A DNA stretch of 64,000 nt from Minwuiaceae bacterium (GTDB lineage Bacteria > Pseudomonadota > Alphaproteobacteria > Minwuiales > Minwuiaceae): the NCBI GenBank assembly GCA_028278525.1, contig JANQEE010000039.1, forward strand, positions 62,001-126,000, written 5' to 3'. The notes beneath the pieces were generated by a model. The model ran no database searches, was not told where the DNA came from, and saw only the letters and a program-made list of their open reading frames with translations. How positions within the stretch are numbered: the first letter of the stretch is position 1; every line of letters starts with the position of its first letter. A program made the translations under genes and the position numbers. Positions 1-64,000 of the stretch are shown here, piece by piece.

Positions 1-1937
1 GCGTGGCGGCGAAGGCGCGGCGCATCGCCGTCGTCCAGCGCCCGATAGACGGGCCACTGCCCGGCCGCCAACGCGACCAACGACGGGGCTGGCTGTCCCA
101 GCCGCTTGCGGTATATCCAAAGATTGGTCAACACGCGCTCGACGAACAACCGTGTCTCCAGCAACGGGATACTCTCGATAAACAGCAGCGGATCGTCGCC
201 GTAATCCATCCGGCGCTGCCATTTTCCGAGATTGCCGGGCCCACCGTTGTAGGCGGCGGCCAGGCGGAACAGATCGCCGTCGACGCGGCTGCTTTTCAGC
301 AACTGACTTAAGTAACGCTGCCCAAGATCGATGTTGAGATCTGGCTGATAGAGTTCGTCCCGCCCCTGGCCGCGAAACCGCCGGCTGCGCGCCACGGCAC
401 GCGCCGTACGCGGCATCAACTGCATCAGGCCGCGCGCGCCGTCAGGGCTCTTGGCAAACCGGTCGAACGAGGATTCCTGGCGCATAACGGCAAAAACCAG
501 CGCGCGGTCCAGCTTAAAACCGCTTTTCGGCTGCCACGGCGGGATCGGATAAAGTCCGCCATCCAACAGCTCCTCCGACCAGTCGCCCTTATCGTGTTTG
601 CGCAGCTTGTCCGCAAGCTTGTAGCCGATCGAGGGCATGTCCATAAATTGCGTCACGGCGAGCAGGCCGTCGGCTACCGCCGGGTCGGACCAGCCCTGCA
701 CGGTCAGTAGTTCCCGTTCCGCCTTCTCGATCTCCGACAATTGGATCAACGCCAATGCACGCCGGATAGCGGGTTCTCCGAGCAAGGCCTCGCGGACGGA
801 TGGGGAGGGTACCCTTGGATCGAAGAAAAACTCGGTTTCGATGCCGAGACGCTGCCGGGCGAGCAATCCGTAAAAGGTCCGCGGATGTTCCGACGCCAGC
901 ATGAGCCAATGATCGGCCTCCGCGGTATTGGCCTGCTGGAGATGCGCCCTCGCCGCCCAATATCCCCCGGCCGCCCGGTTCCAACCGGATACGCCAACAG
1001 AAAGTGCGAGCGCTTCGAAATGATGAACGGCCAAGTCCATTCGCCCGAGCCGCCAGGCAGCCAACCCCGCCGTCCAGTGGGACAAAGGAACCTCGACCCC
1101 GGACCTGAAGGCCACCGCGCGCGCCAAATCGAGCGCCTGTTCCGCGTCGCCAAGATAGAACCGGCCCGCCGCAACCCTGGCATAGGCGTCGTCCACCTGA
1201 ACGCGGTCGAACAGACGACGTACTTCGGCGGTCGCCAGTAGTTTCTCGGTATCGGTCAGACGCGTTTTGCGTAGGTAATAACGTATCCGCCGCTGCAGCT
1301 TCTGGACGCGCCGGCGCTGCGGCCAACTCAGGTTCTTTTCCGAACGATAGGGTTCGGCGCGAGCCGGCAAGGCGCCCAAACTGTCGGCAACGGACTTCGG
1401 CCGCAGCGGTCGCTTAGCGCCCTTGGGCCGCCGTTTCTTGGCCAACCGGTAGATGACGGCGGCGCCCGGACGATCCGCATAGGCCTTCAGCCAATCCCGC
1501 AGTTCCCCATACTTGGATCGATAGGCGGTTGGGTGAAGATATCGCTGATGCAGGATATAGCTCAGCAGCAGCGGGTCTTCGAGCTGCTCGATCATCCGGT
1601 CCGCAGCCGGCCACCATCCCTGTTCCTGAAGCGCGAATATGGTTCGATAGCGCGCCTCGTCCTCTGCCGTCAGAACGGTGGGCAAAGGGCCGAACGGGCC
1701 GGACAGTTTCGGCTGCTGCGCCGGCTGTGGCCCTACGGCCTCAGCCAGGTCCACGTTACCGGACTCGAGTCTGGCACCAGTCTCGTGGGCTTGCTGTCGC
1801 GTCGCCGTCGGCTCGTTCGTTCCGAGAGCCGAAAGAATGATCAGAGACAGCAAGCCCACGACAAACGCAGGGCCAGGCATCGAACGGGCGAGCCAAGTTA
1901 GTGCGCGCAAACGTGGCAACTTTAACGCTGACCGCAT
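1..1937 (-). CDS. slt: Soluble lytic murein transglycosylase (Slt70 type), C-terminus beyond window edge
   Basis: About 645 codons are visible and the frame is still open at position 1, so the 3' end is missing. The family cleaves the MurNAc-GlcNAc bond of peptidoglycan with 1,6-anhydro product formation, in the periplasm. A hydrophobic segment at residues 15-35 looks like a signal peptide or anchor. It is followed by a long helical, superhelix-like region, then the catalytic motif MRQESSFDRFAKSPDGARGL, whose Glu codon is at 474-476, and then LMQLMPRTA and AAYNGGPGN. These are the signature blocks of the Slt catalytic domain. The ATG at 1937 was chosen because it is in frame just before the signal-like segment; no strong ribosome site precedes it. 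Identity is seen in the motifs; the exact substrate preference is family knowledge. Confidence 0.93.
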   Translation of the reverse strand, partial: MRSALKLPRLRALTWLARSMPGPAFVVGLLSLIILSALGTNEPTATRQQAHETGARLESGNVDLAEAVGPQPAQQPKLSGPFGPLPTVLTAEDEARYRTIFALQEQGWWPAADRMIEQLEDPLLLSYILHQRYLHPTAYRSKYGELRDWLKAYADRPGAAVIYRLAKKRRPKGAKRPLRPKSVADSLGALPARAEPYRSEKNLSWPQRRRVQKLQRRIRYYLRKTRLTDTEKLLATAEVRRLFDRVQVDDAYARVAAGRFYLGDAEQALDLARAVAFRSGVEVPLSHWTAGLAAWRLGRMDLAVHHFEALALSVGVSGWNRAAGGYWAARAHLQQANTAEADHWLMLASEHPRTFYGLLARQRLGIETEFFFDPRVPSPSVREALLGEPAIRRALALIQLSEIEKAERELLTVQGWSDPAVADGLLAVTQFMDMPSIGYKLADKLRKHDKGDWSEELLDGGLYPIPPWQPKSGFKLDRALVFAVMRQESSFDRFAKSPDGARGLMQLMPRTARAVARSRRFRGQGRDELYQPDLNIDLGQRYLSQLLKSSRVDGDLFRLAAAYNGGPGNLGKWQRRMDYGDDPLLFIESIPLLETRLFVERVLTNLWIYRKRLGQPAPSLVALAAGQWPVYRALDDGDAPRLRRH

Positions 1938-2408
1938 GGCCCGACCCGAATCAATTGGAGTTTTCTGCTAGGCGTGTTGTTGTACAGACCGCCAAAGAAC
2001 GGACTGGGTCCGCCTGATTTTCACCAATTGTCCGGTTCGGAGGTAAACAACCCGTTGGCAAAACTGGTAAATGCCGCCGTTAGGTTAAGGGACGCCAGCC
2101 TTTCACATCACCAGCATCAACCCTACCGAAGCGCTCCAGACAACACCGCCGACAATATAGGCAGCTACCACTACACGCGGGCCGACACGCCGATCCAACA
2201 AGATCCTTAGCGAGGCCATAGGTCCACTCCATGGCGTATAGGGTTGAGCGATACAGGCCCATGTGGATGCAACCGACAAACAGCGCAAGACCGATCCCGC
2301 CGTTGCGGCGTGACTGATATCACAGAATCGTCAGATGGGACCGGAGTCCGACCGCAACCGCCCGGGTGGCGCGTTGCCGGCGGCGGCAATCGATTTAGGA
2401 GGGCACCG
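1938..2408. other. Intergenic stretch, about 470 bases, mostly without recognised genes
   Basis: This gap lies between the transglycosylase start and the small hypothetical gene at 2409. It is less GC-rich than the flanks around 1960-2100. One short hydrophobic frame on the minus strand (2103-2219) is listed separately as a candidate. I see no tRNA fold, terminator with a T-run, or clear promoter in it. Confidence 0.5.
2103..2219 (-). CDS. Candidate 38-aa single-span membrane peptide
   Basis: A minus-strand frame of 38 codons begins at an ATG with the purine-rich stretch GGAGTGG seven bases upstream. It encodes a short basic head (SLRILLDRRVGPR) followed by one strongly hydrophobic segment (about residues 16-37). 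The basic head then hydrophobic span is what a tiny inner-membrane protein looks like. The same bases are open in a second minus frame, however, and no family is recognised. This could be a chance frame; it is listed because the gap is otherwise empty. Confidence 0.27.
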   Translation of the reverse strand: MASLRILLDRRVGPRVVVAAYIVGGVVWSASVGLMLVM

Positions 2409-2597
2409 TCAGGCCTGTTGGGGTTCGCCGATATCAGAGTGAGATTTGATTTGCTCGATGGCGCGATTGCAGGCGAGCACGATTCGATCGCGGTATAGCT
2501 CGAGGTTTTCGATCGCTTCGTCGCCGGACAACTCTCCATCCGGCTCACCGCATTTCACGCGGGTCTTGGTGTTTTGGAGAATTACGCGGTACGGCAT
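2409..2597 (-). CDS. Small conserved-looking hypothetical protein (62 aa)
   Basis: A 62-residue soluble protein that begins MPYRVILQNTKTRVKCGEPD and carries an acidic, helix-prone centre (GELSGDEAIENLELYRDRI). It has no signal peptide or membrane span. The start at 2597 is preferred over an in-frame ATG at 2627 because GGGAG sits six bases before it, while the upstream ATG has no ribosome site. I do not recognise the family. The amino-acid mix (charged, few Arg/Pro/Ala runs) is that of a real protein rather than a GC-rich shadow frame. Its neighbours (transglycosylase, GT-C membrane protein) give no functional hint. Confidence 0.6.
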   Translation of the reverse strand: MPYRVILQNTKTRVKCGEPDGELSGDEAIENLELYRDRIVLACNRAIEQIKSHSDIGEPQQA

Positions 2598-2719
2598 CGA
2601 TTGCTCCCATTCAGGAATGCGCGTCATGCCAAAGCCGCGACAATCGCAGCCCTGGCTGCCACCGTTGGCTTTAATTATGGTTAACGATGACGGTTAACAA
2701 AGCGTTAAGCGGCCGCGCA

Positions 2720-4678
2720 TCAACCCGCACCGTCCCCAGCGCGAAGCAAGCGGACCAGCGGTCCCCACTGGGTTTCGAGCAACGTAAGCTTTGTTAAGCC
2801 GGCGAAGAGGCCCCGATCGGCTGCTATTTCCTCGAAATCCGGATCGAGCCAGACATAGACCGGCCGTCCCGCGTCCAAATGGAAGTCCGCCAACGCCCGA
2901 ACGCCGGCCATCCGGTCGTTGTCAGGCAACGCCAAACGAACGTGCTTATCGGTCAACAAGCCGAAGAATGGGTCCGGGTTTCGCACGAACAGCAGCGAGT
3001 CCCTTTCGATCACGGGATCGAACATCTCCGCCAGCGAAACCCCGACCGCACGCCATCCGACCGCACGCGGCAAGTCGTATGTGAAACCAACCAACCCAGC
3101 CCACACGAATCCCAGTGTGACGGCAACCGCGCAGGCGCCCCGCAGATTTGCCTGAGAACCTATGCGCACGGCGGAAACCGTGACGGCTAAACCGAGTCCA
3201 ACCGCCGCGAACACCATCGGGATCGACAGATAAACATGCTCCTGTAGGCCGATCGACATCGGCCCCGCGACGATCAGCAGCGCGTAGGCGAAGAACAGCC
3301 CGATCCCCGAAAACTGTATTGCCTGCCGCCAGCCGACGGATAACCCGGTACAGAGTTCCCGCCAGGCATAGGCGGAAAGGATCGCGCCGAACGGCAAAAC
3401 GGGAAGCAGATATCGAAGATTGAGCCCCAAACCGCCATGCCAATGGAAATAGCCGTAAACGAGCACGAAGGCGGCAGGCACCACGAATAGCGCTGCAAGC
3501 GTCATGGCGTCCCGCCGCCGCAGCAGATGCACCAAAGGCAGGAGCAAGATCACCAGATAGGGGCAGCTTTGCAGCAGCGATTTCTTGAGGCTCCCGATAT
3601 AGATCATACCGCCGGTTGGGCCGCGGCTAAGGGCTCCTTCAATCATCAACGGATCGCGGATCCGAAGGTCGACGACCAGGAAATAAAGACCGGACGCAAG
3701 CCGAACCACGGCCTCGCGAACCGGTGGAACAAAAAGTGCTACGGCCGCCACACCGGCGACAAACAGTATCAACGATTTAGGATGGGCCGATACCCGCCGA
3801 TAGACGGGCTCCCGCGTCAGAGCCCAAACCGCGAGACCGATGGCCGCCAATGCCATGGCCAGCGGTAAATAGGCTGCTACCCCCGACGTGTTTCCTCCAA
3901 CAACCGCACCGTATGTGAACGGAGACAGTACGCCGAACTTTGCCTGGTTGATGTACGCGAGCAGCAGAATCGCAGGCAACGCACCCACGGCGACAGCCAA
4001 CGCCGGCAGCGGGCGACATGGATGGTTGAACAGAAACAGAAACAGCAGAGTCGGGAAGACGAAGACCGCATCCAATCGCAAGCCGATGCCCAGCCCGGCG
4101 ATCAACCCGGCCAACGCGGCGAGCGACAGAGTCCGCAGCCGCGTGTCGGCGTCACGGGCCATAAATGCAAGATAAACCGCGCCTACAATCGTCAACAGCG
4201 TTAGTGCATGAGGCCAGGATGCCTGCGAGTACTCCCAGCCATAGGAGGCCAGAATGAAGATCAGGCAGGCATTCAGAGCCAGAGTGCCGTCGTCGAACAA
4301 GCGCCGCGCCAGCCCGTAGCAAAGCGCCACCACGCCCAGGTAGGAGAGCCCGTTCAGCACGAACAGCCCGTGATAGCCGAACAGCCTGTAGAACGGCGTC
4401 GCCACATAGGCGAACAAATGTGGGTACTGCGGCGCTAATTCGCCCCCGTGCGGCCGCGCCAGGGGAATCACAAGCTCCGGCGATGGAAACTCTTGATAGC
4501 CGTTCCAGATCGTCAGTCGGCCGGACGTCGCCAGCTCGTGAACCATCAGACGGTAAATGCCTTCGTCGATCAGCAACTGGCCGGATGCCGCGAAAAATGC
4601 GGAGAACAGTGGCACCGCGCCGCAGCAGAGCAGCACGATCAGTGCTTTTCGCTGGTTCGATTCGAACAATAGGGGCAT
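2720..4678 (-). CDS. Polytopic membrane protein, GT-C (GT39/PMT-like) glycosyltransferase candidate
   Basis: This 652-residue protein has about a dozen hydrophobic spans. Just after the first span is the acidic pair D38-E39 in LLIDEGIYRLM. Such a DE pair in the first periplasmic loop is the hallmark of GT-C enzymes that transfer sugars from polyprenyl-phosphate donors. A later loop carries paired aromatic and charged residues, and the tail (about the last 110 residues) is soluble. The start at 4678 (MPLLFESNQRK) is preferred to an ATG 27 codons upstream because the intervening residues are Pro/Gly/Arg-rich and non-membrane. Function as a glycosyltransferase is inferred from topology and the DE motif; acceptor and sugar are unknown, and no glycan cluster lies next to it. 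Confidence 0.75.
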   Translation of the reverse strand: MPLLFESNQRKALIVLLCCGAVPLFSAFFAASGQLLIDEGIYRLMVHELATSGRLTIWNGYQEFPSPELVIPLARPHGGELAPQYPHLFAYVATPFYRLFGYHGLFVLNGLSYLGVVALCYGLARRLFDDGTLALNACLIFILASYGWEYSQASWPHALTLLTIVGAVYLAFMARDADTRLRTLSLAALAGLIAGLGIGLRLDAVFVFPTLLFLFLFNHPCRPLPALAVAVGALPAILLLAYINQAKFGVLSPFTYGAVVGGNTSGVAAYLPLAMALAAIGLAVWALTREPVYRRVSAHPKSLILFVAGVAAVALFVPPVREAVVRLASGLYFLVVDLRIRDPLMIEGALSRGPTGGMIYIGSLKKSLLQSCPYLVILLLPLVHLLRRRDAMTLAALFVVPAAFVLVYGYFHWHGGLGLNLRYLLPVLPFGAILSAYAWRELCTGLSVGWRQAIQFSGIGLFFAYALLIVAGPMSIGLQEHVYLSIPMVFAAVGLGLAVTVSAVRIGSQANLRGACAVAVTLGFVWAGLVGFTYDLPRAVGWRAVGVSLAEMFDPVIERDSLLFVRNPDPFFGLLTDKHVRLALPDNDRMAGVRALADFHLDAGRPVYVWLDPDFEEIAADRGLFAGLTKLTLLETQWGPLVRLLRAGDGAG

Positions 4679-4795
4679 CGGATCTGGTCCGCCGGCGCTT
4701 TGGGCATTCAACGAGGACGTGCCGGGCGGAAAAGGCGTGCCGCGCCGGCGGGGCCGCACAGCGTTATGTGACCGCCGAATGGTAAAGAATCGGTA

Positions 4796-5800
4796 TCAGG
4801 CGGCCTCGGTCGCCTGTTCGAAAGCCACCAGCTTCGCCGCCTCCAGGATCACTTCCGGGCCGGCGCCAGGCTTTCGCGCTTGCTCGCTCAGGTGCCGCCG
4901 CCATGCCCGGGCGCCGGGCAGGCCCTGGGTCAGCCCGAGAATGTGGCGGGTAATCGCCGGAAGCGGCGTGCCGCCGGCCGTCTCAGCCTCGACATAGGGA
5001 ATCAGGTCGTCGATCACCTCGCGCCGCGAGCGAGATTGGCGCCGGTCGCCGAAGAACCGGCGATCCGCATCGGCCAGGCAGTAAGGCGTCTGATAGGCTG
5101 CGCGGCCAAGCATCACCCCGTCGACATGGGTCAAATGGATAGCAGCTTCGTCCAGTGAGCCGATTCCGCCATTGATCACGATCGTGAGATCCGGAAAAGC
5201 CTGCTTGATCCGATAGACGAGGTCGTAGTCGAGCGGCGGCACTTCCCGGTTCTCCTTCGGGCTCAGACCTTCCAGCCAGGCCTGACGGGCGTGGATGACG
5301 AAGGTCTCGCAACCGGCATCGGAAACCCGGCGCACAAAGTCGAACAGGCGGTCTTCCGGTTGTCGGTCGATCCCAATGCGGCACTTCACCGTGACCGGCA
5401 CTGACACCGCCCGGATCATCGCAGCCACCGACCGCCCAACCAAGTCAGGCTCGGCCATCAGACAAGCGCCGAACCGGCCAGACTGCACCCGATCGCTTGG
5501 GCAGCCGACATTCAGGTTCACTTCGTCATAGCCGCTGTCTTCCGCCATTTTCGCGCACACGGCGAGATCCACAGGGTCGCTGCCGCCGAGTTGGATCGCC
5601 AAGGGATGTTCGGCTTCGTGATAACGGAGAAACCGCGCCGCATCGCCATGTATCAGCGCGCCGGTCGTGATCATCTCCGTATATAGCGGGGTCCGCCGCG
5701 TAATCAGGCGCAGAAAGAACCGGTCGTGCCGGTCCGTCCAATCCATCATGGGGGCAACGGACAGGCGGCGCGCCGATGAGACAGCAAGTTCGCGCAACAC
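4796..5800 (-). CDS. dusA: tRNA-dihydrouridine(20/20a) synthase DusA
   Basis: DusA is an FMN enzyme that reduces uridines in the tRNA D-loop with NADPH. The 334-residue length fits. Visible landmarks are the opening LSVAPMMDWTDRHDRFF (FMN-site start), TEMITTGALIHGD, the LNVGCPSDRVQSGRFGACLM block with C100 and the likely catalytic Cys at 113, VKCRIGID, and INGGIGSLDEA. These are specific to the DusA branch rather than DusB or DusC. It is a stand-alone gene on the minus strand, and the next gene upstream diverges from it. The start is the first ATG before the conserved APMMDWT block. Confidence 0.95.
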   Translation of the reverse strand: MLRELAVSSARRLSVAPMMDWTDRHDRFFLRLITRRTPLYTEMITTGALIHGDAARFLRYHEAEHPLAIQLGGSDPVDLAVCAKMAEDSGYDEVNLNVGCPSDRVQSGRFGACLMAEPDLVGRSVAAMIRAVSVPVTVKCRIGIDRQPEDRLFDFVRRVSDAGCETFVIHARQAWLEGLSPKENREVPPLDYDLVYRIKQAFPDLTIVINGGIGSLDEAAIHLTHVDGVMLGRAAYQTPYCLADADRRFFGDRRQSRSRREVIDDLIPYVEAETAGGTPLPAITRHILGLTQGLPGARAWRRHLSEQARKPGAGPEVILEAAKLVAFEQATEAA

Positions 5801-5949
5801 AGTATCTCCTGGACCAACAGCGCACTGGCCATCTGTTTGGCGGCCAGACGCTACGCCAAAAGGACGTTAAAGGCCAGCAGGGCGGAAGAAAGACAGCAAT
5901 CGCGTATTCAACAAAGTAGCCATCCATACAGGCCATCGCGCCAAAAAAT

Positions 5950-5963
5950 TGGACAAATGTCCA
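5950..5963. promoter_or_regulatory. Inverted repeat upstream of the GMC oxidoreductase, possible TetR operator
   Basis: TGGACA and TGTCCA form perfect 6-bp arms separated by AA, 92 bases upstream of the oxidoreductase start at 6055. A TetR-family regulator gene follows the oxidoreductase, so this repeat is the obvious candidate operator. No second copy was seen next to the regulator gene itself. Confidence 0.4.
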
Positions 5964-6054
5964 GAAATCTCGTTCAATTTTTGCCGTTCAGTGCCGATTG
6001 CGCTTAGACCGCATGCAAGCCCGAAAAAATATGGGCACATACTGGGAGGAAGTC

Positions 6055-7674
6055 ATGGAATTCGACTATGTGATCGTCGGCGGCGGGTCAGCGGGTTCGA
6101 CGTTGGCCGCACGTTTGAGTGAAGACAAGGACGCCTCCGTCTGCCTGCTGGAGGCGGGCGGCGATGGGAATGGGATCCTTGTGCGCGCGCCTGCCGGGGT
6201 GGTGGCGATGCTGCCGGGCCAACCGGTCAAAATTAACAACTGGGCGTTCCAGACCGTGCCCCAGCCGGGACTGAAAGGGCGCAAGGGGTACCAACCCCGC
6301 GGCAAGGCTTTGGGTGGGTCCAGCGCAATCAATGCGATGCTCTATGTGCGCGGCCAGAGTCAGGATTACGACGGCTGGGCCGACAAGGGTTGCGATGGCT
6401 GGGATTGGAACAGCGTTCTGCCGTACTTCAAGAAGTCGGAAAACAACGAACGCGGCGGCGATGACATGCATGGCAACGACGGACCACTGCACGTCTCCAA
6501 CCAGAGAGAAATGCGCCCGATCACTCAAGCCTTCATTCAGGCGGGCGAAGAGCTACAACACCGCCGCCGGGAAGACTTCAATACCGGCGACAATGAAGGG
6601 GTCGGCACCTATCAGGTGACCCAGTTCCATGGGTCCGAAAAAAATGGCGAACGCTGTTCGGCTGCGGCAGCCTATCTCTTCCCGGTGATGGGCCGGCCCA
6701 ATCTGACAGTCCTGACCAAGGTGCACGCAACCCGCATCCTGTTTGACGGCAAACGAGCCACGAGCGTCGCCTACCGCGCGGGCAAGGCGGAAAAGTCCGT
6801 CACAGCCAGGCGCGAGGTTCTGGTCTGCGGCGGAGCGTTCGGCTCGCCGCAGTTGTTACAGTTGTCAGGCGTGGGCCGCGCCGATGACATCCGCCGCCAC
6901 GGGATCGACATGATCCATGACCTGCCCGGCGTGGGTCAGAACCTGCAGGATCACCTTGATCTTGTGCTGGGTTACAAAACCAAGGACACCGACAATTTCG
7001 GCCTCGGTCTGACCGGCACGGTTAATCTACTCAGACACATCGTCAAATGGGCCCGCTCCGGCAAATCCATGATCGCCACCCCCTTTGCCGAAGGGGGCGC
7101 CTTCCTGAAAACCGACGCCGGTCTGGATCGTCCGGACATCCAGCTCCATTTCGTGATCTCGGTCGTCGACGATCACGCCCGCAAGCTGCATCTGGGCTAT
7201 GGCTATAGTTGCCATATCTGCAAATTGCGCCCCGAATCCCGCGGCGAGGTTTTTCTGCAGAGCGCCGATCCTACCGCCCCGCCGGGCATCGACCCCAAAT
7301 ACCTCTCGGACCCCCGAGACCTGGAGACCATGATCGAGGGCGCCAAGATGACCCGTGCCATCCTCCAGGCGCCCGCCATGGCGAAGTACCGACACAAAGA
7401 GTTGTTTGGCGTGCATGACAACATGACAGACGATGATTGGGAGGCTTTGGTCCGGTCGCGGTCCGACACGATCTATCACCCGGTAGGCACCTGCAAAATG
7501 GGCAACGACGACATGGCGGTGGTCGATCCGACGCTGAAGGTGCACGGGCTCGAAGGATTGCGGGTGATCGACGCCTCGGTCATGCCGACCCTTGTGTCCG
7601 GCAACACCAACGCTCCCACGATCATGATCGCGGAGAAAGCGGCCGACATGATTAAGGCTGACGCCGCGGCCTGA
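6055..7674 (+). CDS. GMC-family FAD oxidoreductase (choline/alcohol dehydrogenase-like)
   Basis: This 539-residue flavoprotein oxidises an alcohol to an aldehyde. The N-terminus has the FAD-binding Rossmann motif [19 protein letters not shown]. Residues around 80-100 hold the first GMC signature [18 protein letters not shown]. The C-terminus has HPVGTCKMG with the catalytic His region, then [20 protein letters not shown]. The ATG at 6055 is chosen because GGGAGGA lies six bases before it; an earlier in-frame ATG at 5998 adds residues with no homology to the fold. The closest well-known relatives are BetA choline dehydrogenase and AlkJ-type alcohol dehydrogenases. With a BetI-like TetR gene downstream, choline or another short alcohol is plausible, but no betaine aldehyde dehydrogenase or choline transporter lies nearby. 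Confidence 0.92.
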
Positions 7675-7694
7675 GACAGAACAGGAGACATCAC

Positions 7695-7811
7695 ATGCTG
7701 ACGCGGGATCAGCGCAAACTAAGCTGGGCTGAGATTGCCGCTTATCGTCCTGAACACTATTCCGGCACGGCACCTCTTGGCCGGGCTTGTTGGACAATGC
7801 GTCACGCCTGA
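7695..7811 (+). CDS. Short ORF (38 aa) with good ribosome site, possible remnant gene start
   Basis: Directly after the GMC gene, AGGAG precedes an ATG by seven bases and opens a 38-codon frame starting [20 protein letters not shown] that ends at 7811, twenty bases before the TetR gene. The ribosome site is as good as that of any neighbour and the first 22 residues look like a normal protein start. The remaining residues do not. One reading is a gene start left behind after an internal deletion; another is a leader peptide or chance frame. No family is recognised. Confidence 0.35.
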
Positions 7812-7831
7812 AATAGTGGAAGGAGACGCAT

Positions 7832-8458
7832 ATGGAGGACAGCCCCGCAAAGCTCAAGGAACGCTCCGCCCGCAAGCAGATGAAGCGGGCCGAGAAAAAG
7901 CAGCAGATTGCGCAAAGCGCCTTGGTGGCCTTGCAGGAACTGGGTTACGCCAACACGTCGTTGCGGGACATTGCCAGCAAGTCGAACCTCTCGCTGGGCA
8001 TGCTGCACTACTATTTCGAAGACCGCACAGACCTGATCATCTATTGCGTACAGACCTACAAACAGGCCTTTTCCGAACAGTTATTCCGCGCCATCCGGAA
8101 CGCCGGCTCTTCCGTCGAACTGGTTGAGAATTTCGCGGACGCGATCACGGCATCCATTGTCGACGACGCCGCCACGCACAGGCTGTGGTACGACATCCGC
8201 AATCAGGCACAGTTCGACCGCGCTTTTCAGCCTGTTGTCGCGAATATCGAAGCCACGCTGATTGACGTCGTCGCCCAGGCTGTCGGCCGGGCCGGCCTGA
8301 CACCCGAGCTGCCGCAGGAACTATGGTATCCGACGCTGGATGGCGTGTTTCAGTTCCACATGCAGCGACAGCTCCAAGGCGACCGGCTGTCCCGTGCGGA
8401 GATCCGGGCAAGTTTTGCCACGTTGATGCGCCATATATTCGCATCGCGCGCCAGTTGA
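7832..8458 (+). CDS. TetR/AcrR-family transcriptional regulator (BetI-like)
   Basis: This 208-residue repressor has a charged N-terminal tail (residues 1-25) and then a TetR DNA-binding domain with helix-turn-helix SLRDIASKSNLSLGMLHYYF (about residues 46-66). A helical ligand-binding domain follows. The LGMLHYYFEDRTDLI stretch is typical of the BetI branch of TetR proteins. It sits 157 bases after the GMC oxidoreductase on the same strand and probably controls it. GGAAGGAG precedes the ATG. The ligand is not readable; an alcohol or aldehyde linked to the neighbouring enzyme is the natural guess. Confidence 0.9.
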   Translation: MEDSPAKLKERSARKQMKRAEKKQQIAQSALVALQELGYANTSLRDIASKSNLSLGMLHYYFEDRTDLIIYCVQTYKQAFSEQLFRAIRNAGSSVELVENFADAITASIVDDAATHRLWYDIRNQAQFDRAFQPVVANIEATLIDVVAQAVGRAGLTPELPQELWYPTLDGVFQFHMQRQLQGDRLSRAEIRASFATLMRHIFASRAS

Positions 8459-8593
8459 GCGAAAGACATGCCTGTTCACATCCGCCTGCGTCAAAGGTAG
8501 AGGATCACGGCATAAGGGCCGGTAATCCAGGACCGACTCGCGAAATTCGGCACAATCGCTATCGTAGGCGCGGACAACAAGCGCGAGAATGGG

Positions 8594-10441
8594 ATGCGGC
8601 CGCAGAGTATCCGGAGAACCTTGGGTTTCGGCTTACTGGCCGTTGCCGCGGTCGGCGTGATCGGAGTGGCGTACCGATGGAGCGAGGCTTACGTCCTGCG
8701 CGATACGGCGGGCCTTGGCCGCGCCGCCATGACCCTGCATGTCGAGAACATCAGAGGATGGCTTGGCCGATACCGGGCGTTGCCCCATGTCTACGCCCAG
8801 GACGCGCATATGAAGGCCCTGCTGCGGGACCCGGCCAACCCGGCCCTGATCGCGGCTGCCAACCGCCAGCTCGAGGTCTGGAACATGGCGACCGGCGCGG
8901 CCGATACCTACGTCCTGGACCGAACAGGCACGGCGATCGCCGCATCCAACTGGGACCAAGAGGCGACGTTCGTCGGCAGGAACTATGCCTTCCGCCCTTA
9001 CTACAGCCAGGCGATGCAGGGCCGTCTTGGCCGGTTCTTCGCATTGGGCACCCAATCGGGTAAGCGTGGCTATTACTTCTCGCATCCCGTCCGCGACGGT
9101 AACGAGATCATCGGCGTGACGGTGGTAAAGGCCGGCGTGGCGGCTATCGAAGAGGAATTGCGGGCCAGCCCGCACGAGATCTACGTCACCGGCCCGGCCG
9201 GCGTGATTCTGCTGGCGAGCCACCCGGATTGGCGCCTGAAGACGATACAGCCGCTGGACGAAACGGCCCTGGACCGAATTCGCGCCAACCGCCAGTTCGA
9301 GATCGACCGCTTGAAGCCGGTGGATTTCGGCCCCCCCGCGCAACATCCGAGCGGCGAAAAGCTTGTGGTCGCGCGCCCGGACCGTTCGGATTCCGCACCG
9401 CGCGAGTTCCTGTACCTGTCGCAGGCAATGACGGTGGAAGGCTGGACACTTCATCTGCTGATGGACACGCGTGTGGCCCGCACGCAGATCCTGACCGCGG
9501 TGCTGCTGGCGGCTTCCCTGCTGCTGGCGGCCGCCCTGGTCGGCACGCTCGTCTGGCAGCGCCGCCGCCGACTTGTCGAACGCCTGAGCGAGCGCGAACA
9601 GGCACAGATCACCCTGGAACGCACAGTCAACGAGCGCACGGCGGACCTGCGCACCGCCAACCTGTTGCTGGAGGCGGAGGTCGTCGAACGCAAGGCCGCG
9701 GAGGAGGAACTGCGCCGCGCGCAGACCGAATTGATCCAGGCCGGCAAGCTGGCCGCTCTCGGCCAGATGGCGGCGGCGCTCAGCCACGAATTCAACCAGC
9801 CGCTTACCGCGATCCGCACCTACGCCGACAACGCGATCGCGTTCCTGGAGCGGGGGCGCGACGACGACGCCCAGACGAATATCGGCCGGATCTCCAAACT
9901 GACCGAGAGAATGGCCGAACTGTCGAAGCATCTGTCGAACTTCGCCCGCAAGCCGCGGGATACGGTCGACGCGGTGTCTTTGATCGGCGCCCTGCACGAA
10001 ACCCTGGAATTGCTGAGAGGGCGGTTGGAAGCGGCCGATATCGAGCCGCTGATCGACGCCCCCGACAATGCCTGGGTTCTGGGTGGGCATGTGCGGCTGC
10101 AGCATGTGATCATGAACTTGGTAACCAACGCCCTGGATGCGGTTCGAGAACAGGACAGGCCGCAGTTGTCGATCGCCGTGCAGGCTGGGCCGCAGGAGAC
10201 TCGGCTGGTCGTCGAAGATAACGGCCAGGGTATTTCCGGCGAGAGCCTGGAACAGATCTTCGACCCATTCTTTACCACCAAGGAAGTCGGCCAGGGCTTG
10301 GGGCTTGGCCTGTCCATTTCGTTCAACATCGTCAAGGACTTCGGTGGCACCTTACGGGCCGAAAACCGCCAGGAGGGCGGCGCGCGCTTCACGGTTACAC
10401 TACAAACGGCCGCGGCCCCGGCGGAAGCGGCGGCCGAGTGA
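8594..10441 (+). CDS. dctB: C4-dicarboxylate sensor histidine kinase DctB
   Basis: This 615-residue inner-membrane kinase senses C4-dicarboxylates in the periplasm and phosphorylates DctD. Two membrane spans (about residues 9-27 and 299-321) bracket a double-Cache sensor domain. That domain carries the DctB-type ligand stretch RNYAFRPYYSQAM and KRGYYFSHPV (about 129-165). A coiled coil (about 325-385) leads to the HisKA helix with H398 in LSHEFNQPLTAIRTYADN. The ATPase domain follows with its N box (NLVTNALDAV), G1 box (DNGQGI), F box (FDPFFTTK) and G2 box (GLGLGLSISFNI). Its stop overlaps the dctD start as GTGA, so the two are translationally coupled. The genes of the transporter follow directly. 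Confidence 0.95.
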   Translation: MRPQSIRRTLGFGLLAVAAVGVIGVAYRWSEAYVLRDTAGLGRAAMTLHVENIRGWLGRYRALPHVYAQDAHMKALLRDPANPALIAAANRQLEVWNMATGAADTYVLDRTGTAIAASNWDQEATFVGRNYAFRPYYSQAMQGRLGRFFALGTQSGKRGYYFSHPVRDGNEIIGVTVVKAGVAAIEEELRASPHEIYVTGPAGVILLASHPDWRLKTIQPLDETALDRIRANRQFEIDRLKPVDFGPPAQHPSGEKLVVARPDRSDSAPREFLYLSQAMTVEGWTLHLLMDTRVARTQILTAVLLAASLLLAAALVGTLVWQRRRRLVERLSEREQAQITLERTVNERTADLRTANLLLEAEVVERKAAEEELRRAQTELIQAGKLAALGQMAAALSHEFNQPLTAIRTYADNAIAFLERGRDDDAQTNIGRISKLTERMAELSKHLSNFARKPRDTVDAVSLIGALHETLELLRGRLEAADIEPLIDAPDNAWVLGGHVRLQHVIMNLVTNALDAVREQDRPQLSIAVQAGPQETRLVVEDNGQGISGESLEQIFDPFFTTKEVGQGLGLGLSISFNIVKDFGGTLRAENRQEGGARFTVTLQTAAAPAEAAAE

Positions 10442-11781
10442 GCGCCGGATCCGTCATCCTGGTGGACGACGAAGAGGATGTCCGCCTGGCGGCCGGGCAA
10501 TCGCTGGAACTGGAGGGGTTCGAGGTCACCTGTTTCGCCCGTGCGGAACGGGCGCTGGAACGGATCGGCCGGGGTTTCGACGGTGTATTGGTCAGCGACA
10601 TCCGGATGCCGAAGATGGACGGCATGTCCCTGCTGGCCGAAACGCGCGAGATCGATCCCGATCTACCGGTGATCCTGATTACCGGGCATGGCGATGTACC
10701 GCTGGCCGTCAAGGCGATGCAGGCCGGCGCCTACGATTTCGTCGAGAAACCATTTGCGCCGAGCCGGCTGGTCGACGCCGTAACGCGCGCCGCCGATAAA
10801 CGGCGCCTCACCCTGGAGAACCGCGAACTGCGCTCCAAGCTCGAGAAGCGGGACGCGCTGGAGTCCATGTTGGTTGGGCGTGCGCAGGCGATGGTCTCGC
10901 TGCGCCACCGTATTCGCACCATCGCGACGACCGATGCCGACGTTCTGATCCTCGGCGAAACCGGCACCGGCAAGGAGCTGGCCGCCCGCGCCATTCATGA
11001 GCTGTCGGAACGGCGCGACAGGCCCTTTGTCGCCATCAACATGGCGGCATTGCCCGCCGATACCATCGAAAGCGAGCTGTTCGGCCACGAGGCGGGTGCG
11101 TTCTCCGGCGCACATCGCGCCCGTGTCGGCAAGTTCGAGCATGCGCGCGGCGGCACCCTGTTTCTCGACGAGATCGGATCCCTCCCCGTCGGCCTGCAGG
11201 CCAAGCTGCTCCGCGTCATCGAAGACCGGGTCATCGAACGCCTGGGATCGAACGAAATCGTTCCGCTCGACGTACGCTTTGTCGCATCCACCAAGGAAGA
11301 CCTTGTCGATGCGGTCGGCAAAGGCCTGTTCCGCGACGATCTCTACTACCGGCTTAACGTAGTGAGCATCGTCATGCCGCCGATGCGGGACCGGATGGAC
11401 GATGCGCCCCGCCTGTTTCACCATCTTGTAAACGAGGCGGCGTTGCGCCACAGGCGCGCGGTTCCGGAAGTGACTCCGGACATCCTGACCCGCGTCGCCG
11501 CCCGCGACTGGCCCGGCAACGTGCGGGAACTGCGGAACGCCGCCGACCGTTTTGTCCTGGGACTGGGTCTGGAAGACATGCCGCTGGCCGAACGGGAGGC
11601 GAGCCTATCGGAGCAGGTCGACGCCTTCGAGAAAAGCGCCATCGCGGCCATGCTAGCCACCCAGGGCGGCAACCTGAAAGCCACCTACGAGGCGCTCGGC
11701 CTGTCGCGAAAAACGCTCTACGAAAAGATGCAAAAGCACGGATTGCGGCGCGAGGATTTCGCCGCGGCCGAGGGCCGGTAG
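10438..11781 (+). CDS. dctD: Sigma-54-dependent response regulator DctD
   Basis: This 447-residue activator opens sigma-54 promoters of the dct genes when phosphorylated by DctB. The receiver domain shows D10, D11, the phospho-acceptor D54 (LVSDIRMPKMDG) and K104. The AAA+ domain has Walker A GETGTGKE (173-180), the sigma-54 contact loop at 220-225, and Walker B LFLDEI (241-246). The C-terminus has a Fis-type helix-turn-helix (GNLKATYEALGLSRKTLYEK). The contact loop reads GAFSGA instead of the near-universal GAFTGA; Ser keeps the hydroxyl and is a known tolerated variant. The start is a GTG overlapping the dctB stop by four bases. Confidence 0.95.
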   Translation: MSAGSVILVDDEEDVRLAAGQSLELEGFEVTCFARAERALERIGRGFDGVLVSDIRMPKMDGMSLLAETREIDPDLPVILITGHGDVPLAVKAMQAGAYDFVEKPFAPSRLVDAVTRAADKRRLTLENRELRSKLEKRDALESMLVGRAQAMVSLRHRIRTIATTDADVLILGETGTGKELAARAIHELSERRDRPFVAINMAALPADTIESELFGHEAGAFSGAHRARVGKFEHARGGTLFLDEIGSLPVGLQAKLLRVIEDRVIERLGSNEIVPLDVRFVASTKEDLVDAVGKGLFRDDLYYRLNVVSIVMPPMRDRMDDAPRLFHHLVNEAALRHRRAVPEVTPDILTRVAARDWPGNVRELRNAADRFVLGLGLEDMPLAEREASLSEQVDAFEKSAIAAMLATQGGNLKATYEALGLSRKTLYEKMQKHGLRREDFAAAEGR

Positions 11782-11923
11782 ACCAGACGTCACGATTTCC
11801 ACCCATCGAATCGCGACGACCGGGTAGAGAGCGAAACATCCAACAAAAAAACAGGCGGTTGAGCGGCGAATCCGCGTTTTTGCTATTGAACGCCATGGGC
11901 CGGCCGTGGCTCAACAAGCGTAA

Positions 11924-13000
<1,077 letters not shown>

Positions 13001-13016
13001 AATACGAAAACGATAT

Positions 13017-13042
13017 CGGCGGCCCGGTTCGCCGGGCCGCCG
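13017..13042 (+). terminator. Perfect hairpin between dctP and dctQ
   Basis: Eleven perfectly paired G/C-rich bases (CGGCGGCCCGG and its complement) close over the extra-stable tetraloop TTCG. No T-run follows, so it is more likely an mRNA-stabilising or partial-termination hairpin that keeps the binding protein transcript in excess over dctQM. This is a common arrangement in binding-protein operons. Confidence 0.7.
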
Positions 13043-13091
13043 CATTTCGCATAATAATAAAAGAACAAGACGACCATAGCGGGAGGGAGCC

Positions 13092-13715
13092 ATGTCCCCT
13101 GGGCCAAGCACCGGGCTGGGGCGGGTGGTCGACCAGATCGAGGAATCGCTGATCGCGATCCTGCTCGGTCTGATGACACTGATCACCTTCGCCAACGTCA
13201 TTGCACGATACGTTCTGAACAGCAACATCCTCTGGGCGCTTGAGGCGACCGTCTTCCTGTTCGCCTGGCTCGTCCTGATCGGCGTCTCCTATTGCGTCAA
13301 GGTCACGGCGCACCTCGGGGTGGACGTTGTGGTCAACATCGTCTCGCCGCGCGCGCGCAAGGTCATGACTCTGCTCTCCGTCATCTGCTGCCTGGTCTTC
13401 ACCGGCCTGTTGTTGAAGGGCAGTTGGGACTATTGGTGGCTGTTTGCCAATAAGCGCGCGTTCCTGGAAGTGAACGACGTGCCGATGCCGGCCTTCCTGC
13501 AATTCTTCGCGGTCTGGTTGAACGAGGGCGAGCTATACGAGAAGCTGCCTCGCTTCATCCCTTACTTCGCGTTGCCGCTCGGCATGGCGCTGTTGATGTT
13601 TCGGTTCCTGCAGGCCGGCTGGCGCATCCTGACAGACCGCCAAACGCTGCTTATCGCGAGCCATGAAGTGGCCGACGAGGTGCACCGGCCAACCGCCGAC
13701 AACAGGGAGGCCTGA
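13092..13715 (+). CDS. dctQ: TRAP transporter small permease DctQ
   Basis: This 207-residue inner-membrane protein has four predicted spans (about residues 15-37, 50-72, 93-113 and 155-180). It is the small subunit of the tripartite transporter. Family signs are IAILLGLMTLITFANVIARYV in the first span and the alternating Trp/Phe-rich second span after SNILWALEATVFLFAW. The loop between spans three and four is longer than usual (about 45 residues, FANKRAFLEVNDVPMP onward), a pattern seen in the DctQ branch with dicarboxylate binding proteins. GGGAGGGAG lies just before the ATG. It is followed by dctM after two bases. Confidence 0.92.
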   Translation: MSPGPSTGLGRVVDQIEESLIAILLGLMTLITFANVIARYVLNSNILWALEATVFLFAWLVLIGVSYCVKVTAHLGVDVVVNIVSPRARKVMTLLSVICCLVFTGLLLKGSWDYWWLFANKRAFLEVNDVPMPAFLQFFAVWLNEGELYEKLPRFIPYFALPLGMALLMFRFLQAGWRILTDRQTLLIASHEVADEVHRPTADNREA

Positions 13716-13717
13716 CG

Positions 13718-15091
13718 ATGGATGTCGTCCTTCTGTTCGCGATGGTGATCGGCCTGCTGCTGATCGGCGTGCCGATCGCCGTCTCGCTCGGCCTCGCCAG
13801 CATGGCCTTCCTGCTGATGTTTTCGGACAGCTCGCTGGCCTCCGTCGCCGGCACGTTGTTCAACGCCTTCGACGGCCACTACACGCTATTGGCCATCCCG
13901 TTCTTCATCCTGGCATCGGCGTTCATGTCGACCGGCGGCGTGGCGCGCCGCATTATCCGCTTCGCCATCGCCTGCGTCGGCCATTTCCAGGGCGGGCTGG
14001 CCATCGCCGGCGTGTTCGCCTGCATGCTGTTCGCCGCCCTGTCAGGCTCGTCGCCGGCCACCGTTGTCGCCATCGGCACAATCGTCATCGCCGGCATGGT
14101 CCAGGTCGGCTACACCAAGGATTTCGCGGCCGGCGTGATCTGCAACGCCGGTACGCTCGGCATTCTGATCCCGCCGTCGATCGTGATGGTCGTCTACGCC
14201 GCCGCCGTCGACGTCTCCGTCGGCCGGATGTTCCTGGCCGGCGTCATCCCCGGCCTGCTTGCCGGCTTGATGCTGATGGTCGGAATCTACGTGGCTGCGA
14301 AAATCAAGAACCTGCCGGCACAGCCCTGGGCCGGCTGGCGCGAAATCGTCGCCTCGGCCCGGGACGCCGGCTGGGGCCTGTTCCTGATCATCATCATCCT
14401 GGGCGGCATCTACGGCGGAATCTTCACGCCCACGGAGGCCGCGGCCGTGGCGGCGGTCTATTCCTTCGTCATCGCCAACTTCGTCTACCGGGACATGGGG
14501 CCGTTCGCCAACGGCGCCGGCGCGGACATGTCGGTGGCACAGAAAGTCGCCAACACGTTCCTTACCCTGGTCCATCCGGACACGAAGAATACCCTGTTCG
14601 AAGCCGGCAAGCTGACCATCATGCTTTTGTTCATCATCGCGAACGCGCTGATCCTGAAGCATGTGCTGACCGACGAGCAGATTCCGCAGGCGATAGCCGG
14701 CACCATGCTGGAGGCCGGGTTCGGTCCGATCATGTTCCTGATCATCGTCAACGTCATCCTGCTGATCGGGGGTCAGTTCATGGAGCCTTCCGGGCTGATT
14801 GTGATCGTGGCGCCGCTGGTCTTCCCGATTGCCATAGAATTGGGGATCGACCCCATACATCTGGGTATCATCATGGTGGTCAATATGGAAATCGGCATGA
14901 TCACGCCGCCCGTTGGGCTCAACCTGTTCGTGACGTCGGGCGTGGCGGAAATGTCCATGATGCGGGTAGTCAAGGCCGCGCTGCCGTGGCTCGGCATTTT
15001 GTTCATCTTCCTGATCATGGTCACCTACATCCCGCCGATTTCGACCTTCGTGCCGACGGCGATGATGGGGCCGGAGACGATAACGCGCTAA
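13718..15091 (+). CDS. dctM: TRAP transporter large permease DctM
   Basis: This 457-residue protein has about twelve spans and forms the Na+-coupled transport channel with DctQ. Typical motifs are LLIGVPIAVSLGLAS in the first span, FDGHYTLLAIPFFILAS, ALSGSSPATVVAIGTI, TLGILIPPSIVMVVYA and, near the end, ITPPVGLNLFVTSG. It starts two bases after dctQ and its stop lies eleven bases from the stop of a convergent gene. An insert of about 45 residues (LANGAGADMSV to TLFEAGKL region, around 260-300) separates the two halves, longer than in compact DctM proteins. Confidence 0.94.
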   Translation: MDVVLLFAMVIGLLLIGVPIAVSLGLASMAFLLMFSDSSLASVAGTLFNAFDGHYTLLAIPFFILASAFMSTGGVARRIIRFAIACVGHFQGGLAIAGVFACMLFAALSGSSPATVVAIGTIVIAGMVQVGYTKDFAAGVICNAGTLGILIPPSIVMVVYAAAVDVSVGRMFLAGVIPGLLAGLMLMVGIYVAAKIKNLPAQPWAGWREIVASARDAGWGLFLIIIILGGIYGGIFTPTEAAAVAAVYSFVIANFVYRDMGPFANGAGADMSVAQKVANTFLTLVHPDTKNTLFEAGKLTIMLLFIIANALILKHVLTDEQIPQAIAGTMLEAGFGPIMFLIIVNVILLIGGQFMEPSGLIVIVAPLVFPIAIELGIDPIHLGIIMVVNMEIGMITPPVGLNLFVTSGVAEMSMMRVVKAALPWLGILFIFLIMVTYIPPISTFVPTAMMGPETITR

Positions 15092-15101
15092 GGAGGCTCG
15101 A

Positions 15102-15575
15102 CTAAACCTCGTGACAGATTCCGAGCAGGAGCATGTTGACCTGCTCGCCGTCGTCCGAAAGAGGCAGGGCGATCCGCTTGTAGCGAAGATAATCCCGCTG
15201 CTGCCAGGCGACGCGATCCTCGGTATAGACCGGGCGACGCTCGTCAACCACGTGGTCGTAGTCGGCGAAAATGCGATCGAAAACCTTGGCCGGGGTCGAT
15301 TCGCTCAACAAGGTACCGGTGAAATCCAAGCCGGTGCTCTGCGCAACGTCGGTGCCGACCAGGCGGTAGCGGTAGTCGCGAGGGTTTTCCAGGACGTCGA
15401 CCAGAACGACGAACGGCAACAGGCGGGGAATGTCGAGCGGATCGATATCGGCCCGCGAGGGCATGGAATGCCCCTTGCGGCGGCTTTCCCAATAGGCAAA
15501 CAGGTCCCGCAATTCCGGCCGGGTCATCCGGTCCAGACTGTCGGGTTGAGCGATATCGTCTCCCGCCGATGCCAT
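15102..15575 (-). CDS. PAS_5-family sensory/hypothetical protein
   Basis: This 157-residue soluble protein has a single PAS_5-type fold. Recognisable blocks are LRDLFAYWESRRKGHSMPSR, the DIDPLDIPRLLPFVVLVDV strand, YRYRLVGTDVAQSTG and LPLSDDGEQVNMLLLG. The family is common in Rhodospirillales, usually as stand-alone domains without an output module, and its ligand is unknown. It lies tail to tail with dctM. A second member is at 62240-62758, where the same SMPSR/MMPTR-DIDP opening and LPLSDDG ending recur. The start at 15575 places about 15 unconserved residues before the domain. Confidence 0.8.
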   Translation of the reverse strand: MASAGDDIAQPDSLDRMTRPELRDLFAYWESRRKGHSMPSRADIDPLDIPRLLPFVVLVDVLENPRDYRYRLVGTDVAQSTGLDFTGTLLSESTPAKVFDRIFADYDHVVDERRPVYTEDRVAWQQRDYLRYKRIALPLSDDGEQVNMLLLGICHEV

Positions 15576-15635
15576 GGCCGTCCCAGCATCGGCGGGAATG
15601 GTGAACAGAAGGTTAGCGGCCTCAAAGCCGCCGGA

Positions 15636-16769
15636 TTACTGCGTCAGGGCGGCAAACCGCTTTAGGTGATGATCCGTATTGCCGAACATGGTGTCGATCA
15701 TCATCAGGCGCTTGTAGAAATGCCCGACCTTCAGTTCGTCGGTCATACCCATGCCGCCATGCAACTGGACTGACTGGGCGCCGACGAACTTGCCGGCCTT
15801 GCCGATCTGGGCCTTGGCGCCGGACGCCGCTTTTTTGCGCTCCGCCTCGCCTTCGTCGAGCTTGAGCGTCACCATGTAGGTCATCGAGCGAGACTGCTCC
15901 AGCTCGATGAACATGTCGACCATGCGGTGCTGTAACACCTGGAATTTACCGATCGGCACGCCGAACTGCTTGCGCGTCTTCAGGTATTCGTTCGTCGTAT
16001 CGTGCAACACCTGCATCGCGCCGACCGCCTCCGCGCACAGCGCGGCAATCGCCCGGTCCGTCACGTTCTCGATAACGCCAAGCGCACCGCCGAGATCGCC
16101 AAGCACCGCTTCCGGTCCGGCCTTGACACCGTCCAGCGTCAAATCCGCCGCACGCAGACCGTCGACCGTACGATAGTCGCGCCGGGCAAGGCCGGCCGCA
16201 TCGGCATCGAGCATGAAAAGCGATACGCCGTCCGCATCCCGCTGGCCGCCGCCGGCCCTGGCGGAGACGATGATCTTGTCCGCCGAGGGCGCCCCGAACA
16301 CGACGCTCTTTTTGCCGTTCAGCACGTAGCCGCCGTTCGACGCTTCCGCCGTTGTCGTGATGTCCGCCAGATTGAAGCGCGATTGCGGCTCGGCGAAACC
16401 AAACGCCAACATCATCTCGCCGCCGGCGACCGCCGGCAGAATCTCCTGCTTCTGCGCTTCGCTGCCCGCCGCCTCGACCAGGCCGGCGCCGAGGATGACG
16501 GTCGGCATATAGGGCTCCGCGACCAAGCCGGCACCGAACGCTTCCATCAGGATCATCGTTTCAACCGGGCTGCCGCCAAGCCCGCCGTAGTCTTCCGGTA
16601 ACGGCATGCTGAGCCAGCCAAGCTCGGCGAACTTCGCCCAATTGTCACGGCTGAAGCCGTCGTCGGACGTGACCAGCTTACGCCGCGCGTCGAAATCGTA
16701 TTCGTCCTGCACGAAGCGAACGACGCTGTCCTTGAGCAGAGTCTGCTCGGTGGAAAACGAAAAATCCAT
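15636..16769 (-). CDS. Acyl-CoA dehydrogenase, pimeloyl-CoA dehydrogenase small-subunit type
   Basis: This 377-residue FAD enzyme introduces the alpha-beta double bond into an acyl-CoA. The opening FSFSTEQTLLKDSVVRFVQD, the FGFAEPQSRFNLADI flavin loop and the C-terminal LHGGMGMTDELKVGHFYKRL fit the PimD branch. It follows the large-subunit gene after 50 bases on the same strand, an arrangement matching pimC-pimD of dicarboxylate degradation. The usual catalytic IYEGT motif near the end is replaced by MIDTMFGNTD, as in other small subunits. This suggests that it acts with its partner. The substrate (a dicarboxylyl-CoA or another acyl-CoA) is inferred only. Confidence 0.88.
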   Translation of the reverse strand: MDFSFSTEQTLLKDSVVRFVQDEYDFDARRKLVTSDDGFSRDNWAKFAELGWLSMPLPEDYGGLGGSPVETMILMEAFGAGLVAEPYMPTVILGAGLVEAAGSEAQKQEILPAVAGGEMMLAFGFAEPQSRFNLADITTTAEASNGGYVLNGKKSVVFGAPSADKIIVSARAGGGQRDADGVSLFMLDADAAGLARRDYRTVDGLRAADLTLDGVKAGPEAVLGDLGGALGVIENVTDRAIAALCAEAVGAMQVLHDTTNEYLKTRKQFGVPIGKFQVLQHRMVDMFIELEQSRSMTYMVTLKLDEGEAERKKAASGAKAQIGKAGKFVGAQSVQLHGGMGMTDELKVGHFYKRLMMIDTMFGNTDHHLKRFAALTQ

Positions 16770-16819
16770 CTTCTAGTTGTCCTTCCCTGTACTGATGTCG
16801 TCGATCGCCGATAGGTCCG

Positions 16820-18010
16820 CTACAAGCCCAGGACCATCTTGGCGATGATGTTCTTCTGAATTTCGTTCGAGCCGCCGTAGATCGTGGTCGCCCGCATATA
16901 AAGATGATGCGCCAGGATACCGTCGGCATAGTCCGGGCCCACCGCAGGTTCGTTGCGCCCATGTTCCGGCAGTTCGTACGGATTGGCATAGTAGCCGACA
17001 GCCTCGACCAGCAACTCGTCGATCCGCTGCGTAAGCTCGGCGCCGCGGATCTTCAGCATCGAGGCTTCCGGGCCCGGCGCGCGACCTTCGCTCTCGTCGG
17101 CCAGGGTCCGCAGGTTTGTCATCTCCAATGCGGTAAGGTCGACTTCCGTGTCGGCGATTTTCCGGCTGAAAGCCGAGTCCGTGATAAGCGGAGAACCGTC
17201 GGTTAACTCCGCCCGCGCAATCTCTTTCAGCTTCTCGATCCGCACCTTGGAATCCGCCACGTTGGCAATGCCGGTCCGCTCATGCCCGAGCAGGAATTTG
17301 GCGTAGGTCCAGCCCTTGTTTTCCTCGCCGATCAAGTTGGACCGCGGCACACGCACATTGTCCAGAAAGACCTCGTTGATGCTGTGGCCTTCGTCGATGG
17401 TGATGATCGGCCGGACCGTGATGCCCGGGCTCTTCATATCGATCAGAAGGAAGGAGATGCCTTCCTGCTGCTTGGCGTCCGGGTCGGTGCGAACCAGGCA
17501 GAAGATCCAATCGGCAAAATGCGCGTGAGTGGTCCACACCTTATGGCCGTTGACGATGTAGTCGTCGCCATCCCGTTCCGCTTTGGTACGGAGCGAGGCA
17601 AGGTCGGAGCCGGACCCCGGCTCCGAATAACCCTGGCACCAGAAATGCTCGCCCGAATAGATCTTTGGCAGGTGATAGGCCTTCTGCTCGTCGCTGCCGA
17701 AGGTGAAGATAACCGGCGCGACCATGCTCAGGCCGAAAGGCGACAGCGGCGGCGCCCCGGCCTTGGCGCATTCTTCGTCGAAAATGTACTTCTGTGTAGG
17801 CGACCAATCGATGCCGCCATGCTCCACCGGCCAGTTCGGCGCAAGCCAGCCCTTCGCCGCCAGGGTCTGGTGCCAGGACCGCAAATCCTCTTTCTCAAGA
17901 TGATGGCCGGTCCGCACCTTTTCTGACAGTTCCGACGGCAGGTTCGCCGCGATGAATGCACGCACTTCTTCCCGAAACGCTAATTCCTCAGGCGTAAACG
18001 CGAGATCCAT
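16820..18010 (-). CDS. Acyl-CoA dehydrogenase, pimeloyl-CoA dehydrogenase large-subunit type
   Basis: This 396-residue acyl-CoA dehydrogenase matches the length of PimC. It opens MDLAFTPEELAFREEVRAFI, has the flavin-binding stretch CQGYSEPGSGSDLASLRTKA (about 128-147) and VNGHKVWTTHAHFADW, and ends TTIYGGSNEIQKNIIAKMVL. In that end motif Gly replaces the catalytic Glu of IYEGT-type enzymes. Together with the downstream small subunit it likely forms a heteromeric dehydrogenase for omega-carboxylated or otherwise bulky acyl-CoAs. A PimA-like acyl-CoA ligase lies at 32549, well away, so the pathway is dispersed if it is the pim route. Confidence 0.9.
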   Translation of the reverse strand: MDLAFTPEELAFREEVRAFIAANLPSELSEKVRTGHHLEKEDLRSWHQTLAAKGWLAPNWPVEHGGIDWSPTQKYIFDEECAKAGAPPLSPFGLSMVAPVIFTFGSDEQKAYHLPKIYSGEHFWCQGYSEPGSGSDLASLRTKAERDGDDYIVNGHKVWTTHAHFADWIFCLVRTDPDAKQQEGISFLLIDMKSPGITVRPIITIDEGHSINEVFLDNVRVPRSNLIGEENKGWTYAKFLLGHERTGIANVADSKVRIEKLKEIARAELTDGSPLITDSAFSRKIADTEVDLTALEMTNLRTLADESEGRAPGPEASMLKIRGAELTQRIDELLVEAVGYYANPYELPEHGRNEPAVGPDYADGILAHHLYMRATTIYGGSNEIQKNIIAKMVLGL

Positions 18011-18097
18011 AACTCAATCTCCAACTATTCAGCGGTTTCGCGGGCGCGCGAAAACCTATGTCGCGCCCGCATCCAATTCAAGCCACCTCACTCACGT

Positions 18098-19696
18098 TCA
18101 CGCGAAGCTACGGAAGTTGGCGTCGCCGTCCCGCTCGATCTGCTCGACCAGCGCGACTTCCCAGGTCAGGTAGTCCCGCATGAACTTCTCGATCGTGTCC
18201 TTATGTTCGTAGGGCTTATACCAGACATCGTCGGTCTCAGTGGTGAGGTAGTCCATCCCCTCGGCGGTTGGCAGACCCGCCGCCACCCAGGCGTCGGTGC
18301 CGCCGTCGAGCACCCGGATCAGCAGGCCCGGACGGGCCGCGGCCGCGTCCTTCACCGCAAGATGAGCCAGCATGCCGTCCGGCGACGTCAGCACGATCAG
18401 GCCGACCGGCGGCAGGCGGAACAGGCCGCTTGGGAAGCGCGACCGCACCGCCCACCAGGCGCCGGGAATGTGGCCGGCGCGGTACTCCAGGCTGGTGGCC
18501 AGATCGACGACCGCCACCGGTTCACCGGAATCCAGCACCGCCTTCAATTCATGCGGCGAGATGACGTCGCCTTTTTCCTGGCCGAGCAATGTCGGCGCCC
18601 GGGCACCGGTTTCCGTCCCGTCATCGCCGATACCGCCGTCCAGGACGAACACATCGTCCCAGCCCATCTGAATCAGCCAGGACGCCGTCATGGTCGCACG
18701 CACCCCGGCATCGTCGGCCAGCACCACGCGGGCGCCCCGCGTCGCGATATACTCGTCGGTCGCCTGTACGAGCTGCCCGCCCGGCGCGTTGCGGGAACCC
18801 GGCAGGTGCCCGGCTTCGAATTCGGCCGGCGAGCGGACATCCAGCAGGAACAAAGTGCGGCTCTCTGCCTCCGCCTGCCAGGCGGCGAGCGTTGCCCGGT
18901 CCGCCCAGCGGACGCCGAACCGTTCCGCCACCCGCGCCGCGGACTCTTTTGCTTTCTCCAGGCCGGACGCACTGGGCGCCTCAGCAACGCGCTCGCTGCC
19001 ATGCTCTAGCTGATGGCCAGCAAGATGCCAGCCCATGGTGCCGTCTTTCAGCGCGGCGACCGGGTTCGGGATCCCCGCGTTGATCAGCGATTGCGCGCCG
19101 ATGATGCTGCGGGTGCGGCCGGCGCAATTGACCAGAACGAAGGTATCCGGGTCGGGTGCGATGTCGTGCACGCGATAGACCAATTCCGCGCCCGGCGTAT
19201 CGATGCCGCCGGGGATATTCATCCGGTGGTACTCGTCGTACGGCCGGGAATCCAGGATCACCATGTTGTCGCCGGCATCCAGCTTCGCCTTGACCTCGTC
19301 GGCGGTCAGTCGCGGCGTGTCGTAGGCATGCTCGACAAACTCGCCGAACGCCTTACTGGGTACGTTGACGCCGGAAAACAATTCGTAGCCGGCGGCCCGC
19401 CAGCCGCTAACCCCGTCGGTCAGAACCGATACATCGGTGTAGCCGAAACCGCTCAGGCGCTCCGCCGCCGTTTCCGATAGTTTGGCGTCGTCGCCTTCAT
19501 CCACCAGCACGATCCGGGTGCCGGTACGCGGCACCAGATCGGCAAAGTCAAGTTCCAGGCGACTCAACGGAATGCAGACAGCGAACAGCAGATGTTCCTT
19601 GGAAAAGACGCCTTGCTCGCGCACGTCGATAAGCGCCAGTTCATCGCCATCTCGAAGCATCGCCTTCAGCGCCGCGGGTGTCACGCTTCGGCTCAT
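18098..19696 (-). CDS. Four-domain rhodanese-like sulfurtransferase with one active-site cysteine
   Basis: This 532-residue protein holds four rhodanese folds in a row. They are marked by ALIDVRE (about 21), VILDSRPYDEYH (about 146), LFLLDVRSPAEFEAGHLPG (about 282) and AVVDLATSLEYRAGHIPG (about 395). Only the second keeps a catalytic cysteine: C191 in NCAGRTRS. The equivalent loops of domains 1, 3 and 4 read DEGDDAK, DDAGVRA and SPDGMLA, so those domains are likely structural or binding. The family moves sulfane sulfur between thiols, cyanide or carrier proteins. It begins three bases downstream of a cysteine dioxygenase-type gene, so the pair is one transcription unit for thiol or sulfane-sulfur turnover. 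Confidence 0.9.
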   Translation of the reverse strand: MSRSVTPAALKAMLRDGDELALIDVREQGVFSKEHLLFAVCIPLSRLELDFADLVPRTGTRIVLVDEGDDAKLSETAAERLSGFGYTDVSVLTDGVSGWRAAGYELFSGVNVPSKAFGEFVEHAYDTPRLTADEVKAKLDAGDNMVILDSRPYDEYHRMNIPGGIDTPGAELVYRVHDIAPDPDTFVLVNCAGRTRSIIGAQSLINAGIPNPVAALKDGTMGWHLAGHQLEHGSERVAEAPSASGLEKAKESAARVAERFGVRWADRATLAAWQAEAESRTLFLLDVRSPAEFEAGHLPGSRNAPGGQLVQATDEYIATRGARVVLADDAGVRATMTASWLIQMGWDDVFVLDGGIGDDGTETGARAPTLLGQEKGDVISPHELKAVLDSGEPVAVVDLATSLEYRAGHIPGAWWAVRSRFPSGLFRLPPVGLIVLTSPDGMLAHLAVKDAAAARPGLLIRVLDGGTDAWVAAGLPTAEGMDYLTTETDDVWYKPYEHKDTIEKFMRDYLTWEVALVEQIERDGDANFRSFA

Positions 19697-19699
19697 CGA

Positions 19700-20299
19700 T
19701 CAGGCCCCGACCCTGTCCGCTCGCGCCTCGCGGATATCGCTATGCGCCGGGAAGACATGCCAGGTGTTGTCTTCCGGCTTGTAGTATTCGCGTTTGTGAA
19801 GCTGCTCCAGCGCCACCCCGTACATGTGGAAATTCAGCACCGGCACGTCGCCGTGAATATGGATCGAATGCAGATCCTCGGGCATGAAAGCAACGCCGGT
19901 GCCGGCGCCGACCGTATGCTCGCCGGTCTGCTCGACCCCGCCCTCGTCGGTATGACGGTAGAACCGATTATGCTCTTCCCCCCGCACGCCGACGATCGCC
20001 GCCCAGGTCGTGTGGTTATGCGCCGGCGTATCGACGCCGGTCTTCGCCGCGTTTGCGTAAAGCGCGAAGCGGTGGTCGTCGTCCTCGGACAGACGATAGA
20101 GGCACGAGTTCCGCTTGTCCCCCGGTCCGGGCATCGGAAAATCGCCCATCGGAAACAGCTCTTCGCGCGATGCGAGTGCCATCAAGTGGCCCTTGATTTC
20201 CTCCAGCGACTCCCGCGTCACGCCCTTGTCGCGCTCGACCTGACGTATCTTTTCGACGGTTTCGGCCACCGCCCTGGCGCGTTCTTCGGCCACGCTCAC
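19700..20299 (-). CDS. Cysteine dioxygenase family protein (cupin thiol dioxygenase)
   Basis: This 199-residue cupin oxidises a small thiol to its sulfinate with O2 at a non-haem iron. The three iron-binding histidines fall at H94 and H96 (PAHNHTTWAAIVGVRGEEHN) and H144 (EDLHSIHIHG), the three-His pattern of the family. The strand NFHMYGVALE follows, comparable to the LHLYSPP region of cysteine dioxygenases. The Cys-Tyr crosslink of mammalian enzymes is not expected in this branch. Substrate could be cysteine or 3-mercaptopropionate; sequence alone does not decide. Co-transcription with the rhodanese gene suggests sulfur oxidation or detoxification. Confidence 0.85.
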   Translation of the reverse strand: MSVAEERARAVAETVEKIRQVERDKGVTRESLEEIKGHLMALASREELFPMGDFPMPGPGDKRNSCLYRLSEDDDHRFALYANAAKTGVDTPAHNHTTWAAIVGVRGEEHNRFYRHTDEGGVEQTGEHTVGAGTGVAFMPEDLHSIHIHGDVPVLNFHMYGVALEQLHKREYYKPEDNTWHVFPAHSDIREARADRVGA

Positions 20300-20342
20300 G
20301 ATCGTTCTCCCCTACTGAACCTTGTCGCCCCGTCATCTTACA

Positions 20343-20374
20343 GCCGCACCCCCTTCGCGCGAAGGGGGTGCGGC
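20343..20374. terminator. Strong palindromic hairpin between yjbQ and the dioxygenase gene
   Basis: Fourteen perfectly paired bases (GCCGCACCCCCTTC and its complement) close over GCGC; the loop can extend pairing further. It lies just past the yjbQ stop and upstream of the dioxygenase start, both on the minus strand. There is no T-run on either side, so it may be a Rho-assisted terminator or a dispersed palindromic repeat. Confidence 0.6.
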
Positions 20375-20378
20375 GCAA

Positions 20379-20801
20379 TTATGCAACCCCCAGCAAATGG
20401 AGCAAAACCTGGCGCCGGTGCGGGCTTGTCCGATGTTCGAACAGGTAAATGCCCTGCCAGGTCCCCAGCGCCATGCGGCCGGCCTGGACCGGCACGGCGA
20501 GATGCGTCTGCGTCAGCGCCGCGCGGATATGCGCCGGCATGTCGTCCGGCCCCTCGGCCGTATGCCGATAGAGCGACATGTCGTCGGCCACCAACTGCGA
20601 AAAGAAGGCATCCAGGTCGCGCATGACATCCGGATCGGCATTTTCCTGGATCAGCAGGGATGCCGAGGTGTGGCGAAGGAACAGCGTGAGAAGTCCGTCA
20701 CACAGCCCTTGTTCGCCAACCCAATCCGCGATGTAACCGGTGATTTCGGTCAAGCCACGGCCCGGCGTTTGGACCGTCATCTGATGCATCGATTGCTGCA
20801 T
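20379..20801 (-). CDS. yjbQ: YjbQ/UPF0047 family protein (secondary thiamine-phosphate synthase-like)
   Basis: This 140-residue protein is the usual size for the family. Landmarks are LTLFLRHTSASLLIQENADP with the conserved His and Ser, DDMPAHIRAALTQTHLAVPV, and LGTWQGIYLFEHR near the C-terminus. The family forms a trimer with a metal-like site built from those His residues. Escherichia coli YjbQ has weak thiamine-phosphate synthase activity, and the true role is unsettled. It diverges from the homocysteine methyltransferase gene across about 110 bases. Confidence 0.93.
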   Translation of the reverse strand: MQQSMHQMTVQTPGRGLTEITGYIADWVGEQGLCDGLLTLFLRHTSASLLIQENADPDVMRDLDAFFSQLVADDMSLYRHTAEGPDDMPAHIRAALTQTHLAVPVQAGRMALGTWQGIYLFEHRTSPHRRQVLLHLLGVA

Positions 20802-20909
20802 GGCGTCTTATAGCACGGTGAAATGACCGCAAATATGGTCGCTCAGCGGCGGGATTTTCCGTTGCGAACAGCGTCACCCTTACGGGAAGTGCTCAATGGA
20901 GGACGCGAT

Positions 20910-21950
20910 ATGGCAACCAAGGGACTGATGCAGCGCCTAAACGAGGACCCGGTGATTTGCGCCGAGGGGTATCTGTTCGAAATGGAGCGGCGCGGGTACC
21001 TGCAGGCGGGCGCGTTCGTGCCGGAAGTCGTGGTCGAGCATCCCGAGGTCGTTCGCCAGTTGCACCGGGATTTCGCCCATGCCGGATCCGACGTCATGGA
21101 GGCTTTCACCTACTATGCCCATCGCGAAAAAATGCGCCTGATCGGCCGTGAGGAAGAGCTTGAAAACATCAACCGCCAGGCTTTGCGCATTGCTCGCGAG
21201 GTTGCCGAGGAGTATGGCTGCCTGCTGGCCGGCAATATCTGCAATACCAACGTCTACGAGCCGGACAACGCCGCCTCGGCCGACGCCGTACGCGCCATTT
21301 TCACGGAGCAGGTACAGTGGGCGGTCGACGAAGGCGCCGATTACATCGTGGCCGAAACCATCGCTTTCGCCGGCGAGGCGGCGATTGCCCTGGACGTGAT
21401 CAAGCAGGTCGGGATGCCGGCCGTGGTAACCCTGGCCGCGCACCGCACCGGCCGGTTGCGCGACGGCCTATCCGTGGCGGAAGCCTGCAAAATGTTGGAG
21501 AAGAACGGCGCCGACGTGGTCGGGCTGAACTGCGCCCGTGGGCCGGACACCATGCTGCCCCTGCTGGAAGAAATCGCGTCCGTCTGCACCGTACCGCTGG
21601 CCGCGCTGCCGGTGCCGTACCGCACGACACCGTCGGAACCCAACTTCCAGGCGCTGACCGATCCATGCCATGCGCATCCGAGCGACGAACGCCCGTTCCC
21701 GACGCATCTTGACCCCATGACCTGCACGCGCATGGAGATCGCGGACTTCACCAAACGCGCGACGGAAATCGGGGCGGCCTATCTCGGCGTCTGCTGCGGC
21801 GCCGGCCCGCATCATATTCGCGCGATGGCGGAAGCACTGGGCCGCCGCCCACCGGCGAGCCGCTATTCCGCAGACATGTCCAAGCACTATGCGCTGGGCG
21901 ACGACCCGTCGTTCAAGGGGCACAATCTGGAATATGGCCAGGAGCTTTAG
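20910..21950 (+). CDS. Homocysteine S-methyltransferase family protein (betaine-homocysteine type)
   Basis: This 346-residue zinc enzyme transfers a methyl group to homocysteine or a related thiol, giving methionine. The three zinc cysteines are visible as C208 (VGLNCARGP) and C295-C296 (LGVCCGAGPHHIRAM). The barrel start ICAEGYLFEMERRGY and VAETIAFAGEA support the fold. The start at 20910 is chosen because GGAGGA stands seven bases upstream. An in-frame ATG at 20823 would add a non-homologous stretch. The donor could be glycine betaine, dimethylsulfoniopropionate or S-methylmethionine. The GMC oxidoreductase at 6 kb could make betaine aldehyde, but that link is weak. Its 3' end overlaps the convergent LysR gene by 38 bases. 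Confidence 0.9.
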   Translation: MATKGLMQRLNEDPVICAEGYLFEMERRGYLQAGAFVPEVVVEHPEVVRQLHRDFAHAGSDVMEAFTYYAHREKMRLIGREEELENINRQALRIAREVAEEYGCLLAGNICNTNVYEPDNAASADAVRAIFTEQVQWAVDEGADYIVAETIAFAGEAAIALDVIKQVGMPAVVTLAAHRTGRLRDGLSVAEACKMLEKNGADVVGLNCARGPDTMLPLLEEIASVCTVPLAALPVPYRTTPSEPNFQALTDPCHAHPSDERPFPTHLDPMTCTRMEIADFTKRATEIGAAYLGVCCGAGPHHIRAMAEALGRRPPASRYSADMSKHYALGDDPSFKGHNLEYGQEL

Positions 21951-22806
21951 AGGGTTCGGAGTCCAACTCAATCGAGGCGGTCGCAACGATCTCGACCAGC
22001 CAGTCGACGGTGACCGAAATCCGCGCCAGGGGACGCAGCTCCGGATGGACCAGCAACCAGACTTCGCGCGTTAGAACGCTGCCGTCCGATAGCCGGACCA
22101 GGCGGGGATCGGGGCCGGCCATGAAATCAGGCAGAACGGTCCGGCCCAGGCCGGCCCGCACCGCCTGAAACAGCGACTCGGCATCCCCGACGCCAAGCCG
22201 CGCCGGATCGCCGTGTTTGGCGATCCAACGCGCCTGCGGCAGGTCAAGGTAAGAGTCTTCGTAGGTCAACCAGGGCAGGTCGGCAGGGTTACCGCCCGCC
22301 GGTCCGTAGACCGAGTAACCGAGTGCGCCGATGCTCCGACATAGCGCCGTCCCACTCTCCGGCCGCGCTAGGCGAAGCGCGATGTCCGCCTCGCGTTTCG
22401 TTAGGCTGAGATTACCGGAATCCGCCAGCGCCTCGACCCGAAGCCTAGGGTACGTATCGAATAACCGTGCAAGATTTGGGATCAGCAAGCGATTGATGAT
22501 CGTCGGCACCGCCGTCAGCCGAACGCTGCCCTCCGGTTGGCGATCAGCCCCTGTGAGGCTCTCTTGCAAGGCTAGGACTTCGCTTTCGACACGCTCCGCC
22601 CGGTCGAGCGCTTCCTCCCCCGCCGCTGTCGGCCGCATCAACCCTTCGGCCCGGTCGAACAGATGTGCGCCAAGCGCGGTTTCAATGGCCGCCACACGGC
22701 GCGTTACCGTGGTCTGGTCGACATGCAGGCTGCGGGCGGCTGCCGACAGGGTACCGCCGCGGGCCACCGCCAGCAGATAGCGTAGATCGTTCCAGTTCAT
22801 ATCCAT
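21913..22806 (-). CDS. LysR-family transcriptional regulator
   Basis: This 297-residue regulator has an N-terminal winged helix-turn-helix (LRYLLAVARGGTLSAAARSL, then DQTTVTRRVAAIETALG). The periplasmic-binding-protein-like effector domain runs from about residue 90 (VRLTAVPTIINRLLIPNL). The start may be the ATG at 22806 or the one two codons on at 22800. A perfect 18-bp palindrome abuts the first start, which leaves little room for a ribosome site. It diverges from the TauE-family permease gene, its most likely target, and overlaps the tail of the methyltransferase gene. Confidence 0.92.
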   Translation of the reverse strand: MDMNWNDLRYLLAVARGGTLSAAARSLHVDQTTVTRRVAAIETALGAHLFDRAEGLMRPTAAGEEALDRAERVESEVLALQESLTGADRQPEGSVRLTAVPTIINRLLIPNLARLFDTYPRLRVEALADSGNLSLTKREADIALRLARPESGTALCRSIGALGYSVYGPAGGNPADLPWLTYEDSYLDLPQARWIAKHGDPARLGVGDAESLFQAVRAGLGRTVLPDFMAGPDPRLVRLSDGSVLTREVWLLVHPELRPLARISVTVDWLVEIVATASIELDSEPSKAPGHIPDCAP

Positions 22807-22824
22807 TTCTGCAAAATTGCAGAA
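22807..22824. promoter_or_regulatory. 18-bp perfect palindrome in the LysR/permease divergent region
   Basis: TTCTGCAA and TTGCAGAA mirror each other across AA, giving a fully symmetric 18-bp site directly before the LysR start codon. It contains the T-N11-A pattern of LysR sites and lies 77 bases from the permease start, so autorepression with activation of the permease is the simple model. Confidence 0.6.
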
Positions 22825-22900
22825 TAGATTAGCAGATATGCGGATAGATCTGTATTTTTTCGGTAACTAGAACGGTGTTACCACATTTGGAGTGTTCTGA

Positions 22901-23668
22901 ATGCCGTTCGAGTTTTCCAGCTTGGCCGACCTCGGCGGCCAGCAACTGCCATGGCTGGCTATAGCCGCGTTATGCGCCGGACTGGTCCGCGGCTTTGCGG
23001 GGTTCGGTGCCGCCATGATCTTCATACCGATCGCCAGCGCTCTGATCGACCCGAAGGCCGCCGTCATCGTACTGTTCGTGATCGACGGCATCGCGACAGC
23101 GCCCTTGCTGGTGCCGGCAGCGCGGATATGCCGGTGGTCGGAGATCATGCCATTGATCGTCGGCGCGACAATGACCGTGCCCCTTGGCGTACAAGCGCTG
23201 GTCCTCATGGACCCGGTATTACTGCGCTGGATCATCTGCTGCGCCATACTTTTGGCCCTCGCCGCCATGGCGACCGGCTGGCGCTACAGTCGGCTTCCTT
23301 CGACGCCGGTTACCGTCGGCATCGGCGGCATGGCCGGACTGACAGGCGGTGCAGCCAGCCTTTCCGGTCCGCCGATCGTTCTGTTCTGGCTGGGCGGACA
23401 ATCGGCGGCGCCGACCGTGCGCGCCAACATGATCGTCTTCCTCGGCATCTCGACGGTGATCACCGGCGCCGCTTACTGGTGGAACGGCCTGTTTGTCGCC
23501 GAGCAGATCGCCAGATCGGCGCTTTTGGTGCCGATCTACGCCGCTGCGATCTGGCTCGGCGCCCGATGTTTCCGGCATGCCTCGGAATGCCTGTTTCGTC
23601 GCCTGGCATTTGGCCTGATCGCCTTTGCGGCCCTGGGTAGCCTGCCGATCATGGACGGGTTCTTCTGA
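22901..23668 (+). CDS. TauE/SafE-family sulfite/organosulfonate exporter-like permease
   Basis: This 255-residue membrane protein has about eight spans arranged as two repeats. Each repeat carries the family glycine-rich motif: LVRGFAGFGAAMIFIPI near residue 29 and GGMAGLTGGAASLSGPP near residue 140. Family members export sulfite, sulfoacetate or similar anions. Sulfur genes (dioxygenase, rhodanese) lie 2-4 kb away, but the divergent LysR gene is the only direct partner. The ATG is preceded by only a weak ribosome site (GGAGTG at -13). Confidence 0.88.
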   Translation: MPFEFSSLADLGGQQLPWLAIAALCAGLVRGFAGFGAAMIFIPIASALIDPKAAVIVLFVIDGIATAPLLVPAARICRWSEIMPLIVGATMTVPLGVQALVLMDPVLLRWIICCAILLALAAMATGWRYSRLPSTPVTVGIGGMAGLTGGAASLSGPPIVLFWLGGQSAAPTVRANMIVFLGISTVITGAAYWWNGLFVAEQIARSALLVPIYAAAIWLGARCFRHASECLFRRLAFGLIAFAALGSLPIMDGFF

Positions 23669-23671
23669 ATC

Positions 23672-25444
23672 CTAGGGCGCGATCGACCACCACGTCGTGA
23701 GCTGATGGCCATACAGCGGCACGACGGCCGGGTGCGCTACGCCATGCCAATAGGCGACCCGCTCCACCGTATCGTGATATAGCGGCACCACGTAATGCGA
23801 CCATAACAGAATGCGATCCAGCGCGCGGGTCGCCGCGATCAGCTCGGGGCGCGTGCGCGCCGCCGTCAGGTGGCCGACCATGGCATCGACCGCCGGGTCG
23901 CGAACCCCGACATAGTTGCGGCTGCCCTCGATACCCGCTTCGGCCGAGCCCCAGTAGTAGAGCTGCTCGCTACCAGGCGAGAGCGATTGGTACCAATCCG
24001 TCAGGATAACGTCGAAATCGAACGCGCGGCGGCGGCGCTCGTATTGCGCCGCATCGGCCGTGCGTATCCGCGCGGCGATGCCCAGCCGTTCCAGATTCTG
24101 TGCAAAGGCCAGCGCAATCCGTTCGTCGCGCGGGTCGGCCAGCAAAATTTCGAACGTTATAAGCCGGCCGGACTTGGCGTCGACGAGCCGACCGTCCCGC
24201 ACCAGCCAGCCTGCCTCGGTCAGCAGTTTGAAGGCCTGCTTCAGGTTGCGGCGGAGACCCGCCGGCCCGTCCGCAAAGGGTGGGGCGTAAGCCGGCCCGA
24301 ACACTTCGTCGGGCACGCGGCCGCGCCACGGCTCCAACAAGGCGAGTTCGCCAGCGCTAGGTGGACCGACGGCCGCGAGATCGGAGTTCGAGAAATAGCT
24401 GGCGCTTTGACGGTACGCGCCGTGAAACAGGCTGCGGTTGGCCCAATCGAAATCGAAGGCGTAGGCCAGCGCGGCGCGGACGCGCGGGTCGGCGAACATC
24501 GGCCGCCGGGTGTTGAAGGCGAAGCCTCGCATACCCTGGGTCAGGCCGTGGATCACCTCCTCCTTGACGACATCGCCGGCGGCCACGGCCGGGAAATCGT
24601 AAAGGGTCGCCCACCGCGCCGGGTCGTGCTCGAATCGCAGGTCGTAATCGCCCGACTTGAACGCCATCAACGCGACCCCCGCGTCGCGGTAATAGGTGTA
24701 GTCGATCCGGTCGAAATTGTAGCGGCCGCGATTGGGCGCGAGGGACAGTCCCCAATAGTCGGAGCGGCGGCGATAGGAGATCAGGCGCCCGGGCTCCAGC
24801 TCGACCACCTCGTAGGGCCCACTGCCTGGGATGGCGTCCAGGCCGGTACGTTCGAAATCCCGCCCGGCAAAGAAGTGTTTCGGCAGAATCGGCATCAACC
24901 CGAGGATCAGAGCAAGTTCCCGGTTTTCGCCCGAGCCGAAGTCGAACTTCACCTTGTTCGGGCCGGGCCGCGTAACCGACGTCACCTGACGATAGAACAG
25001 TCGGTGGTTGGGCCGCCCTTTGCTCCGCAGCGTTTTGTAGGTGAACACCACGTCGTCGACGGTGACGGGTTTGCCGTCGGAGAACCGCGCCTCCGGCCGC
25101 AGCGTGAAGGTAATCCAACTGCGGTCCGGCGCGACATCAACAGATCCGGCCAGCAGGCCGTACAGCGAAAACGGCTCGTCCTGCGAGCGCGCCATCAGGG
25201 ATTCGAACGTCAGCCCCAAGCCCTTCGCCGCCTCTCCCTTGATGATGAAGGGGTTGAGCGAATCGAAACCGCCGATCGCCGCCAGTCTTAGCCGTCCGCC
25301 CTTCGGCGCATTGGGATTGACGTAGTCGAAATGGGCGAAGCCCGGCGGGTATTTCGGTTCGCCGTGCATGGCGATACCATGGGTATCGGCCCGTGCGGCG
25401 ACCGCACCCACCAACAGAATCACCAGCAACACCAACCCGCGCAT
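23672..25444 (-). CDS. Extracellular solute-binding protein, family 5 (YejA-like)
   Basis: This 590-residue periplasmic protein binds peptides or similar large solutes for an ABC importer. A signal peptide covers residues 1-19 (MRGLVLLVILLVGAVAARA). The mature start HGIAMHGEPKYPPGFAHFDY with VNPNAPKGGRLRLAAIG is the signature of the YejA/microcin C branch. TFTLRPEARFSDGKPVTVDD is the classic family-5 block. The start at 25444 is taken because the signal peptide begins there; the frame stays open upstream without homology. No permease or ATPase genes adjoin it, so it is an orphan binding protein here. Confidence 0.9.
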   Translation of the reverse strand: MRGLVLLVILLVGAVAARADTHGIAMHGEPKYPPGFAHFDYVNPNAPKGGRLRLAAIGGFDSLNPFIIKGEAAKGLGLTFESLMARSQDEPFSLYGLLAGSVDVAPDRSWITFTLRPEARFSDGKPVTVDDVVFTYKTLRSKGRPNHRLFYRQVTSVTRPGPNKVKFDFGSGENRELALILGLMPILPKHFFAGRDFERTGLDAIPGSGPYEVVELEPGRLISYRRRSDYWGLSLAPNRGRYNFDRIDYTYYRDAGVALMAFKSGDYDLRFEHDPARWATLYDFPAVAAGDVVKEEVIHGLTQGMRGFAFNTRRPMFADPRVRAALAYAFDFDWANRSLFHGAYRQSASYFSNSDLAAVGPPSAGELALLEPWRGRVPDEVFGPAYAPPFADGPAGLRRNLKQAFKLLTEAGWLVRDGRLVDAKSGRLITFEILLADPRDERIALAFAQNLERLGIAARIRTADAAQYERRRRAFDFDVILTDWYQSLSPGSEQLYYWGSAEAGIEGSRNYVGVRDPAVDAMVGHLTAARTRPELIAATRALDRILLWSHYVVPLYHDTVERVAYWHGVAHPAVVPLYGHQLTTWWSIAP

Positions 25445-25540
25445 TGCCGCACCAAACCCCACCGACACAGGCCCGGTCAACCGGTGGACGCCACTGCGGG
25501 CATCCGCCATATTGCCGGGCCCGAAACGGAGACAACGGCC

Positions 25541-26437
25541 ATGGCCGACATATTGCGCACCCCCGACGAGCGTTTCGCCGATCTTCCCGGCTTCGACTTC
25601 GCACCCAATTATGTCGAAAACTTGCCCGGCTACGACGGTATGCGGATGCATTACCTGGACGAAGGGCCGGCGGACGCCGAGCATGTCTTCCTATGCCTGC
25701 ACGGGCAACCGAGTTGGAGCTACCTCTACCGCAAGATGATCCCGGTCTTCACGGCGGCCGGCCACCGCGCGGTGGCGCCGGATTTCTTCGGCTTCGGCCG
25801 GTCCGACAAGCCCGTGGCGGACGAGACCTATACCTTCGATTTCCATCGCGACGCGATCCTGCGTTTCATCGAACAGTTGGATCTTCGCAACATCACTTTG
25901 GTCGGGCAGGACTGGGGCGGCGTCATTGGCCTCACCTTGCCGATGGAAATGCCGGAGCGTTTCTCGCGCCTGATCGTCATGAACACGGCGCTCAGCACGG
26001 GCGACTTCCCGCTCGGCGAGGGCTTTCTGGCCTGGCGCGCCTTCTCCAACGCCAACCCGGACCTGGATATCGCCGCACTGATGGCGCGCGCCACGCCGAT
26101 TTTGACACCGGAAGAAGCCGCGGCCTACGCCGCGCCATTTCCCGACCAAAGCTACAAGGCGGGCGTCCGTCGCTTTCCCAATCTGGTGCCGGACAACCCG
26201 GACGCGGGCGGCGCTGCCACCTCGCGGCGTGCGCGCGACTGGTGGGGATCGGAATGGAACGGCCAGAGCTTCATGGCGATCGGCATGCAAGACCCGGTGC
26301 TGGGTGCGCCAGCGATGCACGCCCTGGCCAAGCTGATCAAAGGCTGTCCGGCGCCGCTGGAAATAGCGGAAGCCGGCCATTTCGTTCAAGAATGGGGCGA
26401 CCAGGTCGCGCAACAAGCGTTGGAGGCCTTCGGGTGA
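25541..26437 (+). CDS. Haloalkane dehalogenase-like alpha/beta hydrolase (HLD-I, DhlA-like)
   Basis: This 298-residue enzyme is predicted to replace a halogen on an alkyl chain with a hydroxyl, releasing halide. All expected residues are present: nucleophile D124 and halide-binding W125 in VGQDWGG, a second candidate halide Trp at 165, acid D251 (GMQDPVLG) and base H280 (AGHFVQEWG). The oxyanion stretch is LHGQPSWSYLYRKM, and FGFGRSDKP follows. The block AAPFPDQSYKAGVRRFPNLV and the C-terminal acid position place it with DhlA rather than LinB or DhaA. The ATG at 25541 begins the homology. Its stop overlaps the next start as GTGA. Epoxide hydrolase is the alternative, but the QDW motif argues against it. 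Confidence 0.88.
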   Translation: MADILRTPDERFADLPGFDFAPNYVENLPGYDGMRMHYLDEGPADAEHVFLCLHGQPSWSYLYRKMIPVFTAAGHRAVAPDFFGFGRSDKPVADETYTFDFHRDAILRFIEQLDLRNITLVGQDWGGVIGLTLPMEMPERFSRLIVMNTALSTGDFPLGEGFLAWRAFSNANPDLDIAALMARATPILTPEEAAAYAAPFPDQSYKAGVRRFPNLVPDNPDAGGAATSRRARDWWGSEWNGQSFMAIGMQDPVLGAPAMHALAKLIKGCPAPLEIAEAGHFVQEWGDQVAQQALEAFG

Positions 26438-26859
26438 GCGGAGCGGACACCGCCGACGTGGAGGTGCCGGACGGGTTCAAACTAATGACTCGGCCCGGCG
26501 GCTTCGAGGAACTGATCGGGCCGATTTACGGCCGCAAGGATTCGGACGACCAATATCGCCTTGCTTTTCGCGCGGCGCCTCGCCACACCAACCCACAGGG
26601 TGTAATCCATGGCGGCATGATGATGACCGTGCTGGACGCCACGCTCGGCATCGCGGTTTACCGGGTCATCGGCAAGAAGCGCTGCGCGACGGTCAGCCTG
26701 AACTGCAACTTCGTGGCCAGCGGCCAAATCGGCGACTGGCTGGAAACGACCGCGACCATAGTCCGCCGCGGCCGGTCCGTCGTGTTCATGCGCGGCGAAC
26801 TAATGTGCGGCGACCGTCTACTGATGACCGGCGACGGAGTCTGGAAGGTTATGGGTTAG
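26434..26859 (+). CDS. Hot-dog fold thioesterase (PaaI-like)
   Basis: This 141-residue protein hydrolyses acyl-CoA thioesters, or at least has that fold. The active-site helix is HTNPQGVIHGGMMMTVLDAT, matching the HGG and Asp/Glu pattern of PaaI-type enzymes. CATVSLNCNFVASGQIGDWL forms the following strand pair. The start is a GTG overlapping the dehalogenase stop by four bases, so both are made from one message by translational coupling. Its end overlaps the convergent isomerase gene by four bases. Substrate is unknown; pairing with a dehalogenase is unusual and suggests the product chain enters CoA metabolism. Confidence 0.85.
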   Translation: MSGADTADVEVPDGFKLMTRPGGFEELIGPIYGRKDSDDQYRLAFRAAPRHTNPQGVIHGGMMMTVLDATLGIAVYRVIGKKRCATVSLNCNFVASGQIGDWLETTATIVRRGRSVVFMRGELMCGDRLLMTGDGVWKVMG

Positions 26860-27704
26860 CCCCGCTTCCGCACTAGCTTGCGCGGCGGTAGCAGGTCGGC
26901 GAATTCGGCGCTTTCTTTCGCCTTGTTGGCCTGCATCTGGACCATCAGATCGTCAGTGAGCAACATGCCCGACTGCCAGACCGACATGTAGTTGAGCGCG
27001 TCGGCGACGGAGTGGTCCCGGGTGTAGTTCAGCATCTCCTTGGTGCCGACGATGGCGAGCGGCGACTTCGCCGCGATCTCCCGCGCAACCGCCATAACGA
27101 CGTCTAGCATCGCATCCGCGGACTCGTAGACGTCGTTCACCAGGCCGATTTCCTTCGCCTCGTCCGCGTACATGCGGCGGCCGGTATAGGCCAGTTCGCG
27201 CACCTTGCCCGAGGGGATCAGATGCGGCAGCCGCTGCAGCGTGCCGACATCGGCGGTCATGCCGATATTGATTTCCTGGATGCAGAAGAACGCGTCCTCG
27301 GTGCAATAGCGCATATCGCAGGCGGAGATGAGGTCGACGCCGCCGCCGATGCAGCCGCCCTGCACCGCCACCAGCACCGGCAGACGGCAGTTTTCGATCG
27401 CGTTAAAGCTCTCCTGCATCTCCAGCACCGAGGTGCGAAGCTGCTCCCGTACACGGCCGGCTTCTTCTTTCGGGGCGGCGCCGGCGATCTCGGCAAAGGC
27501 GTTGAGATCCAGCCCGGCGGTAAAGTGCTTGCCGGTCGAGGAGATGACCACGGCCCGCGCGGACGGCTCCGACCCGATCTCGGCGAACACGTCGACGAAT
27601 TCCTGCCACATCGGCAGGATCATGGTGTTGAGCTGGTCCGGCCGCGACAGCCGAACATGCGCGACGTGGTCGGCGACTTCCAGGGTCAGGGTCTCGTAAG
27701 CCAT
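26856..27704 (-). CDS. Crotonase, delta(3,5)-delta(2,4)-dienoyl-CoA isomerase type
   Basis: This 282-residue crotonase moves conjugated double bonds in odd-positioned unsaturated fatty acyl-CoAs. The residues D124 (GGGVDLISACD), E144 (CIQEINIG) and D152 (TADVGTLQRLP) keep exactly the spacing (20 and 8) of the three acidic active-site residues of mammalian ECH1. CoA-binding STGKHFTAGLDL lies around residue 57. The ATG at 27704 has GGAGGA upstream; a longer open frame begins earlier without homology. The function matches the several beta-oxidation genes in the window, but the gene stands alone between convergent and divergent neighbours. Confidence 0.9.
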   Translation of the reverse strand: MAYETLTLEVADHVAHVRLSRPDQLNTMILPMWQEFVDVFAEIGSEPSARAVVISSTGKHFTAGLDLNAFAEIAGAAPKEEAGRVREQLRTSVLEMQESFNAIENCRLPVLVAVQGGCIGGGVDLISACDMRYCTEDAFFCIQEINIGMTADVGTLQRLPHLIPSGKVRELAYTGRRMYADEAKEIGLVNDVYESADAMLDVVMAVAREIAAKSPLAIVGTKEMLNYTRDHSVADALNYMSVWQSGMLLTDDLMVQMQANKAKESAEFADLLPPRKLVRKRG

Positions 27705-27804
27705 GGCGGCGCTCCTCCGGTAGCGGCTGGTCCTCGCGGTTTTAGCACGGCGGCGTCCGGCGATCACCTTGACTCGCCCGCGGCGCCCCGGCACTAGAGA
27801 TGCC

Positions 27805-28929
27805 ATGACCAGACAAACTGAACGCATCCCCTTGATGGCGCCAAGCCCGGGCACGACCCGGGATTTGGTAGTCCATCGCTTCGGCGCGGCCGGCGCGCGG
27901 CCGAAAGCCTATATCCAGGGCTCACTGCATGCCGACGAACTGCCCGGCGGTCTAGTAGCGCATCATCTGGGCGGACTGCTCGATAAGGCCGAGGTCACCG
28001 GCGAGATCGTGCTGGTGCCCGCCGCCAACCCGATCGGGCTGGACCAGCGGGTGCTGGGCCATCATTTCGGCCGCCACTTCGGCGGCACCGGCGACAACTT
28101 CAATCGCGGCTATCCGGATCTGACGGACGCGGTTGTCGAACGGGTCGAAGGCCGCATTAGCCCCGACCAAGCAACGAACGCCGATCTGATCCGCGCCGCG
28201 ATGACGGCTGCCGTGGCGGACCTGGAACCGACAACCGAACTGGATACATTGCGCTTCACGCTGATGCGCCTCGCCGCCGACGCCGACATCGTGCTGGATT
28301 TGCACTGCGATCAGGAGGCGGAGCTTTACATCTATCTGGGCGAGGACCTGTGGCCCGACGCGCGCGACCTTTCGGCGGATCTGGGCGCCGTCTCGACGCT
28401 GTTGGCGCTGGACTCCGGCGGCGGGTCGTTCGACGAAGCGTTCAGCCTGCCCTGGTGGAACCTGAAACAGCGGTTTCCCGACATGCCGATCCCGGCCGGC
28501 TGCCTGTCGACCACGGTGGAACTTCGCGGCAGTGCCGACGTCTACGACTATCTCGCGGCGCAGGACGCGGCCGGCCTGTTCCGGTTTCTGCAACGCCGCG
28601 GCCTGGTCGCCGGCGACCCGGGCCCGATGCCGGACCTGATCGCCGAGGCCACGCCGCTCACCGGCTGCGACATGGTCCGCGCACCGGTCGGTGGCATCGT
28701 CGCTTATCGGCGCGAACTCGGCGAGATCGTGGCGGCCGGCGACGTGATTGCCGAGATTGTCGACCAGACGGCGGCGCCGGATCAGGCGCGCACACCGGTC
28801 ACCACCCGTACGGCCGGGCGGCTGTTCAGCCGCAGCGACAATCGTTGGGCCCGACCGGGACAACCGATCGCCAAGGTTGCGGGCGCAGAACCGCTGCCGG
28901 ACGCGGGCGACTATCTTTTGTCCGACTGA
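27805..28929 (+). CDS. Succinylglutamate desuccinylase/aspartoacylase family deacylase
   Basis: This 374-residue zinc hydrolase of the M14-related AstE/AspA family cleaves an N-acyl group or an N-terminal amino acid amide. The zinc ligands H42 and E45 are in GSLHADELPGG and the third His is in VLDLHCDQEAEL. DNFNRGYPDL provides the substrate Arg. The C-terminal 90 residues form a separate beta-rich domain (DMVRAPVGGIVAYRRELGEI), as in the predicted-deacylase branch used for ectoine, N-acyl amino acids or glutathione conjugates. The exact substrate cannot be read. The start at 27805 is the second in-frame ATG; it has poor ribosome sequence in either case. Confidence 0.85.
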   Translation: MTRQTERIPLMAPSPGTTRDLVVHRFGAAGARPKAYIQGSLHADELPGGLVAHHLGGLLDKAEVTGEIVLVPAANPIGLDQRVLGHHFGRHFGGTGDNFNRGYPDLTDAVVERVEGRISPDQATNADLIRAAMTAAVADLEPTTELDTLRFTLMRLAADADIVLDLHCDQEAELYIYLGEDLWPDARDLSADLGAVSTLLALDSGGGSFDEAFSLPWWNLKQRFPDMPIPAGCLSTTVELRGSADVYDYLAAQDAAGLFRFLQRRGLVAGDPGPMPDLIAEATPLTGCDMVRAPVGGIVAYRRELGEIVAAGDVIAEIVDQTAAPDQARTPVTTRTAGRLFSRSDNRWARPGQPIAKVAGAEPLPDAGDYLLSD

Positions 28930-28966
28930 CCGAGCCAGAATACCATCACGGGAGTCTGTTCAAGAC

Positions 28967-29052
28967 TGCCCTGCCGGCCCGCTCCCCCGTCCCAACCACC
29001 CATAGGGTACCCTGTACGGGTGGTTGGGACGGGGGAGCGGGCCGGCAGGGCA
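28967..29052. repeat. Long perfect inverted repeat (2 x 35 bp) with a 16-base loop
   Basis: The arms at 28967-29001 and 29018-29052 are exact complements over 35 bases. The loop itself contains the smaller palindrome AGGGTACCCT. The element fills the gap between the deacylase and the hydratase genes and could fold into a very stable cruciform or RNA hairpin. Its G/C-rich arms with CTCCCCCGTCCC runs resemble dispersed intergenic palindromes of alphaproteobacteria. No transposase is attached. Confidence 0.9.
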
Positions 29053-29056
29053 CTCG

Positions 29057-29080
29057 AAAATGCGTCGCGAGACGCATTTT
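29057..29080 (+). terminator. Hairpin with T4 tail directly after the long inverted repeat
   Basis: AAAATGCGTC and its perfect complement flank GCGA, ending in TTTT. It is symmetric, so it could terminate in either direction, and it sits 33 bases before the hydratase start. It may be the second half of the same repeat element as the 35-bp palindrome. Confidence 0.5.
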
Positions 29081-29112
29081 GGGACAGAAACTAAGACAAC
29101 TGGGAGGACCGA

Positions 29113-29967
29113 ATGGCCGTTGAGTACGACAAGTTGATGGCGCTGGAAGGCGAAGAGAAGGAATTCAGTTACACCGACCGGGAGACGATGCTGTATGCGG
29201 TCGGCATCGGCATGGGCTGCGACCCGATGAACCGCGACGAACTGCCGTTTGTGTTCGAAAAAAACCTGACGCCGGTGCCAACAATGGCCACCGTACTTGC
29301 CTGGGACGAAACGCTGATGATGGCCAGCGGCCTGAACCTGGTGATGGTGGTGCATGGCGAACAGCGGATTACGCTGCATCGGCCGTTGCCGTCGGCGGCG
29401 ACCATTCTGGTCAAACAGCGCGTGGTCGACGCCTTCGATAAAGGCGAGGGCCGCGGCGCGCTGGTCCTGGTCGAAACGGCCATCAGGGAAAAGGCCAGTG
29501 GCGAGCCGCTCTGCACCAACCTGTCGACCGTGTTCGCGCGCGGCGACGGCGGTTTCGGCGGACCGGCCGGCTCCGGCCCGGCGCCGCATCAACTGCCAGA
29601 CCGGGATCCAGATGCGGTCTGCGACCTGAAAACCACGCCGAACCAAGCATTGATCTACCGGCTGTGCGGCGACCGCAACCCGCTGCACGCCGATCCCGAC
29701 TTCGCCGATGCAGCTGGTTTTCCGCGGCCGATCCTGCATGGACTGTGTACCTATGGGAGCGCCTGCCGCGCCGTTCTGAAATCAATGTGCGACTATCAGG
29801 CGGCATCAATCACGGGCTTCGAAGCGCGGTTCACCGCGCCGGTCTTCCCCGGTGAGTGGATCCGCACCGAAATGTGGCGCGATGGGAACGAGATTTCGTT
29901 CCGCAGCAATATTCCGGAACGCGAAGTCATCGCGCTGAACAATGGCAAGGCAACCCTGGCGGCCTGA
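29113..29967 (+). CDS. MaoC-family double hot-dog enoyl-CoA hydratase
   Basis: This 284-residue protein is of the hydratase-2 kind, hydrating trans-2-enoyl-CoA to the (R)-3-hydroxyacyl-CoA. The N-terminal hot dog (residues 1-130) lacks catalytic residues. The C-terminal one has the hydratase-2 motif YRLCGDRNPLHADPDFADAA with the Asp/His pair and GFPRPILHGLCTYG. The same arrangement is found in the hydratase domain of peroxisomal multifunctional enzyme 2. GGGAGGACCG precedes the ATG. The long palindrome upstream separates it from the deacylase gene, so it is probably transcribed alone. Confidence 0.92.
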   Translation: MAVEYDKLMALEGEEKEFSYTDRETMLYAVGIGMGCDPMNRDELPFVFEKNLTPVPTMATVLAWDETLMMASGLNLVMVVHGEQRITLHRPLPSAATILVKQRVVDAFDKGEGRGALVLVETAIREKASGEPLCTNLSTVFARGDGGFGGPAGSGPAPHQLPDRDPDAVCDLKTTPNQALIYRLCGDRNPLHADPDFADAAGFPRPILHGLCTYGSACRAVLKSMCDYQAASITGFEARFTAPVFPGEWIRTEMWRDGNEISFRSNIPEREVIALNNGKATLAA

Positions 29968-30078
29968 TCGAAACGGATAGCCCGTAAACCGCGAACGTTG
30001 GACGCATTGATCCAGATCAACCGGGTGGTTGGTTTCGCTCTCTATCCTCGCCCTCTGAATTTCCGATTGGGGGGGAGA

Positions 30079-30183
30079 ATGAGCACGCCGGAAGTCGCCT
30101 ATTTGATCATGGTCCTGGTAGCGGGTACCGCGTTCGCCGTCACACTGGCCGTTGTTGGCTGGTGGTCGGAGAAAGGCAAGTAA
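30079..30183 (+). CDS. Small single-span membrane protein (34 aa)
   Basis: A 34-residue peptide, MSTPEVAYLIMVLVAGTAFA onward, with one membrane span (about residues 7-29) and a basic end SEKGK. GGGGGGAGA lies immediately before the ATG, giving a clear ribosome site that fixes this start over upstream ATGs. Short proteins of this shape (acidic head, one span, aromatic GWW boundary) recur in alphaproteobacteria, usually unnamed. No partner is evident; the next gene is convergent. Confidence 0.6.
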   Translation: MSTPEVAYLIMVLVAGTAFAVTLAVVGWWSEKGK

Positions 30184-30218
30184 CGCAGGCGGTCATCCGA
30201 TTAATCGAAGCCGGGAGA

Positions 30219-30788
30219 TCAATCGAAAGTAGGCGTTGCCCGCGCCGGCCCTCGACGCCAGGAGCCGTCGGGCTGCAGGCAAGCAGTCCCGTAGCCATTA
30301 ACCTGTTTGCCGCCGACGGTGATCGTCGTTTGGTATTCCCTTTCCTGTAAGCATGCTGCTGTCGCCGGAGCTTGCCGGGTTACCGGAACGGCGTCGCGCA
30401 CGACAGTCCGTTCGCGTACCACAACCGTCCGGCGTCGGTAGTCCGGATAACGCTGATAAGCGTACGGTGCGTGGCGAAAAACATAGCTGAATCCCAGATA
30501 GGACCGGCGGTATCCCCGGTGATACCCATAGTGGTGCTTCCGGAAGCCGTACCGATAGTGGCCAAACCGATTAAAGCGATGATGGCGATAGAATTTTCCG
30601 TAGCGGCGATGCTTGCGGTACCCGTAGTGCTTCCGGTACCCGCCATGGCGCCCAAAGTGCTTGCTGTAATAACCGCCGTGGAAACCATGGTGACGGTGCT
30701 TGTTGCCAGCATCGGCCGACGCAGCCGCAACCATACCGACAATCATCAAGCCGGCCGCGATTGCGACGGTTTTCAGCCATCCGTTCAT
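30219..30788 (-). CDS. Secreted His/Arg/Tyr/Gly-rich protein with 17-kDa-antigen-like tail
   Basis: This 189-residue protein has a signal peptide (MNGWLKTVAIAAGLMIVGMV, cleavage near ADA) and then about 90 residues almost entirely of His, Arg, Tyr, Gly, Phe and Lys (for example FGRHGGYRKHYGYRKH). The C-terminal 45 residues (ACLQEREYQTTITVGGKQVN, then GYGTACLQPDGSW) match the conserved end of the rickettsial 17-kDa surface antigen family. AGGAG before the ATG at 30788 sets the start; a longer frame from 30827 is less likely. The composition suggests cell-envelope or metal binding. Function is not known. Confidence 0.75.
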   Translation of the reverse strand: MNGWLKTVAIAAGLMIVGMVAAASADAGNKHRHHGFHGGYYSKHFGRHGGYRKHYGYRKHRRYGKFYRHHRFNRFGHYRYGFRKHHYGYHRGYRRSYLGFSYVFRHAPYAYQRYPDYRRRTVVVRERTVVRDAVPVTRQAPATAACLQEREYQTTITVGGKQVNGYGTACLQPDGSWRRGPARATPTFD

Positions 30789-30977
30789 CGCCGTCTCCTG
30801 AGCTAATCGTACCGCTGGTTCCGACAATGGCGGACCGCACCTGAACCGGGGATGAACGGATCGGGAAAGAGATCACGACCGCGTATGTTCCGATAGCCAC
30901 TTAGCGCGATTGAGATTTACCAATGCCGTAATCTCAGGTAGTCTTTCATAATTGTCCAACAACCTTCAGATAGCGCT

Positions 30978-31190
30978 TTGTCGTCCTACCGATCAGATTC
31001 GGACATTTACGATACCGCCCGGCAGCTCTTACTGCAGCATGGCGAAAAGGCCGTCGTATATGCGGTAGACCAAGCTTTGGCGCGGTATCATAGCGATGAC
31101 GAACGGGAGGCGGCGGTCTGGGTTCGGATACTTCACGCCCTGGACGAACTGACCCGAGCGGAACCCGCCGGCAAAGACACCGTCCACTAG
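30978..31190 (+). CDS. Small conserved hypothetical helical protein (70 aa)
   Basis: This 70-residue soluble protein reads SDIYDTARQLLLQHGEKAVV, then YAVDQALARYHSDDEREAAV, and ends with a helix (WVRILHALDELTRAE). Helix-rich small proteins of this pattern (DUF6961-like) are widespread in alphaproteobacteria, with unknown role. The apparent start is a TTG at 30978, which is unusual; no ATG or GTG in frame covers the conserved first helix. The amino-acid mix is protein-like, and the reverse strand frame of similar length is not. Confidence 0.6.
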   Translation: MSSYRSDSDIYDTARQLLLQHGEKAVVYAVDQALARYHSDDEREAAVWVRILHALDELTRAEPAGKDTVH

Positions 31191-31319
31191 AGCAACGCCC
31201 GGCAATAACACGGTTATCGGCAGGTTAACCGTTCCGGCACATCTCTGATTCATCCTTCCTCGGGACAATAGGCAAGCGTTCAATACCGGGCGAATAGCCG
31301 CCAACCGGGGTGCCGCCTT

Positions 31320-31961
31320 ATGTCATTCAGTCATATCAGCGCGATGCGGATGGGCGCGTTGATGCTCGTACTGGCGATACAGGTATTCGTGCTGCGGCCG
31401 GAAACCGTCCGGGCCGGTATCGAGGCGGCGGAACAGTCGATCGCTACGGTCCAGCGCTTCGGCAACGCGGCCCTCGGCATCCTGCGGGACCGAATGTTGA
31501 CCGTCGAACAACGCAACAGGTCGTTCACAACCTTGGTTACGTCGTACTTCGATCTCGGCATTATCAGCCGCCGCGTTCTAGGCCCGGCCTGGGAGCGCAC
31601 CACGTCGCGCGAGCGGGTTCACTTCAGGCGCGTTTTCACGAGTTTCATCGTCGCCAACTACGCCGCCCGATTCGAAAGCGCACAGTTGGAGGCGCTTAAA
31701 GTTCGCAATGCGACCATGCAGTCGAAGAACAGCGCGCTGGTCTCCAGCGAGGTATGGCTGCCCGCGGCCGCGCCGATGCGTGTGGATTGGCAATTAGTCC
31801 GGCAGAACAGGACATGGCGTATAATCGACGTCACTGTAGACGGAGTCGGCATGACCAAACGACATAGAGACGATTTCGCGGCTGTGATTCGCCGCGCCGG
31901 ACTTCCCGGCCTGATTCGCAAGTTGCAGGAGGGCACTGTTCCAGCCCGAGCCGGCACGTGA
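31320..31961 (+). CDS. MlaC/Ttg2D-family phospholipid-binding protein, orphan
   Basis: This 213-residue periplasmic protein has a signal peptide (residues 9-32) and the MlaC fold: RSFTTLVTSYFDLGIISRRV near 67-87, FTSFIVANYAARFE, and WRIIDVTVDGVGMTKRHRDD. MlaC carries phospholipid between the outer membrane and the MlaFEDB importer. Here none of the mlaFEDB genes is adjacent. Two in-frame ATGs (31320 and 31344) are possible starts; the later one gives a tighter signal peptide. It lies convergent to a small acidic hypothetical gene. Confidence 0.82.
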   Translation: MSFSHISAMRMGALMLVLAIQVFVLRPETVRAGIEAAEQSIATVQRFGNAALGILRDRMLTVEQRNRSFTTLVTSYFDLGIISRRVLGPAWERTTSRERVHFRRVFTSFIVANYAARFESAQLEALKVRNATMQSKNSALVSSEVWLPAAAPMRVDWQLVRQNRTWRIIDVTVDGVGMTKRHRDDFAAVIRRAGLPGLIRKLQEGTVPARAGT

Positions 31962-31974
31962 CTGCCGCAGACCG

Positions 31975-32322
31975 CTAGCCGCCGGGACCGGCACGCCCAC
32001 TCGGCAATAAAGAGGGGCGGTTTTCCCGCCGCCAGCGTTCCAGAACGTCGTCGAACAATACGCCTTCTTCGACAATCATGGTGTTCCGTTTCATGACACA
32101 GATCTCGCCGATGCTCTGCTTGGCAACGACCCAAAGCGGGTCGTCGTCTTCCGGGTCGTCATCCGGGCCGAATGCCATCAGGCATTCGCTGTTGTCGGCG
32201 GTGTCGAAGACAAAATATCCCCAATCGCCGCAGTCCCATTTCGCGGCGGCGCCGTTCACCAGTTTGGCGCGTTCCAACCTGGAAAACCGAATCGATTCGA
32301 CGTCCGGCGAACTCGCGGTCAT
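31975..32322 (-). CDS. Hypothetical acidic protein (115 aa)
   Basis: This 115-residue protein begins MTASSPDVESIRFSRLERAK and carries the acidic cluster GPDDDPEDDDPLW in its middle. The hydrophobic-aromatic stretch GDWGYFVFDTADNSECLMAF lies before it. There is no signal peptide or span. I do not recognise a family. It ends fourteen bases from the convergent MlaC-like gene, and its start is divergent from the acyl-CoA ligase gene over about 225 bases that hold no other gene. Confidence 0.65.
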   Translation of the reverse strand: MTASSPDVESIRFSRLERAKLVNGAAAKWDCGDWGYFVFDTADNSECLMAFGPDDDPEDDDPLWVVAKQSIGEICVMKRNTMIVEEGVLFDDVLERWRRENRPSLLPSGRAGPGG

Positions 32323-32548
32323 CTTTCACTCCATGGCTGATTGGCTGCTGCCGCACTATATGAAGTCGAAGAGACGGTATTTTTACCGCCGCGTGACGTG
32401 TGTATGAAGCGAAGCCACGGGATTGCCACGACCGAAGAACGACCGGCCGGATCACGACGTTTGTTGAACAGCCGGATTTGCAACTTCATAATGTTCGTTG
32501 CGTTGCGCATAACGAAACCAATTCAAGCGCAGTGATTGGGAGACGCCG

Positions 32549-34255
32549 ATGACAGAACATCCTTGGATTAAGTCCTACCCTGCCGGCGCCCGTTGGGACG
32601 TCGAGATTCCATCAGGCCCGATCTATGGCCTGTTGGACGAAGCGGTCCGTAAATGGCCGGACAATGTGGCGATCGACTTCCTGGACAAGAAGCTGACCTA
32701 TCGGGAGGTCGCCGAGTTGGTCGACCGCGCCGCCAAGGGATTTCAGGAAATCGGCGTCGGCCCCGGCGTGCATGTCGGCATGTTCCTGCCGAACACGCCG
32801 CATTTCGTGGTCGCTTTCTTCGGCGTGCTTAAAGCCGGCGGCACGGTGGTGAATTACTCACCGCTGGACGCGGAGCAGACGCTCAAACACAAGATTGAGG
32901 ATAGCCAAACCGACATCGTGGTGACGCTGTCGCTCAACGCGCTCTATCCGATGATGTCCAAGCTGATGGCGTCGACGCGACTGAAGAAACTGGTCGTCGG
33001 GTCCCTGCAGGAAATGCTGCCGTTCCCGAAAAGCCTGCTGTTCCCGCTGGTCAAGGGCAAGGAAATCGCCAAGTTTCCGGCCGACGATCAGCATGTCACC
33101 TTCAAGCAGTTGATTACCAACGACGGAACCTACCGTCCGGTCGAAGTCGGCGACCCCGCCGACACGGTCGCCGTGCTGCAATATACCGGCGGCACCACCG
33201 GCCTGCCGAAAGGCGCGATGCTGACCCACGCCAACCTTATGGCCGCCTACAACCAGGTAAAGCTGTTCGGCGAAGGCGATCAGAAGGTGCTGGAGGACGG
33301 CAAGGAGCGGGTGTTGGCCGTGCTGCCGCTGTTCCACATCTATGCGCTGACCATCAACATGCTGCTCGGCGTCGGTGGCGGATCTGAGATGGTGCTGCAT
33401 CCGCGTTTCGAACTGGATGCGGTGATCAAGGATCTGGACAAAAAGAAGCCGACCGTCTTCCCCGGCGTGCCGACCATGTACACGGCGATCATCAACCACC
33501 CGGATATTGCCAAGTACGACCTGTCGTCGTTGAAGTTCTGCGCCTCCGGCGGCGCACCGCTGCCGGCGGAAGTGCAACAGAAGTTCCAGGACGTCACCGG
33601 CTGCAAGCTGGTCGAAGGCTGGGGCATGACGGAAACCTCGCCGTCGGGGACCTCGACGCCGCTCTACGGCGTGTCAAAACCTGGCTCCTGCGGCATTCCC
33701 CTGCCCGGCATCACAATCAAGATCTTCGATCTGGATACCTCAACCCAGGAGATGCCGCTCGGCGAGACCGGCGAAATCTGCATCAAGGGCCCGAACGTGA
33801 TGAAGGGCTACTGGCAGAAACCTGACGCGACGGCGGAGGCGTTCAATTCGCAGGGCTACTTCCGCACGGGTGACACGGGCTACATCGACGAGGACGGCTA
33901 CGTATTCATCGTCGATCGTCTGAAGGACATGATCCTCTGCGGCGGGTTCAACGTCTATCCGCGCAACGTCGAAGAGGCGATCTACCAGCACCCCTCAGTC
34001 GAGGAAGTGACGGTGATCGGCATCCCCGACGACTACCGCGGTCAGGCGCCGAAGGCGTTCATCAAGCTGAAGGAAGGCGCCGACCCGTTCACCTTCGACG
34101 AGTTGAAGGAGTTCCTGAAGGACAAGCTTGGCAAGCATGAGATGATCAGCGAAATGGACATCCGGCCGGAACTGCCGAAAACCCTGGTCGGCAAGCTGTC
34201 GAAGAAGGAACTGGTCGAAGAGGAAGAACAGAAGCGCGCGCAGTCGGCGGCGTGA
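32549..34255 (+). CDS. Long-chain or dicarboxylic acid-CoA ligase (FadD/PimA-like)
   Basis: This 568-residue AMP-forming ligase activates a carboxylic acid to its CoA thioester using ATP. The ATP motif is YTGGTTGLPKGAML (about residues 215-228). The second core motif is GWGMTETSPSGTSTPLYGVS. The hinge is RTGDTGYIDEDGYVFIVDRL, followed by DMILCGGFNVYPRNVEEAIY, and the late Lys region is LPKTLVGKLSKKEL. A strong bidirectional terminator ends it. Length and the WIKSYPAGARWDVEIP opening match long-chain fatty acid ligases and the dicarboxylate ligase PimA. The adjacent SCP2 gene and carboxylase block suggest that it feeds that pathway. Confidence 0.92.
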   Translation: MTEHPWIKSYPAGARWDVEIPSGPIYGLLDEAVRKWPDNVAIDFLDKKLTYREVAELVDRAAKGFQEIGVGPGVHVGMFLPNTPHFVVAFFGVLKAGGTVVNYSPLDAEQTLKHKIEDSQTDIVVTLSLNALYPMMSKLMASTRLKKLVVGSLQEMLPFPKSLLFPLVKGKEIAKFPADDQHVTFKQLITNDGTYRPVEVGDPADTVAVLQYTGGTTGLPKGAMLTHANLMAAYNQVKLFGEGDQKVLEDGKERVLAVLPLFHIYALTINMLLGVGGGSEMVLHPRFELDAVIKDLDKKKPTVFPGVPTMYTAIINHPDIAKYDLSSLKFCASGGAPLPAEVQQKFQDVTGCKLVEGWGMTETSPSGTSTPLYGVSKPGSCGIPLPGITIKIFDLDTSTQEMPLGETGEICIKGPNVMKGYWQKPDATAEAFNSQGYFRTGDTGYIDEDGYVFIVDRLKDMILCGGFNVYPRNVEEAIYQHPSVEEVTVIGIPDDYRGQAPKAFIKLKEGADPFTFDELKEFLKDKLGKHEMISEMDIRPELPKTLVGKLSKKELVEEEEQKRAQSAA

Positions 34256-34278
34256 GCATCGACCTCCAGCAAAAACAA

Positions 34279-34304
34279 AGGGCGGCCATTTGGCCGCCCT
34301 TTTT
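34279..34304. terminator. Bidirectional rho-independent terminator
   Basis: AGGGCGGCC pairs perfectly with GGCCGCCCT over the loop ATTT and is followed by a five-base T-run on the plus strand and preceded by an A-rich stretch. It can therefore end both the ligase transcript and the convergent SCP2 gene transcript. Confidence 0.93.
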
Positions 34305-34329
34305 CGTGTCGAGATAAACCGTTGGCTGC

Positions 34330-34629
34330 TTAGTTCAGCACGCTCTGCAGCTTCATGGCGATGCCCATGTTGCCGGATACCTTAAGCTTGCCCATCATGA
34401 ACGCGGTGGTGGCGTCCAGGTCGCCGTTCACCATGCTCATGAAGTCTTCCATGCTCATCGTGATGGTGCACTCCGCCTCGTTATCGTCATTGCTGACGGT
34501 ATTCGGGCTGGAGGCGCCGTCGATGAAGACGATGCCGTCATCGCCGAAATCGAATTTCAAAGTCGCTCCCAGGCCGGAATCGTCGCCCACCCGTTCGCGC
34601 AGGCCTTCGGTCACTTGCTCAAGACTCAT
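34330..34629 (-). CDS. SCP2 sterol-transfer domain protein
   Basis: This 99-residue single-domain protein is the usual length for bacterial stand-alone SCP2 proteins. These bind fatty acyl-CoAs, sterols or terpenoid lipids. The core reads LKFDFGDDGIVFIDG, then ECTITMSMEDFMSMVNGDLD and AFMMGKLKVSGNMGIAMKLQ, the canonical SCP2 ending. Its start lies 84 bases from the promoter-operator at 34713. It diverges from the carboxylase block and may share its control. It most likely solubilises a hydrophobic substrate for the neighbouring acyl-CoA enzymes. Confidence 0.93.
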   Translation of the reverse strand: MSLEQVTEGLRERVGDDSGLGATLKFDFGDDGIVFIDGASSPNTVSNDDNEAECTITMSMEDFMSMVNGDLDATTAFMMGKLKVSGNMGIAMKLQSVLN

Positions 34630-34712
34630 ATCCTTCGCTCTCCCATTTTGACCGGGCCCCGCCTTCGATGACGGCGGCCGGCATTTAACAGACGATCACA
34701 CGGCGCGGTTGT

Positions 34713-34741
34713 TTGACGTTAACGTAAACGTCAACTACTCT
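34713..34741 (+). promoter_or_regulatory. Promoter with embedded LiuR-type palindromic operator
   Basis: A 22-bp near-palindrome (34713-34734, half-sites TTGACGTT and AACGTCAA around ACGT) provides a -35 box TTGACG. Exactly 17 bases later is TACTCT as -10. It lies 114 bases before the SDR start. The same architecture with one base changed occurs at 61615-61644 next to the MerR gene, so the MerR protein is the likely binder. Confidence 0.8.
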
Positions 34742-34855
34742 GCCGTCAACAGAAGACGCCCGTGGGTCATATCGCGCACTTTGCGACAAGGCGCAATCGT
34801 CCCATGGCACAATAGCGTTCCGGCATGCCAGGCGGCCGGGAAAGGGAGGATTAAT

Positions 34856-35722
34856 ATGGGCTATCGGTCGGTCTTCCGGCCCGATCTGTTCGACGGCCAG
34901 TCGATAATTGTAACCGGCGGCGGCAGCGGCATCGGACGCTGCACCGCGCATGAATTCGCCGCGCTTGGCGCGCGCGTCGCCCTGGTCGGGCGCAACAGAG
35001 AAAAGCTCGAAAAAGTTGAGGCCGAGATTGCCGAAGCCGGCGGCCGGGCCGACCATTATTCCTGCGACATCCGCGATGAGGGCGGGGTTCGCGAGACCGT
35101 CCGTGCGATTTTGGAAGCCCATGGTCGGATCGACGGTTTGGTCAACAATGCCGGCGGCCAGTTCCCGGCATTGTTGCGCGATATCTCGCTGAAAGGCTGG
35201 GATGCTGTGGTCCGCACCAACCTGAACGGCGGCTTCCTGTTTTCGCGCGAATGCTACACTCAATGGATGGAAGGAAACGGCGGCGCCATCGTCAACATCG
35301 TCGCCGACTTTTGGATGGCCATGCCCACCATGGGTCATTCCGGCGCGGCCCGCGCCGGCATGGTGAGCTTCACCGAAACCGCGGCCCTGGAATGGGGCCA
35401 TGCCGGCGTCAGGGTCAATTCGGTGGCGCCCGGCTGGATCGCCTCCAGCGGCATGGACACCTACGACGAGGAAACCAAGAAAGTGATGCGCAGCCTGCGC
35501 AACTTGGTGCCGCTGCAACGGATCGGCACCGAATCGGAATTGAGCGCGGCGGTCGTCTTCCTGCTAAGCGAAGCCGCGTCGTTCATTTCCGGATCGTGCA
35601 TTCGCGTCGACGGCGCGGCGCCGAATGTGAAATCGAACTGGCCGCTGCCGCGTTCGTCCGGGACCGAGCCCTACAACGGCTTCCATCTGGCAACACTGCC
35701 GGAAGCGCTGAAAGAGACCTAA
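34856..35722 (+). CDS. SDR-family oxidoreductase, trans-2-enoyl-CoA reductase/AtuG-like
   Basis: This 288-residue Rossmann enzyme has TGGGSGIG (20-27), the NNAG motif (97-100) and a closing FISGSCIRVDGAA. The usual Tyr-x-x-x-Lys catalytic pair is absent: the position reads HSGAARAG (161-168), as in peroxisomal trans-2-enoyl-CoA reductase and related acyl-CoA SDRs. The substrate is therefore probably an unsaturated acyl-CoA. AAGGGAGGA lies before the ATG at 34856; a longer open frame upstream overlaps the promoter. It is the first gene of the block running to 43946, three bases before the next gene. Confidence 0.9.
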   Translation: MGYRSVFRPDLFDGQSIIVTGGGSGIGRCTAHEFAALGARVALVGRNREKLEKVEAEIAEAGGRADHYSCDIRDEGGVRETVRAILEAHGRIDGLVNNAGGQFPALLRDISLKGWDAVVRTNLNGGFLFSRECYTQWMEGNGGAIVNIVADFWMAMPTMGHSGAARAGMVSFTETAALEWGHAGVRVNSVAPGWIASSGMDTYDEETKKVMRSLRNLVPLQRIGTESELSAAVVFLLSEAASFISGSCIRVDGAAPNVKSNWPLPRSSGTEPYNGFHLATLPEALKET

Positions 35723-35725
35723 GCC

Positions 35726-36919
35726 ATGATCTACGGCCAAGAACATCTGGAACTACAACGCTCGCTGAAGAAGTTCATCGAACAGGAGATTAACCCCTAC
35801 GTCGACGAATGGGAGGAAGCCGGCATCTTCCCGGCGCACGAGCTGTTCAAAAAGCTCGGCGACCAGGGATACCTCGGCGTCAGCAAGCCAACGGAATTCG
35901 GCGGCATGGGGCTGGACTATTCCTACAGCCTTGCGATGGCCGAAGCGCTTGGCCACGCCCATTGCGGCAGCGTGCCGATGGCGATCGGCGTGCAAACAGA
36001 CATGGCGACGCCGGCACTGGCCAAATTCGGCTCCGACGAGGTGCGCGAGGAATTTCTCAGACCATCCATCTCGGGCGACTACGTCGCGGCCATCGGTGTC
36101 TCGGAAGTCGGCGCCGGGTCGGACGTCGCTTCGATCCGAACCACGGCCGTCAAGGACGGCGACGATTACGTCATCAACGGCGGCAAGATGTGGACGACCA
36201 ATGGCACCCAAGCCGATTGGATCTGCCTGCTGGCCAACACCGGCGACGGCCCGGCGCACCGCAACAAGTCGCTGATTTGTGTACCGACCAAAACGTCGAG
36301 CGTGACCGTCGCGCGCAAGCTGGACAAGCTCGGCATGCGGTCGTCGGACACCGCCGAGTTCTATTTCGAGGACGTGCGCGTGCCGCAGCGCTTCCGCATC
36401 GGCGACGAAGGCGAAGGCTTCACCTACCAGATGCGTCAGTTCCAGGAGGAACGCCTGTGGGCCGCCGGCTCCGCGCTGATCGGCCTGGACCGGGCCATCG
36501 AAGAAACGATTGACTACACGAGGCAGCGCAAAGCGTTCGGCAAATCGATCCTGGATAACCAAGTGGTCCATTTCCGGCTGGCCGAACTGAAGACAGAAGT
36601 CGAATCGCTGCGCTCCCTCACCTACCGTGCCGTCGAAGCCTACATCGGCGGCGAAGACGTCACCGAGCTCGCATCCATGGCGAAACTGAAATGCGGCCGC
36701 ATCACTCGCGAGGTGGCCGATAGCTGCCTGCAGTATTTCGGCGGCATGGGCTTCATGAACGAAACGCCGATTTCGCGCTTCTACCGCGACGGCCGTTTGA
36801 GCTCCATCGGCGGCGGCGCCGACGAGGTGATGCTGGGCATCATCTGCAAATACATGGGCACGCTGCCCACGAGCGGCAGCCGGCCTGCGCCGAAGCCGAC
36901 CGCCGAAGCGGCCGAGTGA
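35726..36919 (+). CDS. Acyl-CoA dehydrogenase, citronellyl-CoA/AtuD-like (copy 1)
   Basis: This 397-residue flavoenzyme desaturates an acyl-CoA. The flavin block is IGVSEVGAGSDVASIRTTAV (about 123-142) and MWTTNGTQADWI. The C-terminal IYEGT site reads SIGGGADEVM, so the catalytic base is expected at the isovaleryl-type position, E242 in FQEERLW. The protein is about three-quarters identical to the product of 38680-39831, and the two copies bracket the carboxylase beta gene. It has an extra 14-residue Pro/Ala tail. Atu-type acyl-CoA dehydrogenases of acyclic terpene degradation are the closest fit known to me; branched-chain substrates are possible too. Confidence 0.9.
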   Translation: MIYGQEHLELQRSLKKFIEQEINPYVDEWEEAGIFPAHELFKKLGDQGYLGVSKPTEFGGMGLDYSYSLAMAEALGHAHCGSVPMAIGVQTDMATPALAKFGSDEVREEFLRPSISGDYVAAIGVSEVGAGSDVASIRTTAVKDGDDYVINGGKMWTTNGTQADWICLLANTGDGPAHRNKSLICVPTKTSSVTVARKLDKLGMRSSDTAEFYFEDVRVPQRFRIGDEGEGFTYQMRQFQEERLWAAGSALIGLDRAIEETIDYTRQRKAFGKSILDNQVVHFRLAELKTEVESLRSLTYRAVEAYIGGEDVTELASMAKLKCGRITREVADSCLQYFGGMGFMNETPISRFYRDGRLSSIGGGADEVMLGIICKYMGTLPTSGSRPAPKPTAEAAE

Positions 36920-36944
36920 GGCAATGCGGTTGAACTCGTTTCAT

Positions 36945-37022
36945 CCCCTCACCCCGACCCTCTCCCCGGGGGAGCGGGAGATTGAAAGCCCTCTCCCCCG
37001 GGGAGAGGGTCGGGGTGAGGGG
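36945..37022. repeat. Perfect inverted repeat (2 x 30 bp), dispersed palindromic element
   Basis: Arms at 36945-36974 and 36993-37022 are exact complements over 30 bases with an 18-base loop. The arm carries CCCTCACCCCGACCCTCTCC, a type of intergenic palindrome widespread in proteobacteria. It lies inside an operon between two genes, and a related, less perfect copy is at 53042-53134. It should form a strong hairpin in the message. Confidence 0.9.
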
Positions 37023-37054
37023 AAAAAACCAACGAATACCCAGAGACCGACTCC

Positions 37055-38668
37055 ATGCCGGTAATCGAATCCCTCATCGATCCGTCGTCGGAGACGTTCA
37101 AGGAAAACCGCGTCGGCATGCTGGCGAAGATCGAGCAGTTCCGCGCGCTAGAGCAGCGGGTGCGCGACGCTTCGGCCAGGGCCGGCGACCGCTTCGAGAA
37201 GCGTGGCCAGATCCTGCCGCGCGAGCGGGTCGCCCGGCTGCTGGACCGCGGCGCGCCGTTCCTGGAGCTTTCGAGCCTGGCCGGTTACAGGATCGACGTC
37301 GACGATCCTGATAAGACCATTCCGGGCGGCAGCCACATTGCCGGCATCGGCTATGTCTCCGGCGTGCGCGCGATGATCGTCGCGACCGACAGCGGCATCG
37401 ACGCCGGCGCAATCGGCGCCATGGGCCGCGAGAAGCTGATGCGGGCCCAGGAGATCTCGCTGGAAAACAAGCTGCCGTTCATCCATCTGGTCGAAAGCGC
37501 CGGCGCCAATCTGCTGAAATACAAGGTCGAAGGTTTCGTCGCCGGCGGCGGCATCTTCTACAATCTGGCGCGGCTTTCGGCGGCCGGCCTGCCGGTGATC
37601 ACAGTCCTGCACGGTTCATCGACCGCGGGCGGCGCCTATATGCCGGGCCTGTCGGACTATGTGATCATGGTGCGCGGCCGGGCCAAGGCTTTCCTCGCCG
37701 GCCCGCCTCTGTTGAAGGCCGCAACCGGCGAAGTCGCGACCGACGAGGAACTGGGCGGCGCAGAAATGCACGCCACCGTCTCCGGATTGGCTGAATATCT
37801 GGCCGAGAGCGACACAGACGGCCTGCGGCTGGCGCGCGAGGTCGTTGCCAAACTGAATTGGAAAACAGCGGCGGCGGCGGATCAGGGGCGCGAGCCGGTT
37901 TACGACCCGGACGAGATCGCCGGCGTGGTGCCCGTGGACTACCGCAAACCCTACGACGTGCATGAGGTGATCGCGCGCATCGTCGACGGCTCCGACTTCC
38001 TGGACTTCAAGCCGCTATACGGAACGCAAACCGTATGCGGCCACGGCGAGATCGAGGGCCACGCGGTCGGCATGATCGGCAACAACGGGCCGATCGACAA
38101 TGAAGGCGCGACCAAGGCGGCGCAGTTCATCCAGCTCTGTTGTCAATCGGATACGCCCATTGTCTACCTGCAGAACACCACCGGCTATATGGTCGGCAAG
38201 CAGTACGAAGCCGGTGGTATGATCAAGCACGGCTCAAAGATGATTCAGGCGGTCGCCAACGCCACCGTGCCGCAGATCACGCTGATGATCGGCGCCAGCT
38301 TCGGCGCCGGCAACTACGGCATGTGCGGCCGTGCCTACGAGCCGCGCTTCTGCTTCAGTTGGCCCAACCTGACCATGGCGGTGATGGGTCCGGAACAGGC
38401 CGCGACGACCATGTCGATCGTCACCGAAGCGAGCCTGAAGCGGCGCGGCCAGGACGTCGATTACGACGAACTGGCCAAGCGCGAGAAGCAGATTATCGAC
38501 ATGTTCTCCGCGCAGTCGGACGCGCTGCACGCCACCGCGCGGCTGCTGGACGACGGCATCATCGACCCGCGCGACAGCCGCAAGGTGCTGGCGCTGACCC
38601 TGGCCGTCTGCCGCGAGGCGGGGGCGCGGACGGTGCATCCCAGCACCTTCGGCGTCGCCCGGATGTAG
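37055..38668 (+). CDS. Acyl-CoA carboxylase beta subunit (geranyl-/methylcrotonyl-CoA carboxylase type)
   Basis: This 537-residue carboxyltransferase moves carboxyl from biotin to an acyl-CoA. N- and C-terminal crotonase-like halves are present. ESAGANLLKYKVEGF lies near 148, GSSTAGGAYMPGLSDYVIM near 190, and the second half has GMIGNNGPIDNEGATKAAQF and IGASFGAGNYGMCGRAYEP. The opening MPVIESLIDPSSETFKENRV, GAPFLELSSLAGYRID and FLAGPPLLKAATGEVATDEE are nearer to geranyl-CoA carboxylase AtuC than to the methylcrotonyl-CoA enzyme, as far as I can judge by eye. The biotin-bearing partner is at 40829. Confidence 0.92.
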   Translation: MPVIESLIDPSSETFKENRVGMLAKIEQFRALEQRVRDASARAGDRFEKRGQILPRERVARLLDRGAPFLELSSLAGYRIDVDDPDKTIPGGSHIAGIGYVSGVRAMIVATDSGIDAGAIGAMGREKLMRAQEISLENKLPFIHLVESAGANLLKYKVEGFVAGGGIFYNLARLSAAGLPVITVLHGSSTAGGAYMPGLSDYVIMVRGRAKAFLAGPPLLKAATGEVATDEELGGAEMHATVSGLAEYLAESDTDGLRLAREVVAKLNWKTAAAADQGREPVYDPDEIAGVVPVDYRKPYDVHEVIARIVDGSDFLDFKPLYGTQTVCGHGEIEGHAVGMIGNNGPIDNEGATKAAQFIQLCCQSDTPIVYLQNTTGYMVGKQYEAGGMIKHGSKMIQAVANATVPQITLMIGASFGAGNYGMCGRAYEPRFCFSWPNLTMAVMGPEQAATTMSIVTEASLKRRGQDVDYDELAKREKQIIDMFSAQSDALHATARLLDDGIIDPRDSRKVLALTLAVCREAGARTVHPSTFGVARM

Positions 38669-38679
38669 GAGACGGATCG

Positions 38680-39831
38680 ATGTTGTTCACGCACGAACAC
38701 CGGGAACTGCAACGCTCGCTGGCCCGTTTCATCGACGACGAGATCAATCCCCACGTCGACGACTGGGAAAAGGCCGGCATCTTCCCGGCGCACGAGGTGT
38801 TCAAGAAGATGGGCGACCTCGGCTTCCTCGGCCTGACCAAGCCGGAGGCGTACGGCGGCGCCGGTCTCGACTATTCCTACAGTGTTGCCCAGGCCGAAAC
38901 GCTCGGCCGCATCCGCTGCGGCGGCGTGCCGATGGCGATCGGCGTGCAGACGGACATGGCAACGCCGGCCCTGGCCAAGTTCGGCTCCGATATTGTCAAG
39001 GAAGAGTTCCTGCGTCCCTCCATCGCCGGCGACTATGTGGCCAGCCTCGGTGTCTCCGAAGTCGGCGCCGGGTCGGACGTCGCATCGATCAAGACCACGG
39101 CGGTCAAGGACGGCGACGACTACGTGATCAACGGCGGCAAGATGTGGACCACCAACGGCACCCAGGCCGACTGGATCTGCACGCTGGCCAACACGTCCGA
39201 CGGGCCGGTGCACCAGAACAAGTCTTTAATCTGCGTGCCGATGAAATCCAAAGGCGTCGAGATCGCCCGCAAGCTGGACAAACTCGGCATGTGGTCGTCC
39301 GACACGGCGCAGATCTTCTTCGAGGACGTGCGCGTGCCGCAACGCTACCGCATCGGCGACGAAGGCAAGGGTTTCACCTACCAGATGCTTCAGTTCCAGG
39401 AAGAACGGCTGTGGGCCGGCGCACGGTCCTGCTCGCTCGGCAATCTGATCGACGAAACCATCGAGTACACGCGCGAGCGCAAGGCGTTCGGCAAATCGAT
39501 CCTCGACAATCAATATGTCCACTTCCGGCTGGCCGAACTGAAGACGGAGGTCGAGGCACTGAAGTCCATGGTCTACCGCGCCACCGAAATGTATGTGAAC
39601 GGCGAGGACGTGACCGAACTCGCCTCCATGGCCAAACTGAAGGCGGGGCGGCTGAGCCGCGAGATCTCCGATTCCTGCCTTCAGTTCTGGGGCGGCATGG
39701 GCTTCATGACCGAGAGCCGGATCAGCCGCGCCTACCGCGACGTCCGGCTCGGTTCCATCGGCGGCGGCGCCGACGAGATCATGCTGTCGATCATTTGCAA
39801 ATACATGGGCACCCTGCCCGGGAAAGCGTGA
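38680..39831 (+). CDS. Acyl-CoA dehydrogenase, citronellyl-CoA/AtuD-like (copy 2)
   Basis: This 383-residue paralogue of the enzyme at 35726 has long identical stretches around the flavin site (DGDDYVINGGKMWTTNG, TQADWIC) and catalytic region (FQEERLW). GGAGACGGATCG before the ATG at 38680 sets the start. It begins eleven bases after the carboxylase beta stop. Differences cluster in the N-terminal 80 residues and around substrate-side helices, so the two copies may act on different steps or chain lengths. The copies might also be a recent tandem duplication. Substrate is inferred from context only. Confidence 0.9.
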   Translation: MLFTHEHRELQRSLARFIDDEINPHVDDWEKAGIFPAHEVFKKMGDLGFLGLTKPEAYGGAGLDYSYSVAQAETLGRIRCGGVPMAIGVQTDMATPALAKFGSDIVKEEFLRPSIAGDYVASLGVSEVGAGSDVASIKTTAVKDGDDYVINGGKMWTTNGTQADWICTLANTSDGPVHQNKSLICVPMKSKGVEIARKLDKLGMWSSDTAQIFFEDVRVPQRYRIGDEGKGFTYQMLQFQEERLWAGARSCSLGNLIDETIEYTRERKAFGKSILDNQYVHFRLAELKTEVEALKSMVYRATEMYVNGEDVTELASMAKLKAGRLSREISDSCLQFWGGMGFMTESRISRAYRDVRLGSIGGGADEIMLSIICKYMGTLPGKA

Positions 39832-39874
39832 GGAGAAAGCATGCCTGGCAAGCCGCTGGACCGCCTCCATTCGC

Positions 39875-39961
39875 CGTCATTGCGAGCGCAGCGAAGCAAT
39901 CTAGAAGGGCGATGCTCTGGCTTTTCCAGATCGCCGCGGCCCTTCGGACCTCGCGATGACG
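39875..39961. repeat. Dispersed repeat with GTCATTGCGAG ends
   Basis: The ends CGTCATTGCGAG and CTCGCGATGACG are inverted copies with one mismatch, and AGCGCAGCGAAGCAAT follows the left end. This is the well-known intergenic element that is scattered through many alphaproteobacterial genomes. It sits between two operon genes, just before the crotonase start. A ribosome site and ATG at 39841 open a 50-codon frame that runs through it and ends over the crotonase start, probably meaningless. Confidence 0.8.
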
Positions 39962-39989
39962 AGTGGGGTCGTCAGGGAGAGACCGAAAC

Positions 39990-40814
39990 ATGACGGATCT
40001 CCCGGCCTGCGAGAGCCTGCTGCTGCGCCGCGAGGACTCGCGCCTCTACGTCACGCTGAACCGGCCCGAGACACGCAACGCGCTTAGCGGCGACATGGTC
40101 GGCGAGCTTCTATCAGTGATCGACGCGATCGAGGGCGACCGGTCGATCCGCACCGTCATCCTGCGCGGCGCCGATGGCACGTTCTGCGCCGGCGGCGACA
40201 TCCGCGGCTTCAAGGAATCGTTCGAAGCGCCGAAGCCGGCCGGCGCCGACAAGGACCCTATCGCCGTCAACAACCGCCGCTTCGGCGACTTCCTGATCCG
40301 TTGGAACCGGCTGCCGCAGACCGTGGTCGCGGTGATCGAGGGCGCGGCGTTCGGCGGCGGGCTCGGCCTCTCCTGCGTCAACGACGTGGCCATCGCCAAA
40401 GCGGATACCCGCTTCGCGCTCTCCGAGACCGGGCTTGGTATCCCGCCGGCGCAGATCGCGCCGTTCGTGGTGCAGCGGCTGGGCCTCACCACCGCGCGCC
40501 GGCTGATGCTGACAGGCGCGCGGTTCGACGGCCGGCACGCCCACGAGATCGGCCTGGTGCATTTCGTCTGCGACGACGACGCGGCGCTGGACGCGACCCT
40601 GACCAATGTGTTGAACGGCATCGGGCGCTGTGCGCCCGGCGCCAACGCGGCGACCAAGGACATCCTGCACTCGCTGAACGACTTGCCGCTGACGGATGTG
40701 CTGGACCGCGCCGCCGACCACTTCGCCAGCCAGATGCGCGGGCCGGAAGGCCGTGAAGGCGTCGCCGCGTTCTTGGAGAAACGGCGTGCCGCCTGGGTCG
40801 AGAAATTGGAGTGA
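39990..40814 (+). CDS. Crotonase-family enoyl-CoA hydratase (AtuE/LiuC-like)
   Basis: This 274-residue hydratase has the CoA-binding oxyanion stretch GTFCAGGDIRGFK (about 65-77) and the second oxyanion GAAFGGGLGLSC. The catalytic Glu region reads SETGLGIPPAQIAPFVVQRL. That GIPPAQIAPFV run is a feature of the isohexenylglutaconyl/methylglutaconyl-CoA hydratase group in carboxylase clusters. It would add water to the unsaturated product of the carboxylase. Its stop is fifteen bases before the alpha subunit start. The ATG at 39990 was chosen over a longer frame because it opens the conserved region. Confidence 0.88.
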   Translation: MTDLPACESLLLRREDSRLYVTLNRPETRNALSGDMVGELLSVIDAIEGDRSIRTVILRGADGTFCAGGDIRGFKESFEAPKPAGADKDPIAVNNRRFGDFLIRWNRLPQTVVAVIEGAAFGGGLGLSCVNDVAIAKADTRFALSETGLGIPPAQIAPFVVQRLGLTTARRLMLTGARFDGRHAHEIGLVHFVCDDDAALDATLTNVLNGIGRCAPGANAATKDILHSLNDLPLTDVLDRAADHFASQMRGPEGREGVAAFLEKRRAAWVEKLE

Positions 40815-40828
40815 GGAACGCCCGACGA

Positions 40829-42790
40829 ATGACCGGTTTCTCCAAAGTGCTGGTGGCCAACCGCGGCGAGATCGCGGTGCGGATCATGCGCAGCGCGCGG
40901 GCGCTCGGCTACCGTACCGTCGCCGTCTATTCGGAAGCGGACGCGGATAGCCTGCACGTACAAACCGCCGACCAGGCCGTCCCGGTCGGCGGCGCCCCTG
41001 CGGCGGAGTCCTATTTGAACATCGACCGTATTATCGAAGCGGCGAAAACCTCCGGCGCCGACGCCGTCCATCCGGGCTACGGCTTTTTGGCAGAGAACGT
41101 GGCGTTCGCCGAGGCTTGCGACAAAACCGGACTGGTCTTCATCGGCCCGCCCGCGGATGCGATCCGTCTGATGGGCAACAAGGCGGAAGCCAAGCGCCGC
41201 ATGATCGATGCCGGCGTGCCCTGTGTGCCGGGCTACGAAGACCCCGACCAATCTGATACGGCGCTGATCGCCGCGGCTGACAAGATCGGCTTCCCGCTGA
41301 TGGTCAAAGCCGCGGCCGGAGGCGGTGGCCGCGGCATGCGGCTGGTGACCGATCCTGGCCACTTGGCAAAGGCCATTGCCACCGCACGCTCGGAGGCAAA
41401 GAACGCCTTCGGCTCGGACGAGTTGATCCTGGAAAAGGCGATAGCCCAGGCGCGCCACGTGGAAATCCAGGTTTTCGCCGATAGCCTGGGGAATGTGATC
41501 CATCTGGGCGAGCGCGATTGTTCCGTACAGCGCCGCCATCAGAAGGTGATCGAGGAAGCGCCGAGCCCGGCTGTGAACGCAGATCTGCGCGCGGCGATGG
41601 GCGAGGCTGCGGTGCAGGCCGCGCGCGCCATCGACTACCGCGGCGCCGGCACCGTCGAGTTCCTGCTGGCGGAGTCCGGCGACTTCTATTTTCTGGAAAT
41701 GAACACCCGCCTGCAGGTGGAGCACCCGGTGACCGAGATGGTCACCGGCTTCGATCTGGTCGCCTGGCAAATAAAAGTCGCCACCGGACAACCGTTGCCG
41801 GTGGAACAGGATGGCGTGCCGCTGAACGGCCATGCCATCGAGGTCCGCCTCTACGCCGAAGACCCTTACAGCATGTTCCTGCCGCAGACCGGCCGCGCCG
41901 TCCTGTGGCGGCCCGCTACGGGCGAGCATGTACGGGTCGACCACGGCCTCGCGCCCGGGCAGGAGATCACGCCCTATTACGACCCGATGGTCGCCAAGGT
42001 GATCGCCTGGGGCGAGAGCCGCGACGACGCGCGCCGCCGGCTGGCGCTGGCGCTGGAGCGGACGGCGATCCTGGGCGTTACCACCAACCGCCGCTTCCTG
42101 ATCGATGCGTTGGAACACAAGACGTTCGCCGAAGGTGGCGCGACCACCGAGTTCATCGGCGACCATTTCCCCGAAGCCGAACTGCAGCGGCCAATGCCCG
42201 ACAGTCGGATGCATGCCCTGGCCGCCGCCCTCCTCTATCGCCAGGGGAGCGCCAATGTTGGCAATGGATGGCACAGCACCGGCAACGCCTTTGCCCCGCT
42301 ACTACTGACGATGGGCGAGACGGCGATGCCTGTCACCGTTGCCGCGCTCGGCCCCGACCGGTTCAACGTGACCATCGACCGGGAAGGCTATTCGCTGGAT
42401 ATCGTCGAGTGCGGCGACAACGACGTGCGCTTCATTTGCGGTGGCATTCAGGAAAGCGCCGTGTTCGCCTTCTCCGAAGGCGGTGACCTGCTGCTCGACC
42501 TGCAGGGTGTCACCGCCACGTTCAGCGACACGTTGCTGACCGCCGGCCAAGGCAGAGGGACGGCGGCGGACGGCCAGATCCGCGCACCGATGCATGGCAA
42601 GGTGCTGGCCGTGCACGCCAAGCAGGGCGAACGCGTCGCCAAAGGACAGCGGCTGCTGGTGCTGGAAGCGATGAAGATGGAGCACGAGATCGCCGCCGGC
42701 GTTGACGGTACCGTCGACGAGATCGCCGTCGCGGTCGGCGACCAGGTGGCCGCGCGCAGCGTGATGATGCGGCTCGGCCCCGACGAATAA
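40829..42790 (+). CDS. Acyl-CoA carboxylase alpha subunit (biotin carboxylase + biotin carrier)
   Basis: This 653-residue protein carboxylates its own biotin with ATP and bicarbonate. The biotin carboxylase domain (about 1-445) shows KVLVANRGEIAVRIMR, the glycine-rich ATP loop KAAAGGGGRGMR, and EMNTRLQVEHPVTEM. A linker domain (about 450-575) precedes the carrier domain, with biotinyl-lysine K616 in LEAMKMEHEI. It pairs with the beta subunit at 37055, forming a geranyl-CoA or 3-methylcrotonyl-CoA carboxylase type enzyme. Start is the ATG at 40829; a GTG at 40811 overlapping the previous stop is the alternative. Confidence 0.93.
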   Translation: MTGFSKVLVANRGEIAVRIMRSARALGYRTVAVYSEADADSLHVQTADQAVPVGGAPAAESYLNIDRIIEAAKTSGADAVHPGYGFLAENVAFAEACDKTGLVFIGPPADAIRLMGNKAEAKRRMIDAGVPCVPGYEDPDQSDTALIAAADKIGFPLMVKAAAGGGGRGMRLVTDPGHLAKAIATARSEAKNAFGSDELILEKAIAQARHVEIQVFADSLGNVIHLGERDCSVQRRHQKVIEEAPSPAVNADLRAAMGEAAVQAARAIDYRGAGTVEFLLAESGDFYFLEMNTRLQVEHPVTEMVTGFDLVAWQIKVATGQPLPVEQDGVPLNGHAIEVRLYAEDPYSMFLPQTGRAVLWRPATGEHVRVDHGLAPGQEITPYYDPMVAKVIAWGESRDDARRRLALALERTAILGVTTNRRFLIDALEHKTFAEGGATTEFIGDHFPEAELQRPMPDSRMHALAAALLYRQGSANVGNGWHSTGNAFAPLLLTMGETAMPVTVAALGPDRFNVTIDREGYSLDIVECGDNDVRFICGGIQESAVFAFSEGGDLLLDLQGVTATFSDTLLTAGQGRGTAADGQIRAPMHGKVLAVHAKQGERVAKGQRLLVLEAMKMEHEIAAGVDGTVDEIAVAVGDQVAARSVMMRLGPDE

Positions 42791-42806
42791 AGGTATCACC
42801 GCAGCG

Positions 42807-43946
42807 ATGACCGGCAGTCCCTATTACACCGAGGAACACGAGGCGTTTCGCGCGACTATGCGGCGGTTCGTCGAAACCGAGATCGCGCCTAACGTCGACG
42901 AGTGGGACGAGGCCGAAACATTTCCGCGCGCGCTGTACCGCAAGATGGCGGAGATCGGCGCCCTGCAGATCGGCTTTCCCGAGGAGTACGGCGGCATTCC
43001 GGCCGACGAGTTTTTCCACATCGTCCGCACCCAGGAACTGGCGCGGGCCGGATCGGGCGGCGTTTCCGCCAGCCTGATGAGCCATACCATCGGCGCGCCG
43101 CCGATCGCCAATGTCGGCAGCGAAGCGATGAAACGCCGCGTTCTGCCGGAAATCCTGGCCGGCGAGAAGATCAGCGCGCTGGCGATAACCGAGCCGTCCG
43201 GCGGCTCAGACGTCGCCAACCTGAAGACGACCGCACGGCGGGATGGCGATCATTACGTCGTCAACGGCTCCAAGACCTTCATCACCTCCGGCGTCCGCGC
43301 CGACCATTACACCGTGGCGGTGCGGACCGGCGGTCCGGGCGCGGCCGGCGTCTCGCTGCTGCTGATCGAGAAAGGCACGCCCGGTTTCGAGCAGACGCCG
43401 CTTAAGAAAATGGGCTGGTGGGCCTCCGATACCGCGACGCTCTATTTTGACGACTGCCGGGTACCGGCGGAAAACCTGATCGGCGAGGAAGGCCAGGGTT
43501 TCCGCGCGATCATGCTGAACTTCAATCCCGAAAGGCTCGGCCTCGCCGCCGGCGCCATCGCCTTCGCGCGAATCTGTGTCGAGGAAGCAATCGCCTACGC
43601 CCGCGAACGCGAGACGTTCGGCCAGCGCCTGATCGATCATCAGGTGATCCGCCACAAGATCGTCGACATGCTGCAGCGGGTAAACGCCAGCCAGGCTTAC
43701 CTGGAATCCCTGGCTTGGCGGGTCCAGCAAAGCGAGTCGCCGGTGGCCGACATCTGCATGTTGAAGAACCAGGCAACGACGACGATGGAGTTCTGCGCCC
43801 GCGAGGCGTTACACGTCTTCGGCGGCGCCGGCTTCATGCGCGGCACCAAGGTCGAACGCATCTACCGCGAAGTCCGCGTCAACGCCATCGGCGGCGGCGC
43901 CGAAGAAATCATGCGCGACCTGGCGGCACGGCAATTGGGTTTGTAG
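42807..43946 (+). CDS. Acyl-CoA dehydrogenase (third in carboxylase block)
   Basis: This 379-residue flavoenzyme, distinct from the two tandem paralogues, has LAITEPSGGSDVANLKTTAR as flavin block (about 128-147), GSKTFITSGVRADHY, and VFGGAGFMRGTKVERIYREV near the end. The IYEGT site is replaced by AIGGGAEEIM. The catalytic Glu is thus probably E237 or nearby in FNPERLGLAAG, as in isovaleryl-CoA-type enzymes. It ends the operon and its stop abuts the convergent VTT gene with no gap. A role in a later round of the same branched-chain degradation is likely. Confidence 0.9.
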   Translation: MTGSPYYTEEHEAFRATMRRFVETEIAPNVDEWDEAETFPRALYRKMAEIGALQIGFPEEYGGIPADEFFHIVRTQELARAGSGGVSASLMSHTIGAPPIANVGSEAMKRRVLPEILAGEKISALAITEPSGGSDVANLKTTARRDGDHYVVNGSKTFITSGVRADHYTVAVRTGGPGAAGVSLLLIEKGTPGFEQTPLKKMGWWASDTATLYFDDCRVPAENLIGEEGQGFRAIMLNFNPERLGLAAGAIAFARICVEEAIAYARERETFGQRLIDHQVIRHKIVDMLQRVNASQAYLESLAWRVQQSESPVADICMLKNQATTTMEFCAREALHVFGGAGFMRGTKVERIYREVRVNAIGGGAEEIMRDLAARQLGL

Positions 43947-44648
43947 TCAGCCGCTCCCGTCGCTCCGCTGCGCCGGGATAAAGCGAAACCGCAGCCGCAC
44001 CAGCAGCCAGAGCGCGACACCGCCGGCCAGCATCAATACCCAGGCCTGCCAGCCGATGCTGTCGAGATGGTCGCCCATCATCACCATCAACGTCGTCAGC
44101 GGCAGGATGCCGAGCCCGGTGGTCCAGGCGAAGGTCCACCATGAGATGCGCGTCAGACCGGCGGCGTAGTTGACCAGGTTGAAGGCAATCACCGGCAGGA
44201 ACCGGCTGACCAGCAGAACCTGCCAGCCCTGTCGCTCGGTCCATTGGTCGACCACCTGCCAGTTTCTGCCCGCAACCATCGCTTCGACGAACGGCCGGCC
44301 GAGCAGACGGGACAGCCCGAACGCCACGAACGCACCGAGCATCGCGCCGGTCCAGGTGATCACCGTGCCCCAAACCGGCCCATAGATCATGCCGTTTGCA
44401 AAAGCGACAAACTCGGCCGGGAACGGCACGAAGGAATGGACAACCATCAGCCCGATCGAGCCGACCACGCCCCACGCGCCCCAGGAGACGATGGTTTCCT
44501 CGACGTACGCCGGCGAAAACCCCTCGGACAGACCCATCCAAAGCATGCCGCTGGCCACAACCACGGCCAGGACGACAGCCAGAATTCCGGCAAAGCGAAT
44601 GACCAGGGCGAGACGACGCCGATTGTGGTTTTCGGACAGGACGGACAC
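43947..44648 (-). CDS. TVP38/TMEM64 (VTT-domain) membrane protein
   Basis: This 233-residue inner-membrane protein has about six spans and a VTT domain: FVPFPAEFVAFANGMIYGPV, GTVITWTGAMLGAFVAFGLS and, with the conserved Arg, VLLVSRFLPVIAFNLVNYAA. The family (DedA relatives) moves or scrambles lipids; the bacterial substrate is not settled. Its stop directly adjoins that of the acyl-CoA dehydrogenase on the other strand. No operon partner is seen; the next gene upstream is 196 bases away. Confidence 0.9.
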   Translation of the reverse strand: MSVLSENHNRRRLALVIRFAGILAVVLAVVVASGMLWMGLSEGFSPAYVEETIVSWGAWGVVGSIGLMVVHSFVPFPAEFVAFANGMIYGPVWGTVITWTGAMLGAFVAFGLSRLLGRPFVEAMVAGRNWQVVDQWTERQGWQVLLVSRFLPVIAFNLVNYAAGLTRISWWTFAWTTGLGILPLTTLMVMMGDHLDSIGWQAWVLMLAGGVALWLLVRLRFRFIPAQRSDGSG

Positions 44649-44844
44649 TTTCGCTAAAAGTCTATGACAATACGACAGGCGATATTAGCCGGTATGGACA
44701 AGCAAACCGGCATCCAAACCGTCAAAGAAACGTGAGCGGACGTAAAGCCAGCGCACCCAATCGCCGTCTTCTATCCGCAAATGTCGCCGGAAATCCGTGA
44801 TGAAACGCACGGTCTGAGCGACCGGCGACCAAACTGGCCGGAAA

Positions 44845-46272
44845 TCATGCGCCGATGGGGAGGGTCCGCGCTGTACGCTGGATCAGGTCCCAGGCCGCCT
44901 GCACGTGGCGCCGCTCGGTCGCCGTCTGACCGACCGAAAACCGGATGACATAGGCGCCGTTGACGCGATTTTGTGTCAGGTAGATGGCGCCGCCGTCGTT
45001 CAGTTTGTGCAGCAGCGTTTCGTTCAGCCGGTCCAGTTCGGCCGGATCGTCGACGCCGGCCGGCCGGTATCGGAAACTGAATAAGGCAAGGCTGACAGGT
45101 GAGGTAACCTCGAAATCCTCCGCCGCGGCGACCTGCTCCGCCAGTTCCCGGGTCCAGTCGATATGGGCGGCAAGCCGTTGCTTCAACCCTTCGACACCGT
45201 AGGACCGGATCACGAACCAGAGCTTCAGCGCCCGAAAACGGCGGCCGAGCGGCACGCTCCAGTCGCGGTAGTCGATCACTTGATCGCCTTCGCGCGATTT
45301 CAGGTAATCCGGCAGGATGGACAGCGTGCGGACCAATGCATCTGGGTCGCGCACGAAATGCGCCGAACAATCGAAGTTGGTGAACAGCCATTTGTGCGGG
45401 TTGAACACGAAGCTGTCCGCATGTTCGATGCCATCGATCATCCAGCGATGCTCCGGCAGGATCAGGGCGCTGCCAGCCCAGGCGGCATCGACATGCAGCC
45501 AGATATCGTGCCTGGCGCAGATCTCGCCGATGGCGCGCAGCGGGTCGACCGAGCCGACGCCGGTGGTGCCGACCGAGGCGACCACGCAGGCAGGCTTGAA
45601 GCCGCCAGCGATATCCTGCTCAATCGCCGCCGCCAGCGCATCCGGCCTTAGGGAAAAATTATCGTCGGTCGGAATTGATCTGAGATTGTCGCGGCCCAGT
45701 CCGGCGACCTTCACATCCTTTTCTGTCGAGCTGTGCGTTTCTTCCGACGTGTAAACGGTGAGCCGGGGCAGCGCACCGAGCCCTTCCTGATTGGCCCGCC
45801 AGCCCGTCGCCTTCTCCCGCGCCGTCAACAGGGCGCAGAGAATGGCGCTGGAGGCGGAATCCTGAATCACGCCGGCGAAGCCCTCCGGCAGCCCGATCAT
45901 CTGGCGCAGCCAGTCGAGCATCCGGGTTTCCATTTCCGTCGCCGCCGGCGAGGTCTGCCAGAGCATGCACTGCGCGCCCAATGCCGCCGTCAGCATTTCC
46001 GCCAGCACCGACGGCGGGCTGGAGTTGGCCGGGAAATAGGCGAAGAAGTTCGGGTGCTGCCAATGGGTGATGCCCGGCATAACGATCTTTTCGAAATCCT
46101 CGAAGATCGCGGCCATCGGCTCGCCTTCCTGCGGCGGCGACACGGGCAACTGCGCCGCGACTTCGCCCGGCTGAACCCGGGCGCGGACAGGATAGTCTTC
46201 GACAGTGTCCATATAGTCCGCCATCCAATCGACGAACGCATGGGCGTGGCGGCGGAATTCTTCGCTGTTCAC
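44845..46272 (-). CDS. PLP-dependent aromatic L-amino acid decarboxylase family protein
   Basis: This 475-residue group II decarboxylase converts an aromatic amino acid to its amine. PLP-lysine K294 is in NPHKWLFTNF, ring-stacking H180 in SEETHSSTEKD, and D262 in HVDAAW. Y323 in ILPDYLKSREGD corresponds to the loop Tyr that favours decarboxylation over aldehyde formation in animal relatives, and YRDWSVPLGRRFRALKLWFV is the same block as in DOPA decarboxylase. Substrate-side HPNFFAYFPANSSPPS fits an aromatic side chain. The start is a GTG with GGAGAG four bases upstream. It lies 38 bases after a P450 gene, most likely in one operon. Confidence 0.93.
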   Translation of the reverse strand: MNSEEFRRHAHAFVDWMADYMDTVEDYPVRARVQPGEVAAQLPVSPPQEGEPMAAIFEDFEKIVMPGITHWQHPNFFAYFPANSSPPSVLAEMLTAALGAQCMLWQTSPAATEMETRMLDWLRQMIGLPEGFAGVIQDSASSAILCALLTAREKATGWRANQEGLGALPRLTVYTSEETHSSTEKDVKVAGLGRDNLRSIPTDDNFSLRPDALAAAIEQDIAGGFKPACVVASVGTTGVGSVDPLRAIGEICARHDIWLHVDAAWAGSALILPEHRWMIDGIEHADSFVFNPHKWLFTNFDCSAHFVRDPDALVRTLSILPDYLKSREGDQVIDYRDWSVPLGRRFRALKLWFVIRSYGVEGLKQRLAAHIDWTRELAEQVAAAEDFEVTSPVSLALFSFRYRPAGVDDPAELDRLNETLLHKLNDGGAIYLTQNRVNGAYVIRFSVGQTATERRHVQAAWDLIQRTARTLPIGA

Positions 46273-46310
46273 GATGCTCTCCGAACCAAGGCGGCCTGGC
46301 CGCCGGGCCT

Positions 46311-47543
46311 TCAGTCTAGCGCGACGGGGAACGAGCGGAAGCCGCGAAAACGCGCCCGGCCGCCGCGGACAAAGTCGCCGTCGCGCCGCAGGTTCGGGAA
46401 ACGACGAAGCAGGGTGCCGATCGCGATGCGGCCTTCCATGCGCGCCAGCGTGTTGCCGGCGCAAACATGGTGTCCGGCCGCGAAGGCCAAGTGCTTGTTG
46501 GGCGTGCGTGTGATATCCAGCCGGTCAGGATCCAGGAACTGGTCGGGATCCCGATTCGCCGCACCGATGCAGAGCGTGATCAGCGTTCCCGCCGGCATCG
46601 CAACGCCACCGACTTCCGCATCTTCCGCCACGCGTCGATTGCCGAGTTGGTTGGAGCTCTCGAACCGCAGGAACTCCTCGATGGCGCTGTCGATCAGATC
46701 CGGATTGGCGCGCAAGAGCTGCATCTGGTCCGGATACGCCAGCAAGGCACCGATGCCGTTGCCGATCAGGTTGGTGGTGGTTTCATGGCCGGCATTGAGC
46801 AGGAAGATACAATTTTGAAGCAGCTCTTCTTCAGTCAACTTTTCGCCGTCCGGCTCGCCTTGCAACAACGTGCTGATGAGATCGTCCCTGGGTTCCTTGC
46901 GCCGTTCGGCCACGAGATCGCGTAAATAGTCGCGGAAGTCGGCCACCGCCTGGTTCCCGATCGCGAGTTGCTGGTCCGAAATCGCCGGTTCCAGCGCGCC
47001 GAGGATCGCCAGCGACCAGTCGCGGAACGGAGAGCGGTCGCCACGCGGCACACCGAGCATGTCGCAGACCACCTCGACAGGTAGGGCGAAGGCGAAGTCG
47101 CCGATCAGGTCGATGCGTCCGTTATCCTCGGCCTGGTCGAGCAGGCCTTCGACCACCTCGACGATGCGCGGCTCCGATGCAGCCAGAGAGCGCGGCGTAA
47201 AAGCCGCTGAAATCAGGCGGCGGACGCGGGTATGCAGCGGCGGGTCGTTGAACACCAGGCTGGTGGTGTGATGGGTATAAAGCGGGCCGTCGCCGAACTT
47301 CGGCTTGAACTCGACCTTCTTGTCGGAACTCATACGGCGGTCCCGGTATACGCCCAATACATCGGCGTAGCGGGTCAGAAAATATGACTCGTCGGGACAA
47401 CGATGCACTGGGTCGATCCGCCGCAGCAGATGATAGGTCGGGTAAGGATCGTCCAGAAATGCGGCGTCAAGCGCGCGTAAGTCGAAGGCCTCCACACGCG
47501 CCATATCCGCCGCGCCGGCGCTTCCGGAAATCGGCGTTTGCAT
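46311..47543 (-). CDS. Cytochrome P450
   Basis: This 410-residue soluble bacterial P450 has haem cysteine C361 in FAAGHHVCAGNTLARME, I-helix LLNAGHETTTNLIGNG with the oxygen-activating Thr pair, and a K-helix Glu-x-x-Arg in EEFLRFES. Membrane anchor is absent and the length is typical for CYP proteins that use separate ferredoxin and reductase partners; none is encoded nearby. The start at 47543 follows the homology. It is first in a two-gene unit with the decarboxylase and diverges from an IclR regulator across 63 bases. Substrate cannot be predicted; an aromatic amino acid or amine is suggested by the partner. Confidence 0.93.
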   Translation of the reverse strand: MQTPISGSAGAADMARVEAFDLRALDAAFLDDPYPTYHLLRRIDPVHRCPDESYFLTRYADVLGVYRDRRMSSDKKVEFKPKFGDGPLYTHHTTSLVFNDPPLHTRVRRLISAAFTPRSLAASEPRIVEVVEGLLDQAEDNGRIDLIGDFAFALPVEVVCDMLGVPRGDRSPFRDWSLAILGALEPAISDQQLAIGNQAVADFRDYLRDLVAERRKEPRDDLISTLLQGEPDGEKLTEEELLQNCIFLLNAGHETTTNLIGNGIGALLAYPDQMQLLRANPDLIDSAIEEFLRFESSNQLGNRRVAEDAEVGGVAMPAGTLITLCIGAANRDPDQFLDPDRLDITRTPNKHLAFAAGHHVCAGNTLARMEGRIAIGTLLRRFPNLRRDGDFVRGGRARFRGFRSFPVALD

Positions 47544-47557
47544 ATATTCGATCCTCG

Positions 47558-47595
47558 AATTACGATTTAAACAATAAATTACGGAAATCGTAATT
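47558..47595. promoter_or_regulatory. IclR-type inverted repeat between P450 and regulator genes
   Basis: AATTACGATTT (47558-47568) and its exact complement (47585-47595) face each other across 16 bases, filling the AT-rich 63-base gap between divergent genes. This is the obvious operator of the adjacent IclR protein, controlling itself and the P450-decarboxylase unit. Confidence 0.7.
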
Positions 47596-47606
47596 ATGAT
47601 AAAACC

Positions 47607-48419
47607 ATGAGTCAAGTCACCGCCGCGCCGACCCGCCAGACCGACGCCCGCCAACGGGTCCAGTCCGTCGAAGTCGGCATGCGGCTGCTTCAGGCGCTGG
47701 CCGATGCAGGCCGGGCGCTCGGCCTGACCGACCTGGCCGTCGCCGCCGACATGCCGCCTGCCAAGGCCCACCGGTATCTGCAAAGCCTGATCGCCACGGG
47801 CATGGCCGAACAGCTGCGCGAAACCGGGCGCTACGACCTGGGCCCCGCCGCGCTGGGTATCGGCCTCGCCGCGCTCGGCCGCATCGACGCGGTGCGCATC
47901 GCCTCGTCGACGCTCGCGGATTTGCGCGATGCAATCGACGAGTCCGTGTTCCTGGCCGTATGGGGCAACCGCGGCCCGACCATCGTACGCTGGGAAGAAT
48001 CGACCCGCCCGGTTACCGTCAACGTCCGCGTCGGCTCCGTTCTGCCACTGCTCAACTCCGCAACCGGTCGTGTATTCGCCGCCTACTTGCCGCCGGAGAC
48101 CTGCGCCCCGGCCCTTCAGGAGGAAATGAAAAGCGGCGCGCCGTCATCGGTGTCCGACGTCGAGCGCCTGTGGAAGGATGTGCGCAAGCATCGCATAGCG
48201 AGGGTGGCCGGCGATCTGCTATTGGGCGTGAGCGCGCTCAGCGTTCCCGTGTTCGACCACCAGAACGCCATCGTCTGCGCGCTGACCGCGCTCGGCGCAG
48301 ACGGCAGCTTCGATACGGATCTGGACGGCGCGGTCGCCCATAGCCTCAGCAATCACGCCAAGGGACTGTCATACAGGTTAGGGTACGCAAACGACATGTC
48401 GAGTGCTAAGGCAAAATAG
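47607..48419 (+). CDS. IclR-family transcriptional regulator
   Basis: This 270-residue regulator has a winged helix-turn-helix (GRALGLTDLAVAADMPPAKA, then HRYLQSLIATGMAEQ, about 36-71) and the IclR effector domain (DAIDESVFLAVWGNRGPTIV and LLNSATGRVFAAYLP). Effector-binding Cys/His positions cannot be assigned by eye. It diverges from the P450 gene and the large inverted repeat lies between them. The amino-acid or amine substrate of that unit would be a natural effector. Confidence 0.92.
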   Translation: MSQVTAAPTRQTDARQRVQSVEVGMRLLQALADAGRALGLTDLAVAADMPPAKAHRYLQSLIATGMAEQLRETGRYDLGPAALGIGLAALGRIDAVRIASSTLADLRDAIDESVFLAVWGNRGPTIVRWEESTRPVTVNVRVGSVLPLLNSATGRVFAAYLPPETCAPALQEEMKSGAPSSVSDVERLWKDVRKHRIARVAGDLLLGVSALSVPVFDHQNAIVCALTALGADGSFDTDLDGAVAHSLSNHAKGLSYRLGYANDMSSAKAK

Positions 48420-48501
48420 CCGATCTCGCGCCGAACAATGAACACACAGGCACGACGCAAACCTGATCAACTCAACCGTTAACATTTGCGCCTTGCAGCG
48501 T

Positions 48502-48927
48502 TCAAAAACCGGATTGTTGCTCGGAAAGTGGCTTCTCGCTGGTCTTTTTCTCGGTTTTTATATGCTTCACCTTGTCGTCGGCGTCATACGTAATGGTTGT
48601 GTGGTATTTCTCGCCTTGGACAGCTTCTATCGGCGTTCCAATGATTTCCCAAATACCCAAGGTCAACACGTCCATCGCACCGTGGCCGACTGCCCGCCAA
48701 GCGCTGGGCTCGTTGCCGAACTCATACTCGTAAATGTCTTGGCTCAGACCATCTTCGGTCGTCGACTTCATGATCGGTGTGCCGAGGTGCAGTTCAACTT
48801 CGCCGCGCGTCGCGCCGACCCTCAGCGTACTGAGATCGGGTTCTTCGCTACCACTTACCGCCATGCCGACCGAGCATCCCTGCAGCAGCAGGCCACATAA
48901 CAACAGAACCCCACAAAAACGTAGCAT
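48502..48927 (-). CDS. Small lipoprotein, BamE/SmpA-like fold candidate
   Basis: This 141-residue protein has a lipoprotein signal ending LLLQGCSVG, with the lipidated Cys at 18. After it, STLRVGATRGEVELHLGTPI resembles the opening of the BamE/SmpA repeat (a start helix and then the G-x-P loop), and YEYEFGNEP follows. The C-terminal 15 residues are charged (KTEKKTSEKPLSEQ). The gene is visibly poorer in G+C than its neighbours, and so is the region before it, which may mark acquisition. Outer-membrane or periplasmic assembly role is a guess from the fold. Confidence 0.75.
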   Translation of the reverse strand: MLRFCGVLLLCGLLLQGCSVGMAVSGSEEPDLSTLRVGATRGEVELHLGTPIMKSTTEDGLSQDIYEYEFGNEPSAWRAVGHGAMDVLTLGIWEIIGTPIEAVQGEKYHTTITYDADDKVKHIKTEKKTSEKPLSEQQSGF

Positions 48928-49233
48928 GAGCAGTCCAACCCCTGGTCTTTTTCACAACGAAATATTCTCGCCTTTGAATATCACAGCTCAATGAATACGG
49001 GTACTTAAATCAAAGCGACACACCTAATGCTTTCTTTCTAGTTCAAACATTTATCATAGCATGCGGCCGCCGAACTTCGCCCGAACCGGACTGCGCATGG
49101 ATTGCTTCTCGAGACTGACGACGTTGAAAGCCGGCTGTCGGTTTTTGGCGCGGGTCCTGCGGGCCAACTCGATGAGCATGCTACGATTCCGGTTCAATGG
49201 TGGCTCGGACCAAGAACAGGATGCTGACAGCCA
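48928..49233. other. AT-richer intergenic stretch of about 300 bases
   Basis: This gap lies between the divergent lipoprotein and kinase-fold genes. The first 130 bases are unusually A/T-rich for the window (many runs such as TTTATCATAG) and must hold the lipoprotein promoter. The rest is G/C-rich and open in two frames that overlap the kinase-fold gene and look like shadows. No RNA gene or repeat seen. Confidence 0.5.
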
Positions 49234-50214
49234 ATGCCCGATAAATGGGAGCGCCGGTCGGCGGCGGTTCGTCTTGACGAGGCTTCGGTCGATCGTCTGT
49301 TGCGACCAGTGTTTGGCAATCGCCGGATCGTTGACCTCGCCATAACCAAAGCCGGAAAGGCGAACACAAACTATCGGGTGGTGCTGGCGGGCATCGCCGA
49401 TCCGGTACTGATTCGACTGTTCACCCGGGAGCCGAAATCGGCGGCCATCGAAGCGGCGCTGCATCGTCTTGTAGCAGGTGCGGTGCCGGTGCCGGACTTG
49501 CTTCATGTCGCCGACGGCAACCCTGTGACCGGCCATCCCTACGCGGTCATGACATGGATGCCCGGCATACATCTGACCGAAGCGCTGAATGCTGCGACGC
49601 AGAACGACATTCGCGAGCTCGGCACCGCCGTCGGCCGAGTTCTATCGGACATTGGTCAATTCCGGTTCGAGAAAGCCGGATTTTTTGACGGCGATCTGTC
49701 CATCGTACAGGAACTGGAAGCTGATGCCCGTGGCTTCCGCTCCCTTATGTGCGATTGGCTGTTCGATGGACTGGCGGGAGAACGACTTGGCAGGCGCCTG
49801 CGCGACGAGTTCTGGCGATTTCTGGATGGGTCGGCGGATGTCCTGAACGAGTGGAAGGGGCCGCCCTGCCTTGTTCATTCGGATTTCGGCGGGTCGAACA
49901 TCCTGGTTCGCAAGGCCGACGAGCGCTGGACTGTCTCTGCCGTGCTGGACTGGGAGTTCGCCTTCAGCGGGTCGCCGCTGGTCGATATCGGCCACCTGCT
50001 GCGCCGCCCGGCCGGCGACCGGCCGGAATTCGAGGCCGGCATGATCGACGGGTATCGTGAGAACGGCGACGAACTGATGCCAAACTGGAAACCGATGGCG
50101 CGGCTGCTGGACCTTGCCGCCTGGGTCGATTTCCTGAACCAGCCCGGCGGCCGGCCGAATTTGCATGAATCCGCCCGCGAAACCATCGTCGAAACCATGT
50201 GCGAATGGCCATAA
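49234..50214 (+). CDS. Phosphotransferase (APH/choline-kinase fold)
   Basis: This 326-residue protein with the aminoglycoside phosphotransferase fold would transfer phosphate to a hydroxyl on a small molecule. The catalytic loop is CLVHSDFGGSNILVRKAD with Asp at HSD, and the metal loop is VLDWEFAFSGSPLVDIGHLL. The N-lobe has NYRVVLAGIADPVLIRLFTR with a candidate ATP lysine region replaced by Arg (IRLF). The start lacks a good ribosome site. Neighbours (lipoprotein, TetR) do not indicate substrate. A real antibiotic-resistance role is not implied; many such proteins are metabolic. Confidence 0.85.
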   Translation: MPDKWERRSAAVRLDEASVDRLLRPVFGNRRIVDLAITKAGKANTNYRVVLAGIADPVLIRLFTREPKSAAIEAALHRLVAGAVPVPDLLHVADGNPVTGHPYAVMTWMPGIHLTEALNAATQNDIRELGTAVGRVLSDIGQFRFEKAGFFDGDLSIVQELEADARGFRSLMCDWLFDGLAGERLGRRLRDEFWRFLDGSADVLNEWKGPPCLVHSDFGGSNILVRKADERWTVSAVLDWEFAFSGSPLVDIGHLLRRPAGDRPEFEAGMIDGYRENGDELMPNWKPMARLLDLAAWVDFLNQPGGRPNLHESARETIVETMCEWP

Positions 50215-50249
50215 TTGACGTGACTGCACCTTGCTTTTAGGCTATTTAG

Positions 50250-50262
50250 TGAACAGTGTTCA
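50250..50262. promoter_or_regulatory. TetR-operator-like palindrome
   Basis: TGAACA and TGTTCA flank a single central G, 30 bases before the TetR start. Symmetric TGAACA-type sites are common for AcrR/TetR repressors, so autoregulation is likely. The surrounding 70 bases are AT-rich, as a promoter would be. Confidence 0.55.
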
Positions 50263-50292
50263 TTTTTCTGGTCAATAAGTCAAAAAACACAA

Positions 50293-50910
50293 ATGGCGAG
50301 CTATATAGCGACGAACCACCGGCGCGACGCCCGAAAGGGCACGCTCAAGGCCTTTAAGCGGCAAAACATTCTGGACGCCGCGCGGGCCACCTTCGATGAA
50401 CAGGGATTCGCCGGCGCCAACATGCGCGCAATCGCGTCGCGCGCCGGCTACGCGCCCGGCACGCTCTATCTACACTACGCCGGCAAAGAAGAAATTTACG
50501 CCGATCTGCTGGCGGACAGCCTGTCCCGCCTGCATCGCGCGGTGCGTGACTGCGCAGCAACAGCGGATACACATGGGGTCTTGCGCGCGCCGTTCGACCA
50601 CTACACCGCGCACCCCGCCGATCTGAGCCTCGGCGCCGCCTTGCTGCACGGCACAGACGATCTCCCTGCGGAGATCGAGCGCCAGATGAATGGCCGTCTG
50701 ATCGCAGCCCTCAGTCTGATCGCCGATGCGGTCCGCGCTATGACCGGGGCATCGGAGCCCGATGCGAACCTGGAGGCGATAAACCTCGCCGCCCATCAGA
50801 CCGGCATTCTGTTGCTGCACCGTGCCGGCCGCCTGAACATGCTCGGCTTTGCGCCCGATGCGCTGGTCGAGCGTTACATCGGGCGCCTTATCGGCGATCA
50901 GGCAGCGTAG
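50293..50910 (+). CDS. TetR/AcrR-family transcriptional regulator
   Basis: This 205-residue repressor has a basic tail, then the TetR domain with HTH ANMRAIASRAGYAPGTLYLH (about 42-61) preceded by RQNILDAARATFDEQGFAG. A helical ligand domain follows (NLAAHQTGILLLHRAGRLNM near the end). A TGAACA palindrome lies just upstream. It is convergent with the beta-oxidation operon, overlapping the last gene (fadJ) by 13 bases. Many TetR proteins in such places respond to acyl-CoAs, but control of the operon cannot be shown here because its promoter is 10 kb away. Confidence 0.9.
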   Translation: MASYIATNHRRDARKGTLKAFKRQNILDAARATFDEQGFAGANMRAIASRAGYAPGTLYLHYAGKEEIYADLLADSLSRLHRAVRDCAATADTHGVLRAPFDHYTAHPADLSLGAALLHGTDDLPAEIERQMNGRLIAALSLIADAVRAMTGASEPDANLEAINLAAHQTGILLLHRAGRLNMLGFAPDALVERYIGRLIGDQAA

Positions 50911-53024
50911 AACGTCTCGCCGTTCGCCGCCATGTCGCGCAGCAGCTTCGGTGGCGTGAAGCGCGGGCCGCAGGCCTGGGCCAGCCGGTCGCACTCGGCG
51001 ACGAAGGCATCGACGCCGACCATGTCGATCTGGCTGATCGCCCCGCCGCGATACGGCGCGAAGCCCCAGCCCATGACCGAGCCGACGTCGGCGTCGCGCG
51101 GCGCCAGCACGACCTTTTCTTCCAGGCACCGCGCCGTCTCGACCGACTGCACGTACATCAGACGGCGGATCACCTCGTCGACGTCCGGTTGTTCCGCAGC
51201 CTCCGGGAACTGCTCGGCGAGCCCTGGCCAGAGCCGCTTGGACCCGCCCTCCGGATAGTCGTAGAAGCCCTTGCCGGCCTTCTTGCCGATCCGGCCCAGT
51301 TTCTCGGCCATCGTCTCGATGATCGGATCGCCCGGCGTCGGAACGTACTTGTCGCCGAGATCGGCGCGGGTCTGTTTGCCCACCCGGTGCATCAGTTCGA
51401 TCGATACCTCGTCGGCGAGCGCCAGCGGACCGACCGGCATGCCGGCCATACGCCCGGCGTTCTCGATCAGCGCCGGGCTCACGCCCTCGCCCAGCAGGGC
51501 AAGCCCCTCGCGCACATAGGTCGCGAACACCCGGCTGGTGAAGAAACCGCGGGAATCGTTGACCACAATCGGCGTCTTGCGGATCGCTTTGACGAAGTCG
51601 ATCGCCTTGGCAAGGGTCTCGTCGGAGGTCTGCTTGCCGCGGATGATCTCGACCAGCGGCATGCGGTCGACCGGCGAGAAGAAATGCAGGCCGATGAAGT
51701 TGGCCGGTCTGACGCTGGCCTCGGCCAAGCCGGTGATCGGCAGGGTCGAGGTGTTGGAGGCGAAGACCTTGTCTTCCGCGATCACCGCTTCGGCCTTCTT
51801 GGTCACGTCCGCCTTGATCGCCCGGTCTTCGAACACCGCCTCGATCACCAGATCGCAGCCCTGCAAATCGGAGAAGTCGGTCGTGCAGTGTATCCGGCCG
51901 AGCATTGCGGCCGCATCCGCCTCGCTCATCCGCTTCCGCTGGACGCGCTTCTTGACCAGACCCTCGGAGTAGACCTTGCCCTTCGCCGCCGCCTCGTCGC
52001 TGGTGTCGAGCAGTACGGCTTCTATGCCGGAAAGCGCGGTGACGTAGGCGATGCCCGCGCCCATCATGCCGGCGCCCAGGACGCCGACCTTCTTGAACTC
52101 GGCCTTCGGCACGTCTTCCGGCCGCCCCGCGCCCTTCTTCGCCTCGTTCATCGAGAAGAAGAAGCGGATCAGGTTGCGCGCCTCCTTGGTCATCGCTGTG
52201 TTGACGAAATAGCGCGTCTCGACCTTCAGGGCAGTGTCGATATCGAGCTGACAGCCCTCGTAGACACAGGACATGATGTTTCTCTGCGCCGGGTAGTTGC
52301 CGTAGGTCTTGGCGCGGAGCATCGCGTTGCCGGCGACGAACACCGGCCCGACCTTGGGCGAGCTGACCGCGCCACCGGGCATGCGGAAGTCCTTTCGGTC
52401 CCAGGGCTGTACGGCGTTTTTCGGTCCCTCCTCCAGCAGCCACCTCCGGGCTTCGGCCAGCAGCTCGTCCGCCGGCACGACTTTATGAATCATGCCGAGC
52501 TTGAGCGCGGCCGCGGGATTGAGCTCCTTGCCTTCCAGGATCAGCGGCAGCGCGGCTTGCACGCCGACCAGCCGCGGCAGGCGCTGGGTGCCGCCGGCGC
52601 CGGGCAGCAGCCCGACCTTGGATTCCGGCAGGCCGATCTTGATCTTCGGATTGTCGGCGGCGACCCGGTAGTGGCAGGCGAGGCAGACCTCGAACCCACC
52701 GCCCAGCGCATGGCCGTTGATCGCCGCGGCAAACGGCTTGCCGCCGGTCTCCATGTCCCGGAAGCGCGCCTGCAAAGCCGCGCCCATTTCGTAAAGCTGT
52801 TCGACGGTCGCCTTGCCGCCCATGGAGTCGAGATCGGCGCCGACGATGAACTCCGGCCGACTGGAGGCGATCAGCACGCCTTTCACCGCCGCGTCGTCCA
52901 TAGCCTTGGTCAAGGCCTCGTCGAACGCCGCGAGGCTCGCCGTGTTCAGCACGTTCATCGGCCGGTCCGCGACGTTCCAGGTAAGGGTCGCGATGCCGTC
53001 GCCGTCCACTTGATAGTCGATCAT
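50898..53024 (-). CDS. fadJ: 3-hydroxyacyl-CoA dehydrogenase/enoyl-CoA hydratase (FadJ-type)
   Basis: This 708-residue bifunctional enzyme has an N-terminal crotonase domain with E112 ([12 protein letters not shown]) and E134 ([15 protein letters not shown]). The NAD-binding HAD domain follows ([15 protein letters not shown], about 315), with the catalytic His in [15 protein letters not shown]. It hydrates enoyl-CoA and oxidises the L-3-hydroxyacyl-CoA. The thiolase at 53152 is upstream, with a palindromic repeat between them. It is the last gene of the minus-strand beta-oxidation operon that starts near 60931. Confidence 0.95.
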
Positions 53025-53041
53025 GAGTTGTCTCCCTTTGT

Positions 53042-53134
53042 CCCCTCACCCAACCCTCTCCCCGAGGAGAGGGCTATCGAGCACTCCATTCCGGCCGCGC
53101 TCCCTCTCCCACCGGGAGAGGGTTGGGGTGAAGG
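53042..53134. repeat. Palindromic repeat related to the 36945 element
   Basis: Outer arms (53047-53062 and 53114-53130) are complementary with one extra base, and two short hairpins nest inside (CCCTCTCC over GGAGAGGG at 53054-53073; CCCTCTCCC over GGGAGAGGG at 53102-53122). The left arm matches the arm of the element at 36945 apart from a few changes. It separates the thiolase and fadJ genes. Confidence 0.85.
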
Positions 53135-53151
53135 GCTTAAAAGTGTTGTTC

Positions 53152-54360
<1,209 letters not shown>

Positions 54361-54403
54361 CGTCGAAGATCCCTCCCTGGACTACTCGAAATCGGCGCGC
54401 GCG

Positions 54404-55540
54404 TCAGAGCGACCGGCCGATAATCTCTTTCATGATTTCGTTTGTGCCGGCATAGATGCGCTGCACCCGCGCGTCGGCGTAGGCGCGCGCGATCGGGTAT
54501 TCCCACATATAGCCGTAGCCGCCGTGCAGTTGCAGGCACTCGTCGATCACCTTGCACTGCAGGTCGCTGCACCAGTATTTGGCCATTGCGCCGGTCTCCG
54601 CATCTAGCTTGCCCTCGCAGACCAGTTCGATGCATTTGTCGACGAACACGCGGCCGATCTGTGTCTGGGTCGTCAGCTCGGCAAGCTTGAAGCGGGTATT
54701 CTGGAAGTCGGCGATGGAGCGGCCGAACGCCTTGCGCTCTTTGGTGTAGGCAACCGTCTGCTCGATGGCGGCTTCGGCGGCGGTGATCGCGGTGATCGCG
54801 ACCTGCAGCCGTTCCCAGGCCAGCTCCTGCATCAGGTAGATGAAGCCCTGGCCTTCCTCGCCCAGCATGTTGGTCATCGGCACGCGAACATTGTCGAAGA
54901 ACAGTTCAGACGTGTCCTGCGCCTTCATGCCCAGCTTCTTGAGCCGTCGGCCTTTGGTGAAGCCTTCGCGGCCCGCTTCGACCAGCACGAGGGATGTGCC
55001 CTTGGCGCCGGCCGATGGGTCGGTCTTGGTCACGACCACGACAACGTCGGCGTTCCAGCCGTTGGTAATGAAGGTTTTGGAGCCGTTGATTACCAGCTCG
55101 TTGCCGTCCTTAACGGCGCTGGTCTTGACGCCCTGCAGGTCGGAGCCGGTGCCCGGTTCCGTCATCGCGATGGCGCCGATGGCCTCCCCGCTGGCCATCT
55201 TCGGCAGCCATTCCCGCTTCTGATCTTCGGAGCCGTAGCGGTTGATGTAGGGCGCGACGATATCGGAATGAAGGCTGAAGCCCGGACCGGTCGCGCCGAT
55301 CCGCGCCTGCTCTTCCATCAGGATGGCGCTGTAGCGGCGATCGGCGTCTGCGCCGCCGTAAGCCTCCGGCATGGTCGCGCAAAGGAAGCCCAGTTCGCCC
55401 GCCTTGGCCCACGCATCCCGATCGACATAGCCCTGGTCTTCCCAGGCCTCGTGGCGCGGCGCGATCTCCTCTTCCATGAAGCGGCGCACCGATTGGCGAA
55501 AAATCTCATGCTCTTCGCCGTACAGACTCCGTTGCAACAT
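54404..55540 (-). CDS. Acyl-CoA dehydrogenase (LCAD-like)
   Basis: This 378-residue flavoenzyme has IAMTEPGTGSDLQGVKTSAV as flavin site, INGSKTFITNGWNADVV, and the ending GYGYMWEYPIARAYADARVQ, then RIYAGTNEIMKEII. At the IYEGT position the Glu is replaced by Ala, so the base is expected in AWERLQVAI, as in the long-chain/isovaleryl group. It lies fourth in the operon, between a FadE5-like enzyme and a thiolase. Long-chain acyl-CoA is the probable substrate. Confidence 0.92.
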   Translation of the reverse strand: MLQRSLYGEEHEIFRQSVRRFMEEEIAPRHEAWEDQGYVDRDAWAKAGELGFLCATMPEAYGGADADRRYSAILMEEQARIGATGPGFSLHSDIVAPYINRYGSEDQKREWLPKMASGEAIGAIAMTEPGTGSDLQGVKTSAVKDGNELVINGSKTFITNGWNADVVVVVTKTDPSAGAKGTSLVLVEAGREGFTKGRRLKKLGMKAQDTSELFFDNVRVPMTNMLGEEGQGFIYLMQELAWERLQVAITAITAAEAAIEQTVAYTKERKAFGRSIADFQNTRFKLAELTTQTQIGRVFVDKCIELVCEGKLDAETGAMAKYWCSDLQCKVIDECLQLHGGYGYMWEYPIARAYADARVQRIYAGTNEIMKEIIGRSL

Positions 55541-55594
55541 ACTTTCGACGGTCCCTCCCTATTCGGCTTCTAATTGTGCACTGTTTCACGCCGA

Positions 55595-57391
55595 TTAAAA
55601 CGCCTCGGCATCCAGCGCCATCATGCTCTCACCGCCGGCGGAAACCTTGGCCGCCAAGGCGTTGACGTCCGGCAACATGCGCTCCATGAAGAACCGGCCG
55701 GTAATCAGCTTGTTCTCGTAGAACCCGGCGTTGCCGTTGGCGCCACCGTTGGAGAGCTTCTCCTTGGCCACTTCGGCCATGCGCGCCCACATGAAGCCCA
55801 GCGCGACCAGCGCGAACATACGTAGGTAGTCGCTCGATGCCGCGCCGGCCTCGTCCGGGTTCTTCATGCCTTCCTGGGCCACATGGCTGGTCGCACCCTG
55901 CAGTCTGGCGAACGCCTTGGCCAGCGGCATCACGTAGTCCTTCATGTCCGGATTGGCCATGTTGTCCTCGATGAACTTCGAGACCGGATGGAAGAACTGG
56001 CGGAGCGTCCGGCCCATGCCTTCCGGCAGCTTGCGGCCGACCAGGTCGAGCGCCTGAATGCCGTTCGCGCCCTCGTAGATCTGGGTGATCCGCGCATCGC
56101 GCACGAACTGCTCCATGCCCCATTCCTTGATGTAACCGTGGCCGCCATAGCATTGCTGCGCCATGGTCGCGCATTCGTAACCCATGTCGGTCAGGTAAGA
56201 CTTGATCATCGGGGTGATCAACGCGACCAGGTCCTCGGCGTCCTTGCGCGCCTGCGGGTCCGGATGCTTGTGCGCGAAGTCGATATTGAGGCCGGTCCAA
56301 AGCGCCAGCGCCCGCGCGCCCTCGTTGAAGGCGCGGATGGTCATGAGCATACGGCGCACGTCCGGATGCACGATGATCGGATCGGCCGCCTTCTCCGGCG
56401 CTTTCACGCCGCTGATCGAGCGGCCCTGCACCCGGTCCTTGGCATAGGTTACCGCGTTCTGGTAGGCGACGACCGACTGGCTCAGCCCCTGGATACCGAC
56501 GCCGAGACGCGCCGCATTCATCATCGTGAACATCGCGCGCATGCCGCGATGCTGATCGCCGATCAGATAACCGACCGCGCCGTCGTAATTCATCACGCAG
56601 GTCGAGTTGCCGTGAATGCCCATCTTGTGTTCGATCGAGCCGCACTTGACTGCGTTGCGGTCGCCCAGCGAACCGTCGTCGTTGATCAGGAACTTCGGCA
56701 CGATGAACAGGCTGACGCCGCGAATGCCTTCCGGGCCGCCGGGAATCTTGGCCAGCACCAAATGAATGATGTTCTCCGACATGTCGTGCTCGCCGGCGGA
56801 GATGAAAATCTTGGTGCCGGTAATGTGGTAGCTGCCGTCGTCCTGCGGCTCCGCCTTGGTCCGCATCAGGCCGAGGTCGGTGCCGCAATGGGGCTCCGTC
56901 AGGTTCATCGTGCCTGTCCAGGTACCTTCGATGATTTTCGGTAGATAGGTCTGTTTCTGTTCGTCGGTGCCGTGCGCCAGGATCGCCTCGTAGGCGCCGT
57001 GCGACAGGCCGGGATACATGCTGAACGCCTGGTTGGCGGCGCTGCCCATCTCGTTGAAGGCAAAGCCGATGACGTGCGGCAGGCCCTGCCCGCCATAGTC
57101 GGGATCGGCGGTCAGTCCACCCCAGCCGGCCTCGCAATAGGCCTGGTAGGCTTCCTTGAAGCCGGTCGGCGTGGTCACCTCGCCGTCGTTCCAGGTGCAG
57201 CCTTCCGAATCGCCCACCTGGTTCAGCGGCGCGACCACCTCGGACATGAACTTGCCACCCTCTTCCAGGATGGCGTCGACCAGGTCGGGGGTCGCTTCCT
57301 CGAAGCCCGGCAGGTTCGAATAGCGTTCGATCTGCAAAAGCTCATGCAACACGAACTTGAAATCTTCGATCGGCGCTTCGTAGGTCGGCAT
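55595..57391 (-). CDS. Acyl-CoA dehydrogenase with C-terminal extension (FadE5/DmdC-like)
   Basis: This 598-residue protein has MNLTEPHCGTDLGLMRTKAE for the flavin loop, and the catalytic motif RITQIYEGANGIQALDLVGR with Glu retained. An additional C-terminal helical domain of about 130 residues follows (ATSHVAQEGMKNPDEAGAA). This architecture is shared by broad-range FadE5 proteins and by DmdC, the methylmercaptopropionyl-CoA dehydrogenase of DMSP demethylation. No other dmd genes are present, so a general medium/long-chain enzyme is more likely. It is third in the operon. Confidence 0.92.
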   Translation of the reverse strand: MPTYEAPIEDFKFVLHELLQIERYSNLPGFEEATPDLVDAILEEGGKFMSEVVAPLNQVGDSEGCTWNDGEVTTPTGFKEAYQAYCEAGWGGLTADPDYGGQGLPHVIGFAFNEMGSAANQAFSMYPGLSHGAYEAILAHGTDEQKQTYLPKIIEGTWTGTMNLTEPHCGTDLGLMRTKAEPQDDGSYHITGTKIFISAGEHDMSENIIHLVLAKIPGGPEGIRGVSLFIVPKFLINDDGSLGDRNAVKCGSIEHKMGIHGNSTCVMNYDGAVGYLIGDQHRGMRAMFTMMNAARLGVGIQGLSQSVVAYQNAVTYAKDRVQGRSISGVKAPEKAADPIIVHPDVRRMLMTIRAFNEGARALALWTGLNIDFAHKHPDPQARKDAEDLVALITPMIKSYLTDMGYECATMAQQCYGGHGYIKEWGMEQFVRDARITQIYEGANGIQALDLVGRKLPEGMGRTLRQFFHPVSKFIEDNMANPDMKDYVMPLAKAFARLQGATSHVAQEGMKNPDEAGAASSDYLRMFALVALGFMWARMAEVAKEKLSNGGANGNAGFYENKLITGRFFMERMLPDVNALAAKVSAGGESMMALDAEAF

Positions 57392-57458
57392 TTGTTGCTC
57401 CTCGGTCTCTCAAAGAGTCACAAGAATGGGTTCGCCCGGCTCGTCAGTTGCGCCCCAG

Positions 57459-59792
57459 TCAGTTACGTAGGGGCCGGCCGGTGGTGAGCATGTGCTCGAT
57501 ACGATCCAGCGTTTTCGGGTTCTTGATCAGCGACAGGAACCCTTCCTTCTCAAGCTTCAGCAGTTGCTTCTCGGTGACGGGTTCGGTGATATCCGTATCG
57601 CCGCCGGTCAGCACGTTGGCGACCTGTCCGCCGACCACGGCGTCGTAGGCCGTGGCCTTGCCCGACGCGACGAACCCGTCGACTGCCATATGCAAGGCGG
57701 CCTGTGCGGTCGCGCCCGGCAGATTAATCTCGATCGGCTCCGGCGCCTCATAGTTCTCCGCCAGTTGCAACGCCTTCGCTTTGGCGTCGGCTAACAGCCT
57801 GCGGCGGTTCATGGTGATGCCGTCGCCGTCGCGCAGGATCATCATGTCGCGCGCTTCGGCCGCGGAGGTCGCGACCTTCGCCGTCGAAATCGCCTCGAAC
57901 GCCTGGGCGATCGCCGGCATCGCGCCGCCCGGCCGCTTCTTGTTGGTCACGTTACGCATGACCAGTTCCTTGCAGCCGCCGAAGCCCGGGATCACACCGA
58001 CACCGACTTCGACCAAACCCATATAGCTTTCGGCGTGGGCCTGGATCACGTCGGCATGAAGGCAGACCTCGCAGCCGCCGCCAAGCGCCATGCCGGCCGG
58101 CGCGGCGACCACGGGGAACGGCGCATATTTCAGCGCCATCATCGCGTTCTGGCCTTCCTGGATACCGTTCTCGATCACCGGCCACATAGCGGTATTGGCG
58201 GCAAACAGCACCAGCCCGACATTGGCGCCGACGGAGAAATTGTCGGCGTCGCTGCCGATGATCAGCGCCTTGAAGCCTTTCTTGTGCAGGTTGGCGGCCT
58301 GCTTGACCATGGCGATGGTCTGGTCGTCGATGGCGTTCATCTTGGAATGGAACTCCAGGCAGGCGACGCCGTCGCCGACATCCCAGATCGACGCGGAGCC
58401 ATTACGCGCAATCGGCTCCTGGCCCAGCTTCTTGTCGGCCAGCATCCAGGCGTCCTCGGCAACCACGATCTCCTGGTATTCGCCGTCCAGGCCGAGCATG
58501 TAGCGCTTGCCGTCTTCCTCCTTGTAGAGCGGCCGGCCCGCGGCCTTGGCGATGACCGGCGGAACGTCGATGCCGTCGGCTGCCAGCCGCTCCGCGAACC
58601 AGTCGGTGCCCAGCATGTCGATCTGCTCGAACGGACCCCATTTCCAGGCATAGCCGGTCTTCATCGCGGTATCGATGGCGGCGATGTCGTCGGCGATCTC
58701 GCCGAGCAGGGCAGCGGAATAGGCCAAAACCCGCGAAGCGACGCCCCAGGCATATTGGCCGCCCTTGTCGTCGAATTCGACCAACGTGCGCAGGCCAGCC
58801 TTGGCGGCCTTAGCGCTTTTCAGGTTGGCCTTCTGCTCCGGCCGATATTCGCCGGTCTGCAGATCCAGCGCTTCCTTGACGCTTTTGCCATTCGTCTTGT
58901 TGCGCCGGTAGAAGCCGCCTTTACCTTTGCGGCCGGTATAGCCGTCGGCGATCATCTTCTGCATCAGCTTGGTCAGGCCATGATCGGCGTCGTATTGCAG
59001 ACAGAGCGGATCGCTGTCCGGCAGCAGCTTCAACATGCTGCCGACCACGTGCGGGCCAAGGTCGATGCCGGTCAGATCGGCGAGGCCGAAGATGCCGGTC
59101 TTCGGAATGCCCATCGGCCGACCGACAATCGAGTCCGCCTCTTCGACGGTGAGCCCCATGTCGTAGGCAAGCCCGGTCGCAACGGTCGACCAATAGATAC
59201 CGATACGATTGGCAATGAAGCCCGGCGTGTCCTTGCAATCGACCACTTCCTTGCCGAGCTTGACGTCGCCGAACTGCCGGAGAGCATCGAGCGCTTCCGG
59301 CTTGGTCGCCGGGCCGCCGACCACTTCGAACAACCGCATGTAACGCGGCGGATTGAAGAAGTGGGTGATCGCGAAGTCGGCAGCGAAACTCGCCGGCATG
59401 CCGTCCAGCAGCACGCCGAGCGGGATGGTCGAGGTGTTGGAGCTGACGATTGAGCCCTTCTTGCGCACCTTCTCGAGCCGGCCGTAGAGATCCTGCTTGA
59501 TTTTCGGGTTCTCGATGATCGCCTCGCAGATCCAGTCGCAATCGCCGACCGCATCCAGATTGTCTTCCAGGTTACCCGGCGTTATCAGCCGCGCGTTCCG
59601 CTTATGCATAAAAGGCGCCGGCTTTGTTTTCAGCATCTTGGCGATCGCGCCTTTGGCCAGCGTATCACGGTCGTTGGCGCCGTCCGGCACGATGTCCAGT
59701 AGGGTCACGGGCACGCCTGCATTGGCGACATGAGCGGCAATCGCTGCGCCCATGACGCCGGAGCCGATAACGGCGACCTTCTCGATCGTCAT
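57459..59792 (-). CDS. fadN: FadN-type 3-hydroxyacyl-CoA dehydrogenase/enoyl-CoA hydratase
   Basis: This 777-residue fusion has the reverse domain order of FadJ: the NAD domain is first (VAVIGSGVMGAAIAAHVANA, residues 6-25) with the catalytic His in ITHFFNPPRYMRLFEV. The crotonase domain is C-terminal (ALGGGCEVCLHADVIQAHAE and GLVEVGVGVIPGFGG). The pattern is that of Bacillus FadN. The ATG at 59792 has GGAGG upstream and starts two bases after the thiolase stop. It is the second gene of the operon. Both orders of the fusion in one operon imply partly separate beta-oxidation complexes. Confidence 0.94.
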   Translation of the reverse strand: MTIEKVAVIGSGVMGAAIAAHVANAGVPVTLLDIVPDGANDRDTLAKGAIAKMLKTKPAPFMHKRNARLITPGNLEDNLDAVGDCDWICEAIIENPKIKQDLYGRLEKVRKKGSIVSSNTSTIPLGVLLDGMPASFAADFAITHFFNPPRYMRLFEVVGGPATKPEALDALRQFGDVKLGKEVVDCKDTPGFIANRIGIYWSTVATGLAYDMGLTVEEADSIVGRPMGIPKTGIFGLADLTGIDLGPHVVGSMLKLLPDSDPLCLQYDADHGLTKLMQKMIADGYTGRKGKGGFYRRNKTNGKSVKEALDLQTGEYRPEQKANLKSAKAAKAGLRTLVEFDDKGGQYAWGVASRVLAYSAALLGEIADDIAAIDTAMKTGYAWKWGPFEQIDMLGTDWFAERLAADGIDVPPVIAKAAGRPLYKEEDGKRYMLGLDGEYQEIVVAEDAWMLADKKLGQEPIARNGSASIWDVGDGVACLEFHSKMNAIDDQTIAMVKQAANLHKKGFKALIIGSDADNFSVGANVGLVLFAANTAMWPVIENGIQEGQNAMMALKYAPFPVVAAPAGMALGGGCEVCLHADVIQAHAESYMGLVEVGVGVIPGFGGCKELVMRNVTNKKRPGGAMPAIAQAFEAISTAKVATSAAEARDMMILRDGDGITMNRRRLLADAKAKALQLAENYEAPEPIEINLPGATAQAALHMAVDGFVASGKATAYDAVVGGQVANVLTGGDTDITEPVTEKQLLKLEKEGFLSLIKNPKTLDRIEHMLTTGRPLRN

Positions 59793-59794
59793 GG

Positions 59795-60931
59795 TCAGCA
59801 GGCCTCCAGAACGGTGGCGATGCCCTGCCCGCCGCCGATGCACTGGGTGGCGAGGCCAAGGCCCTTGCCCTCCCGCTTCAACAGACTGGCGAGCTTGCCG
59901 GTAATCCGCGCGCCGGTGGCGCCCATCGGATGGCCAAGCGCAATGGCGCCGCCGTCGATGTTGGTTTTGGCGTAGTCCATCTTGGATTCGCGCATGACAG
60001 CCAAGGCCTGGGCGGCGAAGGCTTCGTTCAGTTCGATGATCTCGATATCGTCCAGGGAGACGCCGGCGCGTTTCAGCGCCTTCTCGGTCGCCGGCACCGG
60101 ACCGATACCCATGATTTCCGGCGCGCAGCCGGCCACAGCGATCGATTTGATCCGGGCGAGCTTCGGGAGGTTGTTGGCGTCGGCGTATTCTTCGGAGCAG
60201 ACCAGCACCGCGGAGGCGCCGTCGGTCAGCGGGGACGAGGTGCCGGCGGTCACCGACCCGGCCTGGTCAAAGGCCGGCTTCAAACCGGCCAGTCCTTCTG
60301 CGTTCGTATCGGGACGGATGCAGCCGTCTTCCTCGACCCGCAGATTGCCATCAACGATGGCGACGATCTCGTCATTGAACTTGCCGGCCGACTGGGCTGA
60401 CGCGGCGCGCTTATGGCTTTCGACCGCCATCTCTTCCTGCTCGGCGCGGCTGAGATCATACTTCTTGGCCAGGTTTTCGGCCGTCACGCCCATCGAGACG
60501 TAGGCTTCCGGATAGTCCTTGAACAGGCCCGGATGCGGCGCCGGGTTGAACCCGCCCATAGGCACCCGCGTCATGGCTTCGATGCCGGCGCAGATAAAGG
60601 CGTCGCCCGCGTTCATCTGTACCGCGCCGGCCGCCATATGAATGCCTTGCATCGACGACCCGCAGAACCGGTTGACGGTGGTCGCGGCGGAGCCTTGAGG
60701 AATACCGGCAAGGAACCCGACGATGCGCGCCACGTTCAGGCCTTGCTCTCCCTCCGGGAAAGCGCAGCCCATGATGACGTCCTCGATATCCTCGGGATTG
60801 ACACCGGTCTTTTGGACCAGCGCTTTGACGACTTGGGAAGCCATCTCGTCGGGCCGCACTTTGGTAAGAGCCCCTTTGCCGGCAAAGGTAAACGGCGAAC
60901 GGGCGTAACCGGAAATCACAACGTTCTTCAT
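59795..60931 (-). CDS. Acetyl-CoA C-acyltransferase (FadA-like thiolase)
   Basis: This 378-residue thiolase has the nucleophile C90 in NRFCGSSMQG, INGGAIALGHPMGATGA-type His region (here IDGGAIALGHPMGATGA), NEAFAAQALAVM, and the second Cys in QCIGGGQG. The CGSS rather than CASG variant is typical of FadA partners of FadN. The ATG at 60931 is chosen over one eight codons upstream because it opens the conserved KNVVISGYARSPF. It is the first gene of the operon; 140 bases separate it from the MerR gene on the same strand. Confidence 0.94.
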   Translation of the reverse strand: MKNVVISGYARSPFTFAGKGALTKVRPDEMASQVVKALVQKTGVNPEDIEDVIMGCAFPEGEQGLNVARIVGFLAGIPQGSAATTVNRFCGSSMQGIHMAAGAVQMNAGDAFICAGIEAMTRVPMGGFNPAPHPGLFKDYPEAYVSMGVTAENLAKKYDLSRAEQEEMAVESHKRAASAQSAGKFNDEIVAIVDGNLRVEEDGCIRPDTNAEGLAGLKPAFDQAGSVTAGTSSPLTDGASAVLVCSEEYADANNLPKLARIKSIAVAGCAPEIMGIGPVPATEKALKRAGVSLDDIEIIELNEAFAAQALAVMRESKMDYAKTNIDGGAIALGHPMGATGARITGKLASLLKREGKGLGLATQCIGGGQGIATVLEAC

Positions 60932-61072
60932 CGCTGTCGGGCTCCTTAAGCACACCCCGCGGCCTATGGGATTGTCTCGTCAGCCGCGGTGTTTTATGGG
61001 TTTCGTGATGCCAGGGGCGCCGGCGAAGGAAGCGAACCCGGGCGTACAACGCTGGTTAGGCAAGCATTCCGG

Positions 61073-61522
61073 TCAACCGACGGCGCGAGCCTTGGGATTT
61101 GTTTCGTCCGTCTGATCCGATGCCGAATCTTTCGCCTTACCCGGCATCGACTTCTGTTTCAAAAACCCTTCGATCGCCGCGCATCCTTCGGCCAATTCCG
61201 CAATCGCGTCGTCAATATCCTGACGCTGGCTCTTCAAGGCCTCGATCCGCTCCCGCGACCGCGCCAGCAGGGTCCGCATCTGCGTAACCTGGCCGTCGCC
61301 GAGGTTGTAGAGATCGAGCACTTCCTTGATCTCGGCAAGGCTGAAACCGAGCCTTTTGCCGCGCAGGATCAAGCGCAGGCGCGCCCGATCCCTTTGGCGG
61401 TAGATGCGGGTGGTCCCTTCCCGCAGCGGCTGGATCAGACCTTTGTCCTCGTAAAACCGCAGGGTACGGGAGGTGACGCCGAACTCGGCGGCAAGATCTC
61501 TTATGCTATAGGTCTCGGGCAC
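61073..61522 (-). CDS. MerR-family regulator, LiuR-like
   Basis: This protein is 149 residues from the GTG at 61522, or 168 from an ATG at 61579; the GTG has GAGGA nearby while the ATG lacks a ribosome site. The winged helix-turn-helix reads YSIRDLAAEFGVTSRTLRFY and EDKGLIQPLREGTTRIYRQR, followed by RLRLILRGKRLGFSLAEIKE, very close to LiuR regulators of branched-chain amino acid and fatty acid catabolism. A coiled-coil dimer helix ends it. No metal-binding Cys pair is seen. A perfect 24-bp palindrome with an embedded promoter lies upstream and recurs at 34713. Confidence 0.92.
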   Translation of the reverse strand: MPETYSIRDLAAEFGVTSRTLRFYEDKGLIQPLREGTTRIYRQRDRARLRLILRGKRLGFSLAEIKEVLDLYNLGDGQVTQMRTLLARSRERIEALKSQRQDIDDAIAELAEGCAAIEGFLKQKSMPGKAKDSASDQTDETNPKARAVG

Positions 61523-61614
61523 GGCTTTTGTCCTCAGCGTTTGGGAACGAGACTGTCGATCGCCGATTTCTTCCAGCATGACGCTACGTCAACCCGACCT
61601 TCTGTCATAGCGAT

Positions 61615-61644
61615 AATGTAGTTGACGTTTACGTAAACGTCAAC
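61615..61644 (-). promoter_or_regulatory. LiuR-type operator embedded in the MerR gene promoter
   Basis: A perfect 24-bp palindrome (61621-61644; half-site GTTGACGTTTAC). On the minus strand it supplies -35 TTGACG, with -10 TACATT exactly 17 bases away. The operator thus covers the -35 box and the whole spacer of the regulator promoter. It also lies 155 bases before the plus-strand DUF962 gene. The site at 34713 has the same layout with one base altered. Confidence 0.9.
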
Positions 61645-61798
61645 CTGTATCTGATGAAAAATTCAACTGTGATAAAGTATCCCTTTCGCGCCAAATTCTC
61701 CTTAAGATGCAAAAAAGACCTCTCTCAACGGCCCGGCGAACGACAGGGCAATGTCGACGTGGCAAGGCGCATCCGGCGCCAGGGGAAGGAAACTGGGG

Positions 61799-62164
61799 AT
61801 GAGCAAGCCAATTCAAACCTATCGTGATTTCTGGCCTTACTATCTGCGGGAGCATGCCAAGCCGCTGACGCGAAATCTGCATTATGTGGGCTCGACCCTG
61901 GCGCTCGTCGCCCTCGCGGGTCTTGTCGTGACGCTGAATCCTTTGTTTTTCCTGGCCGGACTGGTCGCCGGCTACGGCCCGGCCTGGATCGCCCACTTCT
62001 TTGTCGAAAAGAACCGGCCGGCGACGTTCACCTATCCCCGCTGGTCGCTGATCAGCGATTTTAGAATGTATTTCCTGTGGCTCTCCGGCCGGCTGGACAA
62101 AGAATTGAGACTGGCCGGCGTTCACGCGGACGGAACGGTCGACGCGGAGAACCAGGCCGCTTGA
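61799..62164 (+). CDS. DUF962/Mpo1-like membrane protein
   Basis: This 121-residue protein has two or three spans ([20 protein letters not shown] and [15 protein letters not shown]) and the family signature [20 protein letters not shown] with paired His residues, [15 protein letters not shown] and [17 protein letters not shown]. Yeast Mpo1 of this family is an iron(II) dioxygenase that alpha-oxidises 2-hydroxy fatty acids; bacterial members are mostly uncharacterised. The start at 61799 has GGGGAAGGAAACTGGGG upstream. It diverges from the MerR regulator across the LiuR-type operator, so it may belong to that regulon. Confidence 0.85.
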
Positions 62165-62239
62165 TTTTATGGCTCGGGTAATCCCGCCGACGCCACGAGG
62201 AGCTTGAATCAGAGTCCGCCGCGCAGGGTGGATGGAACC

Positions 62240-62758
62240 ATGGCAACCACGCTTGCCGATTTCGCGCATGTCAAAGATACACGGCTGCGAACGCTGCTCT
62301 CGGTCTGGCTGGAGGCGCGCGGCGACCGGATGATGCCGACCCGCAACGATATCGACCCGGCGGCGGCAGAAGCGCTCGGCTCTTTTCTTTGGCTCTGCGA
62401 CTACGAGCACCGGGAACGGCGCTTCCATTACCGCATGGCCGGCGCCGGCATCGCAAACCGATACCGGGACATCGTTGTCGGAAAGTATCTGGATGAGTTG
62501 CTGACCGGCAGGGCTCTCACCCGCGTGACGGCTTACTTTTCCAAAGTCTTGGATGAACCCAGCATCGGCTTCATCGGCGGTCGGCTCTATTCGGACTCGA
62601 AAGCGCCGACGCAGGGCGAGCGCCTTGCCCTGCCTCTGTCCGACGACGATGGTTCGGCGCATATGATTCTCGGCGCCACGGTCGAGACCGAGAGTGAATC
62701 GGACACAGATGCCGACGTCCCCGACCGGCAGATCATCGTCTTCACGCCCGTCTATTGA
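62240..62758 (+). CDS. PAS_5-family sensory/hypothetical protein (second copy)
   Basis: This 172-residue protein (from the ATG at 62240; a TTG at 62204 with GAGGA upstream is an alternative start) has LLSVWLEARGDRMMPTRNDI, YRMAGAGIANRYRDIV and LPLSDDDGSAHMILGATVET. It is the same family as 15102-15575, with about a third similar positions in the core. The C-terminus has an acidic tract (ETESESDTDADVPD). It overlaps the 3' end of the PAS histidine kinase by 17 bases. No function is known for stand-alone members. Confidence 0.8.
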   Translation: MATTLADFAHVKDTRLRTLLSVWLEARGDRMMPTRNDIDPAAAEALGSFLWLCDYEHRERRFHYRMAGAGIANRYRDIVVGKYLDELLTGRALTRVTAYFSKVLDEPSIGFIGGRLYSDSKAPTQGERLALPLSDDDGSAHMILGATVETESESDTDADVPDRQIIVFTPVY

Positions 62759-64000
62759 CCGGCAACGCCTGATTCAACATCACGATGTCCTCGACGGACG
62801 CGATGGGAACGGTGAACGAAAACACCGTGCCACCGCCCGGATTGGCTTCGGCCCACAAACGTCCGCCATGCGCCTGAACGATGGACCGGCAGATCGACAG
62901 CCCGATTCCCATGCCGTTCGCCTTGGTGGTAAAAAACGGCTGGAACAGATGGGCCCTGGCCTCGTCGCTCAAGCCGCTGCCGGTATCCGATACGGAAACC
63001 TCGATCGCGTCGCCCGATACCTCGGCCGTCTTGACGGATAACTTCCGCACCTCAGAAGCGCCCATCGCCTCGATGCCGTTGCGGACGAGATTCAGGACCA
63101 CCTGCTGTATCTGAATTCTGTCGATCAAAACCGGCGGCGCCTCCACATTCTGGTCGAGCGAGACTTCGATGCCCTGGCCTTCGGTACCCGCCAGCGCCAG
63201 CGTGCAGGCTTCCTCGATCACCTGATTGACGTCTTCCTGGGTACGCTCCGTTTCGCCCTTTTCCAGGAAAGCGCGCAGATGCCGAATGATTTCGCCGGCG
63301 CGATCCGCCTGGACGATCGCTTTTTCCATGACGTCGGCAAGACTCAGCCCGAAATCCTTGTCCGACGCTTCCAGCAGCCGCTTCGCGGCCTGTACGTAGT
63401 TCATGATCGCGGAGAGCGGCTGGTTCAACTCGTGCGCCAGCGCCGACGACAATTGTCCGACCGTGCTGACGCGCGATACATGCAGCAATTCAGCCTGCAG
63501 CTCTTTCAATCGCGCGTCTCGCTCGCGCAACGCTTCCTGCGCGCGCACGCGGTCGCTGACGTCGCGGCCTTCCGGGATCAGCAAAATGACGTTGCCGGCA
63601 TCGTCGAATATGGGCTTGAGTGAAAAGTCGATCTCGATCGACCGCCCCGACGTTCCGACCATCGTATCCTCGTACCGGACGAATTCGCCGGCCGCCGCCG
63701 ACGCGATGGCAAGTTTCAGACGCTCTCGGGAATCGGAAGACCCGGACCACCAGGCCGTTTCCCAAAACGGGCAGCCGACCACGTCCTGCAAATGCTGTCC
63801 GGTGAAATCCAACGCCGTCTGGTTGACTTCCAGTACCGTGCCGTCGGGCTCCAGCAGCCCGATGAACTGGAAAGTCAGGTTGAAGATGGCCTGGAACCGC
63901 CGCCGGCTCTCGCGGAACCGGCCTTCCACCTGCTCGCGCTCGGCGATCTGCTCCCGCAGGCGGTCGTTGCTCGCAGCCAGCTCCGCCGTCCGTTCCCGAA
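62742..64000 (-). CDS. PAS-domain sensor histidine kinase, 5' end beyond window edge
   Basis: About 420 codons are visible and the frame is open to the right edge, so the N-terminal part is missing. A coiled coil (RERTAELAASNDRLREQIAE) precedes a PAS domain (FQAIFNLTFQFIGLLEPDGT), then a second coiled coil and HisKA with LSSALAHELNQPLSAIMNYV (phospho-His in AHELN). The ATPase domain has NLVRNGIEAM, DTGSGLSDEA, FQPFFTTKANGMGIGLSICR. It belongs to the FixL-like HPK4 group. The partner response regulator is not in the window. Signal unknown; the PAS shows no obvious haem His. Confidence 0.9.
   Translation of the reverse strand, partial: RERTAELAASNDRLREQIAEREQVEGRFRESRRRFQAIFNLTFQFIGLLEPDGTVLEVNQTALDFTGQHLQDVVGCPFWETAWWSGSSDSRERLKLAIASAAAGEFVRYEDTMVGTSGRSIEIDFSLKPIFDDAGNVILLIPEGRDVSDRVRAQEALRERDARLKELQAELLHVSRVSTVGQLSSALAHELNQPLSAIMNYVQAAKRLLEASDKDFGLSLADVMEKAIVQADRAGEIIRHLRAFLEKGETERTQEDVNQVIEEACTLALAGTEGQGIEVSLDQNVEAPPVLIDRIQIQQVVLNLVRNGIEAMGASEVRKLSVKTAEVSGDAIEVSVSDTGSGLSDEARAHLFQPFFTTKANGMGIGLSICRSIVQAHGGRLWAEANPGGGTVFSFTVPIASVEDIVMLNQALPVNRRA

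Follow-up and report, generated by a model that had tools for sequence, protein, structure and literature searches.

A putative thioesterase gene recurs beside HLD-I haloalkane dehalogenase genes in part of the Alphaproteobacteria

In a Minwuiaceae genome, the gene of an HLD-I haloalkane dehalogenase (HLD) runs into the start of a gene for a putative hot-dog acyl-CoA thioesterase (TE), which raises the question of what, if anything, the two proteins do together. We studied this locus within a stretch of 64,000 nucleotides (the window; Table 1). According to the excerpt of PMC10503415 consulted here, what haloalkane dehalogenases do biologically remains unclear. The enzyme itself is of a known type, and what is new is its neighborhood, namely a TE at position +1 and a TE-isomerase island. 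A TE recurring beside HLD-I genes well above chance provides a handle on the natural role of these enzymes, and it points to acyl-CoA metabolism, probably that of unsaturated fatty acids. The link is local, the commoner partner of this TE family being a dienoyl-CoA isomerase. Among the matches listed in a literature search, no title dealt with a dehalogenase-thioesterase pair (titles only).

Table 1. Features of the locus, with positions in the window
Feature	Position	Strand	Basis or remark
YjbQ-family gene, recurrent upstream neighbor	20379..20801	-	TIGR00149, 136.8 versus 67.75
Divergent ABC-type solute-binding protein gene	23672..25444	-	PF00496 (scored with longer start)
GGAG, probable RBS of the dehalogenase gene, 9 nt before ATG	25528..25531	+	Direct sequence reading
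HLD-I haloalkane dehalogenase, 298 aa	25541..26437	+	D124, W125, W165, D251, H280; Q56; short cap
GGAGG, probable RBS of the TE gene, inside the dehalogenase gene, 7 nt before GTG	26422..26426	+	Direct sequence reading
GTGA overlap, 4 bp: TE start and dehalogenase stop	26434..26437	+	Sequence
Putative PaaI/THEM2-like hot-dog acyl-CoA thioesterase (TE), 141 aa, GTG start	26434..26859	+	PF03061, TIGR00369, 2hbo
Delta3,5-Delta2,4-dienoyl-CoA isomerase homolog (ECH1-like), convergent, tail overlaps TE by 4 bp	26856..27704	-	NF004794, 8sk6, 2vre, 1dci
AstE/AspA-type deacylase-like gene of the island	27835..28929	+	PF24827 (scored with longer start); recurs
MaoC-type hydratase of the island	29113..29967	+	PF01575, PF22622; recurs
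Acyl-CoA ligase of the island	32549..34255	+	Recurs
SCP2-like small protein of the island	34330..34629	-	NF047962, 22.1 bits, below cut-off 46.9; recurs

The dehalogenase and its relatives

As judged by profile, identity, active-site residues and predicted fold, the window gene is an ordinary HLD-I dehalogenase of the DhlA/DppA branch. Its product scored 372.9 bits with the NF002043 "haloalkane dehalogenase" profile (cut-off 265) and stayed well under the cut-offs of two other dehalogenase models (116.9 for 241 and 88.0 for 466). In a sequence search of solved structures, the best matches were all HLD-I enzymes: DppA of Plesiocystis pacifica (PDB 2xt0; 411 bits), DpaA of Paraglaciecola agarilytica (PDB 7avr; 393 bits) and the 1,2-dichloroethane dehalogenase DhlA (PDB 1b6g; 384 bits). 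The window protein is 59% identical to DhlA and to DppA, the latter over its whole length, and 56% identical to DpaA. The predicted model (mean pLDDT 96.1) has an alpha/beta-hydrolase core with an HLD cap fold and superimposed on DppA with a Z of 49.7 (0.8 A over 296 residues) and on DhlA with a Z of 47.9 (1.3 A over 297 residues).

All three solved enzymes share the catalytic pentad with the window protein. The earlier note had read D124, W125, D251 and H280 as intact and W165 as a candidate, and the alignment with DhlA bears this out: the nucleophile Asp and the adjoining halide-binding Trp fall on D124 and W125 of DhlA, the second halide-binding Trp, of the cap, on W175, the catalytic acid on D260 and the base His on H289. 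The mechanism of DhlA is established: an Asp acts as nucleophile, two Trp residues hold the halide, and a His/Asp couple activates water. Going by these conserved residues and the predicted fold, the nucleophile of the window enzyme would be D124, which would attack an alkyl halide and expel its halide; W125 and W165 would bind this halide as it leaves, and H280, paired with D251, would activate the water that frees the alcohol.

An intact pentad could also accompany a native reaction other than dehalogenation, serving lipid metabolism together with the TE. OleB, an HLD-III-like beta-lactone decarboxylase, is a precedent, and since HLD-III relatives, OleB included, keep their pentad (both from the excerpt of PMC10503415), the pentad kept here is compatible with this reading, as is the lipid-gene setting of the HLD-TE loci. 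However, both HLD-I halide-binding tryptophans are retained, and the six solved HLD-I relatives that we found, three of them at 56 to 59% identity, are without exception named dehalogenases. We consider such a reaction highly improbable.

A quick 127-row tree placed the window protein with DhlA, DppA and DpaA in a group of 114, apart from the 13 other rows, which hold DmrA, DpcA and DccA (100*). A 31-row tree with paralogs as outgroup put the 26 HLD-I rows, the window included, on one side of a branch with weak support (83/48), and an AU test did not reject joining the window protein to an epoxide-hydrolase-like paralog, named by eye and on a very long branch (p = 0.165). The HLD-I assignment is carried by identity and profile scores. 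The identity of the protein as an epoxide hydrolase was rejected on its 59% identity to DhlA and on the profile scores, the small long-branch tree not being decisive.

The window enzyme differs from DhlA in its cap and at position 56. Between DhlA positions 150 and 172 there are 23 residues in DhlA and 13 in the window protein, which in this alignment lacks the cap insert of DhlA. DhlA is the sole carrier of the insert among the six solved relatives; the other five, DppA and DpaA among them, have 11 to 13 residues, as do all sampled rows but two, L190 and L191, which are longer and lie on the other HLD-I side of the tree. Because this insert is tied to the use of 1,2-dichloroethane, that compound is a poor bet as a substrate of the window enzyme.

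At position 56 (DhlA numbering), all six solved enzymes have Glu, whereas the window protein has Gln. Across the 121 loci described below, window included, this residue was Gln in 69, Glu in 41, Asn in 7, His in 3 and Ser in 1. The literature search found no paper combining "haloalkane dehalogenase" and "Glu56". Judging by the HGNP motif of the source genome's own HLD-II protein, the halide-binding Asn of HLD-II and HLD-III enzymes would fall in the same column; this Asn is named as N37 in DadB and as N63 in DhmeA (PMC10503415) in the excerpts consulted. An Asn at position 56 together with both Trp residues would make a halide site of mixed HLD-I/HLD-II type. Eight thioesterase-linked loci do not have Gln at this position (L070, L162, L164, L169, L173, L174, L083 and L176); five of them have Glu and three Asn.

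The earlier note held true HLD-I members near DhlA to be few, which proved wrong. In the whole-genome set, 40 of the 385 class genomes had one at E <= 1e-60, as did 16 of 398 genomes sampled across the phylum at E <= 1e-90 (counting the genome of the window). A scan of species genomes gave at least 594 pattern matches, of which 588 among those listed code for relatives (E <= 1e-3). Of these 588, the best 80 are 57 to 74% identical to the window protein and carry names from several phyla, mostly of metagenome-assembled genomes (MAGs). Plasmid records matching HLD-I at E <= 1e-40 numbered only 26 of 72,556. For the neighborhood study, we assembled 121 loci: the best 80 of the species-genome scan, 40 class loci and the window. 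The class loci comprise 38 of the 43 places found in the 385-genome search (the window's and four others being left out) plus those of G017 and G026. The D-W-W-D-H pentad is present in 114 of the 121.

In four HLD-I relatives of one family (L178, L179, L180 and L183; f76), Glu replaces the nucleophilic Asp (HEWGG) and residue 56 is His or Ser; these proteins perhaps catalyze another reaction. The HLD-I genes of four contigs labeled as Loki-type archaeal MAGs (L023, L031, L037 and L047) share one starred branch, and in three of them Phe replaces the cap Trp.

Recurrence of the thioesterase next to HLD-I genes

The overlap of the dehalogenase stop with the start of a PaaI-like hot-dog gene, also pointed out earlier, is a GTGA. 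By profile and motif, the gene encodes a putative acyl-CoA thioesterase. It scored 62.6 bits with PF03061 (4HBT) and 36.7 with TIGR00369 (cut-off 36.6). Among PaaI/THEM2-type hot-dog thioesterases (2hbo, 4ord and 2pim), the nearest solved chain, 2hbo, gave only 85 bits and is named a hypothetical protein. The HTN...HGG...D pattern aligns with that of THEM2 (4ord), from which type of enzyme we take over the presumed roles of the HGG...D residues.

To see how often the two genes meet, genes were called around all 121 loci and the TE family was sought at six positions on either side. Gene starts and gaps were those of a simple gene caller, into which the window dehalogenase was forced, and the TE profile was built from the cluster seen near HLD loci and so favors such members. 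Of the 120 loci with a gene at +1 (window included), 13 had a same-strand TE in that place, whereas none of the remaining position/strand classes, of which there are 24 in all, held a TE at more than 4 loci. Gaps ranged from -4 to 36 bp by called starts. Ten of the 40 class loci, in six families, were operon-like (L152, L153, L155, L157, L160, L162, L164, L169, L173 and L174); at L173 a short same-strand gene stands between the two, and at L176 the TE lies at +2 behind an opposite-strand gene. Among the 80 scan loci, many of whose contigs stop soon after the HLD gene, a TE was at +1 in three (L024, L070 and L083, the last a weaker match).

In the 38 class loci, we counted 11 TE neighbors at +1 or +2 versus about 0.02 expected from the at least 85 TE family members in the 162 Mb of the 40 HLD-I-bearing class genomes. 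This expectation is rough: it assumes one gene per kb, uses lower-bound counts (no more than 10 candidates were scored per genome) and takes loci as independent, though several are close relatives. The count includes L176, without which there are 10 loci in 6 families besides the window. The HLD-TE coupling thus recurs, far above chance, in part of the class.

Most of the 121 HLD-I loci have no adjoining TE, and the phylum-wide sample added 14 further HLD-I loci, 9 in this class and 5 in other classes, all of them lacking a TE within 1.5 kb. On the HLD tree, 15 rows (counting L176) show the linkage, which takes 7 changes to explain, 3 of them forced by starred branches. On the TE tree, the HLD-linked TEs do not form one clade; 8 changes are needed and starred branches force 2. 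A mirror-tree comparison of all 13 pairs, near relatives included and L083 and L176 left out, gave r = 0.81 (p = 0.0002), and with one pair per lineage (8 pairs) the correlation was not significant (r = 0.44, p = 0.12). Since the linked TEs are not one clade and the per-lineage correlation is not significant, we do not claim coevolution.

The two genes might be mere neighbors, the HLD standing before the TE by chance or on a convenient transcript, with no pathway in common. The patchy linkage on the HLD tree, with its 7 changes, fits this, as do the many other settings in which HLD genes are found and the TEs that hold their place where there is no HLD, among them those of three other members of family f93 (G209, G300 and G377), which keep a TE-isomerase pair and have their dehalogenase elsewhere in the genome. 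It is, however, difficult to reconcile with 11 TE neighbors, 10 of them operon-like, against an expectation of about 0.02, spread over several families and involving TEs of different lineages. We find mere neighborhood unlikely.

In several loci, a tandem pair of different TEs, overlapping in several cases, was seen (L169, L173 and L174; L252 and L254 to L256; L065 and L075), in some with and in some without an adjoining dehalogenase or isomerase. The tandem TEs perhaps form a hetero-oligomer.

The isomerase island and the possible role of the pair

Downstream of the TE and convergent with it lies a homolog of mammalian Delta3,5-Delta2,4-dienoyl-CoA isomerase, which scored 365.7 bits with NF004794 (cut-off 308) and 259 to 262 bits against the solved structures 8sk6, 2vre and 1dci. 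Three acidic residues (Asp, Glu and Asp) align with the active site of 1dci; we take the catalytic residues of the rat enzyme to be Asp 176, Glu 196 and Asp 204. The window protein is bacterial, and its NCBIfam name is only "crotonase/enoyl-CoA hydratase family protein".

A search of the 385 class genomes with this isomerase gave 63 places in 62 genomes, and the DNA around 62 of them (all but G244) was examined. The TE stands tail to tail with the isomerase at 18 of these 62 loci (at L160 a short predicted gene separates the two). Five of the 18 have a dehalogenase upstream (the window, L152, L155, L157 and L160), and 13 have no adjoining dehalogenase (L222 to L227, L236, L237, L247, L252 and L254 to L256). 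Where the isomerase is at least 63% identical, the TE is present in 9 of 9 loci and the dehalogenase in 3 of 9. As the commoner neighbor of the TE is the isomerase, with 13 loci lacking an adjoining HLD, we assign the TE to the acyl-CoA island. The island probably serves unsaturated fatty acids, the dehalogenase joining it only in some lineages. In E. coli, a bacterium devoid of the isomerase, thioesterases clear 3,5-tetradecadienoyl-CoA, a by-product of oleate oxidation (PMC9329746, in excerpt). A TE and an isomerase side by side would therefore make sense without any halogen.

Some of the loci again have MaoC, AspA-like, acyl-CoA ligase, SCP2-like and YjbQ genes around the TE and isomerase; YjbQ was found within six genes at 10 of the 121 HLD loci, and the solute-binding protein gene was a cluster of one in the neighbor comparison. 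The fatty-acid oxidation genes and the TE-isomerase island of the window agree with the acyl-CoA surroundings described in the earlier note. Many more genes, at 15636-18010, 35726-43946 and 50898-60931, were judged by eye to be of acyl-CoA dehydrogenase, crotonase or thiolase-like type and make up a large fatty-acid oxidation region. With such genes around it on a contig of 208,156 bases, the dehalogenase gene is plausibly chromosomal. A recent foreign origin is unsupported by composition: the gene has a GC of 0.641 and a GC3 of 0.803, and ten other named neighbor genes range from 0.60 to 0.68 and from 0.76 to 0.87. Scans of 25300-27900 gave 0 promoter-like and 2 terminator-like sequences versus 0.6 and 1.7 expected from shuffles.

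The coupling had been taken earlier to suggest a chain in which a halogenated or ester-like acid is processed as its CoA ester. In such a chain, the HLD and the TE would act in turn, for instance to release a toxic haloacyl-CoA and remove the halogen. Tight HLD-TE pairs do recur in six families of the class sample, with the enrichment given above, and FlK, a hot-dog enzyme that hydrolyzes fluoroacetyl-CoA, is a precedent. The coupling nevertheless does not support the proposal: the same TE family accompanies the isomerase at the 13 loci lacking an adjoining HLD, most HLD-I loci have no TE, and none of the 14 further loci has one nearby. Moreover, no haloacid, alcohol or aldehyde step was found among the searched genes adjoining the window pair, and haloalkane dehalogenases, whose substrates are neutral haloalkanes, are not known to act on charged acids. 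We hold a chain of this kind to be quite unlikely. Genes recognized by eye as an SDR and as aldo/keto-reductase-like lie downstream in some of the three loci of family f4.

The reading that we favor, with a probability of roughly two in three, is that the HLD-I and TE genes form a two-gene unit whose TE comes from the acyl-CoA/isomerase island and whose dehalogenase feeds the same oxidation route. From the genes, their residues, the predicted fold and the recurrence of the HLD-TE and TE-isomerase pairs, we infer coexpression, a shared process, likely substrates and which of the two pairings is the older. The dehalogenase and the putative thioesterase would be made from the two-gene unit. The TE and the isomerase would handle 3,5-dienoyl-CoA by-products of the beta-oxidation of unsaturated fatty acids, either isomerizing them or hydrolyzing and releasing them. 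The dehalogenase would probably act on hydrocarbons or lipid fragments that carry a halogen, brominated or longer-chain ones being the likeliest, and in some lineages the dehalogenated products may enter the oxidation route of the TE-isomerase island.

Seven HLD-TE loci have no adjoining isomerase (L070, L153, L162, L164, L169, L173 and L174), although the sequence of L153 stops soon after the pair; in genomes G011 and G244, an isomerase lies about 5 and 9 kb from the pair. Such pairs count against our account, because the island alone leaves them unexplained, and because several stand without an adjoining isomerase, a functional HLD-TE link is possible. A bolder version, which we regard as rather improbable, is that in part of the Alphaproteobacteria the HLD-I enzyme and the hot-dog TE are a conserved lipid-metabolism module for the removal of acyl chains that are halogenated or are dead ends for another reason, and that the common Gln56 form, absent from the six solved relatives, may hold the halide by Trp, Trp and a Gln at the place of the HLD-II/III Asn. 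If true, this module would be the natural role so far missing for HLD-I enzymes.

Plasmid-borne relatives and other dehalogenases of the genome

On the one plasmid with a DhlA-type gene that we viewed, pDCA, a transposase gene, not a thioesterase gene, comes after the dehalogenase gene. A "thioesterase family protein" gene lies about 4.7 kb upstream of the dehalogenase on the other strand and was not counted as a pair. Upstream of the dehalogenase on this plasmid of Xanthobacter flavus (L282), phytanoyl-CoA dioxygenase family and thioesterase family genes were observed. For plasmid HLD-I genes of Deinococcus and Roseovarius, the PLSDB gene table, which is incomplete, listed no thioesterase within the 4-kb flanks.

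The source genome encodes a second dehalogenase, of HLD-II type (contig C3, L004:1312-2187, minus strand), which scored 440.3 bits with NF002938 (cut-off 241). A 189-aa frame on another contig (C54, L002:1324-1890, plus strand) matches the same model in its first part, up to position 100 of 298, and looks like a truncated dehalogenase.
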